From contig OY997589.1 in NCBI GenBank assembly GCA_963921825.1, positions 52,136,546 through 52,200,545 on the forward strand: DNA of 64,000 nucleotides, written 5' to 3'. This DNA is from Erodium maritimum (taxonomy: Eukaryota; Streptophyta; Magnoliopsida; Geraniales; Geraniaceae). Position 1 is the stretch's first letter; every line of letters begins with the position of its first letter. Shown one piece after another: positions 1 to 64,000 of this stretch. The translations under genes and the position numbers were made by a program. The notes beneath the pieces are model-generated. The model searched no databases and was not told the DNA's origin. It worked only from the letters and a program-made list of their open reading frames with translations.

Positions 1-50
1 GGAGTAACAAAATGTTCTTTTTGGTCCTCAAGGGACTCCTATGGGCCTCT
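1..50. repeat. Satellite, end of a C-type monomer
   Basis: The end of a C-type satellite monomer (GGAGTAACAAAATGTTC to GGGCCTCT), matching the C monomers of the larger arrays. It stops at the insertion point of gypsy element 1. Its last five bases, CCTCT, are repeated beyond the other end of that element. Confidence 0.9.
46..50. repeat. Target-site duplication of element 1 (left copy)
   Basis: CCTCT directly precedes the LTR terminus TGTCACG. The same five bases follow the other LTR at 20329-20333. A 5-bp duplication is normal for Ty3/gypsy integrases and shows that both ends of element 1 are original. Confidence 0.93.
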
Positions 51-325
51 TGTCACGCCCTAATTTCAGCGAACCGAACTCGGGACGCGAACATTTAAAA
101 CATGAACACTTAAAACCTGTTTTGAATAAAACTCTGATATTTCCATTTACTTACCAAAAATAATAATAGTATTTACAATACAAAAACGTCCCAACAAGTG
201 GACAAGGTACACATCCGTCACTAGACTCAACAAAAGTAAAGACCAGACTCCGCTCCAAGCTCCATGGACTTCAAGAGCTAACCTAGTCCGTCCGGTGATC
301 AGTACCTGTAGGAAAAGCAGCTAGG

Positions 326-343
326 GGTGAGCGTTCGCTCACC
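326..343 (-). promoter_or_regulatory. Invariant LTR hairpin, element 1 3' LTR
   Basis: In sense orientation GGTGAGCG-AA-CGCTCACC, two perfect 8-bp arms around two bases. Followed in sense by a pyrimidine tract and CAG/GTAC, and preceded by CTAATTATGCC. Function unknown; it could be an RNA hairpin near a 3' splice site. Confidence 0.75.
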
Positions 344-635
344 TCCACGGATAACAGACTGACTATGGCATAATTAGCAGAAAAAGCCAGTAACACTAAA
401 ACCAAACCCAACGCCGGGACTACAGTCCCCAACTCAAGTACTCAACTGACCCACAACCCGTCACCTTCCTCAACAGACTCGACACTCGATAAAAACAGTG
501 TAAACCCAATACAACTATCGACGACCTCCTCAAGGACTCGAACGAAACGACACAACACCAAACAAGATCACAAAGGATCGCACACCAGCTGCTCAGTAAC
601 CAATCTCAATCAGGTCAGGGTTCGACCTATCGCAA

Positions 636-1014
636 TTCCTCGACACGAAGTCGGATCAGGCTGTCGACCTTTCAAACTCGCAATTCCTCGACACTAAGTC
701 GGATCAGGCTGTCGACCTTTAAAACTCGCAATTCATCGACACTAAGTCGGATCAGGCTGTCGACCTTTAGAACTCGCAATTCATCGACACTAAGTCGGAT
801 CAGGCTGTCGACCTTTAAAACTCGCAATTCATCGACACTAAGTCGGATCAGGCTGTCGACCTTTAGAACTCGCAATTCATCGACACTAAGTCGGATCAGG
901 CTGTCGACCTTTAGAACTCGCAATTCATCGACACTAAGTCGGATCAGGCTGTCGACCTTTAGAACTCGCAATTCATCGACACTAAGTCGGATCAGGCTGT
1001 CGACCTTTAGAACT
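636..1014 (-). repeat. 48-bp minisatellite, 8 copies
   Basis: Eight tandem copies of a 48-bp unit with core GTCGGATCAGGCTGTCGAC (cores start at 650, 698 and so on to 986). The copies are nearly identical; the first is the most diverged. The unit is a multiple of three and lacks stop codons on the minus strand, so it gives an open frame of 16-residue repeats (VLKVDSLIRLSV...), probably a by-product. Each unit can fold through CGAC/GTCG around TTAGT. Present in elements 1, 4 (right half) and 5; absent from elements 2 and 3. Confidence 0.93.
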
Positions 1015-1160
1015 CACCACCCCAGGTAACCACAATCGCAATCACAGGCAAGTTCAATCACACAGGCACTCAAGGCCCCTCAAGACACCTCAACAGTCAA
1101 GACTCGGGTTCAACAACCCCACGGGCACTCACTGCCACTCAAGACACCAAATTAAATACA

Positions 1161-1417
1161 CGGCTCTCATGGCCACCCCGACTCAACAATTAAATACGGG
1201 CTCTCAAGGCCACCCAAACTCAACAATTAAATACGGGCTCTCAAGGCCACCCAAACTCAACAATTAAATACAGGCTCTCAAGGCCACCCAAACTCAACAA
1301 TTAAATACGGGCTCTCAAGGCCACCCAAACTCAACAATTAAATACGGGCTCTCAAGGCCACCCAAACTCAACAATTAAATACAGGCTCTCAAGGCCACCC
1401 AACTCAACAATTAAATA
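1161..1417 (-). repeat. 37-bp minisatellite, about 7 copies
   Basis: Tandem units of about 37 bp built on GGCTCTCAAGGCCACCC and ending AACAATTAAATAC. Related but differently spaced GGCTCTCA/GGCCACCC repeats occur at the same LTR position in elements 2, 3 and 4, so this repeat type is older than the split of the LTR families. Confidence 0.9.
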
Positions 1418-1435
1418 AAACGCACGACAACCTCC

Positions 1436-1507
1436 GGCATACTCGATGCCTCCAACGGTCCTAAAATCACTAGTTTCACAAACAACCTCCGGGCATGGTC
1501 ATATGCC
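1436..1507 (-). repeat. Pair of GGCAT/ATGCC hairpins
   Basis: Two inverted repeats, GGCAT-ACTCG-ATGCC (1436-1450) and GGCAT-GGTCAT-ATGCC (1492-1507), each flanked by CCTCC. The loops differ and the arms are kept. Counterparts in the element 3 LTR include a copy with GGCTT/AAGCC arms, a compensatory change. Confidence 0.7.
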
Positions 1508-3153
1508 TCCAGTAATTCAATTATCGCTAAGTTCTCTGTTCCTACGACACTACTAAGTGTCACATGCTTTTCTCTTGAACGCTACAATCCCGTATCATGC
1601 TTTTCTAATAATTAAATAAATCTACTCAACCCACGACACACCGGTGTCACATGCAATTCTACTATTAACTTTCCCTAATCAGGGCCGAGATCCGGCTACT
1701 TTTCCCTACCTCGTATATAGATCCAAAAGCGCTCCAACAAAACCCGAAGTGGACCTAGTCACTCGCCGAGCTTTCCCTTGCCTCGGCCCGTAGCACGATC
1801 TAAAAGAACATAAATTCAAAGTACTTTTAAACTAGTACGAATAAACCGAAAATTAATAAACTTAACGCCCAAACGTAACCCCGACAATGTCGGTCACTCC
1901 CAAACTTCCCAATTATTCGATAATGCCGATAAAGGACCCGTAAGGGCCAGATTCACCCGTCATGGCGAATCTGCCCGGTTTTGGTTAATTGCCTTCCGGG
2001 GCTCCAAAAGCCCCCGTTTTCGATTCTACGGTCTTAGAATAATTCAAGGAACCCAACGCACTTGACGGAATTGAATTCCGACTTCTAAGTCAATTAATTA
2101 ACGTTTAAAGTTTCCAAAACCCGTTAATTACAACTTCTCCAATTTAATTCCAAATTTCGATTCGATTAAGGATAAAGTGGTCCGGGGGACGTTTTAAACC
2201 ACCCGAACATTAAAACCCGAGCAACCGAGCACATGGGCCCCACCCAAGAGGCTTGGCCGTGCCCTAGGGTTTGAGGGAGGGGCTCGGCCACCAAGTGGTG
2301 GCTGCTGCCACCTCCGGCCAGCCACCACATGGCCGGCCGGCCACCACCCACGGTGGCCGGAGCTCCTCCCGAGCCTCCGGTCACCGGAAAACGTGAAATT
2401 AAACCCCCAACACCTCTAAAACGTCTCCAACACCTCCCCACACTCTACACAACCCTAAGCCTTAGTTTATAACCAAACCCTAGCTCTTGAAAATAATCAA
2501 AACGAGAATCGGTTCGGGTATTACCGTAGAGGAGAACGAGGGGAACGGGATTGCTCTTTGCTTTGACTCGATCCAAGGGCTCGATCACAAACCCTAGCTC
2601 AACCTCCCTTCTTCTCTCTTCTTCTCCTTCTCCTTCTCTCTCTAAAACCTCTCTTCTAATTTCTAATTTAATTAAAACTAACAACTAACTCCCAAAAACT
2701 CCCCCCTTTTACCCATGTTCGGCCAACACTTCCCAACCACACCTTTTCCCTCCAAAAATTACACCACCATATAATTGACAAGTGTCAAGGTGGGTCCCAA
2801 CCTTTTGGAAAATATCTAGTTGATATTTTCCAATCAGATTCGCGAAAAACGGATGTTTCGGGCCCCGAACGGGCACTTTTCCCAAAAAAAATTTAAACTG
2901 GACGGGCTTCAAGGAAACGGCCCAACTAAGACCGCTACGACGACGGCTAAGCTTTTCGGGTCCAAAACGGTCCTCGAATGGACCAAAACGTCGCTCGGGT
3001 GACTTTTCCAGCGAAAAATCAATCTTTCCCAAAATGACCAGGAAGTTGCCCTGAGTCCCCCGTAACTCATTTTAGTCGATAACGGGGTCAACTTAAGTCC
3101 GGCATGACCCTCGGGGTCAATTTAAGTTAAGTTAAGTGTCTGTCTTAAAATTT

Positions 3154-6100
3154 TTAAATTTTCCTGTTTTTCGCAGGTTTGACTGACGTTGACCAGAAGT
3201 GGTTATTACAGTCTACCCCCCTTAAAGGAATTTCGTCCGCGAAATTTAAAATAGACGTACCTCGGGAGTCGAACAGGCCGGGATACTTCGCGCGAACCTC
3301 GTCCTCGCGTTCCCACGTTGACTCAGCCCCGTGATGTTTCCACTGCACTCGGACCAAGCGGATAATCTTGCCTCCCCGCAGAATCTGCTGCCGTGTGTCC
3401 ATGATCCGAAACGGCTGCTCCTCATAGGAGACATCATCAGCCACCTCGATATCAGTCCACTCGATGACGTGGGATGGGTCTGCGTTGTACTGCCGCAACT
3501 GGGATACGTGGAAGACGTTATGTACTCTCCCAAGCTGCGGTGGCAACGCCAGACGATAAGACACGGCTCCCACTCTGTCTAAGATCTGGAACGGGCCTAT
3601 GTACCTCGGAGCCAACTTTCCCCCGCTGCGCCTGAACCGCACCAGCCCCTTCCTCGGGCTCACCTTCAGGAACACGTGATCCCCGAGTGCAAACTCAAGA
3701 GGTCGACGTCGCCTGTCTGCATAACTCTTCTGCCGGCTCTGCGCGGTCCTCAACCGATCGCGGATCAATGTGACCTTCTCCGTCGTCTCTCTGACAAGAT
3801 CTGGCCCCAGCAGACTCTTGTCCCCTACCTCTGCCCAGCATACTGGTGACCGACACGGCCTACCATACAACGCTTCGAACGGTGCCATCCCGATACTGGC
3901 CTGGAAGCTGTTGTTGTAGGCGAACTCGGCCAATGGCAGGTGGGTCTCCCAAGATCCCCTGAAATCCAGCACACATGCTCGCAGCATGTCCTCCAAGATC
4001 TGAATGGTACGCTCAGACTGACCGTCTGTCTGAGGATGATGTGTTGTGCTGAGTAGGATCTCTGTCCCCAGTGCCTTCTGCAGACTCGGCCAGAACATGG
4101 ACGTGAAGCGGGGATCCCTGTCAGACACTATCGACACCGGGACCCCGTGGAGGCGCACTATCTCCTGGATATACAGACTGCTCAACTTGTCGACCGGGTC
4201 TGTCATCCTCATAGCCAGAAAGTGGGCCGACTTGGTCAACCGGTCGACTACCACCCAAACGGCGTCGTTTCCCTTGGGCAATCTCGGTAGTCCACACACG
4301 AAATCCATCGTAATGTGCTCCCACTTCCACTGAGCAATCGGTAGTGGCTGTAACAATCCCGCGGGACGCTGATGCTCTGCCTTCACCTGCTGACAGACAA
4401 GGCATCTCGACACAAACTCTGCGACTGCTCTCCTCATGCCGCGCCACCAGTAGTGCCTCCTGAGGTCACGGTACATCTTGGTGCCCCCCGGATGCACTGC
4501 GAGACGCGAATGGTGTGCCTCTCGTAACACGGCATCTCTACAGTTAACTGGTACGAACAGCCCCCCGCGGTACCGTAGTCCCCAATCAGTACTGTCCTGC
4601 CAGCCCACCACCTCGTCACCCCTGACGACTCTCTCGCGGATCTCTGATGCTTCGACGTCCTCCCTCTGCGCCTCCAACACTTGGGCAAGCAGTGAGGGCT
4701 GAGCCACTAGGGAGCACATGGCAACACCGCCAGTAACCGCCTCTAGCTCAAGCCCGAATGTGCTCAGCTCCCCCATCATGTCCCACTCTCGGACAGATAT
4801 GCTGGCGAGGCTCGGAGCCGACTTCCTACTCAAGGCGTCGGCGACAACGTTCGCCTTGCCTGGGTGGTAGTGTAGCTCGAAGTCGTACTCCTCGAGTAGT
4901 TCCATCCACCGTCGCTGACGCATGTTCAGGTCTCGCTGGGAAAATATGTACTTGAGGCTCTTGTGATCCGAGAACACCTGAAACCCCTCGCCGTACAGAT
5001 AATATCGCCAGCTCTTTAGCGCAAACACGACTGCTGCTAGCTCCAAGTCGTGGGTAGGATAGTTGCGCTCGTGTATCTTCAACAGCCTGGAGCCATAAGC
5101 CACAACTCTGCCCGACTGCATCAGCACGCAACCCAGTCCCTCTCCGGATGCATCGCAGTAAACATCATAGCCAAACCCTCGTTCGGGCACCACTAACACT
5201 GGAGCTGTAGTCAGTCGAGTCTTCAACTCCGCGAACGCATGCTCACAGTCATCTGTCCACACGAACCCAACACCCTTGCGCGTTAACAGAGTCATCGGTG
5301 CGGCTAGTCGTGCAAAATCCTGGACAAATCGCCTATAGTAGCCTGCCAATCCCAGAAAGCTACGGATCTCGAAAACACTCGTGGGCCGTGCCCACTTCGA
5401 GACCGCGTCGATCTTCGACGGATCGACCAGGATACCGTCACGGGATACGATGTGGCCGAGGAATCTCACCTCAGAGAGCCAGAACTCGCACTTCTCCCGG
5501 TTGGCATATAGCTGGTGCTCGCGCAATAGGGTCAGAACAGCCCTCAGATGTGCCTCATGCGCCGCCTCGTTCTGCGAATATATTAGGATGTCGTCCACGA
5601 ACACCACCACAAACTGATCCAGGTACGGCCGGAAGATGCTGTTCATCAGGTCCATGAACGCTGCTGGCGCGTTCGTCAGTCCGAATGGCATCACCAGGAA
5701 CTCGTAATGCCCATAGCGTGTCCGGAATGCAGTCTTTGCGACGTCCCCCTCACGGACTCGCAACTGATAATAACCGGATCGTAGATCGATCTTCGAGAAG
5801 TGAGTAGCCCCTCTCAACTGGTCAAACAAGTCATCGATCCTCGACATCGGGTACCGGTTCTTCACCGTAACCCGGTTCAGCTTCCGGTAATCTATACACA
5901 TCCGTAGCTCTCCGCTCTTCTTCTTCACGAAGAGTGCTGGTGCTCCCCACGGCGATGCACTCGGACGGATAAACCCCTTCTGCTGAAGCTCCTCCAGTTG
6001 ACGCTTCAGCTCAGTCAACTCTGCCGGCGCAAACCTGTAAGGCGCCATCGATATCGCCGCCGTTCCCGGCACTAGGTCAATCCCGAACTCCACCTCACGA

Positions 6101-6279
6101 ATCGGTGGCAGCCCGCTCAACTCCTCAGGAAAGACCTCGGGGAACTCGCATACCACTCTCGGTAACTCTCGGCTCTGCACAGCCGGTACTTCCTCCTCTG
6201 CGGACAACGCTGACAGGAGGACCCCACTCTTACTCCCCAGCACGCACGTCACCTTCGTACCGCCCACTGTCACTGTCAC
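3154..6279 (-). pseudogene. pol: Element 1 pol: RT, RNase H, integrase and chromodomain
   Basis: About 1040 codons open after the TGA at 6280-6282. The frame shows reverse transcriptase with FVDDILIYS (catalytic aspartates near residues 229-230 of this segment), RNase H with D376, E413, D438 and D481 of the YCDASG, LELAAV, FSDHKS and VADALS motifs, then an integrase with an HHCC zinc site (H590, H596, C626, C629) and a D659-D720-E756 triad with the usual 35-residue spacing. A GPF module (about 895) and a chromodomain-like segment (about 956-1004, [10 protein letters not shown] to KYPGLF) follow. The catalytic residues look intact. It is called a pseudogene because upstream nonsense codons separate it from gag. 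Unlike element 2, the frame has no stop after the chromodomain and runs across the polypurine tract into the LTR. Confidence 0.9.
3211..3246 (-). promoter_or_regulatory. Polypurine tract and adjacent hairpin, element 1
   Basis: In sense orientation AATTTCG-CGGA-CGAAATT (3246-3229) is followed by TTTAAGGGGGGTAGAC, which abuts the 3' LTR. The G-rich run is the plus-strand primer for reverse transcription. The hairpin stem is identical in all four gypsy copies that keep this region, while its four-base loop varies. Confidence 0.88.
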
Positions 6280-6282
6280 TCA

Positions 6283-6888
6283 TCGTCTGTAGCAATCGAT
6301 GTTGGCTCGGTACCTCGACAGCCAATCCATACCCAAAATCACATCAAAGTTAGTCATCCCCAACACGAGAAGATCACTAGGGCAAGGACAGTCTGCGACT
6401 CTAATCTCGCACGCACGACATACTCTAGTCAACGATGCACCACCCCCAACTGGGGTGTCCAGGCATAGGGGTGGACTCAACGGCTCTAAGCTCAACCCCA
6501 ACCTCTCAGCACAACCCGACGAAATAAAAGAGTGCGATGCCCCGGTATCAAACAAGAACAAAGCCCATAAATGATACAACAAACACGTACCCTGGATGGT
6601 CTCACGGTACGTGCTAGGTCCTGGGGCTCTGGAGTCGGTGACTGCATATACTCTCCCTTGCGAGGCCTGCTGCCTCTGACCCTGCGCACTGGCTGCTGGA
6701 TACCCGTGACTCTGCTGTTGTCTCGGAATTGGTGCGCTCGTAGACGGCCGTGATGATCTCGGCTGCTGACCCTGTCGAGGGCGACCTCTGGGCGACTGTA
6801 CTGTCCGCGACTGCTGCGGTCGCTGCACTGATGTCTCCCCTAACTGCTCTCGGCACCATGCCATAGTGTGACCGGCCCGGCCGCATCG
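6283..6888 (-). pseudogene. Element 1 second zinc knuckle and aspartic protease
   Basis: This segment lies in frame between two nonsense codons. It begins with the rest of the second zinc knuckle (RCGRAGHTMAWC), continues with a Gln/Ser/Arg-rich linker, and contains a retroviral-type aspartic protease with [10 protein letters not shown] and later [14 protein letters not shown]. The ending TGA (6280-6282) replaces an Arg codon CGA found in element 2, a C-to-T change at CpG. Read-through would be needed to make protease together with gag or pol. Confidence 0.88.
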
Positions 6889-7723
6889 CTAACAGCTGAT
6901 CTCGTCAGCCCTTGACCCCGAGCCCTGACCTGTCCGGCTAGTAGCTGGTACTGCCGCGGTTCCTCCCCTCGTCGGACAGTCTCGCTGTAAGTGGTCTGGC
7001 TGCCCGCAGTGATAGCATGACGGCCTCCTCTCTGAGGCGACTGGCCCCACTGATGCCACTGACCCCTGCTGTCGCGATCCACTCTGATGAGGCGGTGGTC
7101 GGAAGGATCCCGCGGTCCTCTGCCTCCGCGAGTCTCGTGAGTCTGACGGCCCTACCCAACTGATCGGCCGAGGTCGGACCTCACGGCTCCTGACTGCATC
7201 CCTGGCGCCCTGCTCTACTGTAGCTGCGGTGTCCACGAGGTCGGTATACTTCCGTATCCTCAAGGCGAGAACCTGGTTCCGGATGCCCAGCCTCAGTCCG
7301 TCCTGGAACCGCAGGCAACGGTTCGTCTCGCTTGTCACCATCTCAGGCGCGAATCTGGCCAAGGCTGTGAACCTGGCCTCGTACTCTCCTACCGTCATCC
7401 CCCCTTGCTCCAGGTCTAAGAACTGCCGATGTCGCTCCAGCCGAGCCGACTCGGGGAAGTACTGTGCCATGAATACCTCCTGGAATACGCTGTAGTCGTA
7501 TCCGACCGTGTCCTTCACCCGCCCCCACCAGTGGTAGGCGCTGTCTCTCAGCTGATGGGCCGCGAAGGACACTCTCCGACGGCCATCCTCGACACCCGAT
7601 GTGTCCAAGTCTCGTGTGACCTGCTCTATCCATCGCTCGGCCAGGTCGGGATTCGGCTCCCCGACAAAAACAGGTATCCCGAGCTTCAGGAAATCTAGTA
7701 GCGCTCGGGAGGTAAGATCCTCT
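6889..7723 (-). pseudogene. gag: Element 1 gag, C-terminal part
   Basis: The main part of Gag, continuing from the N-terminal exon-like piece at 16192-16534 once the copia insertion is ignored. It contains the Ty3/gypsy capsid region ([52 protein letters not shown]) and a first zinc knuckle CYHCGQPDHLQRDC. The frame ends at TAG 6889-6891, where element 2 has a Phe codon, so translation would stop inside the second knuckle. The last five bases at the copia side (CCTCT) are the duplicated target. Confidence 0.9.
7719..7723. repeat. Target-site duplication of the copia element (left copy)
   Basis: CCTCT precedes the copia LTR, and the same five bases follow it at 16192-16196. Element 2 holds one uninterrupted CCTCT at the matching gag position, which confirms the pre-insertion sequence. 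Confidence 0.94.
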
Positions 7724-9411
7724 TGTTAGTCTTAGTGCCCGTAGTTCAATCCTAAATGTCCAAATGTATATATCATCGTTAGCAATAAAATTAAAGCGGC
7801 TTTATATTACTTATGTGTTGGAGTAATATATCGATGTGTGCTCTGATCTATGCCCACCATGCGAATAGAACCATAGATCGAGATAGATCACACTCGATGG
7901 GTCCCTAGTCAACAAAGCTTCACTAGAAGCGACTAGTATGAAAGATGGCTCTTTATGGCTTACGTTCTGTTAGTCATTAGAATGGGATTTCGGAGTCTGA
8001 TCATAGATATCATGTGGGACATGATATTGGACGACCCGCCCTGAATATGTGCCATAGATTAAGTCATGAACATATTCAGTGTCGTAGCTTGTCATGTATC
8101 CTTAGACCAAGGAGTCTTTGTGATCGCTATGTAGTCAACAACTGAGTTTGACCTGAGCCTAACGTTGTCCGTAACAGGGCTTCCATAACGGCCAGGATTG
8201 GCTTGGGGACGGGCTACATGAGTGACACGAAAGGCGGCTAAGGGATTTATCCCTCATACTGAGGTATGGGAAAGATATCGGTTCTCGGCCGCTTGATCGA
8301 GAGTGACTGGAAGAATAGCATGGCCATGCACATGATACTGGGTATCATATCTTCAGTCATCTCACATATCAAGGAACGGTGATTGAGAATAATAAGGATG
8401 ACGGCTCTATGCCTTATCTCAATCAGGATATCGGAGATAAAAGGATAATGACAGGGACGACGGAAAGGTTAGAATCGACAGGGTCGATTCGTTATGTAGT
8501 GTCAGGCAATACTAAAGTCTCGTTAGTTGCCACTTAAATAGGATCAAGTAAAATGGGATTTTACGTTGATCTATTGACATGCATAAACCTAAGGGTCACA
8601 CCGGAGGATGAAACTCATTGACACATTTATGGAGAATGGCCAAAAGGGAGTTGTCTCGGGACATGACCAAAACTGGGTTTTGGGTCATGTGCCCGTAAGT
8701 GAATAGGACTTTACGGATCGAGATAAGGCTTGGAGTCTTGGGATTGATCGCGTCGGATAATGTTGGACATTTCCGGTATGGAAGGCATGGAGGCGATGAG
8801 CGAATCACGGGACCTCGTTGGAAATGACCACGGGCCATGTTCCAAGAGGCCCATGAAAGGCCCATGCAACCAAGGCCCATGGAACTAATTAATCAAGTCT
8901 TGATTAATTAGTACTAAGTAAGCAAGACAAGGATTAAGGTGTTGGTGATTCACCACCTAACCCAATCTTGTCTTGCCATACTTTGTCCTATTTACACCTT
9001 ACTTGACACCATACTTGTCCCATGCCTTTAGTTGGACAAGTATGGGTTTTGTTATGTTTAAGTCATCTTTTTTCAACATAACAAACACAAGACAAGAATA
9101 GGAAACACATTTTCTCTCCCTCTTCCATGGCCATTTCGGGTTTGGCTAGTTTCCTCCTCCATTTTTGTGTTCTTGAGTCCTCAAAGAGAAGAACTACGTG
9201 GCTTTGATTCCCATGTGGATACGTAGGCGTCTTGGAGACTCAAGCCAATCATTCGTTAACCGGTGTTCTTGTTTTGGTAAGAACTAGTGCTGAATTTTTC
9301 TCTTGTTAATCCATTCTTTGTTAGTTGTTTCATGGTTCTAATTGTCTCTTGGTTTTCATTGATTTTCCGCTGCGAGTTGGTTCATCTCCAACCTTACCTC
9401 GAGACCCAACA
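7724..9411 (+). repeat. Copia 5' LTR
   Basis: 1688 bp from TGTTAGTC to CCCAACA, repeated at 14504-16191 with one visible difference. It contains a perfect 29-bp inverted repeat at 8884-8912 and no supported coding sequence. Confidence 0.95.
8884..8912. repeat. Perfect palindrome in the copia LTR
   Basis: ACTAATTAATCAAG and its exact reverse complement separated by one T. It can form a 14-bp stem in DNA or RNA. The partner LTR has the same palindrome at 15664-15692. Role unknown. Confidence 0.85.
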
Positions 9412-9412
9412 G

Positions 9413-9424
9413 TGGTATCAGAGC
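9413..9424 (+). promoter_or_regulatory. Copia primer binding site (tRNA-iMet type)
   Basis: TGGTATCAGAGC begins two bases after the 5' LTR. This is the usual plant site, complementary to the 3' end of initiator methionine tRNA, where minus-strand synthesis starts. Confidence 0.92.
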
Positions 9425-10974
9425 CGTGCTACCTTCGGGATTCACAAGACGGTGTTCAAAGTTTCGGTTTTGCTTGAAAGTTTCGTTTTTGGCATGTTGT
9501 TTTGCTAAATTGTTTGATAACATGTTTTAAATTATTGTTTATGGATTTAATGCATGTAAAATGAATTTTTCAAAAATTATTTCAAATCTGGAAATTTTGA
9601 AAAAAAAAAAAGTTTGATTTTTCGGGTCTCGGGAGCGGGACTCTCGGGGAGCCGAAACCGGGACCGAACGGGGCTCCGTTGGACGGAGCTAGGCCAAGCA
9701 TGACCATTGGATGGTTGATATGCCATGGCTAAACCGTTTTGTTAGTTATGACGAGTTTGGAACCGTCATGACGAACTCGAAGATCAAATGTTCAAAAGTT
9801 TCATTTTTGAAAGGTTTCGATAAACCGAGCATCAAAAATTTTCGAAACTTGGCTATTAATTAAAACCGGAAAATCACATGATGTTTGATAACATTCTTGT
9901 TTGATAACACGATGTGTGATGTGATGTTGGCATGGTGCACATAATAGCCCCGAGCTCAATTTAATTATTTATCGCTTTTCACGGCCTGCGAGCCGTTAGA
10001 GGTAACGTGTAATTATTCTTTCAATGTGTGGTCGTCGAACCACTTGTTTGTAATATTTATTTATTCCCGACCTGTGAGTCGTGTATTAAATTGTAATATT
10101 TTACTCAAGATGAAGAAAGGGCGAAAAGGTCATTTGGTGGCTTTTCGGGTGTTGGCATCGGCTTGGAGTCGATGGAGCTCAAGAAGCTAGTGGGAGTTAG
10201 TTTAGGGGGCTATTATGTGCATATTTATCGCTTTATGCTTGGTTTAGTTTATGCATGATTAATTCTATGTGCTTTAGAATTGCATGCCTAACTTTATTTA
10301 CCGAGCATATCACCTCACATGCAAAGATAAAATTGGAATTTTAATCCTTGTGTGTGAACCCTTAGAACCGTCATTGCATTGGATGTAGTTGACGGGTTCA
10401 AAGGAAGAATTACATTGGATGTAATTTGAGGCATCATTGCATTTGGAATGTAGTTGATGTGCTCATCGCATCTAGGATGTGCCAAAGTTTTGAACACAAC
10501 TGGACAAGTAAAAGCGGGTCATGTCCGATACCTCCCAATCATCAACACCTTACTACCTCCCCGTCCTATGGGTGTCGTGCGCATTAGCGGAGCATCCATG
10601 GGAAAGCGGGGTAGTAGGTTTGGACGACATATGTGGGTGTCGTGCGCATTAGCGGAGCACCTACATAGTGACGAGCCATAGTTGAAAATTGGTGGACCCG
10701 ACTACGATTCTTAGCCTGAGGTTGAGCTAGGGTAACAGATAGGGTAAGTCGTGTACATAAGTACATACCCTAGCCAGGAGTCACATTGGATGTGATTGGA
10801 TGGATTCCTACCTACATAGCTCGATTAAGTGGTGAGCATTAGTTCAGCTTAATCGAGTGAATCAAGGATCTTGGTTTCAGATTCTAAAGGTTTAGAATTG
10901 ATTGTTGGTGTTTAAGCTTGATCTTCATAAAATTTATTCAGTTTACTGATTGAATTTTATCTGTTGTAGATCAA
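9425..10974 (+). other. Copia untranslated leader with small hairpins
   Basis: About 1.55 kb without supported coding sequence between primer site and gag. It holds short inverted repeats with a shared TGG loop: ATTACAT-TGG-ATGTAAT (10409-10425) and TCACAT-TGG-ATGTGA (10781-10795), plus imperfect relatives around 10376-10480. A direct repeat containing GGTGTCGTGCGCATTAGCGG occurs twice near 10571 and 10630. The stems differ by paired changes. It may carry packaging or translation signals, which cannot be shown here. Confidence 0.6.
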
Positions 10975-11208
10975 ATGGCAAATTCAGCGAACATTAATAG
11001 TTTGTCATTAAAAACCATTCTTGACAGGGTCAAGCTAAATGGGACAAACTATTTGGACTGGTACAGAATTTTGAGGATAGTCCTCAAGTCTGAACGCAAA
11101 GAATATGTCCTTGACAAGGCTGTCTCTAAGACCACATCAGAGTTACATGAAGTGTCATTAACTGCTGAGAAGAATATCTCAGGGATCTGGGATCCAAGGA
11201 TATTCTGA
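10975..11208 (+). pseudogene. gag: Copia gag N-terminal fragment
   Basis: The ATG at 10975 opens a 77-codon frame with the typical copia Gag start (KLNGTNYLDWYRILRIVL, then EYVLDK). It stops after GIWDPRIF. The middle of Gag is missing: the zinc knuckle, usually about 200 residues away, lies only about 80 bases downstream in another frame. This is a truncated Gag from a deleted copy. Confidence 0.85.
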
Positions 11209-11212
11209 TGGT

Positions 11213-11683
11213 CAACAAGGGAATTGGAAGTGGCATGGGCTGGGCCCATGCACACTTGGCAGGAAAGATGAGACACCTGAGAATGTCTGCTTCTACTGCC
11301 AACAGCCTGGTCATTGGAACCGGGATTACAGGAAGTTCACGGCTGATCTGAAGAAGGGCAGTGGGACTACGCCTTCATCAAATAGCCTGGATGATCTGAA
11401 GAAGGGCAGTAAGACTGCGCCTTCATCAGGAAACCTGGATGATCTAAGGAAGGGCGGTGGGACCGTGCCTTCAATCGGTATTAACTCTATAGAGCTACAT
11501 CTCTCTACTTCCAAAGATTCATGGGTATTAGATACCATGACTGAATCTCACACATGCACTAATATATGGTGGCTGAAAGTAGGAGAGATTTGGAAAGCAC
11601 GAAATGGACCTCAGAGTTGTGGCAACTACAGTAGGATCCATGAGTCTTGCTTTGCCAAGAGGCCTTGTCTTAGTATTGTATAA
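11213..11683 (+). pseudogene. Copia zinc knuckle and protease remnant
   Basis: One open frame holds a zinc knuckle CFYCQQPGHWNRDY, in which the last cysteine of CX2CX4HX4C is tyrosine, then three short in-frame repeats (DDLKKGS.T.PSS, 11346-11475), then a protease start SWVLDTMTESHTC. In active copia proteases the motif is DTG, so the catalytic loop is altered. The frame ends within the protease. Confidence 0.82.
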
Positions 11684-12392
11684 TGTATATTGCATACCTA
11701 CTTTTAGTAGGAATATTATATCTGTATCCGTGTTTGACAAGGAAGGATATAATGTTAATATTGGAAATGGAGTTTTCAATGTTCTATGCAATGATATGTT
11801 TTATACCAGTACTGACATGGTTGGAGGATTGTACATATTAGATATGGGTAACAATGCCTCAAGTTCTATATATTCCGTTAATACCAAGAGGTCTAAATCC
11901 AACGATTTAAACCTAACTCTGTTATGGTACTGTCATTTGGGTCGCATAAACAAGAAGCGCCTATCAGCACTTCAGAAGTGCGGGCTTTCAGGTTCATTCG
12001 AATTCCATTCGATCGATAGGTGCAAGGTTTGTTTGATGGGAAAAATGACTAAAGTGCCCTTTATCGATCGCGATGAAAGGGCGGGTGAATTATTTGGGCT
12101 GATACACTCGAATGTGTGTAGACCAATAAGTTCACTTGCCAGGAGGGGTTTTAGATACTTTATCACATTTACTGATGATTACAGTAAATATGGTTATGTC
12201 TATTCGGTGAGACATAAGTCTGAAACTTTTGATAAATTCAAAGAGTTTAAGACTATAGTAGAAAACCAGCTCGACAAAGGTATTAAGGCACTTCGATTGG
12301 ATCGAGGTGGAAAATACTTGACCACAGAGTTATTAGATCATCTAAAAGAGAATGGGATCCTTTTGGAATGGACTCCTCCTAGGTCACTGTAG
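11604..12392 (+). pseudogene. Copia integrase, N-terminal and core remnant
   Basis: A 262-codon frame covers the end of protease, the integrase zinc domain and the catalytic core. Both zinc-domain histidines are replaced (WYCHLGRI where relatives have WH..LGH), but CKVCLMGKM keeps the cysteines. In the core the first aspartate is Asn (LIHSNVCRP), the second is present (FTDDYSKYGY), and the DRGGEY-type glutamate motif reads DRGGKY. At least two of the three catalytic acids are lost, so no strand-transfer activity is expected. The frame overlaps the protease frame because of an upstream frameshift. Confidence 0.85.
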
Positions 12393-12570
12393 TTGAAAGG
12401 TGTAGCCAAACGGAGAAATCGGACATTGTTAGACAATGGTCTGTTCCATGATTAGTTGGACTGATCTCCCAATCTCTTTTAGGGGTTTTGCTCTAGAGAC
12501 GACCGCATTCATAGTGAATCGGGCTTCGACGAATGGTGTGGAATGGACACCATTTTAAAAATGGTACGGG

Positions 12571-12840
12571 ATGATGCCCGCTTTGTCCTTCCTAAAGATT
12601 TGTGGTTGCGAGGCTTATGTGAAACATTTGGTTTCGACTAAGCTCGAACCAAGATCTGAGATATGCACCTTCGTGTGGTATCCCAAAGCAACAAGGGGAT
12701 ACTATTTCTACAATCCCAGTGAGAACATGGTGTTCGTCGCTTGGGGTGGGGTCTTTATGGAAAAGAAGTTTTGTTTCCAAAGACGTCATTGGGAGGACTG
12801 TGCATCTCGAAGAAATTCAGGATGGTACAGATCTGTCTAA
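12571..12840 (+). pseudogene. Copia integrase C-terminal fragment
   Basis: The frame contains the conserved copia stretch CEAYVKHLVSTKLEPRSE, then FVWYPKATRGYYFYNPSEN and VFVAWGGVFMEK, typical of the integrase end and linker before RT. Separated from the core by frameshifted sequence at 12393-12570. Confidence 0.8.
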
Positions 12841-12928
12841 ACCAATTGGCAACCCAGTAGAAAGGAGCCAGAGATTGTTGTAGAGTAAGAACCAATTCCT
12901 GTTACAATTCCGGAAGGTCCAAGGCGAT

Positions 12929-13300
12929 TTGAAAGGATCAATCTTCCACCTCCAAGATATGGTATCCGGAGGTGACAATGAAGTCATGGTGGATCACGAT
13001 GATCCAGCCACCTTTCAGGAAGTCGTGGATGGGCCCAACTCCGAGTTATGGCTGGGAGCCATGAGGGAGGAAATGCAATCCATGTCGGACAACCGAGTCT
13101 GGGAACCGGTTGATCCCATCAATGGTGTGAGGACCATAGGATGCAAATGGATCTTCAAGGTGAAGTTTGACATGGACGGCAACCCTCTGACCTACAAAGC
13201 TCAACTGGTGGCGAAAGGTTATAGGCAGATCCAATGGATTGACTATGAGGAAACCTTCTCCTTAGTGGCTATGGTCAAAATCGATCCAAATTCTTCTTGA
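12929..13300 (+). pseudogene. Copia reverse transcriptase, N-terminal part
   Basis: About 120 codons with ELWLGAMREEMQSM, VWEPVDP, IGCKWIFKVKFDMDG and YKAQLVAKGYRQ, the standard beginning of copia RT (palm/fingers). A frameshift near 13295 breaks it from the next segment. Confidence 0.87.
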
Positions 13301-13334
13301 CATAACTGCGTATCATAATTACGAGATATGGCAA

Positions 13335-13916
13335 GTGGATGTCAAAACCGCTTTCCTAAATGGAAATTTGACTGAGTACGTTTGTATGTCTCGGCCCAAA
13401 GGTTTTGACGATCCGAAGAATAAAGGAAAGATTTATAAGTTGTTGAAATCCATTTATGGATTGAAACGAACTTCTCGGAGTTGGATCCTTCGTTTTGATG
13501 AAGCTGTAATTGGATTTGGCTTAATCAAGAACGAGGATGAATCTTGCGTTTATAAGAAGGCTAGTGGGAGCAATATTACCTTTCTGGTTCTCATTGAAAA
13601 CGACATCCCAACCTTGCACGAGACTAAAGCTTGGTTGAGGAAGTGTTCTTCAATAAAGGACTTAGGCGATGCTTCTCATATCTTAAGGATTAAGATATGT
13701 AGAGATCGCACCAAGAGGGTCTTGGATTTAAGTCAGGGAACCTATGTGAACAAGGCATTGAGTAGGTTCTTAATGCTCGATTCAAAGAAAGGACTCTTAC
13801 CCACTAGTCATGGCATTCATCTCAGCAAGACTCAGTGTCCTAAGACACCTGATGAGCTGAAAAGGATGATGAGAATCCTATGCGCCTGGGGGCAGGATCG
13901 ATCATATATGCCATGA
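13335..13916 (+). pseudogene. Copia reverse transcriptase, C-terminal part lacking YVDD
   Basis: Begins WQVDVKTAFLNGNL (the first catalytic Asp is present) and continues through RPKGFDD, YGLKRTSRSW and IKDLGDASHIL. Where copia RTs read FLVLYVDD..., this copy reads FLVLIENDIPTL, with the junction at 13592/13593. Set against the family pattern as I recall it, this fits an in-frame loss of about seven residues that carried the two catalytic aspartates. The enzyme would be dead even without the frameshifts. Confidence 0.87.
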
Positions 13917-14487
13917 CATGTATGAGACCAGACGTCTCGTAAGCCTTATGTTGTACCAGTAGACATCATTCTAACCCGGGGGAAAGATGATGCTGAACTA
14001 GTCGTCGAAGGATGAGTAGACGCTAGTTTTCCAAGACAAATCCAGATGACTTTAGAAGTCAATCAGGATATGTGTTTACGCTGAATGGCAGAGCTTTAGC
14101 TGGGAAAGCGTAAAGCAAGATACCATTGCCGAATCTACGACAGAGGCCAAGTACATGGATGCTGCAGAGGCAGCTAAGGAGGCTATGTGGATTTGGAAAT
14201 TCATGGCAGGGCTGGGTGTAATTAAAAACCCATCCAGTCCGGTGAATCCATTTTGCGACAACACAAGGGCCATTGCGCAAGCTAAAAGCCTAGATCGCAT
14301 AACAAATCCAAACATGTACTGCGGCGTATCCACCTCATCAGATAAATACTGAACTGAGGTGAAGTGAAGATAACCGATATTGCAACAGATGATAACATAG
14401 CCAACTCGTTGACTAAGGCAGTGTCACTGCCTGAACATGTTAGACATGTAAAGTCGATGGGGACATATAGGAGTTTAGATTGGAACT
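13917..14487 (+). pseudogene. Copia RNase H remnant and 3' end of pol
   Basis: Recognisable pieces in changing frames include MRPDVS just after the previous stop, TTEAKYMDAAEAAKEAMWIWKF (about 14135-14200) and PFCDNTRAIAQAKS (about 14250-14290), the copia RNase H motifs. A degraded tail (near LPEHVRHVKSMGTYRS) ends before the polypurine tract. The YTDAS region around 14010-14060 is disrupted. Confidence 0.75.
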
Positions 14488-14503
14488 AGGGCAAGTGGGA
14501 GAT
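14488..14503 (+). promoter_or_regulatory. Copia polypurine tract
   Basis: AGGGCAAGTGGGAGAT abuts the 3' LTR and matches the usual copia form AAGTGGGAGAT/TGTTAG. It primes plus-strand DNA synthesis. Intact. Confidence 0.9.
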
Positions 14504-16191
14504 TGTTAGTCTTAGTGCCCGTAGTTCAATCCTAAATGTCCAAATGTATATATCATCGTTAGCAATAAAATTAAAGCGGCTTTATATTACTTATGTGTTG
14601 GAGTAATATATCGATGTGTGCTCTGATCTATGCCCACCATGCGAATAGAACCATAGATCGAGATAGATCACACTCGATGGGTCCCTAGTCAACAAAGCTT
14701 CACTAGAAGCGACTAGTATGAAAGATGGCTCTTTATGGCTTACGTTCTGTTAGTCATTGGAATGGGATTTCGGAGTCTGATCATAGATATCATGTGGGAC
14801 ATGATATTGGACGACCCGCCCTGAATATGTGCCATAGATTAAGTCATGAACATATTCAGTGTCGTAGCTTGTCATGTATCCTTAGACCAAGGAGTCTTTG
14901 TGATCGCTATGTAGTCAACAACTGAGTTTGACCTGAGCCTAACGTTGTCCGTAACAGGGCTTCCATAACGGCCAGGATTGGCTTGGGGACGGGCTACATG
15001 AGTGACACGAAAGGCGGCTAAGGGATTTATCCCTCATACTGAGGTATGGGAAAGATATCGGTTCTCGGCCGCTTGATCGAGAGTGACTGGAAGAATAGCA
15101 TGGCCATGCACATGATACTGGGTATCATATCTTCAGTCATCTCACATATCAAGGAACGGTGATTGAGAATAATAAGGATGACGGCTCTATGCCTTATCTC
15201 AATCAGGATATCGGAGATAAAAGGATAATGACAGGGACGACGGAAAGGTTAGAATCGACAGGGTCGATTCGTTATGTAGTGTCAGGCAATACTAAAGTCT
15301 CGTTAGTTGCCACTTAAATAGGATCAAGTAAAATGGGATTTTACGTTGATCTATTGACATGCATAAACCTAAGGGTCACACCGGAGGATGAAACTCATTG
15401 ACACATTTATGGAGAATGGCCAAAAGGGAGTTGTCTCGGGACATGACCAAAACTGGGTTTTGGGTCATGTGCCCGTAAGTGAATAGGACTTTACGGATCG
15501 AGATAAGGCTTGGAGTCTTGGGATTGATCGCGTCGGATAATGTTGGACATTTCCGGTATGGAAGGCATGGAGGCGATGAGCGAATCACGGGACCTCGTTG
15601 GAAATGACCACGGGCCATGTTCCAAGAGGCCCATGAAAGGCCCATGCAACCAAGGCCCATGGAACTAATTAATCAAGTCTTGATTAATTAGTACTAAGTA
15701 AGCAAGACAAGGATTAAGGTGTTGGTGATTCACCACCTAACCCAATCTTGTCTTGCCATACTTTGTCCTATTTACACCTTACTTGACACCATACTTGTCC
15801 CATGCCTTTAGTTGGACAAGTATGGGTTTTGTTATGTTTAAGTCATCTTTTTTCAACATAACAAACACAAGACAAGAATAGGAAACACATTTTCTCTCCC
15901 TCTTCCATGGCCATTTCGGGTTTGGCTAGTTTCCTCCTCCATTTTTGTGTTCTTGAGTCCTCAAAGAGAAGAACTACGTGGCTTTGATTCCCATGTGGAT
16001 ACGTAGGCGTCTTGGAGACTCAAGCCAATCATTCGTTAACCGGTGTTCTTGTTTTGGTAAGAACTAGTGCTGAATTTTTCTCTTGTTAATCCATTCTTTG
16101 TTAGTTGTTTCATGGTTCTAATTGTCTCTTGGTTTTCATTGATTTTCCGCTGCGAGTTGGTTCATCTCCAACCTTACCTCGAGACCCAACA
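14504..16191 (+). repeat. Copia 3' LTR
   Basis: 1688 bp, offset 6780 from the 5' LTR, with one visible difference (G at 14759 against A at 7979). It includes the perfect palindrome at 15664-15692. Followed by the CCTCT target duplicate. Confidence 0.95.
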
Positions 16192-16196
16192 CCTCT
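16192..16196. repeat. Target-site duplication of the copia element (right copy)
   Basis: CCTCT following the copia LTR terminus CCCAACA; pairs with 7719-7723. Confidence 0.93.
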
Positions 16197-16534
16197 TCCT
16201 GCGCGGCCCTCACCGGGACTGCGGCTGCCTCTGGTGCTGGCGAAGCCGACTCTCGGCTGGCGATGATCGCCACCAAACTCTGAACGGTCCTGGTAAGCTC
16301 ATCCAGGGCAGTCATCACTGGAGGGTCCGCGACTGGCGGAACACTGGGGGTGCCTGCAGACGGCCCCGCGTCACTCCTCCTGTCTTCTCCGACAGGAGTA
16401 CCCTGTGCCTCCGCATAGTCGGCGGGCTCGACGGTCGGCACCCTCCCTGGTGCCCCTGCTGACCGTCCCCGCCGGCCTCGCGTGGGTGCCTGGCCCCGTG
16501 TTCCTGATGGTCGTCCCCGCTTACCGCGAGCCAT
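16192..16534 (-). pseudogene. gag: Element 1 gag, N-terminal part
   Basis: Start chosen at ATG 16534-16532 (MARGKRGRPSGTRG), the first Met of the basic Gag N-terminus conserved in elements 2 and 3. The open frame extends further up in all three copies ([16 protein letters not shown]), so an earlier start is possible. The segment is rich in Arg, Gly, Pro and Ala, followed by a helical stretch ([15 protein letters not shown]). The copia insertion interrupts it; the reading frame would continue correctly into the piece at 7718 if the insertion and one target copy were absent. Confidence 0.88.
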
Positions 16535-17168
16535 AAACAATATCCTCTGCACGGATACACGCAAACGTTCAGTTTGCGAACTTAAATAAAAACGACAGTA
16601 CAAAAGCACTAACGTCCACCCGCTTAAGCTTACACTAACGTGCTTATCACTAAAGCGCTACACCACTCAAGCTAAACGTACTTTATATACTAGCATTAGT
16701 AAACGAGACCGCACCGACGTGCACCAAACAAGCGGCGGCAAACCAACCCGCACAACACGACGACCCCCGTTCACCGGGCCAATCAAAAATCAAACATATG
16801 CCCATAGGGCCAATCAAGTTCAAGACATGCCAACAGGGCCAATAATTTTAAAACCTTCACCCTTTCATTTTAAAACTTCGTTCCTTGACATCACGTAGTT
16901 ACAACCCGGTTCAGGCGTCCCCGAACCACGTTGTACCGACTTGACATCAACACCGTCACGTTCGACTACAGGAGCGCTCCTGAGTCGACCCGCGAAAGTT
17001 AAAAACAGTTCACGCAATCACACACAATCAGTATGCCAGCAACAAAATACTGTAACATACGCACAAACACAAAGAAGACTCAAGACATGACGGGTCTACA
17101 CTGACTCGACTCTCCCCCCTAAGTGACGGACAGTCCGAGGTTTGAAACCTCGAGCTCTGATACCAAGC
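16535..17168 (-). other. Element 1 untranslated leader
   Basis: About 630 bases between gag and the 5' LTR. Includes the primer site at 17154-17165, then in sense a near-perfect hairpin CGAGGTTT-C-AAACCTCG, and three copies of a GCCC/GGGCCAA motif at about 16770-16850. Both the post-primer hairpin and the triple repeat recur in element 2 and, less regularly, element 3, so they may be packaging or dimerisation signals. Confidence 0.7.
17154..17165 (-). promoter_or_regulatory. Primer binding site of element 1
   Basis: In sense orientation TGGTATCAGAGC, three bases from the 5' LTR end. Same tRNA-iMet-type site as the other elements. Confidence 0.93.
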
Positions 17169-17443
17169 TGTCACGCCCCAATTTCAGCGAACCGAACTCG
17201 GGACGCGAACATTTAAAACATGAACACTTAAAACCTGTTTTGAATAAAACTCTGATATTTCCATTTACTTACCAAAAATAATAATAGTATTTACAATACA
17301 AAAACGTCCCAACAAGTGGACAAGGTACACATCCGTCACTAGACTCAACAAAAGTAAAGACCAGACTCCGCTCCAAGCTCCATGGACTTCAAGAGCTAAC
17401 CTAGTCCGTCCGGTGATCAGTACCTGTAGGAAAAGCAGCTAGG

Positions 17444-17461
17444 GGTGAGCGTTCGCTCACC
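17444..17461 (-). promoter_or_regulatory. Invariant LTR hairpin, element 1 5' LTR
   Basis: Same 18-nt hairpin as at 326-343. In this LTR it would lie in the transcribed leader, just before the pyrimidine tract and CAG/GTAC. Confidence 0.75.
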
Positions 17462-17753
17462 TCCACGGATAACAGACTGACTATGGCATAATTAGCAGAA
17501 AAAGCCAGTAACACTAAAACCAAACCCAACGCCGGGACTACAGTCCCCAACTCAAGTACTCAACTGACCCACAACCCGTCACCTTCCTCAACAGACTCGA
17601 CACTCGATAAAAACAGTGTAAACCCAATACAACTATCGACGACCTCCTCAAGGACTCGAACGAAACGACACAACACCAAACAAGATCACAAAGGATCGCA
17701 CACCAGCTGCTCAGTAACCAATCTCAATCAGGTCAGGGTTCGACCTATCGCAA

Positions 17754-18132
17754 TTCCTCGACACGAAGTCGGATCAGGCTGTCGACCTTTCAAACTCGCA
17801 ATTCCTCGACACTAAGTCGGATCAGGCTGTCGACCTTTAAAACTCGCAATTCATCGACACTAAGTCGGATCAGGCTGTCGACCTTTAGAACTCGCAATTC
17901 ATCGACACTAAGTCGGATCAGGCTGTCGACCTTTAAAACTCGCAATTCATCGACACTAAGTCGGATCAGGCTGTCGACCTTTAGAACTCGCAATTCATCG
18001 ACACTAAGTCGGATCAGGCTGTCGACCTTTAGAACTCGCAATTCATCGACACTAAGTCGGATCAGGCTGTCGACCTTTAGAACTCGCAATTCATCGACAC
18101 TAAGTCGGATCAGGCTGTCGACCTTTAGAACT
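17754..18132 (-). repeat. 48-bp minisatellite, 8 copies (5' LTR)
   Basis: Same copy number and order of variants as the array in the 3' LTR, as expected for LTRs made together by reverse transcription. No sign of expansion since insertion. Confidence 0.93.
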
Positions 18133-20328
18133 CACCACCCCAGGTAACCACAATCGCAATCACAGGCAAGTTCAATCACACAGGCACTCAAGGCCCCTCA
18201 AGACACCTCAACAGTCAAGACTCGGGTTCAACAACCCCACGGGCACTCACTGCCACTCAAGACACCAAATTAAATACACGGCTCTCATGGCCACCCCGAC
18301 TCAACAATTAAATACGGGCTCTCAAGGCCACCCAAACTCAACAATTAAATACGGGCTCTCAAGGCCACCCAAACTCAACAATTAAATACAGGCTCTCAAG
18401 GCCACCCAAACTCAACAATTAAATACGGGCTCTCAAGGCCACCCAAACTCAACAATTAAATACGGGCTCTCAAGGCCACCCAAACTCAACAATTAAATAC
18501 AGGCTCTCAAGGCCACCCAACTCAACAATTAAATAAAACGCACGACAACCTCCGGCATACTCGATGCCTCCAACGGTCCTAAAATCACTAGTTTCACAAA
18601 CAACCTCCGGGCATGGTCATATGCCTCCAGTAATTCAATTATCGCTAAGTTCTCTGTTCCTACGACACTACTAAGTGTCACATGCTTTTCTCTTGAACGC
18701 TACAATCCCGTATCATGCTTTTCTAATAATTAAATAAATCTACTCAACCCACGACACACCGGTGTCACATGCAATTCTACTATTAACTTTCCCTAATCAG
18801 GGCCGAGATCCGGCTACTTTTCCCTACCTCGTATATAGATCCAAAAGCGCTCCAACAAAACCCGAAGTGGACCTAGTCACTCGCCGAGCTTTCCCTTGCC
18901 TCGGCCCGTAGCACGATCTAAAAGAACACAAATTCAAAGTACTTTTAAACTAGTACGAATAAACCGAAAATTAATAAACTTAACGCCCAAACGTAACCCC
19001 GACAATGTCGGTCACTCCCAAACTTCCCAATTATTCGATAATGCCGATAAAGGACCCGTAAGGGCCAGATTCACCCGTCATGGCGAATCTGCCCGGTTTT
19101 GGTTAATTGCCTTCCGGGGCTCCAAAAGCCCCCGTTTTCGATTCTACGGTCTTAGAATAATTCAAGGAACCCAACGCACTTGACGGAATTGAATTCCGAC
19201 TTCTAAGTCAATTAATTAACGTTTAAAGTTTCCAAAACCCGTTAATTACAACTTCTCCAATTTAATTCCAAATTTCGATTCGATTAAGGATAAAGTGGTC
19301 CGGGGGACGTTTTAAACCACCCGAACATTAAAACCCGAGCAACCGAGCATATGGGCCCCACCCAAGAGGCTTGGCCGTGCCCTAGGGTTTGAGGGAGGGG
19401 CTCGGCCACCAAGTGGTGGCTGCTGCCACCTCCGGCCAGCCACCACATGGCCGGCCGGCCACCACCCACGGTGGCCGGAGCTCCTCCCGAGCCTCCGGTC
19501 ACCGGAAAACGTGAAATTAAACCCCCAACACTTCTAAAACGTCTCCAACACCTCCCCACACTCTACACAACCCTAAGCCTTAGTTTATAACCAAACCCTA
19601 GCTCTTGAAAATAATCAAAACGAGAATCGGTTCGGGTATTACCGTAGAGGAGAACGAGGGGAACGGGATTGCTCTTTGCTTTGACTCGATCCAAGGGCTC
19701 GATCACAAACCCTAGCTCAACCTCCCTTCTTCTCTCTTCTTCTCCTTCTCCTTCTCTCTCTAAAACCTCTCTTCTAATTTCTAATTTAATTAAAACTAAC
19801 AACTAACTCCCAAAAACTCCCCCCTTTTACCCATGTTCGGCCAACACTTCCCAACCACACCTTTTCCCTCCAAAAATTACACCACCATATAATTGACAAG
19901 TGTCAAGGTGGGTCCCAACCTTTTGGAAAATATCTAGTTGATATTTTCCAATCAGATTCGCGAAAAACGGACGTTTCGGGCCCCGAACGGGCACTTTTCC
20001 CAAAAAAAATTTAAACTGGACGGGCTTCAAGGAAACGGCCCAACTAAGACCGCTACGACGACGGCTAAGCTTTTCGGGTCCAAAACGGTCCTCGAATGGA
20101 CCAAAACGTCGCTCGGGTGACTTTTCCAGCGAAAAATCAATCTTTCCCAAAATGACCAGGAAGTTGCCCTGAGTCCCCCGTAACTCATTTTAGTCGATAA
20201 CGGGGTCAACTTAAGTCCGGCATGACCCTCGGGGTCAATTTAAGTTAAGTTAAGTGTCTGTCTTAAAATTTTTAAATTTTCCTGTTTTTCGCAGGTTTGA
20301 CTGACGTTGACCAGAAGTGGTTATTACA

Positions 20329-20333
20329 CCTCT
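20329..20333. repeat. Target-site duplication of element 1 (right copy)
   Basis: CCTCT right after the LTR terminus TTATTACA; pairs with 46-50. Confidence 0.93.
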
Positions 20334-21974
20334 AGTTGTGTATAGGCATTGATATGCCTATTAAAGTTCCCCACCAACCGTGGAAAAACTCAATTCGAGA
20401 CCATTTGGGCTTAAAACAAAATACCCTCTCATCTAGACATACACCATAATGTTTAAGAAGTCAATAGTAGTAACAAATTGTTCTTTTTGTCCATTAATGG
20501 ACTCATATGGGCTTCTAAGTTGTGTATACAAATAGATATTCGTATTAAAGTACCCCAACTACTGTGGGAACCCAATCCGAGACAATTTGGACTCCAAACA
20601 AGTTTTTTCTCTAATCTAGACATACTATAGTATTTAAGAAATAAATAGGAGTAACAAATTGTTCTTTTTGTCCCTCAAAGAACTCATATGGGCCTCTAGT
20701 TGTTTATACATATAGATATGCCTATTAAAGTACTCCCACAAACCTTGGGAACCCAAATCCGAGACCGTTTGTGATTGAAACAATATAGTCTTTCATCTAG
20801 ACATATTGTAATATGTAAGAAACCAGGAGTAACAAAATGTTCTTTTTGTTCCTCAAGGGACTCCTATGGGCCTCAAGTTGTGTATCAGCATTGATATGCC
20901 TATTAAAGTTCCCCACCAACCGTGTAAAAACTCAATTCGAGACCATTTGGGCTTAAAACAAAATACCCTCTCATCTAGACATACACCATAATGTTTAAGA
21001 AGTCAATAGTAGTAACAAATTGTTCTTTTTGTCCATTAAAGGACTCATATGGGCTTCTAAGTTGTGTATACAAATAGATATTCCTATTAAAGTACCCCAA
21101 CTACTGTGGGAACCCAATCCGAGACAATTTGGACTCCAAACAAGTTTTTCTCTCATCTAGACATACTATAGTATTTAAGAAATAAATAGGAGTAACAAAT
21201 TGTTCTTTTTGTCCCTCAAAGGACTCATATGGGCCTCTAGTTGTTTATACACATAGATATGCCTATTAAAGTACTCCCACAAACCTTGGGAACCCAAATC
21301 CGAGACCGTTTGTGATTGAAACAATATAGTCTTTCATCTAGACATATTGTAATATGTAAGAAACCAGGAGTAACAAAATGTTCTTTTTGTTCCTCAAGGG
21401 ACTCCTATGGGCCTCAAGTTGTGTATAAGCATTGATATGCCTATTAAAGTTCCCCACCAACCGTGTAAAAACTCAATTCGAGACCATTTGGGCTTAAAAC
21501 AAAATACCCTCTCATCTAGACATACACCATAATGTTTAAGAAGTCAATAGTAGTAACAAATTGTTCTTTTTGTCCATTAAAGGACTCATATGGGATTCTA
21601 AGTTGTGTATGCAAATAGATATTCCTATTAAAGTACCCCAACTACTGTGGTAACCCAATCCGAGACAATTTGGACTCTAAACAAGTTTTTCTCTCATCTA
21701 GACATACTATAGTATTTAAGAAATAAATAGGAGTAACAAATTGTTCTTTTTGTCCCTCAAAGGACTCATATGGGCCTCTAGTTGTTTATACACATAGATA
21801 TGCCTATTAAAGTACTCCCACAAACCTTGGGAACCCAAATCCGAGACCGTTTGTGATTGAAACAATATAGTCTTTCATCTAGACATATTGTAATATGTAA
21901 GAAACCAGGAGTAACAAAATGTTCTTTTTGTTCCTCAAGGGACTCCTATGGGCCTCTAGTTGTGTATAGGCATT

Positions 21975-21979
21975 GATAT
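21975..21979. repeat. Target-site duplication of element 2 (left copy)
   Basis: GATAT before TGTCACG; the same bases follow the other LTR at 33439-33443. It lies 17-21 bases into an A monomer. Confidence 0.93.
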
Positions 21980-22250
21980 TGTCACGCACCAATTTCAGCG
22001 AACCGAAACTAGGGACGCGAACGTTCAAAAAGTTACAAAACTTAAACCTGTTTTCGATGAATCACCTAAAAAGTCAGTTTAGTTCCACAAAAGAATAATA
22101 TTTACATCTCAAAATAAAAGTCCCACACTTGGACAAAACGAGATACACGTCTCTAGACTCAAACACCCAGCAACCCGCTTCAGGCTCTTCAAGCTTCAGA
22201 AGCTCACCTAGTCCGGACTACGAACGGTACCTGTAGGAAAAGCAGCTAGG

Positions 22251-22268
22251 GGTGAGCGTTCGCTCACC
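22251..22268 (-). promoter_or_regulatory. Invariant LTR hairpin, element 2 3' LTR
   Basis: The same GGTGAGCG/CGCTCACC arms as in element 1, although surrounding LTR sequence has diverged. In sense it is preceded by TACTAATTATGCC, a good branch-point match. Confidence 0.75.
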
Positions 22269-22555
22269 ACCATAGATAACATACTGACTATGGCATAATT
22301 AGTAGACAAAGCCGAAGACACCAACAACGACTCGAAGACACACGCACGATCAATACTTTCCTCAACCGACTCAACACTCGGACACGTTATGTAGACCCCA
22401 CACTACGATCGACGACCTCCTCCAAGACACGATTGACCACACAATACCAAACAAGATCACAAAGGATCGCAAAGCGGCTGCTCAGTAACCAATCTCTGTC
22501 TCTCGCCCCTTACCGATCATAGACGTGGTCAGGCGGTCGACCTGTCGCGCAACTT

Positions 22556-22704
22556 CCCCCGATCCCAGTCGGGGGGCTAACCCACAACCTCTCCGCTTCA
22601 CCCGATCCCAGTCGGGTGGTTAGCCACACCCGCGCGTCCTTCCCCCGATCCCAGTCGGGGAGCTAGCCCACAACCCCTCCGCTTCTCCCGATCCCAGTCG
22701 GGAG
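22556..22704 (-). repeat. Array of four covarying hairpins
   Basis: Four stems around GATCCCAGTC at 22556-22575, 22599-22618, 22643-22660 and 22685-22704. Counting outward from GA/TC, the fourth added pair is C-G, A-T, C-G and T-A in the four copies, with three constant C-G pairs inside it. The loop TCCCAG is constant. Paired changes argue that the stem, not the sequence, is kept. The order is the same in the other LTR (31043-31191). Confidence 0.8.
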
Positions 22705-24952
22705 GCTAGCTACACCACACAACCTCCACCAGTAACCAGTAACCAATCACAATCACAAACAAGTTCAAACAGACAGTAACGACACCGGTGACAACTCCAC
22801 AGGCACTCAATGCCAACAAAACACCGACAACCAAACACAGGTTCAACGACCCTACGGGCCCTCATGGTCACCCAAGACACCAACGACAAAGTACGGGTTC
22901 ATAACCCCACGGGCACTCACGGCCACTCAAAATACCGAAGCGACAACACGGGCTCTCATGGCCACCCAAGACTCAGCAATAATTAACACGGGCTCTCAAG
23001 GCCACCCAAACTCGACAACAAATAACACGGGCTCTCAAGGCCACCCAAACTCAACAATGAATAAAACGGGCTCTCAAGGCCACCCAAACTCAATCAACAA
23101 TTAACGCACAACAACCTCCGGGCATGGTCATATGCCTCTAGTAACACAGTTAACGCTAAGTTTTCTGCTCCTACGACACTACTAAGTGTCACATGCATTT
23201 CCAGTATTCGCTACATTCCCGCATCATGCATTTCTAACATTCAAATAAACCTATTCGACCCACGACACCCCGGTGTCACATGCAATTCTACTGTTAACTT
23301 TCCCTAGTCAAGGCCGAGATCCGGCTACTTTTCCCTACCTCGAAAGCAACTCCAGAAGCGCTCCACTAAACCCGAGATGAATCGCAGTCACTCGCCGAGC
23401 CTCCCTTTGCCTCGGTCCGCAGCACGATCTAAAAGAACACAGATTTAACTCACTTTAAACTAGTACGAACCGGTCGAAAATAAATAACTCAAAGCCCAAA
23501 ATAATAACGGTTCCGCCGTTAAGTTAACGGCTACGATTTGTCCATTTTAAACTTGACAGTTGTCATTTACACTCGAGCGGGATAAAAGTCGGGTTACGAC
23601 GGATCAGGTTCGAGCACCCGCGCACCGAACCCAGGTTTGATCTAAACCCAGTTTAAACCCCTTTTTAACTTAAAACCGTCGTTGAACTCCCTTGCTTTAA
23701 TTAATTCCGTCTTTGATTTTAAAACAAAACGGTTTCTTCCGTTCGTTTCCAAACTCGATATTTTGGTCCAGAACCCTTATAAAGTCGATTTGATTTCGCT
23801 TACCCCCTTTTCGATTTAACTTAACTCGAGTCTAACCTTAATAAACGACTTTCGTTTTTAAAACCCGTTTAACCTAAGCCGATATAGTTTTATCGATAAT
23901 TAAATTACGTCCAAACGGTACGGATTTAATCTTTAAACTAACACTGATTTCGTTTTACAAACAGTTTGAACCCAACCCATTCGTACTTAAATCTATTCAA
24001 AACATAAGAATAATTATATCGATAACTTATATTTTGTCGATCTTTACAAAATCAGATTTACACGATTACAACAATCCTTTAAACAACCAGATCTACATTT
24101 TTCTATTCCGTTCCCTTCCATTTCGGGAGCTCCGTTCCATCCCGACCAGATTTGAATGAACTCGAGAAAAGGGAAAGCGAAGAAGAAGAACGGTTCTGCT
24201 TGGTCCGGCCGACCACCGGCGCCGGTCGGCCGAGCTTCCACGGGCCGAGAACTAACCGTGAGGAAACGGTGGCGGCGGTGGACGGCGGTGCACGACGGCG
24301 TCGGCGCGGGTCCGGACGACTCGTCCCGTTCCGGATCTGGCGAGCTCGCCGGCGACGGAGCTCGGTTCGTGTCTCGGACGGGCAGATCGTTGACGGGAAG
24401 AGGGCAGCGGCGCGTTAGGGCTCGGACGGGACGGTGGTGGACGGCCTGTTCTTCGGTGGGGACGGGGACGACGGCGTGGGGAGCTCGGTGGCGGACGATG
24501 GCCGGAGCTGGTGAGGAAGACGAAGGAGAAGGATGAGGCAGCGAGCTCGGGGACGGGGTTGTGTGGCTGACCGGAGCGGTGACGGCGTCGGGACGGAGGA
24601 GAAGAGGACGGGACGGTGCACGGCGACGGAGGTGGCGGGCGGAACGATGGTGAACGGCGTCGGTTTCGCCGGAGAAGAAGAGATAGGAGAGAGAGGGAGT
24701 GAGGGTCGTGTAGAGAGAGAGAGGGTAGAGGGCGGCTGTGTTGTGAGGGTGAGTTAGGGTTTCTGAGGTAAGGGTGGGTTATATACCCAGGTCTGACCAG
24801 ATTGGGCCTCAGCTGGGCTGGGCTGGGCCTGCGCGCCTGGCCTGGTCCAGACCTGCTTTCCCTTTTTTTTTTTTTTTGCACTCTTTTCAAAAACTTACCC
24901 TAAGGTTTTCGTTTGCAAATTAATAACCTAACGAAACGGAGTGGGTTTTACA

Positions 24953-24987
24953 ATCTACCCCCCTAAAGGAATTTCGCCCACGAAATT
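24953..24987 (-). promoter_or_regulatory. Polypurine tract and adjacent hairpin, element 2
   Basis: In sense AATTTCG-TGGG-CGAAATT (24987-24970), then CCTTTAGGGGGGTAGAT abutting the 3' LTR. Compared with the other copies the tract has lost an A; the hairpin loop differs and the stem is the same. Confidence 0.87.
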
Positions 24988-25560
24988 TAAAACAGCGTAC
25001 CTCGGGAAACGAACAAGGCGGGATACTTCGCGCGAACCTCGTCCTCGCGCTCCCAAGTCTATTCAGCCCCGTGGTGCTTCCACTGCACTCGTACCAAGTG
25101 GATAATCTTGCCTCCCCGCAGAATCTGCTCCCGCGTGTCCATAATCCGAACCGGCTGCTCCTCATAGGAGACATCAACAGCCACCTCGATATCTGTCCAC
25201 TCGATGACGTGGGAGGGGTCTGCATTGCACTGCCGCAACTGAGACTCGTGGAAGACGTCATGATCTCTCCCAAGTTGCGGTGGCAACGCCAGATGATATG
25301 CCAATGTTCCCACTCTGCCCAAAATCTGGAACGGGCCAATGTACCTCGGAGCCAACTTGCCCCCGCTGCGCCTGAACCGCACCAGCCCTTTCCTCGGGCT
25401 CACCTTCAGGAACACGTGATCCCCGACTACAAACTCAAGGGGTCGACGTCGCCTGTCGGCATAACTCTTATGTCAGCTCTGCGCTGTCCTCAGCCGATCG
25501 CGAATCAGTGCGACTTTCTCCGTCGTCTCTCTTACAAGATCTGGCCCCAGCAGACTCTTG
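24987..25560 (-). pseudogene. Element 2 pol 3' end: GPF module and chromodomain
   Basis: Continuation of pol after the 1-bp deletion near 25561-25567. The frame shows [21 protein letters not shown], a TGA at 25473-25475, [19 protein letters not shown], the GPF module and a chromodomain (PVRIMDTREQIL to WKHHGAE), a TAG at 25059-25061 inside the chromodomain, then [16 protein letters not shown] and a natural-looking stop TAA at 24987-24989. That stop shows where the family's polyprotein normally ends. Confidence 0.85.
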
Positions 25561-28500
25561 TCCCCACCTCTGCCCAGCATACTGGTGACCGACACGGCCT
25601 CCCATACAACGCTTCGAAAGGTGCCATCCCGATACTGGTTTGGAAGCTGTTGTTGTAGGCGAACTCGGCCAACGGTAGGTGGGTCTCCCAAGATCCCCTG
25701 AAATCCAGCACACATGCTCGCATCATGTCCTCTAAGATCTGAATGGTACGCTCCGACTGACCGTCTGTCTGAGGATGATGCGCTGTACTGAGTAGCACCT
25801 CGGTCCCCAATGCCTTCTGCAAACTCGGCCAAAACCTGGACGTGAAGCGGGGATCCCTGTCAGACACTATCGACACCGGGACCCCGTGGAGACGCACTAT
25901 CTCCTGAACGTACAAACTGCTCAACTTGTCCACTGGGTCGGTCATCCTCATAGCCAGGAAGTGGGCCGACTTGGTCAACCGGTCGACTACCACCCACACT
26001 GCGTCGTTACCCTTCGGCGCTCTCGGTAGTCCACACACGAAGTCCATCGTAATGTGTTCCCACTTCCATTGAGCAATCGGTAGTGGCTGTAACAACCCCG
26101 CTGGACGCTGATGCTCGGCCTTCACCTGCTGACAGACGAGGCATCTCGACACGAATTCTGCGACTGCTCTCCTCATACCGCGCCACCAGTAGTGCCGTCT
26201 GAGGTCACGATACATCTTGGTGCCCCCCGGATGCACTGTGAGACGCGAATGGTGTGCCTCTCGTAACACGGCGTCTCTACAGTTAACCGGTACGAACAGC
26301 CCCCCGCGGTATCGTAGCCCCCAATCAGTGCTGTCCTGCCAGCCCACTACCTCGTCACCCCTGACGACTCTCTCGCGTATATCTGATGCTTCGACGTCCT
26401 CTGTCTGCGCCTCCAGCACTTGGGCAAGCAGTGAGGGCTGAGCCACTAGTGAGCACATGGCAACACCGCCAGTAACCTCCTCTAGCTCAAGCCCGAATGT
26501 GCTCAGCTCCCCCATCATGCCCCACTCTCGGACAGATATGCTGGCAAGGCTCGGAGTCGACTTCCTACTCAAGGCGTCGGCGACAACGTTCGCCTTGCCT
26601 GGGTGGTAGTGTAGCTCGAAATCGTACTCCTCGAGTAGTTCCATCCACCGTCGCTGACGCATGTTCAGGTCTCGCTGGGAAAATATGTACTTGAGGCTCT
26701 TGTGATACGAGAACACCTGAAACCCCTCGCCGTACAGATAATATCGCCAGCTCTTCAGCGCAAACACGACTGCTGCTAGCTCTAAGTCGTGGGTAGGATA
26801 GTTGCGCTCGTGTATCTTCAACTGCCTGGAGCCATAAGCCACAACTCTGCCCGACTGCATCAGCACGCAGCCCAGTCCCTCTCCGCACGCATCGCAGTAA
26901 ACATCATAACCAATCCCTCGCTCGGGCACCACTAACACTGGAGCTGTAGTCAATCGAGTCTTCAACTCCGCGAACGCACGCTCACAGTCATCTATCCACA
27001 CGAACCCAACACCCTTGCGCGTCAACAGAGTCATCGGTGCGGCTAGTCGTGCAAAATCCTGGACAAATCGCCTATAGTAGCCTGCCAATCCCAGAAAGCT
27101 GCGGATCTCGAAAACACTCGTGGGCCGTGCCCACTTCGAGACCGCGTCGATCTTCGACGGATCGACCAGGATACCGTCACGGGATACGATGTGGCCGAGG
27201 AACCTCACCTCAGAAAGCCAGAACTCGCACTTCTCTCGGTTGGCATATAGCTGATGCTTGCGCAGTAGTGTCAGAACAGCCCTCAGATGTGCCTTATGCA
27301 CCGCCTCGTTCTGTGAATATATCAAGATGTCGTCCACGAAGACCACCACAAACTGATCTAGGTACGGCCGGAATATGCTGTTCATCAGGTCCATGAACGC
27401 TGCTGGCGCGTTCGTCAGCCCGAATGGCATCACCAGGAACTCGTAGTGCCCATAGCGTGTCCGGAATGCAGTCTTTGCGACGTCCCCCTCACGGACTCGC
27501 AACTGATAATAACCGGATCGCAGATCGATCTTCGAGAAGTGAGTCGCCCCTCTCAGCTGGTCGAACAAGTCGTCGATCCTCAGCATCGGGTACCGGTTCT
27601 TCACCGTAACCCGGTTCAGCTTCCGGTAATCTATACACATCCGTAGCTCTCCACTCTTCTTCTTCACGAAGAGTGCTGGTGCTCCCCACGGCGATGCACT
27701 CGGACGGATAAACCCCTTCTGCTGAAGCTCCTTCAGCTGACGCTTCAGCTCAGTCAACTCTGCCGGCGCAAACCTGTAAGGCGCCATCGATATCGCCGAC
27801 GTTCCCGGCACTAGGTCAATCCCGAACTCCACCTCACGAACCGGTGGCAACCCGCTCAACTCCTCAGGGAAGACCTCGGGAAACTCGCATACCACTCTCG
27901 GTAACTCTCGGCTCTGCACAGCCGGTACTTCCTCCTCTGCGGACAACGCCGACAGGAGGACCCCACTCTTACTTCCCAGCACGCACGTCACCTTCGTACC
28001 GCCCACTGTTACTGTCACTCGTCGTCTGTAGCAATCGATGTTGGCTCGGTACCTCGACAGCCAATCCATACCCAAGATCACATCAAAGGTAGTCATCCCC
28101 AACACGAGAAGATCCCCAGGGCAAGGACAGTCTGCGACTCTAATCTCGCAGGCACGACATACTCTAGTCAACGATGCACCACCCCCAACTGGGGTGTCCA
28201 GGCATAGAGGTGGGCTCAACGGCTCTAAGCTCAACCCCAACCTCTCGGCACAACCCGAGGAAATAAAAGAGTGCGACGCCCCGGTATCAAACAAGAATAA
28301 AGCCCATAAGTGATACAAAAAACACGTACCCTGGATGGTCTCGCGGTACGTGCTAGGTCCTGGGGCTCTGGAGTTGGTGACTGCATAGACTCTCCCCTGC
28401 GAGGCCTGCTGCCTCTGACCCGGCGCGCTGGCCGCTGAATACCCGTGACTCTGCTGCTGTCTCGGAATCGGTGCGCTCGTAGAAGGCTGTGACGGTCTGG

Positions 28501-29800
28501 ACTGCTGACCCTGACGAGGACGTCCCCTGGGCGACTGTACGGTCCGCGACTGCTGCGGTCGCTGCGCTGATGTTGCCCTCGACGGCTCACGGCACCATGC
28601 AATGGTGTACCCAACCTGGCCGCATCGAAAACAGCCGATCTCGTTGGCTCTCGACTCTGTGCCCTGGCTGGTCCGGCTGGTCGCTGGCAACGCCGTAGGC
28701 CCTCCTTCCATCGGGCACTCGCGACGGAAGTGGCCTCGCTGCCCGCAAGTAAAGCACGCCGGCGCCCTCTCTTGTGCGACTGGCCCAACTTCTGCCACTG
28801 AACTCCGCTGTCTCGATCCACTCTGATGAGGCGGTGGTCGGAAGGATCCTGCGGTCCTTTGCCTCCGCGAGTCTCGTGAGTCTGACGGCCCTGTCCAAAT
28901 GATCGGCCGAGGTCGGACCTCACGGCCCCTGGCTGCATCCCGGATGCCCTGCTCCACTGTAGCCGCGGTGTCCACTAGATCGGTATACTTCCGTATCCTC
29001 AAGGCGAGAACTTGGTTCCGGATGCCCAGCCTTAGTCCGTCCTGGAACCGCAGGCAACGGTTCGTCTCGTTCGTCACCATCTCAGGCGCGAATCTGGCCA
29101 AGGCTGTGAACCTGGCCTCGTACTGTGCCACTGTCATCTCTCCCTGCTCCAGGTATAAGAACTGCCGATGTCGCTCAAGTCGAGCCGACTCGGGAAAGTA
29201 CTGTGCCATGAATACCTCCTGGAATACGCTGTAGTCGTATCCGACTGTGTCCTTCACCCGCCCCCACCAGTGGTAGGCGCTGTCTCTCAGCTGATGGGCC
29301 GCGAAGGACACTCTCCGACGGCCATCCTCGACACCCAAAGTGTCCAGGTCTCGTGTGACCTGCTCTATCCATCGCTCGCCTAGGTCGGGATTTGGCTCCC
29401 CGACAAAAACAGGTATCCCGAGCTTCAGGAAATCGAGTAGCGCTCGGGAGGTAAGATCCTCTGTCTGAGCGGCCCTCATCGGGACTGCGGCTGCCTCTGG
29501 TGCTGGCGAAGCCGACTCTCGGCTGGCGATGACCGCCACCAAACTCTGAACGGTTCTGGTAAGCTCATCCAGGGCAGTCATCACTGGAGGGTCCGCGACT
29601 GGCGGAACACTGGGGATACCTGCAGATGGCCCCGCATCACTTCTCCCGTCTTCTCCGACGGGAGTGCCCTGTGCCTCCGCGTAGTCGGCGGGCTCGACGG
29701 CTGGCACCCTCCCTGGTGCCCCTGCTGACCGCCCCCGACGGCCTCGCGTGGGTGCCTGACCCCGCGTTCCTGATACTCGTCCGCGCCTTCCGCGAGCCAT
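25532..29800 (-). pseudogene. gag-pol: Element 2 gag-pol polyprotein, frameshifted near its end
   Basis: A frame of more than 1400 codons from ATG 29800-29798 (MARGRRGRV); an in-frame Met 17 codons upstream (29851) is an alternative. Counted from the upstream Met: capsid about 130-300; zinc knuckles [14 protein letters not shown] (366) and [14 protein letters not shown] (407, the His replaced by Tyr); protease [10 protein letters not shown] (about 520); [11 protein letters not shown] (about 838); RNase H, where FSDHKS of element 1 reads FSYHKS (codon 26705-26707), a lost catalytic Asp; then the integrase HHCC site and catalytic core with SDRDPRF and QSERTIQ. A one-base deletion near 25561-25567 shifts the frame just after WAEVG, cutting off the chromodomain. 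Confidence 0.9.
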
Positions 29801-30466
29801 GAACAGTATCCTCTGCACGGATACACGCAAACGTTCAGTTTGCGAACTCAAATAAAGGCGACAAGTTCAAAAACGCTAACGCTCACACGGTCTAAGTTTA
29901 CTCTATCGCGTATGTCACTAAAGCGCCACACCGCTCAAGCTAAACACACCTTATATATAGTATTAGTATACGAGACCACACCGACATATACCACACAAGT
30001 GACGACAAACCAACCAGAGTCGAACCTTGCCCACCGGGCCAACCAAAATCAAACATACGCCCACAGGGCCAATCGAGTTCAAGACATGCCAAAGGGCCAA
30101 CAACCTTAAACCTTTTTCCACTTCATTAAAAATCCTCATTTCTTGGCATCAGGTGGTTACAACCCCGTCCAGGCGTCCCCGAACTACGTTGTGGCCACTT
30201 GATACCAACACCGTCACGCTCGACCACAGGAGCGCTCCTGAGTCGAGTCGCGACAGTTTAAAAACGTTTCACGCAGCAACACACAAACATTGTGCCAGTA
30301 GCCCCGTACTGAACAAGCACAAAACAAAACAGGACTCAAATCCTAACGGGTCTACACCCGAGTTCCGACTTGCGTACCCAACGCAGGACGGGACTCTACC
30401 GACTCGACTCTCCCACCTAATTGACGTGTAGTCCCAGGTGTGAAACCTCGCGCTCTGATACCAAGC
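29801..30466 (-). other. Element 2 untranslated leader
   Basis: About 670 bases between gag and the 5' LTR with primer site at 30452-30463, an imperfect post-primer hairpin (GAGGTTTCACACCT), and three GCCC/GGGCCAA motifs at about 30028-30105, as in element 1. No coding sequence is supported except the in-frame extension upstream of MARG. Confidence 0.65.
30452..30463 (-). promoter_or_regulatory. Primer binding site of element 2
   Basis: In sense TGGTATCAGAGC, three bases from the LTR. Confidence 0.93.
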
Positions 30467-30737
30467 TGTCACGCCCCAATTTCAGCGAACCGAAACTAGG
30501 GACGCGAACGTTCAAAAAGTTACAAAACTGAAACCTGTTTTCGATAAATCACCTAAAAAGTCAGTTTAGTTCCACAAAAGAATAATATTTACATCTCAAA
30601 ATAAAAGTCCCACACTTGGACAAAACGAGATACACGTCTCTAGACTCAAACACCCAGCAACCCGCTTCAGGCTCTTCAAGCTTCAGAAGCTCACCTAGTC
30701 CGGACTACGAACGGTACCTGTAGGAAAAGCAGCTAGG

Positions 30738-30755
30738 GGTGAGCGTTCGCTCACC
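30738..30755 (-). promoter_or_regulatory. Invariant LTR hairpin, element 2 5' LTR
   Basis: Unchanged relative to the 3' LTR copy despite about 50 differences elsewhere. Confidence 0.75.
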
Positions 30756-31042
30756 ACCACAGATAACATACTGACTATGGCATAATTAGTAGACAAAGTC
30801 GAAGACACCAACAACGACTCGAAGACACACGCATGATCAATACTTTCCTCAACCGACTCAACACTCGGACACGTTATGTAGACCCCACACTACGATCGAC
30901 GACCTCCTCCAAGACACGATTGACTACACAATACCAAACAAGATCACAAAGGATCGCAAAGCGGCTGCTCAATAACCAATCTCTGTCTCTCGCCCCTTAC
31001 CGATCATAGACGTGGTCAGGCGGTCGACCTGTCGCGCAACTT

Positions 31043-31191
31043 CCCCCGATCCCAGTCGGGGGGCTAACCCACAACCTCTCCGCTTCACCCGATCCCAGTC
31101 GGGTGGTTAGCCACACCCGCGCGTCCTTCCCCCGATCCCAGTCGGGGAGCTAGCCCACAACCCCTCCGCTTCTCCCGATCCCAGTCGGGAG
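31043..31191 (-). repeat. Array of four covarying hairpins (5' LTR)
   Basis: Same four CCCGA/TCGGG stems, in the same order, as at 22556-22704. I see no differences between the two LTRs inside the stems. Confidence 0.8.
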
Positions 31192-33265
31192 GCTAGCTAC
31201 ACCACACAACCTCCACCAGTAACCAGTAACCAATCACAATCACAAACAAGTTCAAACAGACAGTAACGACACCGGTGACAACTCCACAGGCACTCAAGGA
31301 CAACAAAACACCGACAACCAAACACAGGTTCAACGACCCTACGGGCCCTCATGGTCACCCAAGACACCAACGACAAAGTACGGGTTCATAACCCCACGGG
31401 CACTCACGGCCACTCAAAATACCGAAGCGACAACACGGGCTCTCATGGCCACCCAAGACTCAACAATAAATAACACGGGCTCTCAAGGCCACCCAAACTC
31501 GACAACAAATAACACGGGCTCTCAAGGCCACCCAAACTTAACAATGAATAAAACGGGCTCTCAAGGCCACCCAAACTCAATCAACAATTAACGCACAACA
31601 ACCTCCGGGCATGGTCATATGCCTCCAGTAACACAGTTAACGCTAAGTTTTCTGCTCCTACGACACTACTAAGTGTCACATGCATTTCCAGTATTCGCTA
31701 CATTCCCGCATCATGCATTTCTAACATTCAAATAAACCTATTCGACCCACGACACCCCGGTGTCACATGCAATTCTACTGTTAACTTTCCCTAGTCAGGG
31801 CCGAGATCCGGCTACTTTTCCCTACCTCGAAAGCAACTCCAGAAGCACTCCACTAAACCCGAGATGAATCGCAGTCACTCGCCGAGCCTCCCTTTGCCTC
31901 GGTCCGCAGCACGATCTAAAAGAACAGAGATTTAACTCACTTTAAACTAGTACGAACTGGTCGAAAATAAATAACTCAAAGCCCAAAATAATAACGGTTC
32001 CGCCGTTAAGTTAACGGCTACGATTTGTCCATTTTAAACTTGACAGTTGTCGTTTACACTCGAGCGGGGTAAAAGTCGGGTTACGACGTATCGGGTTCGA
32101 GCACCCGCGCACCGAACCCAGGTTTGATCTAAACCCAGTTTAAACCCCTTTTTAACTTAAAACCGTCGTTGAACTCCCTTGCTTTAATTAATTCCGTCTT
32201 TGATTTTAAAACAAAACGGTTTCTTCCGTTCGTTTCCAAACTCGATATTTTGGTCCAGAACCCTTATAAAGTCGATTTGATTTCGCTTCCCCCCTTTTTG
32301 ATTTAACTTAACTCGAGTCTAACCTTAATAAACGACTTTCGTTTTTAAAACCCGTTTAACCTAAGCCGATATAGTTTTATCGATAATTAAATTACGTCCA
32401 AACGGTACGGATTTAATCTTTAAACTAACACTGATTTCGTTTTACAAACAGTTTGAACCCAACCCATTCGTACTTCAATCTATTCAAAACATAAGAATAA
32501 TTATATCGATAACTTATATTTTGTCGATCTTTACAAAATCAGATTTACACGATTACAACAATCCTTTAAACAACCAGATCTACGTTTTTCTATTCCGTTC
32601 CCTTCCATTTCGGGAGCTCCGTTCCATCCCGACCAGATTTGAACGAACTCGAGAAAAGGGAAAGCGAAGAAGAAGAACGGTTCTGCTTGGTCCGGCCGAC
32701 CACCAGCGCCGGTCGGCCGAGCTTCCACGGGCCGAGAACTAACCGTGAGGAAACGGTGGCGGCGGTGGACGGCGGTGCACGGCGACGTCGGCGCGGGTCC
32801 GGACGACTCGTCCCGTTCCAGATCTGGCGAGCTCGCCGGCGACGGAGCTCGGTTCGTGTCTCGGACGGGCAGATCGTTGACGAGAAGATGGCGGCGGCGC
32901 GTTAGGGCTCGGGCGGGACGGTGGTGGACGGCCTGTTCTTCGGCGGGGACGGGGACGACGGCGTGGGGAGCTCGGTGGCGGACGGTGGCCGGAGCTGGTG
33001 AGGAAGACGAAGGAGAAGGATGAGGCAGCGAGCTCGGGAACGGGGTTGGGTTACTGACCGGAGCGGTGACGGCGTCGGGACGGAGGAGAAGAGGACGGGA
33101 CGGTGCACGGCGACGGAGGTGGCGGCCGGAACGATGGTGAACGACGTCGGTTTCGCCGGAGAAGAAGAGAGAGGAGATAGAGGGAGTGAGGGTCGGGTAG
33201 AGAGAGAGAGGGTAGAGGGCGGCTGTGTTGTGAGGGTGAGTTAGGGTTTCTGAGGTAAGGGTGGG

Positions 33266-33272
33266 TTATATA
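33266..33272 (-). promoter_or_regulatory. TATA box of the element 2 5' LTR
   Basis: TATATAA in sense, about 170 bp into the LTR, followed by a CT/GA-rich stretch. If used, U3 is short and more than 2.7 kb of LTR would be transcribed as leader. Confidence 0.55.
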
Positions 33273-33438
33273 CCCAGGTCTGTCCAGATTGGGCCTCAGC
33301 TGGGCTGGGCTGGGCCTGCGCGCCTGGCCTGGTCCAGACCTGCTTTCCCTTTTTTTTTTTTTTGCTCTCGTTTCAAAAACTTACCCTAAGGTTTTCGTTT
33401 GCAAATTAATACCCTAACGAAACAGATCAGGTTTTACA

Positions 33439-34729
33439 GATATGCCTATTAAAGTTCCCCACCAACCGTGTAAAAACTCAATTCGAGACCATTTGGGCTT
33501 AAAACAAAATACCCTCTCATCTAGACATACACCATAATGTTTAAGAAGTCAATAGTAGTAAAAAATTGTTATTTTTGTCCATTAAAGGACTCATATGGGC
33601 TTCTAAGTTGTGTATACAAATAGATATTCCTATTAAAGTACCCCAACTACTGTGGGAACCCAATCCGAGACAATTTGGACTCCAAACAAGTTTTTCTCTA
33701 ATCTAGACATACTATAGTGTTTAAGAAATAAATAGGAGTAACAAATTGTTCTTTTTGTCGCTCAAAGAACTCATATGGGCCTCTAGTTGTTTATACACAT
33801 AGATATGCCTATTAAAGTACTCCCACAAACCTTGGGAACCCAAATCCGAGACCGTTTGTGATTGAAACAATATAGTCTTTCATCTAGACATATTGTAATA
33901 TATAGGAAACCAGCAGTAACAAAATGTTCTTTTTGTTCCTCAAGGGACTCCTATGGGCCTCTAGTTGTGTATAGGCATTGATATGCCTAATAAAGTACCC
34001 AACGAATCGTGGAAAAACTCAATTCGAGACCATTTGGGCTTAAAACAAAATACCCTCTCATCTAGACATACACCATAATGTTTAAGAAATCAATAGGAGT
34101 AACAAATTGTTCTTTTTGTCCACTAAAGGACTCATATGGCTTCTAGTTGTGTATACAAATAGATATTCCTATTAAAGTACCCAACTACTGTGGGAACCCA
34201 ATCCGAGACTGTTTGGTCTAAAAACAAGTTTTTCTCTCATCTAGACATACTATAGTATGTAAGAAATAAATAGGAGTAACAAATTGTTCTTTTTGTCCCT
34301 CAAAGGACTCATATGGGCCTCTAGTTGTTTATACACATAGATATGCCTATTAAAGTACTTCCACAAACCTTGGGAACCCAAATCCAAGACCGTTTGTGAT
34401 TGAAACAATATAGTCTTTCATCTAGACATATTGTAATATGTAAGAAACCAAGAGTAATAAAATGTTCTTTTTGTTCCTCAAGGGACTCCTATGGGCCTCT
34501 AGTTGTGTATAGGCATTGATATGACTATTAAAGTTCCCCACCAACGGTGGAAAAACTCAATTCGAGACCATTTGGGCTTCAAACGAAATAGCCTCTCATC
34601 TAGACATACACTATAATATTTAAGAAGTCAATAGGAGTAACAAATTGTTCTTTTTGTCCATTAAAGGACTCATATGGGCTTCTAGTTGTGTATACAAATA
34701 GATATTCCTAATAAAGTACCCAACTAATT
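33439..34729. repeat. Satellite array, about seven monomers
   Basis: Continues the A monomer interrupted by element 2, starting with the duplicated GATAT at 33439-33443, then B and C monomers and a second A variant with CTAATAAAGTACCCAACGAATCG. It ends inside a B monomer at CCCAACTA, where it joins the truncated LTR of element 3. Monomer variants here match those of the 42-44 kb array. Confidence 0.92.
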
Positions 34730-34831
34730 GTTAATTGTTGATGTTTTGGGTGGCCATGAGAGCCCGTGTATTTAAATTGGTGTTTTGGGTGGCTTGAGAG
34801 CCGTGTACTAAGGTTGGTGCCTTTGGCTGGC

Positions 34832-35437
34832 CTACCGAGTTAGAGTCTCGAGGGGTTGCAAGTTTTCTTTAGCTGGCTTACGAGTTAGAGTCTCGGTAAG
34901 TTGCAAGCGTGTTTTATGGTTGGTGTCTTGGGAGGCCGTGAGTGCCTGTGGGGTTGTTGAGTCCGTGTCTTACTGTCGGTGTGTCTTGGGAGGCCGTGAG
35001 TGCCTGTGGGGCTGTTGAGTCCGAGTTTTACGGTTAGTGTCTTGGTGGCCATGAGTGCCTATGAGTGTTGATCCTGTGTTGTTACTGGTTGTGAACTTGC
35101 TTGTGATTGTGATTGTGTTTGTGATTGCGTTTGTGGTTACCGGAGGTTGGGGGCCCGCTTCCTGAAACGGGGGTCCACGAGCACACGCGTCTGCATGTTC
35201 AGACGGGGTAGGGGGCCCGCCCGCCAATAAAGGGGTCCTGGCCGCGCGTGTGTGGTTTGGGTTTGTGAGCGTACCTTGGCTGGCTTATGGGTTAGAGTCC
35301 CAGTAAGTTGCAGCATTTTCCGGCTGGCTTATGGGTTAGAGTCCCATTAAGTTGCAGCATTTTCCGGCTGGCTTATGGGTTAGAGTCCCGGTAAGTTGCA
35401 GCATTCTTGGGTTGGCCTGACCGGGTTAGAGTCCCGG
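34832..35437 (+). repeat. Hairpins with constant TTAGAGT loop and covarying stems
   Basis: Six copies: 34832-34850, 34877-34900, 35284-35307, 35328-35351, 35372-35395 and 35421-35437. The loop TTAGAGT is constant; the closing stems are GAG/CTC in two copies and GGG/CCC in four. The next pair is C-G, T-A or T-G. Copies with the full stem add CTTA/TAAG across a one-base bulge. The 3' LTR repeats the array at 40788-41393. Confidence 0.78.
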
Positions 35438-35730
35438 GAGGGCGTTCTTGGCAGTTGGTTTGCGATCCTTTGTAATCTTGGTTGGTGCGTGATCCCTTGT
35501 GATGCTGTTTGGTGTTGCGTACGTTCTTTTGAGTCCTTGGAAGAGGTCGTCAATCGTTGTGTCAGGTCTACTTTACGTGTCAGAGTGTTGAGTCATTCGA
35601 GGAAGGTCACCGTGGGTGTTTGTTCAGTCAGAGTACTTGGGTTGGGGATGGTGTTCCCCGGTGTTGAGTCGTTATTGGTGTTACTTGCTTTGCCTGCTAA
35701 TTATGCCGTAGTCAGTCTGTTATTCGTGGT

Positions 35731-35748
35731 GGTGAGCGAACGCTCACC
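35731..35748 (+). promoter_or_regulatory. Invariant LTR hairpin, element 3 5' LTR
   Basis: GGTGAGCG-AA-CGCTCACC, followed by the pyrimidine tract and CAG/GTAC, as in the other LTRs. Confidence 0.75.
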
Positions 35749-36030
35749 CCTAGCTGCTTTTCCTACAGGTACCGTTCGTGGGACGGACTAGGTGAGCTCT
35801 CGAAGCTTATGGAGCTAGGAGCGGAGTCCGGGTTTTGTCTTTTTAGTCTAGCGACGGATACCTCGCCTTTTTGTCCGCTTGTAGGACATTTATTTTTGAG
35901 TTTTAATTATCGTTTTGTTGAACTAAACTGGTATTGTAAGTGGTTTTAATGGAAAAGGTTTCAAAGTGTTTTCTTATAACTAAACGTTCGCGTCCCGAGT
36001 TCGGTTTACTGAAATTGGGGCGTGACAGCT

Positions 36031-36042
36031 TGGTATCAGAGC
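36031..36042 (+). promoter_or_regulatory. Primer binding site of element 3
   Basis: TGGTATCAGAGC three bases after the LTR end GACA. Intact, with an imperfect post-primer hairpin (CGAGGTTTCACACCTCG). Confidence 0.92.
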
Positions 36043-37361
36043 TCGAGGTTTCACACCTCGGACTGTCCGTCAATTAGGTGGGAAGAGTCGAGTCAGTAAA
36101 GTCCCGTCGTGCGTTGGGCACGTAGGTCGGGAACCGTGTGTAAACCCTTAATGTCTGAGTTTTGTTTGTCTGTGTGTATGTGCAGTACGGGGCTACTGGC
36201 ATACTGTTTGTGTGTGCTGCGTGAAACGTTTTTAAGCTGTCGCGGGTCGACTCAGGAGCGCTCCTGTAGTCGAACGTGACGGTGCTGATGTCAAGTCAGT
36301 ACAACGTAGTTCGGGGACGCCTGGACCGGGTTGTAACCACCTGATGTCAAGAAATGAAGTTTTAATGAAGTAGAGAAAGCTTTAAAGGAAATTTGAGTGT
36401 TTTGATTTTTTTTTTGTTTGACGCCGTGGGCGTGTGTGTCGGATTGTTGTTGGTTGGCCCGGTGGGCGCTATTTGACTTTGGTTGGCCCGGTGGGCGGGT
36501 GTCGTTGTTGCTGTTGTTATGGGCGTTTGGCCGGTTTGGCTTGTTCGTTGTTTAGTCGGGTTTTGTGGTACGTGTTGGGTCGTTTTGGTGGTAATTTGTC
36601 CGCGATGCACGAGTGTGCGGGTCGCCAAGAGACTGGTAGAATACGAGTACTCTAGGGTAAGAGTTCGTTTCGTTGTGCGTGTAGGTTTGTGGTTGTGTGA
36701 CTCGGTTCGTGTTCGTGCAGTTGAGCGTTGGTTTTATGGGTTTGTGTTCGCGGTTATGGGTTGTAGAGGCCATAGGCCTAGTGTACGGTTGGACTGTTGT
36801 TAAGTTTTACGCTTACGTATTAGTATACTTAAGGCTTTAATAGCGCGAGCCGTGGTGTCTTACTTTTTTGAGAACGCGTTTCCCGTGTCGGGGTTTATCT
36901 TATTCGAGCGAGTACTTGAGATGTTGTTAGCATGGACGGCGGAATGTTTGGCTTCAGTTTTGTGTTGGTGTTTTGCCCTGACTAGAGTGGTAAGTCTTTG
37001 GTGTGTTACTAGTATGCCATAACCGAGCGGGTGTCCGTGGAGGTGAGCTTAACGCTCATCCCCTTTACTACTTTTCCCGCAAGGGACGAGTAGCGAACAC
37101 TGGCTTGGTTGCGGAAAGTTATAAGTAAATGCATAAAGGACCGAATGAGGGCTTGGTGTACGTTTGTGTGGTCAAAACAAATTGAGGCTTCGCTTACGCG
37201 TAATTATAATTAAAGTATGTTTAGCGTGAACGGTGTGGCGTTTAGTAGCAAGTACGTTGGGGTAGACGTAGACCGTGTGAACGTTAGTGTGTTCGAGCTG
37301 TTGTCCTTATTTGAGTTCGCAAACTGAACGTTTGCGTGTATCCGTGCAGAGGATACTGGTT
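36043..37361 (+). other. Element 3 leader with a second copy of the LTR hairpin block
   Basis: About 1.3 kb, roughly twice the leader length of elements 1 and 2. The first part has two GGCCCGGTGGGCG motifs (about 36455-36500). The extra part includes a diverged copy of the LTR conserved block at about 37007-37095: ATGCCATAACC, then hairpin GGTGAGC-TTAAC-GCTCATC (37042-37060), then CTTTTCCCGCAAGG in place of CTTTTCCTACAGG. The acceptor-like CAG is therefore lost in this copy. Confidence 0.65.
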
Positions 37362-38390
37362 ATGGCTCGCGGAAGGCGCGGACGAGCATCAGGAACACGG
37401 GGTCAGGCACCCACGCGAGGCCGGCGGGGGCGGTCAGCAGGGGCACCAGGGAGGGTGCCAACCGTCGAGCCCGCCGACTACGCGGAGGCACAGGGCACTC
37501 CCGTCGGAGAAGACGGGAGAAGTGATGCGGGGCCATCTGCAGGCACCCCTGGTGTTCCGCCAGTCGCGGACCCTCCAGTGATGACTGCCCTGGATGAGCT
37601 TACCAGAACCGTTCAGAGTTTGGTGGCGGTCATCGCCAGCCGAGAGTCGGCTTCGCCAGCACCAGAGGCAGCCGCAGTCCCGGTGAGGGCCGCTCAGACA
37701 GAGGATCTTACCTCCCGAGCGCTACTAGATTTCCTGAAGCTCGGGATACCTGTTTTTGTCGGGGAGCCGAATCCCGACCTAGCCGAGCGATGGATAGAGC
37801 AGGTCACACGAGACCTGGACACATCGGGTGTCGAGGATGGCCGTCGGAGAGTGTCCTTCGCGGCCCATCAGCTGAGAGACAGCGCCTACCACTTGTGGGG
37901 GCGGGTGAAGGACACAGTCGGACACGACTACAGCGTATTCCAGGAGGTATTCATGGCACAGTACTTTCCCGAGTCGGCTCGGCTGGAGCGACATCGGCAG
38001 TTCTTAGACCTGGAGCAGGAAGGGATGACCGTGGCACAGTACGAGGCCAGGTTCACAGCCTTGGCCAGATTCGCGCCAGAGATGGTGATGAGCGAGACGA
38101 ACCGTTGCCTGCGGTTCCAGGAAGGACTGAGGTCGAGCATCCGGAACCAGGTTCTCGCCTTGAGACTGAGGAAGTACACAGATCTCGTGGACACCGCAGC
38201 GACGGTGGAGCAGGGTATCCGGGATGTGGACAGGACCCGTGAGGTCAGACAGCGGCCGACCAGCTTTGTAGGGTCGTCCGAGTCACGAGACCCGCGAAGA
38301 CAGAGGACCACGGGATCCTTCCGACCACAGGCTCATCAAGATGGGTCGAGACAGCAGGGGTCGGTGGCGTCAATGGGGCCGGTCGCTTAA
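37362..38390 (+). pseudogene. gag: Element 3 gag
   Basis: ATG at 37362 ([11 protein letters not shown]), chosen as for elements 1 and 2; the frame is also open upstream. Encodes the basic N-terminus, the capsid region ([62 protein letters not shown]) and a linker, about 340 residues, ending at TAA 38388-38390 just before the zinc knuckles. The knuckle sequence continues in the same frame after the stop. One tryptophan of the WWGRV motif is Leu (LWGRV). Could still make a capsid-like protein if transcribed, but its own promoter is missing. Confidence 0.85.
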
Positions 38391-38786
38391 AGGAGACAGC
38401 TGGGATGCTTTAGCTGCGGGCAGCCAGACCACATGCAGCGAGAGTGTCCGATGAACACAGGGCCGAGGGCCGACGAGACCAGGTGTCACCGGTGCGGCCG
38501 CATTGGGCACACTATCGGCCAGTGCTATGAGCCGTTGGGGGCAACGACAGTGCGACAATCCCAGCAGTCGCGCCCTCGTCAGAGCCAACGGTCGAGGTTT
38601 TCGCAGCCGTCGACGAGCTGGCCAGCTCCGAGACAGCAGCGGAGCTATGGATATCCAGCAGTTAGTGCGCCGAGCCAGAGGCAGCAGGCGCCAGCAGGGA
38701 GAATGTACGCGGTTACCGATTCCCGGGCCCCGAGATCCTCTACCTACCACGAGACCTATCAGGGTACGTGTTTATGGTGCTTTTAA
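38391..38786 (+). pseudogene. Element 3 zinc knuckles and linker after the gag stop
   Basis: In frame with gag. Two intact CCHC knuckles, CFSCGQPDHMQREC and CHRCGRIGHTIGQC, then a Gln/Ser/Arg-rich linker and the start of the protease (TYHETYQGTCL), where the match to elements 1 and 2 ends. A few bases of filler follow and the sequence resumes at the 3' end of pol. Confidence 0.85.
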
Positions 38787-38800
38787 TGAGCGCTGTTTTA

Positions 38801-38836
38801 AATTTCGCGGGCGAAATTCCTTTAAGGGGGGTAGAT
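38801..38836 (+). promoter_or_regulatory. Hairpin and polypurine tract, element 3
   Basis: AATTTCG-CGGG-CGAAATT (38801-38818), then CCTTTAAGGGGGGTAGAT next to the 3' LTR. Kept although nearly all of pol is deleted, consistent with a need for reverse-transcription signals in a non-autonomous copy. Confidence 0.88.
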
Positions 38837-38984
38837 TGTAAAACCCGCTTCGCTTCAAAAGGGTATTAAATTGCAATCCGAAAAACTTAAGGTAGGTTTT
38901 TGAAACAAGTGCAAAAAAAAAAAAAAAGAAGCTGCTGGACCGGGCTGGGCCAGACCCGATTAGCGACCCGGCCCAAGCCCAAGG

Positions 38985-38991
38985 TATAAAA
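38985..38991 (+). promoter_or_regulatory. TATA box in the element 3 3' LTR
   Basis: TATAAAA about 150 bp after the LTR start, similar in position to the TATATAA of element 2. In this copy it could only drive transcription into downstream satellite. Confidence 0.55.
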
Positions 38992-40342
38992 CCCTTAGTT
39001 TTAGGGTTTCAACCCATTCCCTTCTCTTCTCCTGCGCAGCCCTCACCCTCACCTCCCTCTTCTCTCTCCCGAACCCGATCCTCCCTCTCCAGCTCCGGCG
39101 ACCACTCCAGCTCCGGCGACCACTCCATCTCCGGCCCTCTCCCTTGCTTTCCCTCTCCGTCCAGCCACCACCAAGCCGCAGCCGACCCTCCGTTTTCCGT
39201 CTTCGTCTTCTTCGTTCTCCCGCCGTCCGACCTCACCCCTCTCCCTCACCGTCCTCCTCCTCCACGCCGCCCTCTTCTCCGCCCCTCACGCCGCCGCCAT
39301 CCAGATCTAGCCACCGTCCCTCTCGATTCCAGCCGTCCCGAGCCCGAGCTCGGCCGTCCCCGACCATCCTCTCCCGTCTCCCTTCTCCTCGTCGCCGTCC
39401 GCACGGCCGACAAGCTCAGCCGAGCCACCACCACTGCCGCTCCTTCTGCCGTGCTCCACCACCTCGCCGTCCACGGTGAGATTCTCACCACGAGGTTTGG
39501 TCGCCGGCGGCGTCTCCGTCAGTGGCCGGCCGGTTTCAAAACCGAGCCCCTCATTTCAGTTTCCCGTGTAGTTCAGTTCGATTTAATTTGGATCTGTTGA
39601 GAAAATCTTACCTGTTAAACCTGTAATGAAATTGATAAATTTTTAGAACTGATTTTGATTTGAAAAGGGAAATAATTGAACAAAATCAGAGTTAATTAAA
39701 GAGGATTGTTATTTGAAACGAAAATTAATTGTCTAAGGAAAAAAAGGAAATCGGTTTTGAGTTCTTGAGAAAAAAATGATAAAACTAGATCTGGTTAAAT
39801 CAAACAGGTTTTTAGAACGAAAGTCGGTTAAGTTTAAAACTTGAGTTAAGTTAAGTCGAAAAGGAAAACGAACTCATATCAGATCGGATTTAGAAAGGCT
39901 TGGACCAAAATATCGAGTTTGGCAAAGAACAGGAAAAAATCGTTCTGTTTTAAAATCAAAATCGGAATTAGGTAAAACAAAGGAGTTTCAAAGACGGCTT
40001 GAGTTAAAATTGGTTTTAACTAGGTTTTGGATCAACCTGAGTTCGGTGCGCGGGTGCTCGAACTCGATCCGTCGTAATCCCACTTTTATCCCGCTCAAGT
40101 GGGAAAGACAACTGTCGGATTTAAACTGGACTAATCGTAACCTTTAACTTAACGGCAGAACCGTTATTAATTTATGGCTTTCGTGTTATCTTTAGAGTCC
40201 GGCTTCGATCGAAGTGAAGCTCGGAGGTAGCGAGCCAGAACGTCAGCAGCTAGGAAGCGTAGCGGTTGCTCTTCAGTTGAGGTAGGGAAAAGTAGCCGGA
40301 TCTCGGCCCTGACTAGGGAAAGTTAACTGTAGAATTGCATGT

Positions 40343-40609
40343 GACACCGGGGTGTCGTGGGTTATTTAGGTTATCGAATATTAGAAATGCATGATACGGG
40401 AACGTAGCGAATACTGGAAATGCATGTGACACTTAGTAGTGTCGTAGGAGCAGAGAACTTAGCGTTAATTGTTTTACTGGAGGCATATGACCATGCCCGG
40501 AGGTTGTTTGTGAACTTATCGATATTAGGAGTACTGGAGGCATATGACCATGCCCGGAGGTTGATTGAGAAACTGTTGATATTAGGACTGTTGGAGGCTT
40601 GGTTAAGCC
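40343..40609 (+). repeat. Two families of small hairpins with compensatory changes
   Basis: First family: GACACC-GG-GGTGTC (40343-40356) and GACACT-TAGT-AGTGTC (40428-40443); both sit in GCATGT...GT(A/G)GG context, and the sixth pair changes from C-G to T-A. Second family: GGCAT-ATGACC-ATGCC (40482-40497 and 40539-40554) and GGCTT-GGTT-AAGCC (40596-40609), each flanked by GGA and GGAGG; the fourth pair changes from A-T to T-A. Confidence 0.75.
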
Positions 40610-40787
40610 GGAGGTTGATTGCTTATTTGGTGTCTTGAGAGCCCGTGTATTTAAATTGGTGTCTGGGTGGCCATGAGAGCCCGTAGTTAATTGTTGGTGT
40701 TTTGGGTGGCCATGAGAGCCCGTGTATTTAAATTGGTGTTTTGGGTGGCTTGAGAGCCGTGTACTAAGGTTGGTGCCTTTGGCTGGC

Positions 40788-41393
40788 CTACCGAGTTAGA
40801 GTCTCGGGGGGTTGCAAGTTTTCTTTAGCTGGCTTACGAGTTAGAGTCTCGGTAAGTTGCAAGCGTGTTTTATGGTTGGTGTCTTGGGAGGCCGTGAGTG
40901 CCTGTGGGGTTGTTGAGTCCGTGTCTTACTGTCGGTGTGTCTTGGGAGGCCGTGAGTGCCTGTGGGGCTGTTGAGTCCGAGTTTTACGGTTAGTGTCTTG
41001 GTGGCCATGAGTGCCTATGAGTGTTGATCCTGTGTTGTTACTGGTCGTGAACTTGCTTGTGATTGTGATTGTGTTTGTGATTGCGTTTGTGGTTACCGGA
41101 GGTTGGGGGCCCGCTTCCTGAAACGGGGGTCCACGAGCACACGCGTCTGCATGTTCAGACGGGGTAGGGGGCCCGCCCGCCAATAAAGGGGTCCTGGCCG
41201 CGCGTGTGTGGTTTGGGTTTGTGAGCGTACCTTGGCTGGCTTATGGGTTAGAGTCCCAGTAAGTTGCAGCATTTTCCGACTGGCTTATGGGTTAGAGTCC
41301 CATTAAGTTGCAGCATTTTCCGGCTGGCTTATGGGTTAGAGTCCCGGTAAGTTGCAGCATTCTTGGGTTGGCCTGACCGGGTTAGAGTCCCGG
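40788..41393 (+). repeat. TTAGAGT-loop hairpin array (3' LTR)
   Basis: Partner of the array at 34832-35437 with a handful of substitutions, mostly outside the closing stems. Confidence 0.75.
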
Positions 41394-41686
41394 GAGGGCG
41401 TTCTTGGCAGTTGGTTTGCCATCCTTTGTGATCTTGGTTGGTGCGTGATCCCTTATGATGCTGTTTGGTGTTGCGTACGTTCTTTTGAGTCCTTGGAAGA
41501 GGTCGTCAATCGTTGTGTCAGGTCTACTTTACGTGTCAGAGTGTTGAGTCGTTTGAGGAAGGTCACCGTGGGTGTTTGTTCAGTCAGAGTACTTGGGTTG
41601 GGGATGGTGTTCCCCGGTGTTGAGTCGTTATTGGTGTTACTTGCTTTGCCTGCTAATTATGCCGTAGTCAGTCTGTTATTCGTGGT

Positions 41687-41704
41687 GGTGAGCGAACGCT
41701 CACC
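41687..41704 (+). promoter_or_regulatory. Invariant LTR hairpin, element 3 3' LTR
   Basis: Identical to the copy at 35731-35748. Confidence 0.75.
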
Positions 41705-43037
41705 CCTAGCTGCTTTTCCTACAGGTACCGTTCGTGGGACGGACTAGGTGAGCTCTCGAAGCTTGTGGAGCTAGGAGCGGAGTCCGGGTTTTGTCTTTTT
41801 AGTCTAGCGACGGATACCTCGCCTTTTTGTCCGCTTGTGGGACATTTATTTTTGAGTTGTAATTATCGTTTTGTTGAACTAAACTGGTATTGTAAGTGGT
41901 TTTAATGGAAAAGGTTTCAACGTGTTTTCTTATAACTAAACGTTCGCGTCCCGAGTTCGGTTTACTGAAATTGGGGCGTGACAAAAGTACTCCCACAAAC
42001 CTTGGGAACCCAAATCCGAGACCGTTTGTGATTGAAACAATATAGTCTTTCATCTAGACATATTGTAATATATAGGAAACCAGGAGTAACAAAATGTTCT
42101 TTTTGTTCCTCAAGGGACTCCTATGGGCCTCTAGTTGTGTATAGGCATTGATATGCCTAATAAAGTACCCAACGAATCGTGGAAAAACTCAATTCGAGAC
42201 CATTTGGGCTTAAAACAAAATACACTCTCATCTAGACATACACCATAATGTTTAAGAAATCAATAGGAGTAACAAATTGTTCTTTTTGTCCACTAAAGGA
42301 CTCATATGACTTCTAGTTGTGTATACAAATAGATATTCCTATTAAAGTACCCAACTACTGTGGGAACCCAATCCGAGACTGTTTGGTCTCCAAACAAGTT
42401 TTTCTCTCATCTAGACATACTATATAGTATGTAAGAAATAAATAGGAGTAACAAATTGTTCTTTTTGTCCCTCAAAGGACTCATATGGGCCTCTAGTGGT
42501 TTATACACATAGATATGCCTATTAAAGTACTCCCACAAACCTTGGGAACCCAAATCCGAGACCGTTTATGATTGAAACAATATAGTTTTTCATCTAGACA
42601 TATTGTAATATGTAAGAAACCAGGAGTAACAAAATGTTCTGTTTGTTCCTCAAGAGACTCCTATGGGCCTCTAGTTGTGTATAGGCATTGATATGACTAT
42701 TAAAGTTCCCCACCAACGGTGGAAAAACTCAATTCGAGACCATTTGGGCTTCATACGAAATAGCCTCTCATCTAGACATACACTATAATATTTAAGAAGT
42801 CAATAGGAGTAACAAATTGTTCTTTTTGTCCATTAAAGGACTCATATGGGCTTCTAGTTGTGTATACAAATAGATATTCCTAATAAAGTACCCAACTACT
42901 GTGGGAACCCAATCCGAGACAATTTGGACTCCAAACAAGTTTTTTCTCTCATCTAGACATACTATATAGTATGTAAGAAATAAATAGGAGTAACAAATTG
43001 TTCTTTTTGTCCCTCAAAGAACTCATATGGGCCTCTA

Positions 43038-43119
43038 GTTGTTTATACACATAGATATGCCTATTAAAGTACTCCCACAAACCTTTTTTTGTTCCTCAAG
43101 GGACTCCTATGGGCCTCTA
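43038..43119. repeat. Internally deleted C monomer (82 bp)
   Basis: Reads normally to ACAAACCTT, then jumps to TTTTTGTTCCTCAAGG, losing about 96 bp of the usual 178. The junction lies in a short T-run, suggesting slippage or end joining. Confidence 0.88.
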
Positions 43120-44340
43120 GTTGTGTATAGGCATTGATATGCCTACTAAAGTACCCCACCAACCGTGTAAAAACTCAATTCGAGACCATTTGGGCTTAAA
43201 ACAAAATAGCCTCACATCTAGACATACACCATAATGTTTAAGAAGTCAATAGTAGAAACAAATTGTTCTTTTTGTCCATTAAAGGACTCATATGGGCTTC
43301 TAAGTTGTGTATACAAATAGATATTCCTATTAAAGTACCCCAACTACTGTGGGAACCCAATCCGAGACAATTTGGACTCCAAACAAGTTTTTCTCTAATC
43401 TAGACATACTATAGTATTTAAGAAATAAATAGGAGTAACAAATTGTTCTTTTTGTCCCTCAAAGAACTCATATGGGCCTCTAGTTGTTTATACATATAGA
43501 TATGCCTATTAAAGTACTCTCACAAACCTTGGGAACCCAAATCCGAGACCGTTTGTGATTGAAACAATATAGTCTTTCATCTAGACATATTGTAATATGT
43601 AAGAAACCAGGAGTAACAAAATGTTCTTTTTGTTCCTCAAGGGACTCCTATGGGCCTCTAGTTGTGTATAGGAATTGATATGACTATTAAAGTTCCCCAC
43701 CAACGGTGGAAAATCTCAATTCGAGACCATTTGGGCTTAAAATAAAATACCCTCTCATCTAGACATACACCATAATGTTTAAGAAATCTATAGGAGTAAC
43801 AAAATGTTCTTTTTGTTCCTCAAGGGACTCCTATGGGCCTCTAGTTGTGTATAGGCATTGATATGCCTATTAAAGTTCCCCACCAACCGTGTAAAAACTC
43901 AATTCGAGACCATTTGGGCTTAAAACAAAATAGCCTCACATCTAGACATACACCATAATGTTTAAGAAGTCAATAGTAGTAACAAATTGTTCTTTTTGTC
44001 CATTAAAGGACTCATATGGGCTTCTAAGTTGTGTATACAAATAGATATTCCTATTAAAGTACCCCAACTACTGTGGGAACCCAATCCGAGACAATTTGGA
44101 CTCCAAACAAGTTTTTCTCTAATCTAGACATACTATAGTATTTAAGAAATAAATAGGAGTAACAAATTGTTCTTTTTGTCCCTCAAAGAACTCATTCGGG
44201 CCTCTAGTTGTTTATACACATAGATATGCCTATTAAAGCACTCCCACAAACCTTGGGAACCCAAATCCGAGACCGTTTGTGATTGAAACAATATAGTCTT
44301 TCATCTAGACATATTGTAATATGTAAGAAACCAGGAGTAA

Positions 44341-45960
44341 CAAAATGTTCTTTTTGTTCCTCAAGGGACTCCTATGAGCCTCTAGTTGTGTATAGGCATT
44401 GATATGCCTATTACAGTACCCCACCAACCGTGGAAAAACTCAATTCGAGACCATTTGGGCTTCAAACAAAATAGCCTCTCATCTAGAAATACACTATAAT
44501 ATTTAAGAAGTCAATAGGAGTAACAAATTGTTCTTTTTGTCCAATAAAGGACTCATATGGGCTTCTAGTTGTGTATACAAATAGATACTCCTATTAAAGT
44601 ACCCAACTACTGTGGGAACCTAATCCATGACAATTTGGACTCCAAACAAGTTTTTTCTCTCATCTAGACATACTATAGTATGTAAGAAATAAATAGGAGT
44701 AACAAATTGTTCTTTTTGTCCATCAAAGGACTCATATGGGCCTCTAGTTGTTTATACACATAGATATGCCTATTAAAGTCTTCCCACAAACCTTGGGAAC
44801 CCAAATCCGAGACCGTTTGTGATTGAAACAATATAGTCTTTCATCTAGACATATTGTAATTTGTAAGAAACCAGGAGTAACAAAATGTTCTTTTTGTTCC
44901 TCAAGGGACTCCAATGAGCCTCTAGTTGTGTATAGGCATTGATATGCCTATTACAGTACCCCACCAACCGTGGAAAAACTCAATTCGAGACCATTTGGGC
45001 TTCAAACAAAATAGCCTCTCATCTAGAAATACACTATAATATTTAAGAAGTCAATAGGAGTAACAAATTGTTCTTTTTGTCCAATAAAGGACTCATATGA
45101 GCTTCTAGTTGTGTATACAAATAGATACTCCTATTAAAGTACCCAACTACTGTGGGAACCTAATCCATGACAATTTGGACTCCAAACAAGTTTTTTCTCT
45201 CATCTAGACATACTATAGTATGTAAGAAATAAATAGGAGTAACAAATTGTTCTTTTTGTCCATCAAAGGACTCATATGGGCCTCTAGTTGTTTATACACA
45301 TAGATATGCCTATTAAAGTCTTCCCACAAACCTTGGGAACCCAAATCCGAGACCGTTTGTGATTGAAACAATATAGTCTTTCATCTAGACATATTGTAAT
45401 TTGTAAGAAACCAGGAGTAACAAAATGTTCTTTTTGTTCCTCAAGGGACTCCAATGAGCCTCTAGTTGTGTATAGGCATTGATATGCCTATTACAGTACC
45501 CCACCAACCGTGGAAAAACTCAATTCGAGACCATTTGGGCTTCAAACAAAATAGCCTCTCATCTAGAAATACACTATAATATTTAAGAAGTCAATAGGAG
45601 TAACAAATTGTTCTTTTTGTCCAATAAAGGACTCATATGGGCTTCTAGTTGTGTATACAAATAGATACTCCTATTAAAGTACCCAACTACTGTGGGAACC
45701 TAATCCATGACAATTTGGACTCCAAACAAGTTTTTTCTCTCATCTAGACATACTATAGTATGTAAGAAATAAATAGGAGTAACAAATTGTTCTTTTTGTC
45801 CATCAAAGGACTCATATGGGCCTCTAGTTGTTTATACACATAGATATGCCTATTAAAGTCTTCCCACAAACCTTGGGAACCCAAATCCGAGACCGTTTGT
45901 GATTGAAACAATATAGTCTTTCATCTAGACATATTGTAATTTGTAAGAAACCAGGAGTAA
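44341..45960. repeat. Three tandem copies of one 540-bp unit
   Basis: 44341-44880, 44881-45420 and 45421-45960 match with only a few differences (for example CCTATGAGCC or CCAATGAGCC at the start). They share private variants such as ATTACAGTACC, CTAGAAATACAC and AATCCATGACA, so the triplication is recent. Confidence 0.95.
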
Positions 45961-45995
45961 CAAAATGTTCTTTTTGTTCCTCAAGGGACTCCTAT

Positions 45996-48300
45996 TGTCA
46001 CGCCCCAATTTCAGTAAACCGAACTTAGGACGCGAACTTTTAAAACAATAAATCATTTGAAACCTGGTTTGAATCGATACTTTAAAAATTACCAATTTGT
46101 CATCAAAAGAATGATATTTTCAATACAAAAGCGTCCCAACAAGTGGACATGGTACAATATCCGTCACTAGACTCAACAAATATAAAGACCAGACTCCGCT
46201 CCGAGCTCCACCAGCTTCAGGAGCTCACCTAGTCCAGCCTACGAACGGTACCTGTAGGAAAAGCAGCTAGGGGTGAGCGTTCGCTCACCACCGCGGATAA
46301 CAGACTGACTACGGCATAATTAGCAAACAAAGCCTATAACACCCACCACAGACTCAACTCCGGGGATCACCGTCCCCAACTCAAGTACTCCGACTGACAA
46401 ACACCCACGATGACCTTCCTCGAACGACTCGACGCTCAACCACGTAAGTAGACCCGACACAACAATTGACGACCTCTCCCAAGGACTCAAACGACAGCTA
46501 CACAACACCAAACAGATCACAAAGGATCGCACACCAAACAAGATCCCAAAGGATCGCATACCAGCTGCTCAGTAACCTCTCCCACTCACACGAACACGGA
46601 TCAGGCTAGCCAAAGAATGCTTACATCCTGTGATACTCAAACTCGGACCAGGCCAGCCAAAGAGTGCTTGCAACCTGTGTTACTCAAACCATGTCAGGCC
46701 AGCCAAAGAGTGCTTGTAACCCGTTGATACTCAAATTTGGTCAGGCCAGCCAAAGAGTGTTTGCAACCTACCAGGATCCGCAATCACAATCACAATCACA
46801 ATTACAAGCAAATTCAAACACACAGGCACTCAAGGCCACTCAAGACACCTCAACAGCCAAGACTCGGGTTCAACAACCCCAAGGGCACTCACTGCCGCTC
46901 AAGACACACCAACGATCAAGACTCGGGTTCAACAACCCCGCGGACACTCACTACCACTCAAGACACACCAACGGTCAAGACTCGGGTTCAACAACCCTAC
47001 GGCACTCACGGCCACCCAAAACACCGACAATAAGACACGGGCACTCAAGGCCACCCAAACTCAACAGAAATTAACGCACAACAACCTCCGGCATAAAACG
47101 ATGCCTCCAACAGTCCTAAGATCACTAGTTTCACCACCAACCTCCGGGCATGGTCATATGCCTCCAGTAGAACAATTATCGCTAAGTTCTCCGATCCTAC
47201 GACACTACTAAGTGTCACCTGCTTTTCCAATAATTACTAAGTTCCCGTAACATGCTTTTCGGATAAACGCTACCATCCCGTATCATGCATTTCTAAATAT
47301 TCGATAGTCTACTCAACCCATGACACCCCGGTGTCACATGCAATCCTACTGTTAACTTTCCCTAGTCAGGGCCGAGATCCGGCTACTTTTCCCTACCTCA
47401 ACCGAAGAGCACCCCCTACGCTTCCTAGCTGCTGACGTTCTGGCTCGCTACCTCCGGGCTTCACTTCGATCGAAGCCGGACGCTAAAGATAACACGAAAG
47501 TCATAATTAGAGGCGAAACCCAGGTTAAATCAAAGGTCAAGATTAAACCAGTTTAAAACCGACAGTTGTCCTTTAAACTCGAGCGGGATAAAAGCGGGGT
47601 CACGGCGAATCGGGTTTGAGTACCCGAGCACCGAAACCGGTGCATGCGAGGCACGGTTCCAATGCACGAAACCCGAGGTCCGGTTCAGCGTTCCGTTGTT
47701 AAACCCATCCTAAGTATGTTTCAACAGTTTGGTTATTCGTTCCACGCTCAACCGTTTCAAGGTCCATTTTAGATCAAATATGATTGTTCTTTTTAATTCC
47801 TTTTTAAAACCAACGTCGTGTTAGTTCGTTTTCCTAACGAATTTGTTTCTCAAAATTCCTCGACTCAAAACCGTTATTTTAACCCCACGATTGATTTTAA
47901 ACTCAAACTGATTTCTTTTCCAATTTCTTTTAAAGCTGTTTTTCAGTTTCAATTGATCTGTTTCCAACCAGTTCAGATCCAACCATTTTACGTCCGAAAA
48001 ACACACAACGAATTCTTTTATTCCAAATATCGTTTTATTACTTTCACTGAAATTACGATACAACAAGTCGTTTCAAAACGAAAACACAATTCCAGCAGAA
48101 ACCAAATAAAAGGGACGACGGTACAGAAAATGAACCGGCCGCCGGCGACTAAACCCCCAGGCACGAACCTCACGTGGAGGGAAGGACGGCTGGGCGGTGC
48201 ACGGCGGTGCACGGCGGAGCACCTTGCCCGTCCCAGATCTGGACGGAGACGAACAGGCTGTCCCGGATCTGAGTTCGCGCCGGCGAAACTGCCACGGCTC
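45996..48300 (-). mobile_element. Element 4, left half: partial gypsy LTR in minus orientation
   Basis: Starts at the LTR terminus TGTCACGCCCC and follows the LTR order in reverse: conserved block, a repeat with GCCAGCCAAAGAGTGCTTG (about 46600-46775, four copies), CAAGGCCAC repeats, GGCAT hairpins, then the segment with CTTCGATCGAAG shared with element 3. Similarity to the element 3 LTR fades at about 48200-48300, so the promoter-end portion is missing. No internal region or second LTR in this orientation follows. Confidence 0.83.
46272..46289 (-). promoter_or_regulatory. Invariant LTR hairpin, element 4 left half
   Basis: The 18-nt hairpin is intact within this old, truncated LTR. Confidence 0.75.
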
Positions 48301-48445
48301 GGGAGAGGGCTCGAGAGCCCCGATGCTGGATCGAGTCCTCACCCCGAGGATTCGGGTATGTCCGGAGTTGGTAGGCACGACGACGGTATTGGAGCGAGGT
48401 CTTAGAGAGACCGCGAGGGTCCGTGAGTTTTAGCAGCGACTGAGC
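48301..48445. other. Junction region between the two halves of element 4
   Basis: About 145 bases I cannot assign. The end resembles the gypsy gag leader in plus orientation (GTGTATCCGTGGGAAGGATAC at about 48453-48473 against GTGTATCCGTGCAGAGGATAC in element 3), so the orientation switch lies upstream of about 48420. Confidence 0.5.
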
Positions 48446-49189
48446 TTGTGTGTGTATCCGTGGGAAGGATACCCACGAAATGACCGCCTTGACGTGATCC
48501 TGGGAATGGATTGGCGAGCGAAGTACCAAGTCATTATCGACTGTTATAGACGACGAGTGACGGTGTCAACAGGCAACACGAAAGGTTCGTGTATTCTGGG
48601 CAGTAGGAGCGGAGTTTCTCCTGTCGGCTTGTCTGCAGTAAAGGAAGTATCGGTCGTGCAGAGCCGAGAATTATCGCGAGTGGCGTGCGAGTTCCCCGAG
48701 GTCTTCCCTAAGGAATTGAGCGGGTTGCCACTAGTTCGTGAGGTGGAGTTCGGGATTGACCTGATGCCGGGAATGGCAGCGATATCGATGGCGCCTTACA
48801 GGTTCGCGCCAGCCGAGTTGACCGAGCTGAAGAGTCAGCTCGAGGAACTTCGGGAGAAGGGGTTTATTCGTCCGAGCACATCGCCATGGGGAGCGCCAGC
48901 ACTCTTCGTGAAGAAGAAGAGTGGAGAGCTTCGGATGTGCATGGACTACCGGAAACTGAACCGGGTTACGGTGAATGACCGATACCCGATGCCGAGAATC
49001 GACGACCTGCTCTACCAGTTGAGAGGGTCGGCATACTTCTCGAAGATCGACCTGGGATCCGGATACTACCAGTTGCGAGTCCGAGAGGGGGACGTCGCAA
49101 GGACTGCATTCCGGACATGCTATGAACATTACGAGTTCTGGGTGATGACTCTGAACTACCGAACGCACCTGCAGCGTTCTTGGACCTGA
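48446..49189 (+). pseudogene. pol: Element 4 protease end and reverse transcriptase fragment
   Basis: Plus-strand frame beginning near the gag leader, then directly [13 protein letters not shown] of the protease, so gag and most of protease are deleted. RT follows: [52 protein letters not shown], then a shift after [15 protein letters not shown]-like sequence continues in another frame. The FVDD motif is lost: FVVVF is followed by an unrelated join at about 49235. Confidence 0.85.
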
Positions 49190-49815
49190 TGAACAGTATA
49201 TTTCGGCTGTTCTTAAATCAGTTTGTGGTGGTGTTTTGTGGACGACCAGGATCCGGGAGATAGTTGCCGGCGGTACGGACGCCGAGGGCTGGGATCGTTG
49301 TACTGATTGGGAGTTACGGTATCGTGGAGGTTTGTACATACCGCGTGACGGCGGAGGCGACGAGCTACGAAAGTCGCAGCATTCGCGTCTAACAGTGCAC
49401 GTGAATAGCACTAAGAGGAGCGCAAAATCAGGTGGCATGTCTAGTGGAGCGGGATGCGAAGGGCGGTCATAGGGTTAGTATCGCGATGCCTCGCCCGTCG
49501 GCAGGTGAGAGCCGAACAACAGCGTCCCGCTGGTTTATTGCAGCCGCTGCGGGTTGCACAGTGGAAATGGGGGCACGTCACGATGGGTTTCGTGAGAGAT
49601 TGGCCGAGTTCGCCTACAACAACAGCTTTCAGGCCAGTATCATGATGGCACCGCTCGAAGCGTTGTATGGTAGGCCGTGTCGATCGCCCGTGTGCTGGGC
49701 AGAAGTGAGAAATAAGAGGTTACTGGGTCTAGAACTGGACCAAGAGACAGTTGAGTCGGTCGGGCCAAAGCGTGAGCGGTTGAGCAGCGCGCAGAGTCAG
49801 CAGGAGTTATGCTGA
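49190..49815 (+). pseudogene. Element 4 integrase fragments
   Basis: Pieces of integrase in several frames: a stretch matching [13 protein letters not shown] (about 49300-49340), HSRLTVH, RGMRRAV and CLARRQVRAE (altered zinc site), QWKWGHVTMGFV, where the first catalytic Asp region reads MGF. It then jumps to [18 protein letters not shown] and [13 protein letters not shown]. The part with the other catalytic acids, like RNase H, is missing. The result is a series of deletions rather than point decay alone. Confidence 0.82.
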
Positions 49816-50160
49816 CTAACGGCGCCGACCTCTCGAGTCAGCAATCAGTGGTCACGTATCCCTGGAGGTGAGCCCGAAAGATGGACTAATGCGTTTCAAC
49901 CGCGGCGGCGGCGGGCCAGCCCCGCGGTGTATCGGGCCTTTCGAAGTTTTGAGTACGTCTGTGAGTGGGCAGATGTCGAGGTAACGGGTGATGTCCCATG
50001 TAAGGAGAAACTGATGTGGGAAGGGGATCCACGAGAGCAGGTCCTGCGCGGAAAGGTTATCCGCTTAGAGTTGGTGTTGTGGCGACACCACGAGGCCGAG
50101 TCGACTTGGGAACGCGAGGACGAGGTTCGCGCGAAGTACCCCGACCGGTTCGACTCCTGA
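49816..50160 (+). pseudogene. Element 4 GPF remnant and chromodomain
   Basis: After a stop at 49813-49815 a degraded stretch (VSPKDGLMRFN-like in shifting frames) leads to an open frame with [47 protein letters not shown] and KYPDRFDS ending in TGA. The chromodomain-like end is readable, and here a stop directly follows the family's terminal DS. Confidence 0.82.
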
Positions 50161-50174
50161 AGTACGTTGGTTTA

Positions 50175-50210
50175 AATTTCGCGGACGAAATTCCTTTAAG
50201 GGGGGTAGAT
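50175..50210 (+). promoter_or_regulatory. Hairpin and polypurine tract, element 4
   Basis: AATTTCG-CGGA-CGAAATT (50175-50192), then CCTTTAAGGGGGGTAGAT at the LTR edge; loop identical to element 1. Confidence 0.88.
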
Positions 50211-52029
50211 TGTAATAACCACTCCCGGTCAACGCCAATCAAATATGCGAAAAACAGGAAAATTTAAAAAATTTGAGCTGACACTGAATTGAACTGGAAT
50301 TGGACCCCGAGGGTCATACCGGACTTAAGTTGACCCCGTTATCGACCAAAATGAGTTCCAGGGGACTCAGGGCAACTTTCTGATCAATTTGGGAAATGTT
50401 GACTTTTCGCTGGAAAAGTCAACCGAGCGACGTTTTGGTCCATTCGAGGACCGTTTTGGATCCAAAAAGCTTAGCCGTCGTCGCAGCGGTCTTAGTTGAG
50501 CCGTTTCCTTGTAGCCCGCGAAGTTTCGTAATTTCTTGGAAAAGTGCCCGTTCGGGGCCCGAAACGTCCGATTTTCGCGAATCTGATTGGAAAATATCTT
50601 CTAGATATTTTCCCAAAAAGGTGTGGGACCCACCTTGCCACTTGTCAAGCAAGTGGTGGTGTTAGGTGTGGGACAAGACAAGGAAGACTACTTTAGGTGT
50701 TAGTTTGTAATTAAGTATTAGTTTGATGTTTTTTTTTAAATAAAACAAAAGGGAAGAATGAGTACACGTCCATACATTGTAAAAAGGGAAAAGAAAATGG
50801 AAAAAGAGAGTTAGTTTTTAGAGAGAGAAGGAGAAGGAGAAGAAGAGAGAAAAGAGAAGGAGTTGAGGTTTGTGGTCACTATTCACGAGCATCGAGCCAT
50901 GGGTTTGTCTCAACGATAGTAGATTCGAGCTCACATCGTCTTCCTCTACGGTAAGAACCTAACCGATTTTCATTTTGGAACGTTTGAATTTTAGGGTTTG
51001 AGTTTAAACGGTTTGATTAAGGTTGGGTTTTGTTTAAGATTGGTTTAAAGATAAATGGTTGAGGTTTGGGGTTCGTTAGGAACGTTTTGGGGCGAAAAGA
51101 AAATTTTCCTAATTGTGGCCGGGTGGGGCCCACGTGCCCGAGTATCGGGTCTTCGTGTTCGGGTGGTTTAGGACGATCCCCAAGTAGTTAATCCACACCC
51201 GGATCGGAATTTGGAATTAAATTGTGAAAGTTGGAATTTCGGGTTTAGAAACTTTAAACGTCAATTAAATGACTCGGAAGTCGGAATTCGATTCGGGCAA
51301 GTACATTGGGTTCCTTGAATTATTCTAAGACCGTAGAAACGAAAACGGGAATTTTTGGAGCCCCGGAAGGGCATTTCCAAAACCCGGGCAGATTCGCCAT
51401 GTCGGGCGAATCGGGCCTTTACGGGTCCTTTATCGACAATGTCGAGTAATCGGGAAGTTTGGGAGTGATCGACATTGTCGGGGTTACGTTTGGGCGTTAA
51501 GTTTATCGAATTTCAGTTTATTCCTGCGAGTTTAAAGGTGCCTTGAAATTGTGTTCTTTTAGGTCGTGCTGCGGATCGAGGCAAAGGGAAGCTAGGCGAG
51601 TGACTGAGATCACGCCGAGGCTTATTTGGGCACTCTTGGAGAACACGCACGAGGTAGGGAAAAGTAGCCGGATCTCGGCCCTGACTGGGGAAAGTTAACA
51701 GTAGAATTGCATGTGACACCGGGGTGTCGTGGGTTGAGTAGGTTATTTAATTATTAGAAAAGCATGATACGGGATTGTAGCGTTTATTAGAAAAACATGT
51801 TACGGGAACTTAGTAATTATTGGAAAGGCATGTGACACTTAGTAGTGTCGTAGGAGCAGAGAACTTAGCGTAATTGATTTACTGGAGGCATATGACCATG
51901 CCCGGAGGTTGTTTGTGAACTTATCGATATTAGGAGTACTGGAGGCATATGACCATGCCCGGAGGTTGATTGTGAAACTGTTGATATTAGGACTGTTGGA
52001 GGCTTGGGTTAAGCCGGAGGTTGATTGTT

Positions 52030-52560
52030 TATTTTGGTATCTTGGGTGGCCTTGAGAGCCCGTGTTATTTATTGTTGAGTTTGGGTGGCCTGGAGAGCCC
52101 GTGTTATTTATTGTTGAGTTTGGGTGGCCTTGAGAGCCCGTGTTATTTATTGTTGAGTTTGGGTGGCCTTGAGAGCCCGTGTTATTTATTGTTGAGTTTG
52201 GGTGGCCTTGAGAGCCCGTGTATTTAAATTGGTATCTTGGGTGGCCATGAGTGCCCGTGTCTTACTATTGATGTTTTGGGGTGGTCGTGAGTGCCGTGGG
52301 GTTGTTGAACCCGAGTCTTGACCGTTGGTGTGTCTTGAGTGGCAGTGAGTGTCGTGGGGTTGTTGAACCCGAGTCTTGACCGTTGGTGTGTCTTGAGTGG
52401 CAGTGAGTGCCGTGGGGTTGTTGAACCCGAGTCTTGACTGTTGGTGTGTCTTGAGTGGCAGTGAGTGTCGTGGGGTTGTTGAACCCGAGTCTTGACCGTT
52501 GGTGTGTCTTGAGTGGCAGTGAGTGCCCGTGGGGTTGTTGAACCCGAGTCTTGATTGTTG
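52030..52560 (+). repeat. 39-bp and 58-bp minisatellites in the element 4 LTR
   Basis: Units of 39 bp with GGTGGCCTTGAGAGCCCG, followed by units of about 58 bp with GTTGAACCCGAGTCTTGAC and GAGTGGCAGTGAGTG. Both are expanded versions of repeats present once or a few times in the other LTRs. Confidence 0.88.
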
Positions 52561-52630
52561 AGGTGTTTTGAGTGGCCTTGAGTGACTGTGTGATTGAACT
52601 TGCCTGTGATTGTGATTGTGGTTACTTGAA

Positions 52631-52978
52631 GTTGTGAGTTCTAAAGGTCGACAGCCTGATCCGACTTAGTGTCGATGAATTGCGAGTTCTAAAGGTCGAC
52701 AGCCTGATCCGACTTAGTGTCGATGAATTGCGAGTTCTAAAGGTCGACAGCCTGATCCGACTTAGTGTCGATGAATTGCGAGTTCTAAAGGTCGACAGCC
52801 TGATCCGACTTAGTGTCGATGAATTGCGAGTTCTAAAGGTCGACAGCCTGATCCGACTTAGTGTCGATGAATTGCGAGTTCTAAAGGTCGACAGCCTGAT
52901 CCGACTTAGTGTCGATGAATTGCGAGTTCTAAAGGTCGACAGCCTGATCCGACTTCGTGTCGAGGAATTGCGATAGGT
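52631..52978 (+). repeat. 48-bp minisatellite, 7 copies
   Basis: Same unit as in element 1, here in plus orientation, with sense core GTCGACAGCCTGATCCGAC repeated every 48 bp. The last copy carries the CTTCGTGTCGAGG variant that also marks the end unit in elements 1 and 5. Confidence 0.93.
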
Positions 52979-53261
52979 CGATCCCTGACCTGATTGAGAT
53001 TGGTTACTGAGCAGCTGGTGTGCGATCCTTTGTGATCTTGTTTGGCGTTGTGTAGTCTTTCTGTCGTGTCCTTGGAGCAGGTCGTCGATAGTTGTGTCGG
53101 GTCTACGTGGTGTTATCGAGTGTTGGGTCTGTTGAGGAAAGTAACGGGTTGTGGGTCAGTTGGGTACTTGAGTTGGGGACTGTTGTCCCGGTGTTGGGTT
53201 TGGTTTTAGTGTTACTGGCTTTATCTACTAATTATGCCGTAGTCAGTCTGTTATCCGTGGT

Positions 53262-53279
53262 GGTGAGCGAACGCTCACC
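53262..53279 (+). promoter_or_regulatory. Invariant LTR hairpin, element 4 right half
   Basis: Same arms and spacer; followed by CCTAGCTGCTTTTCCTACAG. Confidence 0.75.
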
Positions 53280-55689
53280 CCTAGCTGCTTTTCCTACAGG
53301 TACTGTTCGTGGGACGGACTAGGTGAGCTCTCGAAGCTTGTGGAGCTAGGAGCGGAGTCCGGGTTTGTCTTTTGAGTCTAGTGACGGATACCTAGTACTT
53401 TTGTCCACTTGTTGGGACGTGTTTTAAACTGTAATTATTATTTTGATGAACTAAATTGGTATTTTAAAGTGTTTAATGAAAATAGGTTTCAAGTGCTTTT
53501 ATGTTTTTAAAACGTTCGCGTCCCTAGTTCGGTTTACTGAAATTGGGGCGTGACATTGGGAACCCAAATCCGAGACCGTTTGTGATTGAAACAATATAGT
53601 CTTTCATCTAGACATATTTTAATATATAAGAAACCAAGAGTAACAAAATGTTCTTTTTGTTCCTCAAGGGACTCCTATGGGCCTCTAGTTGTGTATAGGC
53701 ATTGATATGCCTAATAAAGTACCCAACGAATCGTGGAAAAACTCAATTCGAGACCATTTGGGCTTAAAACAAAATACCCTCTCATCTAGACATACACCAT
53801 AATGTTTAAGAAAACAATAGGAGTAACAAATTGTTCTTTTTGTCCATTAAAGGACTCATATGGCTTCTAGTTGTGTATACAAATAGATATTCCTATTAAA
53901 GTACCCAACTACTGTGGGAACCCAATCCGAGACAATTTGGACTCCAAACAAGTTTTTTCTCTCATCTAGACATACTATAGTATGTAAGAAATAAATAGGA
54001 GTAACAAATTGTTCTTTTTGTCCCTCAAAGGACTCATATGGGCCTCTATTTGTTTATACACATAGATATGCGTATTAAAGTACTCCCACAAACCTTGGGA
54101 ACCCAAATCCGAGACCGTTTGTGATTGAAACAATATAGTCTTTCATCTAGACATATTGTAATATGTAAGAAACCAGGAGTAACAAAATGTTCTTTTTGGT
54201 CCTCAAGGGACTCCAATGAGCCTCTAGTTGTGTATAGGCATTGATATGCCTATTACAGTACCCCACCAACCGTGGAAAAACTCAATTCGAGACCATTTGG
54301 GCTTCAAACAAAATAGCCCCTCATCTAGAAATACACTATAATATTTAAGAAGTCAATAGGAGTAACAAATTGTTCTTTTTGTCCATTAAAGGACTCATAT
54401 GGGCTTCTAGTTGTGTATACAAATAGACATTCCTATTAAGTACCCAACTACTGTGGGAACCCAATCCGAGACAATTTGGACTTCAAATAAGTTTTTTCTC
54501 TCATCTAGACATACTATAGTATGTAAGAAATAAATAGGAGTAACAAATTGTTCTTTTTGTCCCTCAAAGGACTCATATGGGCCTCTAGTTGTTTATACAC
54601 ATAGATATGCCTATTAAAGTACTCCCACAAACCTTGGGAACCCAAATCCGAGACCGTTTATGATTGAAACAATATAGTCTTTCATCTAGACATATTGTAA
54701 TATGTAAGAAACCAGGAGTAACAAAATGTTCTTGTTGTTCCTCAAGGGACTCCTATGGCCTCTAGTTGTGTATAGGCATTGATATGGCTATTAAAGTTCC
54801 CCACCAACCGTGTAAACTCAATTCGAGACCATTTGGGCTTAAAACAAAATACCCTCTCATCTAGACATACACCATAATGTTTAAGAAGTCAATAGTAGTA
54901 ACAAATTGTTCTTTTTGTCCATTAAAGGACTCATATGGGCTTCTAAGTTGTGTATACAAATAGATATTCCTATTAAAGTACCCCAACTACTGTGGGAACC
55001 CAATCCGAGACAATTTGGACTCCAAACAAGTTTTTCTCTCATCTAGAAATACTATAGTATTTAAGAAATAAATAGGAGTAACAAATTGTTGTTTTTGTCC
55101 CTCAAAGAACTCATATGGGCCTGTAGTTGTTTATACACATAGATATGCCTATTAAAGTACTCCCACAAACCATGGGAACCCAAATCCGATACCGTTTGTG
55201 ATTGAAACAATATAGTCTTTCATCTAGACATATTCTAATATATAAGAAACCAGGAGTAACAAAATGTTCTTTTTGTTCCTCAAGGGACTCCTATGGGCCT
55301 CTAGTTGTGTATACGCATTGATATGCCTATTAAAGTTCCTCACCAACCGTGGAAAAACTAGAATAGAGACCATTTGGGCTTCAAACAAAATAGCCTCTTA
55401 TCTAGACATACACTATAATATTTAAGAAGTCAATAGGAGTAACAAATTGTTCTTTTTGTCCATTAAAGGACTCATATGGGCTTATAGTTGTGTATACAAA
55501 TATATATTACTATTAAAGTACCCCAACTACTGTGGGAACCCAATCCGAAACTGTTTGGTCTCCAAACAAGTTTTTCTCTCATCTAGACATACTATAGTAT
55601 GTAAGAAATAAATAGGAGTAACAAATTGTTCTTTTTGTCCCTCAAAGGACTCATATGGGCCTCTAGTTGTTTATACACATAGATATGCC

Positions 55690-58558
55690 TATTAAAGTAC
55701 TCCCACAAACATTGGGAACCCAAATCCGAGACTGTTTATGATTGAAACAATAAATTTTTTCATCTAGACATATTGTAATATGTAAGAAACCAGGAGTAAC
55801 AAAATGTTCTTTTTGTTCCTCAAGGGACTCCTATGGGCCTCTAGTTGTGTATAGGCATTGATATGACTATTAAAGTTCCCCACCAACGGTGGAAAAACTC
55901 AATTCGAGACCATTTGGGCTTCAAACAAAATAGCCTCTCATCTAGACATACACTATAATATTTAAGAAGTCAATAGGAGTAACAAATTGTTCTTTTTGTC
56001 CATTAAAGGACTCATATGGGCTTCTAGTTGTGTATACAAATAGATATTCCTATTAAAGTACCCAACTACTGTGGGAACCCAATCCGAGACAATTTGGACT
56101 CCAAACAAGTTTTTTCTCTCATCTAGAAATACTATAGTATATAAGAAATAAATAGGAGTAACAAATTGTTCTTTTTGTCCCTCAAAGGACTAATATGGGC
56201 CTCTAGTTGTTTATACACATATATATGCCTATTAAAGTACTCCCACAAACCTTGGGAACCCAAATCCGAGACCGTTTGTGATTGAAACAATATAGTCTTT
56301 CATCTAGACATATTGTAATATGTAAGAAACTAGGAGTAACAAAATGTTCTTTTTGTTCCTCAAGGGACTCCTATGGGCCTCTAGTTGTGTATGGGCATAC
56401 ATATGCCTATTAAAGTACCCCACAAACCGTGGAAAAACTCAATTCGAGACCATTTGGGCTTAAAACAAAATAGCCTCTCATCTAGACATACACCATAATG
56501 TTTAAGAAATCAATAGGAGTAACAAATTGTTCTTTTTGTCCACTAAAGGACTCATATGGCTTCAAGTTATGTATACAAATAGATATTCCTAATAAAGTTC
56601 CCAACTACTGTGGGAACCCAATCCGAGACTGTTTGGTCTCCAAACAAGTTTTTCTCTCATCTAGACATACTAGTATGTAAGAAATAAATAGGAGTAACAT
56701 ATTTTTCTTTTTGTCCAATAAAGGACTCATATGGGCTTCTAAGTTGTGTATACAAATAGATATTCCTATTAAAGTACCCCAACTACTGTGGGAACCCAAT
56801 CCGAGACAATTTGGACTCCAAACAAGTTTTTCTCTCATCTAGACATACTATAGTATTTAAGAAATAAATAGGAGTAACAAATTGTTCTTTTTGTCCCTCA
56901 AAGAACTCATATGGGCCTCTAGTTGTTTATACACATAGATATGCCTATTAAAGTACTCCCACAAACCTTGGGAACCCAAATCCGATACCGTTTGTGATTG
57001 AAACAATATAGTCTTTCATCTAGACATATTGTAATATATAAGAAACCAGGAGTAACAAAATGTTCTTTTTGTTCCTCAAGGGACTCCTATGGGCCTCTAG
57101 TTGTGTATAGGCATTGATATGCCTATTAAAGTTCCTCACCAACCGTAGAAAAACTAGATTAGAGACCATTTGGGCTTCAAACAAAATAGCCTCTTATCTA
57201 GACATACACTATAATATTTGAGAAGTCAATAGGAGTAACAAATTGTTCTTTTTTTCCATTAAAGGACTCATATGGGCTTATAGTTGTGTATAAAAATATA
57301 TATTACGATTAAAGTACCCCAACTACTGTGGGACCCCAATCCGAGACTGTTTGGTCTCCAAACAAGTTTTTCTCTCATCTAGACATACTAGTATGTAAGA
57401 AATAAATAGGAGTAACAAATTGTTCTTTTTGTCCCTCAAAGGACTCATATGGGCCTCTAGTTGTTTATACACATAGATATGCCTATTAAAGTACTCCCAC
57501 AAACCTTGGGAACCCAAATCCGAGACCGTTTATGATTGAAACAATAAAGATTTTCATCTCGACATATTGTAATATGTAAGAAACCAGGAGTAACAAAATG
57601 TTCTTTTTGTTCCTCAAGGGACTCCTATGGGCCTCTAGTTGTGTATAGGCATTGATATGACTATTAAAGTTCCCTACCAACGGTGGAAAAACTCAATTCG
57701 AGACCATTTGGGCTTCAAACAAAATAGCCTCTCATCTAGAAATACACTATAATATTTAAGAAATCAATAAGAGTAACAAATTGTTCTATTTGCCCATTAA
57801 AGGACTCATATGGCTTCTAGTTGTGTATACAAATAGATATTCCTATTAAAGTACCCAACTACTGTGGGAACCCAATCCGACACAATTTGGACTCCAAACA
57901 AGTTTTTTCTCTCATCTAGACATACTATAGTATGTAAGAAATAAATAGGAGTAACAAATTGTTCTTTTTGTCCCTCAAAGGACTCATATGGGCCTCTAGT
58001 TGTTTATACACATAGATATGCCTATTAAAGTACTCCCACAAACCTTGGGAACCCAAATCCGAGACCGTTTGTGATTGAAACAATACAGTCTTTCATCTAG
58101 ACATATTGTAATATGTAAGAAACCAGGAGTAACAAAATGTTCTTTTTGTTCCTCAAGGGACTCCTATGAGCCTCTAGTTGTGTAAAGGCATTGATATGCC
58201 TATTACAGTACCCCACCAACCGTGGAAAAACTCAATTCGAGACCATTTGGGCTTCAAACAAAATAGCCTCTCATCTAGAAATACACTATAATATTTAAAA
58301 AGTCAATAGGAGTAACAAATTGTTCTTTTTGTCCATTAAAGTACTCATATGGGCTTCTAGTTGTGTATACAAATATATATTCCTATTAAAGTATCCAACT
58401 ACTGTGGGAACCCAATCCGAGACAATTTGGACTCCAAACAAGTTTTTTCTCTCATCTAGACATACTATAGTATGTAAGAAATAAATAGGAGTAACAAATT
58501 GTTCTTTTTGTCCCTCAAAGGAATCATATGAGCCTCTAGTTGTTTATACACATAGATA
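55690..58558. repeat. Duplicated satellite block, first copy
   Basis: Matches 60186-63058 at an offset of 4496 to 4499. Diagnostic shared variants: GACTGTTTATG with CAATAAATTTTTTC, GGGCATACATATGCC (GCGCATAC in the second copy), the B-B junction with AACATATTTTTC, and CAATAAAGATTTTCATCTCG. One B monomer inside (about 57270-57400) differs between the copies, suggesting local conversion. Confidence 0.88.
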
Positions 58559-60185
58559 TGCCTATTAAAGTACTCCCACAAACCTTGGGAACCCAAATCC
58601 GAGACCGTTTGTGATTGAAACAATACAGTCTTTCATCTAGACATATTGTAATATGTAAGAAACCAGGAGTAACAAAATGTTCTTTTTGTTCCTCAAGGGA
58701 CTCCTATGAGCCTCTAGTTGTGTAAAGGCATTGATATGCCTATTACAGTACCCCACCAACCGTGGAAAAACTCAATTCGAGACCATTTGGGCTTCAAACA
58801 AAATAGCCTCTCATCTAGAAATACACTATAATATTTAAAAAGTCAATAGGAGTAACAAATTATTCTTTTTGTCCATTAAAGTACTCATATTGGCTTCTAG
58901 TTGTGTATACAAATATATATCCCTATTAAAGTATCCAACTACTGTGGGAACCCAATCCGAGACAATTTGGACTCCAAACAAGTTTTTTCTCTCATCTAGA
59001 CATGCTATAGTATGTAAGAAATAAATAGGAGTAACAAATTGTTCTTTTTGTCCCTCAAAGGAATCATATGGGCCTCTAGTTGTTTATACACATAGATATG
59101 CCTATTAAAGTACTCCCACAAACCTTGGAAACCCAAATCCGAGACCGTTTGTGATTGAAACAATATAGTCTTTCATCTAGACATATTGTAATATGTAAGA
59201 AACCAGGAGTAACAAAATGTTCTTTTTGTTCCTCAAGAGACTCCTATGGGCCTCTAGTTGTGTATAGGCATTGATATGCCTATTAAAGTTCCCCACCAAC
59301 CGTGTAAAAACTAAATTCGAGACCATTTGGGCTTAAAACAAAATACCCTCTCATCTAGACATACACCATAATGTTTAAGAAGTCAATAGTAGTAACAAAT
59401 TGTTTTTTTTTGTCCATTAAAGGACTCATATGGGCTTCTAAGTTGTGTATACAAATAGATATTCCTATTAAAGTACCCCAACTACTGTGGGAACCCAATC
59501 CGAGACAATTTAGACTCCAAACAAGTTTTTCTCTTATCTAGACATACTATAGTATTTAAGAAATAAATAGGAGTAACAAATTGTTCTTTTTGTCCCTCAA
59601 AGAACTCATATGGGCCTCTAGTTGTTTATACACATAGATATGCCTATTAAAGTACTCCCACAAACATGGGGAACCCAAATCCGAGACCGTTTGTGATTGA
59701 AACAATATAGTCTTTCATCTAGACATATTGTAATATGTAAGAAACCAGGAGTAACAAAATGTTCTTTTTGTTCCTCAAGGGACTCCTATGGGCCACTAGT
59801 TGTGTATAGGCATCGATATGCCTATTAAAGTTCCCCACCAACCGTGGAAAAACTCAATTCGAGACCATTTGGGCTTCAAACAAAATAGCCTCTCATCTAG
59901 ACATACACCATAATGTTTAAGAAGTCAATAGTAGTAACAAATTGTTTTTTTTGTCCATTAAAGGACTCATATGGGCTTCTAAGTTGTGTATACAAATAGA
60001 TATTCCTATTAAAGTACCCCAACTACTGTGGGAACCAAATCCGAGACAATTTGGACTCCAAACAAGTTTTTCTCTCATCTAGACATACTATAGTATTTAA
60101 GAAATAAATAGGAGTAACAATTTGTTCTTTTTGTCCCTCAAAGAACTCATATGGGCCTCTAGTTGTTTATACACATAGATATGCC

Positions 60186-63058
60186 TATTAAAGTACTCCC
60201 ACAAACCTTGGGAACCCAAATCCGAGACTGTTTATGATTGAAACAATAAATTTTTTCATCTAGACATATTGTAATATGTAAGAAACCAGGAGTAACAAAA
60301 TGTTCTTTTTGTTTCTCAAGGGACTCCTATGGGCCTCTAGTTGTGTATAGGCATTGATATGACTATTAAAGTTCCCCACCAACGGTGGAAAAACTCAATT
60401 CCAGACCATTTGGGCTTCAAACAAAATAGCCTCTCATCTAGACATACACTATAATATTTAAGAAGTCAATAGGAGTAACAAATTGTTCTTTTTGTCCATT
60501 AAAGGACTCACATGGGCTTCTAGTTGTGTATACAAATAGATATTCCTATTAAAGTACCCAACTACTGTGGGAACCCAATCCGAGACAATTTGGACTCCAA
60601 ACAAGTTTTTTCTCTCATCTAGAAATACTATAGTATATAAGAAATAAATAGGAGTAACAAATTGTTCTTTTTGTCCCTCAAAGGACTAATATGGGCCTCT
60701 AGTTGTTTATACACATAGATATGCCTATTAAAGTACTCCCACAAACCTTGGGAACCCAAATCCGAGACCGTTTGTAATTGAAACAATATAGTCTTTCATC
60801 TAGACATATTGTAATATGTAAGAAACTAGGAGTAACAAAATGTTCTTTTTGTTCCTCAAGGGACTCCTATGGGCCTCTAGTTGTGTATGCGCATACATAT
60901 GCCTATTAAAGTACCCCACAAACCGTGGAAAAACTCAATTCGAGACCATTTGGGCTTAAAACAAAATAGCCTCTCATCTAGACATACACCATAATGTTTA
61001 AGAAATCAATAGGAGTAACAAATTGTTCTTTTTGTCCACTAAAGGACTCATATGGCTTCAAGTTATGTATACAAATAGATATTCCTAATAAAGTACCCAA
61101 CTACAGTGGGAACCCAATCCGAGACTGTTTGGTCTCCAAACAAGTTTTTCTCTCATCTAGACATACTAGTATGTAAGAAATAAATAGGAGTAACATATTT
61201 TTCTTTTTGTCCAATAAAGGACTCATATGGGCTTCTAAGTTGTGTATACAAATAGATATTCCTATTAAAGTACCCCAACTACTGTGGGAACCCAATCCGA
61301 GACAATTTGGACTCCAAACAAGTTTTTCTCTCATCTAGACATACTATAGTATTTAAGAAATAAATAGGAGTAACAAATTGTTCTTTTTGTCCCTCAAAGA
61401 ACTCATATGGGCCTCTAGTTGTTTATACACATAGATATGCCTATTAAAGTACTCCCACAAACCTTGGGAACCCAAATCCGATACCGTTTGTGATTGAAAC
61501 AATATAGTCTTTCATCTAGACATATTGTAATATATAAGAAACCAGGAGTAACAAAATGTTCTTTTTGTTCCTCAAGGGACTCCTATGGGCCTCTAGTTGT
61601 GTATAGGCATTGATATGCCTATTAAAGTTCCTCACCAACCGTAGAAAAACTAGATTAGAGACCATTTGGGCTTCAAACAAAATAGCCTCTTATCTAGACA
61701 TACACTATAATATTTGAGAAGTCAATAGGAGTAACAAATTGTTCTTTTTTTCCATTAAAGGACTCATATGGGCTTCTAAGTTGTGTATACAAATAGATAT
61801 TCCTATTAAAGTACCCCAACTACTGTGGGAACCCAATCCGAGACAATTTGGACTCCAAACAAGTTTTTCTCTCATCTAGACATACTATAGTATTTAAGAA
61901 ATAAATAGGAGTAACAAATTGTTCTTTTTGTCCCTCAAAGGACTCATATGGGCCTCTAGTTGTTTATACACATAGATATGCCTATTAAAGTACTCCCACA
62001 AACCTTGGGAACCCAAATCCGAGACCGTTTATGATTGAAACAATAAAGATTTTCATCTCGACATATTGTAATATGTAAGAAACCAGGAGTAACAAAATGT
62101 TCTTTTTGTTCCTCAAGGGACTCCTATGGGCCTCTAGTTGTGTATAGGCATTGATATGACTATTAAAGTTCCCTACCAACGGTGGAAAAACTCAATTCGA
62201 GACCATTTGGGCTTCAAACAAAATAGCCTCTCATCTAGAAATACACTATAATATTTAAGAAATCAATAAGAGTAACAAATTGTTCTATTTGCCCATTAAA
62301 GGACTCATATGGCTTCTAGTTGTGTATACAAATAGATATTCCTATTAAAGTACCCAACTACTGTGGGAACCCAATCCGACACAATTTGGACTCCAAACAA
62401 GTTTTTTCTCTCATCTAGACATACTATAGTATGTAAGAAATAAATAGGAGTAACAAATTGTTCTTTTTGTCCCTCGAAGGACTCATATGGGCCTCTAGTT
62501 GTTTATACACATAGATATGCCTATTAAAGTACTCCCACAAACCTTGGGAACCCAAATCCGAGACCGTTTGTGATTGAAACAATACAGTCTTTCATCTAGA
62601 CATATTGTAATATGTAAGAAACCAGGAGTAACAAAATGTTCTTTTTGTTCCTCAAGGGACTCCTATGGGCCTCTAGTTGTGTAAAGGCATTGATATGCCT
62701 ATTACAGTACCCCACCAACCGTGGAAAAACTCAATTCGAGACCATTTGGGCTTCAAACAAAATAGCCTCTCATCTAGAAATACACTATAATATTTAAAAA
62801 GTCAATAGGAGTAACAAATTGTTCTTTTTGTCCATTAAAGTACTCATATGGGCTTCTAGTTGTGTATACAAATATATATTCCTATTAAAGTATCCAACTA
62901 CTGTGGGAACCCAATCCGAGACAATTTGGACTCCAAACAAGTTTTTTCTCTCATCTAGACATACTATAGTATGTAAGAAATAAATAGGAGTAACAAATTG
63001 TTCTTTTTGTCCCTCAAAGGAATCATATGGGCCTCTAGTTGTTTATACACATAGATAT
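60186..63058. repeat. Duplicated satellite block, second copy
   Basis: Second copy of the block at 55690-58558. Its right end is hidden by LTR 5, so the duplication may extend beyond the insertion. The insertion therefore probably followed the duplication. Confidence 0.87.
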
Positions 63059-64000
63059 TGTCACGCCCCAATTTCAGTAAACCGAACTAGGGACGCAAAC
63101 GTTTAAAAACATGAACACTTGAAACCTGTTTTCAATAAAAGCTTTGAAATTTCCATTTACTTCTCAAAATAATAGTATTTACAATACAAAAACGTCCCAA
63201 CAAGTGGACAAGGTACAACATCCGTTACTGGACTCAACAAAAAGTAAAGACCAGACTCCGCTCCAAGCTCCATGAACTTCAAGAGCTAACCTAGTCCGTC
63301 CGGTGATCAGTACCTGTAGGAAAAGCAGCTAGGGGTGAGCGTTCGCTCACCTCCACGGATAACAGACTGACTATGGCATAATTAGCAGAAAAAGCCAGTA
63401 ACACTAAAACCAAACCCAACGCCGGGACTACAGTCCCCAACTCAAGTACTCAACTGACCCACAACCCGTCACCTTCCTCAACAGACTCGACACTCGATAA
63501 AAACAGTGTAGACCCGATACAACTATCGACGACCTCCTCAAGGACTCGAACGAAACGACACAACACCAAACAAGATCACAAAGGATCGCACACCAGCTGC
63601 TCAGTAACCAATCTCAATCAGGTCAGGGTTCGACCTATCGCAATTCCTCGACACGAAGTCGGATCAGGCTGTCGACCTTTCGAACTCGCAATTCCTCGAC
63701 ACTAAGTCGGATCAGGCTGTCGACCTTTAAAACTCGCAATTCATCGACACTAAGTCGGATCAGGCTGTCGACCTTTAGAACTCGCAATTCATCGACACTA
63801 AGTCGGATCAGGCTGTCGACCTTTAAAACTCGCAATTCATCGACACTAAGTCGGATCAGGCTGTCGACCTTTAGAACTCGCAATTCATCGACACTAAGTC
63901 GGATCAGGCTGTCGACCTTTAAAACTCGCAATTCATCGACACTAAGTCGGATCAGGCTGTCGACCTTTAGAACTCACCACCCCAGGTAACCACAATCACA
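63059..64000 (-). mobile_element. Element 5: start of a gypsy LTR of the element 1 family
   Basis: Begins at the LTR terminus TGTCACGCCCC after GATAT and follows the element 1 LTR for all 942 bases, with scattered substitutions. It contains the invariant hairpin (63334-63351) and seven 48-bp units (first core 63658, last 63946). The window ends before the 37-bp array, so I cannot tell a full element from a solo LTR. The preceding GATAT sits at the same monomer position (17-21) as the target of element 2. Confidence 0.9.
63334..63351 (-). promoter_or_regulatory. Invariant LTR hairpin, element 5
   Basis: Ninth of nine LTR copies in the window with identical arms. Confidence 0.75.

What the first reader, a model, noticed from the sequence alone, without database searches (positions are those of the whole stretch)
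22556..22704. Tandem LTR hairpins whose stems covary between copies (element 2)
Four adjacent hairpins share the loop TCCCAG and three C-G pairs, but the next pair is C-G, A-T, C-G and T-A in successive copies. A repeat array decaying neutrally would break stems; paired changes within one array suggest selection on structure in RNA, or on cruciforms in DNA. The array is repeated unchanged at 31043-31191.
Basis: seen in the sequence. Interest (0 to 1): 0.75.

Follow-up and report, generated by a model that had tools for sequence, protein, structure and literature searches.

The report
Hairpin repeat array in retrotransposon LTR
A family of plant jumping genes carries, in its long terminal repeats, a fast-changing row of short hairpin units whose paired bases sometimes change together; the pattern is real and leans weakly towards RNA pairing, but stems break often and one copy shows that a simple copying error can also make a matching stem.

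Summary
Observation confirmed: four hairpins (22556-22575, 22599-22618, 22642-22661, 22685-22704) share five inner pairs and differ at the sixth (C-G, A-T, C-G, T-A). The copy at 31043-31191 is the other LTR of the same Ty3/gypsy element, so not independent. In the element's sense (minus strand) the one broken pair is a U.G wobble.

The host genome (763 Mb) was searchable. In the unit that is C-G here, genome-wide counts are T-A 929, T.G 148, C-G 77, C.A 1: a two-step change through a wobble. Across 308 distinct units, doubles are few (4) and breaks many (59). Changes shared between copies keep sense-strand pairing more often than private ones (31:22 against 18:37, p 0.012; antisense reversed). 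But this depends on alignment register, and partners slid by a base or two score about as well on keep:break.

One copy (L183) has its 3' arm replaced by the exact reverse complement of its 5' arm, the footprint of a template switch. Best reading: a hypervariable LTR hairpin array, perhaps under weak sense-RNA constraint, with mutational self-copying a near-equal rival.

The parts
22556..22575 (-). hairpin 1 (sense unit d4): 7-bp stem, pair 6 C-G; loop TCCCAG on + / CTGGGA in sense
   Evidence: genome-wide states T-A 929, T.G 148, C-G 77, C.A 1
22599..22618 (-). hairpin 2 (sense unit d3): pair 6 A-T
   Evidence: A-T in 76 of 76 rows
22642..22661 (-). hairpin 3 (sense unit d2): pair 6 C-G; pair 7 is T.G wobble in sense, C.A mismatch on +
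   Evidence: both states in 76 of 76 rows
22685..22704 (-). hairpin 4 (sense unit d1): pair 6 T-A
   Evidence: T-A in 74 of 76 rows, C.A in 2 (one LTR pair)
31043..31191 (-). identical array in the 5' LTR of the same element
21980..24952 (-). 3' LTR of element 2
   Evidence: (98.15% to the other LTR)
30467..33438 (-). 5' LTR of element 2; followed in sense by TTGGTATCAGAGC, a primer-site-like word
25532..29866 (-). gag-pol reading frame of element 2 (gag, zinc knuckle, protease, RT, RNase H, integrase; the frame ends soon after the integrase core)
   Evidence: integrase core match is below its curated cut-off
22227..22268 (-). 42-nt motif downstream of the array in sense; holds the perfect 8-bp hairpin GGTGAGCG-AA-CGCTCACC; invariant in the five aligned LTRs E1-E5
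   Evidence: alignment; 10,029 exact copies genome-wide
35278..35435 (+). array of element 3 at the corresponding place (class B units, loop TTAGAGT)
630..1015 (-). array of element 1 at the corresponding place (48-nt units, CGAC-TTAGT-GTCG)
46593..46769 (-). array of element 4 at the corresponding place (47-nt units, TTTGAGT loop, inner stem broken)
52627..52973 (+). array of element 5 at the corresponding place (48-nt units)

Best explanation
The array is the hypervariable, tandem-repeated part of the LTR of a high-copy plant Ty3/gypsy retrotransposon. Each ~43-48-nt unit carries a hairpin. Units are duplicated, lost and replaced between subfamilies. Among element lineages that go on transposing, the hairpin is weakly kept in the sense-strand RNA: changes that leave a standard pair or a G.U wobble are passed on more often than changes that break it, so over time pairs shift (T-A to T.G to C-G). 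Shown: the array, its place ~570-960 nt from the LTR end in E1-E6, the pair states and intermediates, and a strand-dependent contrast between shared and private changes. Inferred: that the array is transcribed, that selection causes the contrast, and what the hairpins do. My guess is a structured leader or 3' end bound by Gag/nucleocapsid, or one that slows or protects the RNA; this is untested.
For: Genome-wide states of pair 6 in unit d4: T-A 929, T.G 148, C-G 77, C.A 1. Unit d1: T.G 15 places against C.A 5, the 5 being 4 insertions if two places 8.4 kb apart are LTR mates. Hand-made register: class A shared branches keep 22 / break 15 (null 15.3 / 16.3; 54 of 500 nulls keep as many), changes to G.U 16 (null 9.6; 12 of 500); class B shared keep 9 / break 7 (null 7.3 / 13.0; 8 of 500 nulls break as few). 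Shared against private: G.U-type to C.A-type 20:11 against 12:23, p 0.026; keep:break 31:22 against 18:37, p 0.012; for antisense pairing 18:35 against 30:22, p 0.019. A second tree gives nearly the same pooled contrasts. Outside the stems private changes show no G-to-A over C-to-T bias (45:45). Stem differences between presumed LTR mates: 5 in 23 pairs, all breaking, none to wobble, none double. Core double G-C to A-T in L179/L189, with a G.T state in another subfamily, L176.
Against: Slid-partner controls on shared branches: class B real 9:7 keep:break, slid by -1 9:4 and by +3 6:4; class A real 20:21, slid by -2 11:7 (similar; not rerun for the register). Only the doubles tend to be fewer in slid versions (0 or 1 each). 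Part of the shared/private contrast comes from an excess of breaks on private class A branches (21 against null 10.1, 3 of 500). The class A keep:break ratio is within the null (75 of 500; 194 of 500 with a second tree). A cruder register gives p 0.13 and 0.075. Stems are not more conserved than surroundings among young copies (1.29% against 0.99% loop, 0.90% spacer), nor significantly among shared changes (89:310 against 77:209, p 0.18). The sense array folds only slightly better than shuffles, the antisense more clearly. Events on one tree are not independent. None of 21 TTTGAGT units has the inner stem. No transcript data. The G.T count for unit d3 did not complete (A.C 2).
Confidence: 0.38

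Rival explanations
1. Mutation, not selection: inverted repeats in the array copy one arm from the other by template switching (during DNA replication or reverse transcription), and unit duplication and exchange spread the result. Paired changes then need no function.
For: L183: one class B unit reads GGCTGGCTTACGAG-TTAGAGT-CTCGTAAGCCAGCC. The 3' arm is the exact reverse complement of the 5' arm, where a sister unit in the same array reads CTCGGTAAGTTGCAAGC. L183 is the only one of 199 stretches with a perfect inverted repeat of arms 9 or more (loops 3-12). The mechanism is published for RNA genes (PMC8794818: abstract and opening text, one Results section and the Discussion read). Arrays differ in unit number and kind between subfamilies.
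Against: Template switching does not by itself favour T.G over C.A, nor differ between shared and private changes. The d4 change T.G to C-G is the opposite of what that paper's intrastrand model predicts (T.G to T-A). No double change in 23 presumed LTR pairs, though that sample is small.
Confidence: 0.35
2. Near-neutral drift: the shared hairpin is inherited sequence similarity, and the four pair states are a few independent substitutions that happen to match, picked out by eye.
For: Doubles on shared branches barely exceed the null: class A 2 against 0.4 (38 of 500), class B 1 against 0.1 (59 of 500). Outer pairs 5-7 are standard in only 128, 105 and 93 of 222 class A units. Slid partners give similar keep:break ratios.
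Against: Array-level chance 0.23%; the strand-dependent contrast.
Confidence: 0.16
3. DNA-level dyad: repeated binding sites for a dimeric factor acting as an LTR enhancer, or TFIIIC B-box-like sites in the TTCGAGT units.
For: CCGAC (either strand) is denser in the array than in the rest of the LTR (E1 8 in 390 nt against 4 in 2771; E2 4 in 190 against 10 in 2783; E5 7 in 360 against 5 in 3242). Core pairs 1-4 of class A are standard in 213, 213, 214 and 182 of 222 units. GTTCGAGTC fits the recalled B-box consensus in some class B units.
Against: The recalled CRT/DRE consensus RCCGAC is met by only 15 of 470 unit copies. Outer pairs change base while keeping pairing in E2, which a fixed half-site would not need. 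The strand dependence is unexplained. ARAGORN finds no tRNA and Rfam no family in the window.
Confidence: 0.11

Closest known systems
Hypervariable tandem-repeat regions of plant LTR retrotransposons (3' UTR of Ogre/Tat elements; Macas et al. 2009, seen only as cited in PMC7004042)
   Same: tandem units that vary in sequence and monomer length in a non-coding part of a plant LTR element (PMC7004042, passages)
   Different: here the array lies inside the LTR, and each unit holds a hairpin
Template-switch mutations that create and maintain RNA hairpins (PMC8794818)
   Same: L183 shows the expected one-step perfect stem
   Different: described there for RNA genes; here in an LTR array, with a lineage change that runs through G.U
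Plant chromoviruses, Tekay clade (PMC3605345, passages)
   Same: Ty3/gypsy domain order, Met-type primer site just after the 5' LTR, purine tract before the 3' LTR
   Different: LTRs of ~3 kb with arrays; chromodomain not detected by Pfam
Tandem enhancer repeats of LTRs such as Tnt1 BI/BII (recalled, not read)
   Same: repeated motif in an LTR
   Different: no expression evidence here

Membership tests
Ty3/gypsy LTR retrotransposon | gag-PR-RT-RH-IN order between direct LTRs | tested here: met
   (gag 188-279, protease 489-620, RT 734-894, RNase H 988-1081, integrase zinc-binding 1192-1250; integrase core 1270-1365 at E 4.8e-05, below its curated cut-off, in the frame 25532-29866)
Ty3/gypsy LTR retrotransposon | tRNA primer site after the 5' LTR and purine tract before the 3' LTR | tested here: met
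   (TTGGTATCAGAGC; TTTAGGGGGG); the tRNA match is recalled
Tekay-clade chromovirus | chromodomain at the integrase C-terminus | tested here: inconclusive
   no Pfam chromodomain at E 0.001; the follow-up with a C-terminal piece failed on stop codons and was not repeated
Hypervariable tandem-repeat region of plant LTR elements | tandem units that vary in sequence and length between subfamilies | tested here: met
Hypervariable tandem-repeat region of plant LTR elements | location in the 3' UTR of Tat-lineage elements | tested here: not met
   the arrays of E1-E6 lie inside the LTR
Structured RNA element under selection | excess of compensatory change over a phylogenetic null | tested here: inconclusive
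Structured RNA element under selection | structure formed in the RNA | not testable with these tools
   no transcript or probing data
Template-switch mutation | arm replaced by exact reverse complement of the other arm | tested here: met
   L183 only, of 199 stretches; not shown for the window's own array
Cassandra (5S in LTR) or retrozyme (hammerhead in LTR) | 5S rRNA or hammerhead match in the LTR | tested here: not met
   Rfam gathering search of the window: 0 matches

The most novel reading that the evidence does not exclude
A high-copy plant Ty3/gypsy superfamily carries in its LTRs an evolving cassette of RNA hairpins in which the stem matters more than its sequence: units are swapped and rewritten, partly by self-templated arm copying, while sense-strand pairing is filtered at each round of transposition. 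That would be a cis-acting RNA structure found by comparing transmitted changes with post-insertion changes between LTR mates.
Probability: 0.27. Interest if true: 0.65.

Novelty: new variant of a known kind. Interest (0 to 1): 0.4.

Why it matters
Cis-acting RNA structures of plant LTR retrotransposons are, as far as I recall, little known. A family with about 10,000 LTR copies, whose mates give a built-in neutral control, allows a clean test of selection on RNA pairing against mutation by template switching, a question argued so far on RNA genes such as rRNA. The L183 unit is a concrete example of the second process.

Tried and rejected
Independence of the 31043 copy: rejected, it is the LTR mate. 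A tRNA or a known Rfam family in the window: none. CRT/DRE site array: the consensus is rarely met. Exact matches to the conserved motif in prokaryote genomes (26 bases) or viral contigs (20 bases): none. Identifying the host from gag relatives: 28 relatives, best 59% identity over 66% of the query; the only named one is Acorus gramineus, 39% over 46%; the species stays unknown. First automatic registers of class A misplaced some units. A second rule dropped 25 of 222 units, 8 of them the CACGTCTATG group. The template-based register kept all 222 and is the one I rely on; its templates are family-typical cores that I chose by eye, so it may lean towards pairing. A TATA box or start site could not be fixed. 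The outer trinucleotides printed are off by one in many rows and were not used. Quadruplexes in plant LTRs (PMC3902901, passages) were not pursued.

Full report
What is there. The window lies at G000:C2:52136546-52200545 in a 763-Mb genome; the elements and gag relatives say plant. It is a block of 178-bp satellite broken by related Ty3/gypsy elements. Self-comparison and LTR ends give E1 (minus; LTRs 51-3210 and 17169-20328), E2 (minus; 21980-24952 and 30467-33438), E3 (plus; truncated 5' LTR 34730-36027, 3' LTR ending at 41983), E4 (minus, from 45996), E5 (plus, ending at 53555) and E6 (minus, from 63059). All six end ...GCGTGACA. A Met-type primer site (match recalled) follows the 5' LTRs of E1-E3.

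The array. In E2 the finding's array is four 43-nt units. On the sense strand each has a 7-bp stem around CTGGGA; pair 6 is T-A, C-G, A-T, C-G from d1 to d4, and pair 7 of d2 is T.G. The other elements of the window have an array at the corresponding place, within ~570-960 nt of the LTR end, with units of 44, 47 or 48 nt and other stems.

More copies. A flank pattern that does not touch the hairpins finds 729 copies within 2 mismatches. I fetched 60 of the 100 listed, presumed LTR pairs first, and added 11 of 20 earlier loci that hold this flank (the other 9 lack it), both LTRs of E2 and 3 neighbours: 76 rows. Pair 6 of d4 is T-A 57, T.G 14, C-G 4, one gapped, C.A 0; in d2 and d3 pair 6 does not vary, in d1 2 of 76 do. 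Divergence is 1.29% in stems, 0.99% in loops and 0.90% in spacers, so young stems are not protected. Genome-wide exact counts in a 30-nt context give T-A 929, T.G 148, C-G 77, C.A 1. The association is extreme, but copies share ancestry, so it stands for a few events, most simply A to G and then T to C. For d1 the single-step states are T.G 15 and C.A 5; for d3 A.C is 2 and G.T did not complete.

Other subfamilies. A 42-nt motif downstream of the array is identical in E1-E5 and has 10,029 exact copies. From the first 100 listed I took 80 upstream stretches: 60, one per obvious LTR pair and skipping loci already held, then 14 further places and 6 meant as mates, of which at least one (L194) is of another family. 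With the window, 200 kb of neighbourhood and the earlier loci this made 199 stretches, not all with an array (L191 is coding). Units found by sequence profile: 222 distinct class A units (754 copies; core CCGA/TCGG) and 86 distinct class B units (107 copies; GGCTGGCCTGA, then loop TTAGAGT, TTCGAGT, TTTGAGT and others). LTR mates are among them.

Covariation test. I counted parsimony events on unit trees against a null in which each branch keeps its number of substitutions but their columns are redrawn by column rate. Shared means an inner branch or a unit seen in two or more stretches; private means a unit seen once. With the template-based register, class A shared branches have 22 pair-keeping and 15 pair-breaking events (null 15.3 and 16.3) and two doubles (null 0.4; 38 of 500). 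Class B has 9 and 7 (null 7.3 and 13.0) and one double (59 of 500). Private branches have 12 and 21 (A, null 9.6 and 10.1) and 6 and 16 (B, null 8.1 and 13.2), with one double in B. So there is no large excess of compensation; there is a deficit of breaks in class B and a tendency to keep in class A. Pooled shared against private: keep:break 31:22 against 18:37 (p 0.012), G.U-type to C.A-type 20:11 against 12:23 (p 0.026); for antisense pairing the contrast reverses, 18:35 against 30:22 (p 0.019).

Register and controls. Other registers give G.U to C.A 20:10 against 10:25 and keep:break 29:28 against 15:40 (sums of classes, no test run), and 17:10 against 14:19 (p 0.13) and 26:23 against 19:36 (p 0.075). 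Partners slid by -3, -2, -1, +1, +2, +3 columns give keep:break on shared branches, for class A (real 20:21), of 4:4, 11:7, 12:15, 10:18, 8:15, 8:20, and for class B (real 9:7), of 6:8, 8:7, 9:4, 6:5, 5:5, 6:4. The real pairing has the most kept changes in class A but not a better ratio than every slid version, and is not distinct in class B. Doubles are 0-1 in each slid version. Between 23 presumed LTR pairs of the E2 subfamily, 5 stem differences are all breaking. I read all this as suggestive of constraint on sense RNA, not as proof.

Mechanism by mutation. L183 holds a unit whose 3' arm is the exact reverse complement of its 5' arm, a 14-bp perfect stem, beside normal sister units. This is what a template switch in a hairpin leaves (PMC8794818). 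It shows that this kind of array can gain matching arms without selection. It does not explain the strand dependence.

Literature. The paper searches (open-access library only) turned up hypervariable tandem repeats in plant elements, but no listed title or abstract opening described covarying hairpin arrays in LTRs, asking for all six terms, found none. This does not show that none is in print.

Verdict. Real feature, partly supported interpretation, moderate interest. The decisive test is the same contrast on all ~10,000 LTR copies.

Noticed in passing
window 22227-22268 (-), 30714-30755 (-), 302-343 (-), 35731-35772 (+), 41687-41728 (+), 53262-53303 (+) and others: 42-nt motif GGTGAGCGAACGCTCACCCCTAGCTGCTTTTCCTACAGGTAC, identical in the aligned LTRs E1-E5 and present 10,029 times exactly in the genome. 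It holds a perfect 8-bp hairpin and then a pyrimidine-rich stretch ending in CAG|G that looks like a 3' splice site, with CTAAT upstream. It may matter more than the array.
   Followed up: partly
L183 (G000:C1:27597367-27597847): Class B unit turned into a perfect 14-bp inverted repeat, as if one arm had been copied from the other; footprint of a template switch.
   Followed up: partly
L179, L189, L176: Within one array units CCGAC..GTCGG and CCAAC..GTTGG occur together (core G-C to A-T); L176, of another subfamily, has the wobble state CCGAC..GTTGG.
   Followed up: partly
L137, L173, L185 and similar: Class B units with CCGAG-TTCGAGT-CTCGG resemble a tRNA T-arm / Pol III B-box in tandem (resemblance recalled; ARAGORN found no tRNA in the window).
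   Followed up: no
window 7723-16191: A Ty1/copia-like element (gag-pre-integrase and integrase domains) with 99.94% identical LTRs is nested in element 1.
   Followed up: no
window 20329-21979, 33438-34728, 41984-45995, 53557-63058: 178-bp satellite with repeat spacing mostly near 540 bp (three monomers) between near-identical copies; the LTR elements lie directly against it.
   Followed up: no
window 34737-34831, 52287-52584 and similar: Further tandem arrays upstream in the LTR (39-nt and 58-nt units); the 58-nt units hold a GGGTT-GTTG-AACCC hairpin in E1, E4 and E5 that is degraded in E3.
   Followed up: no
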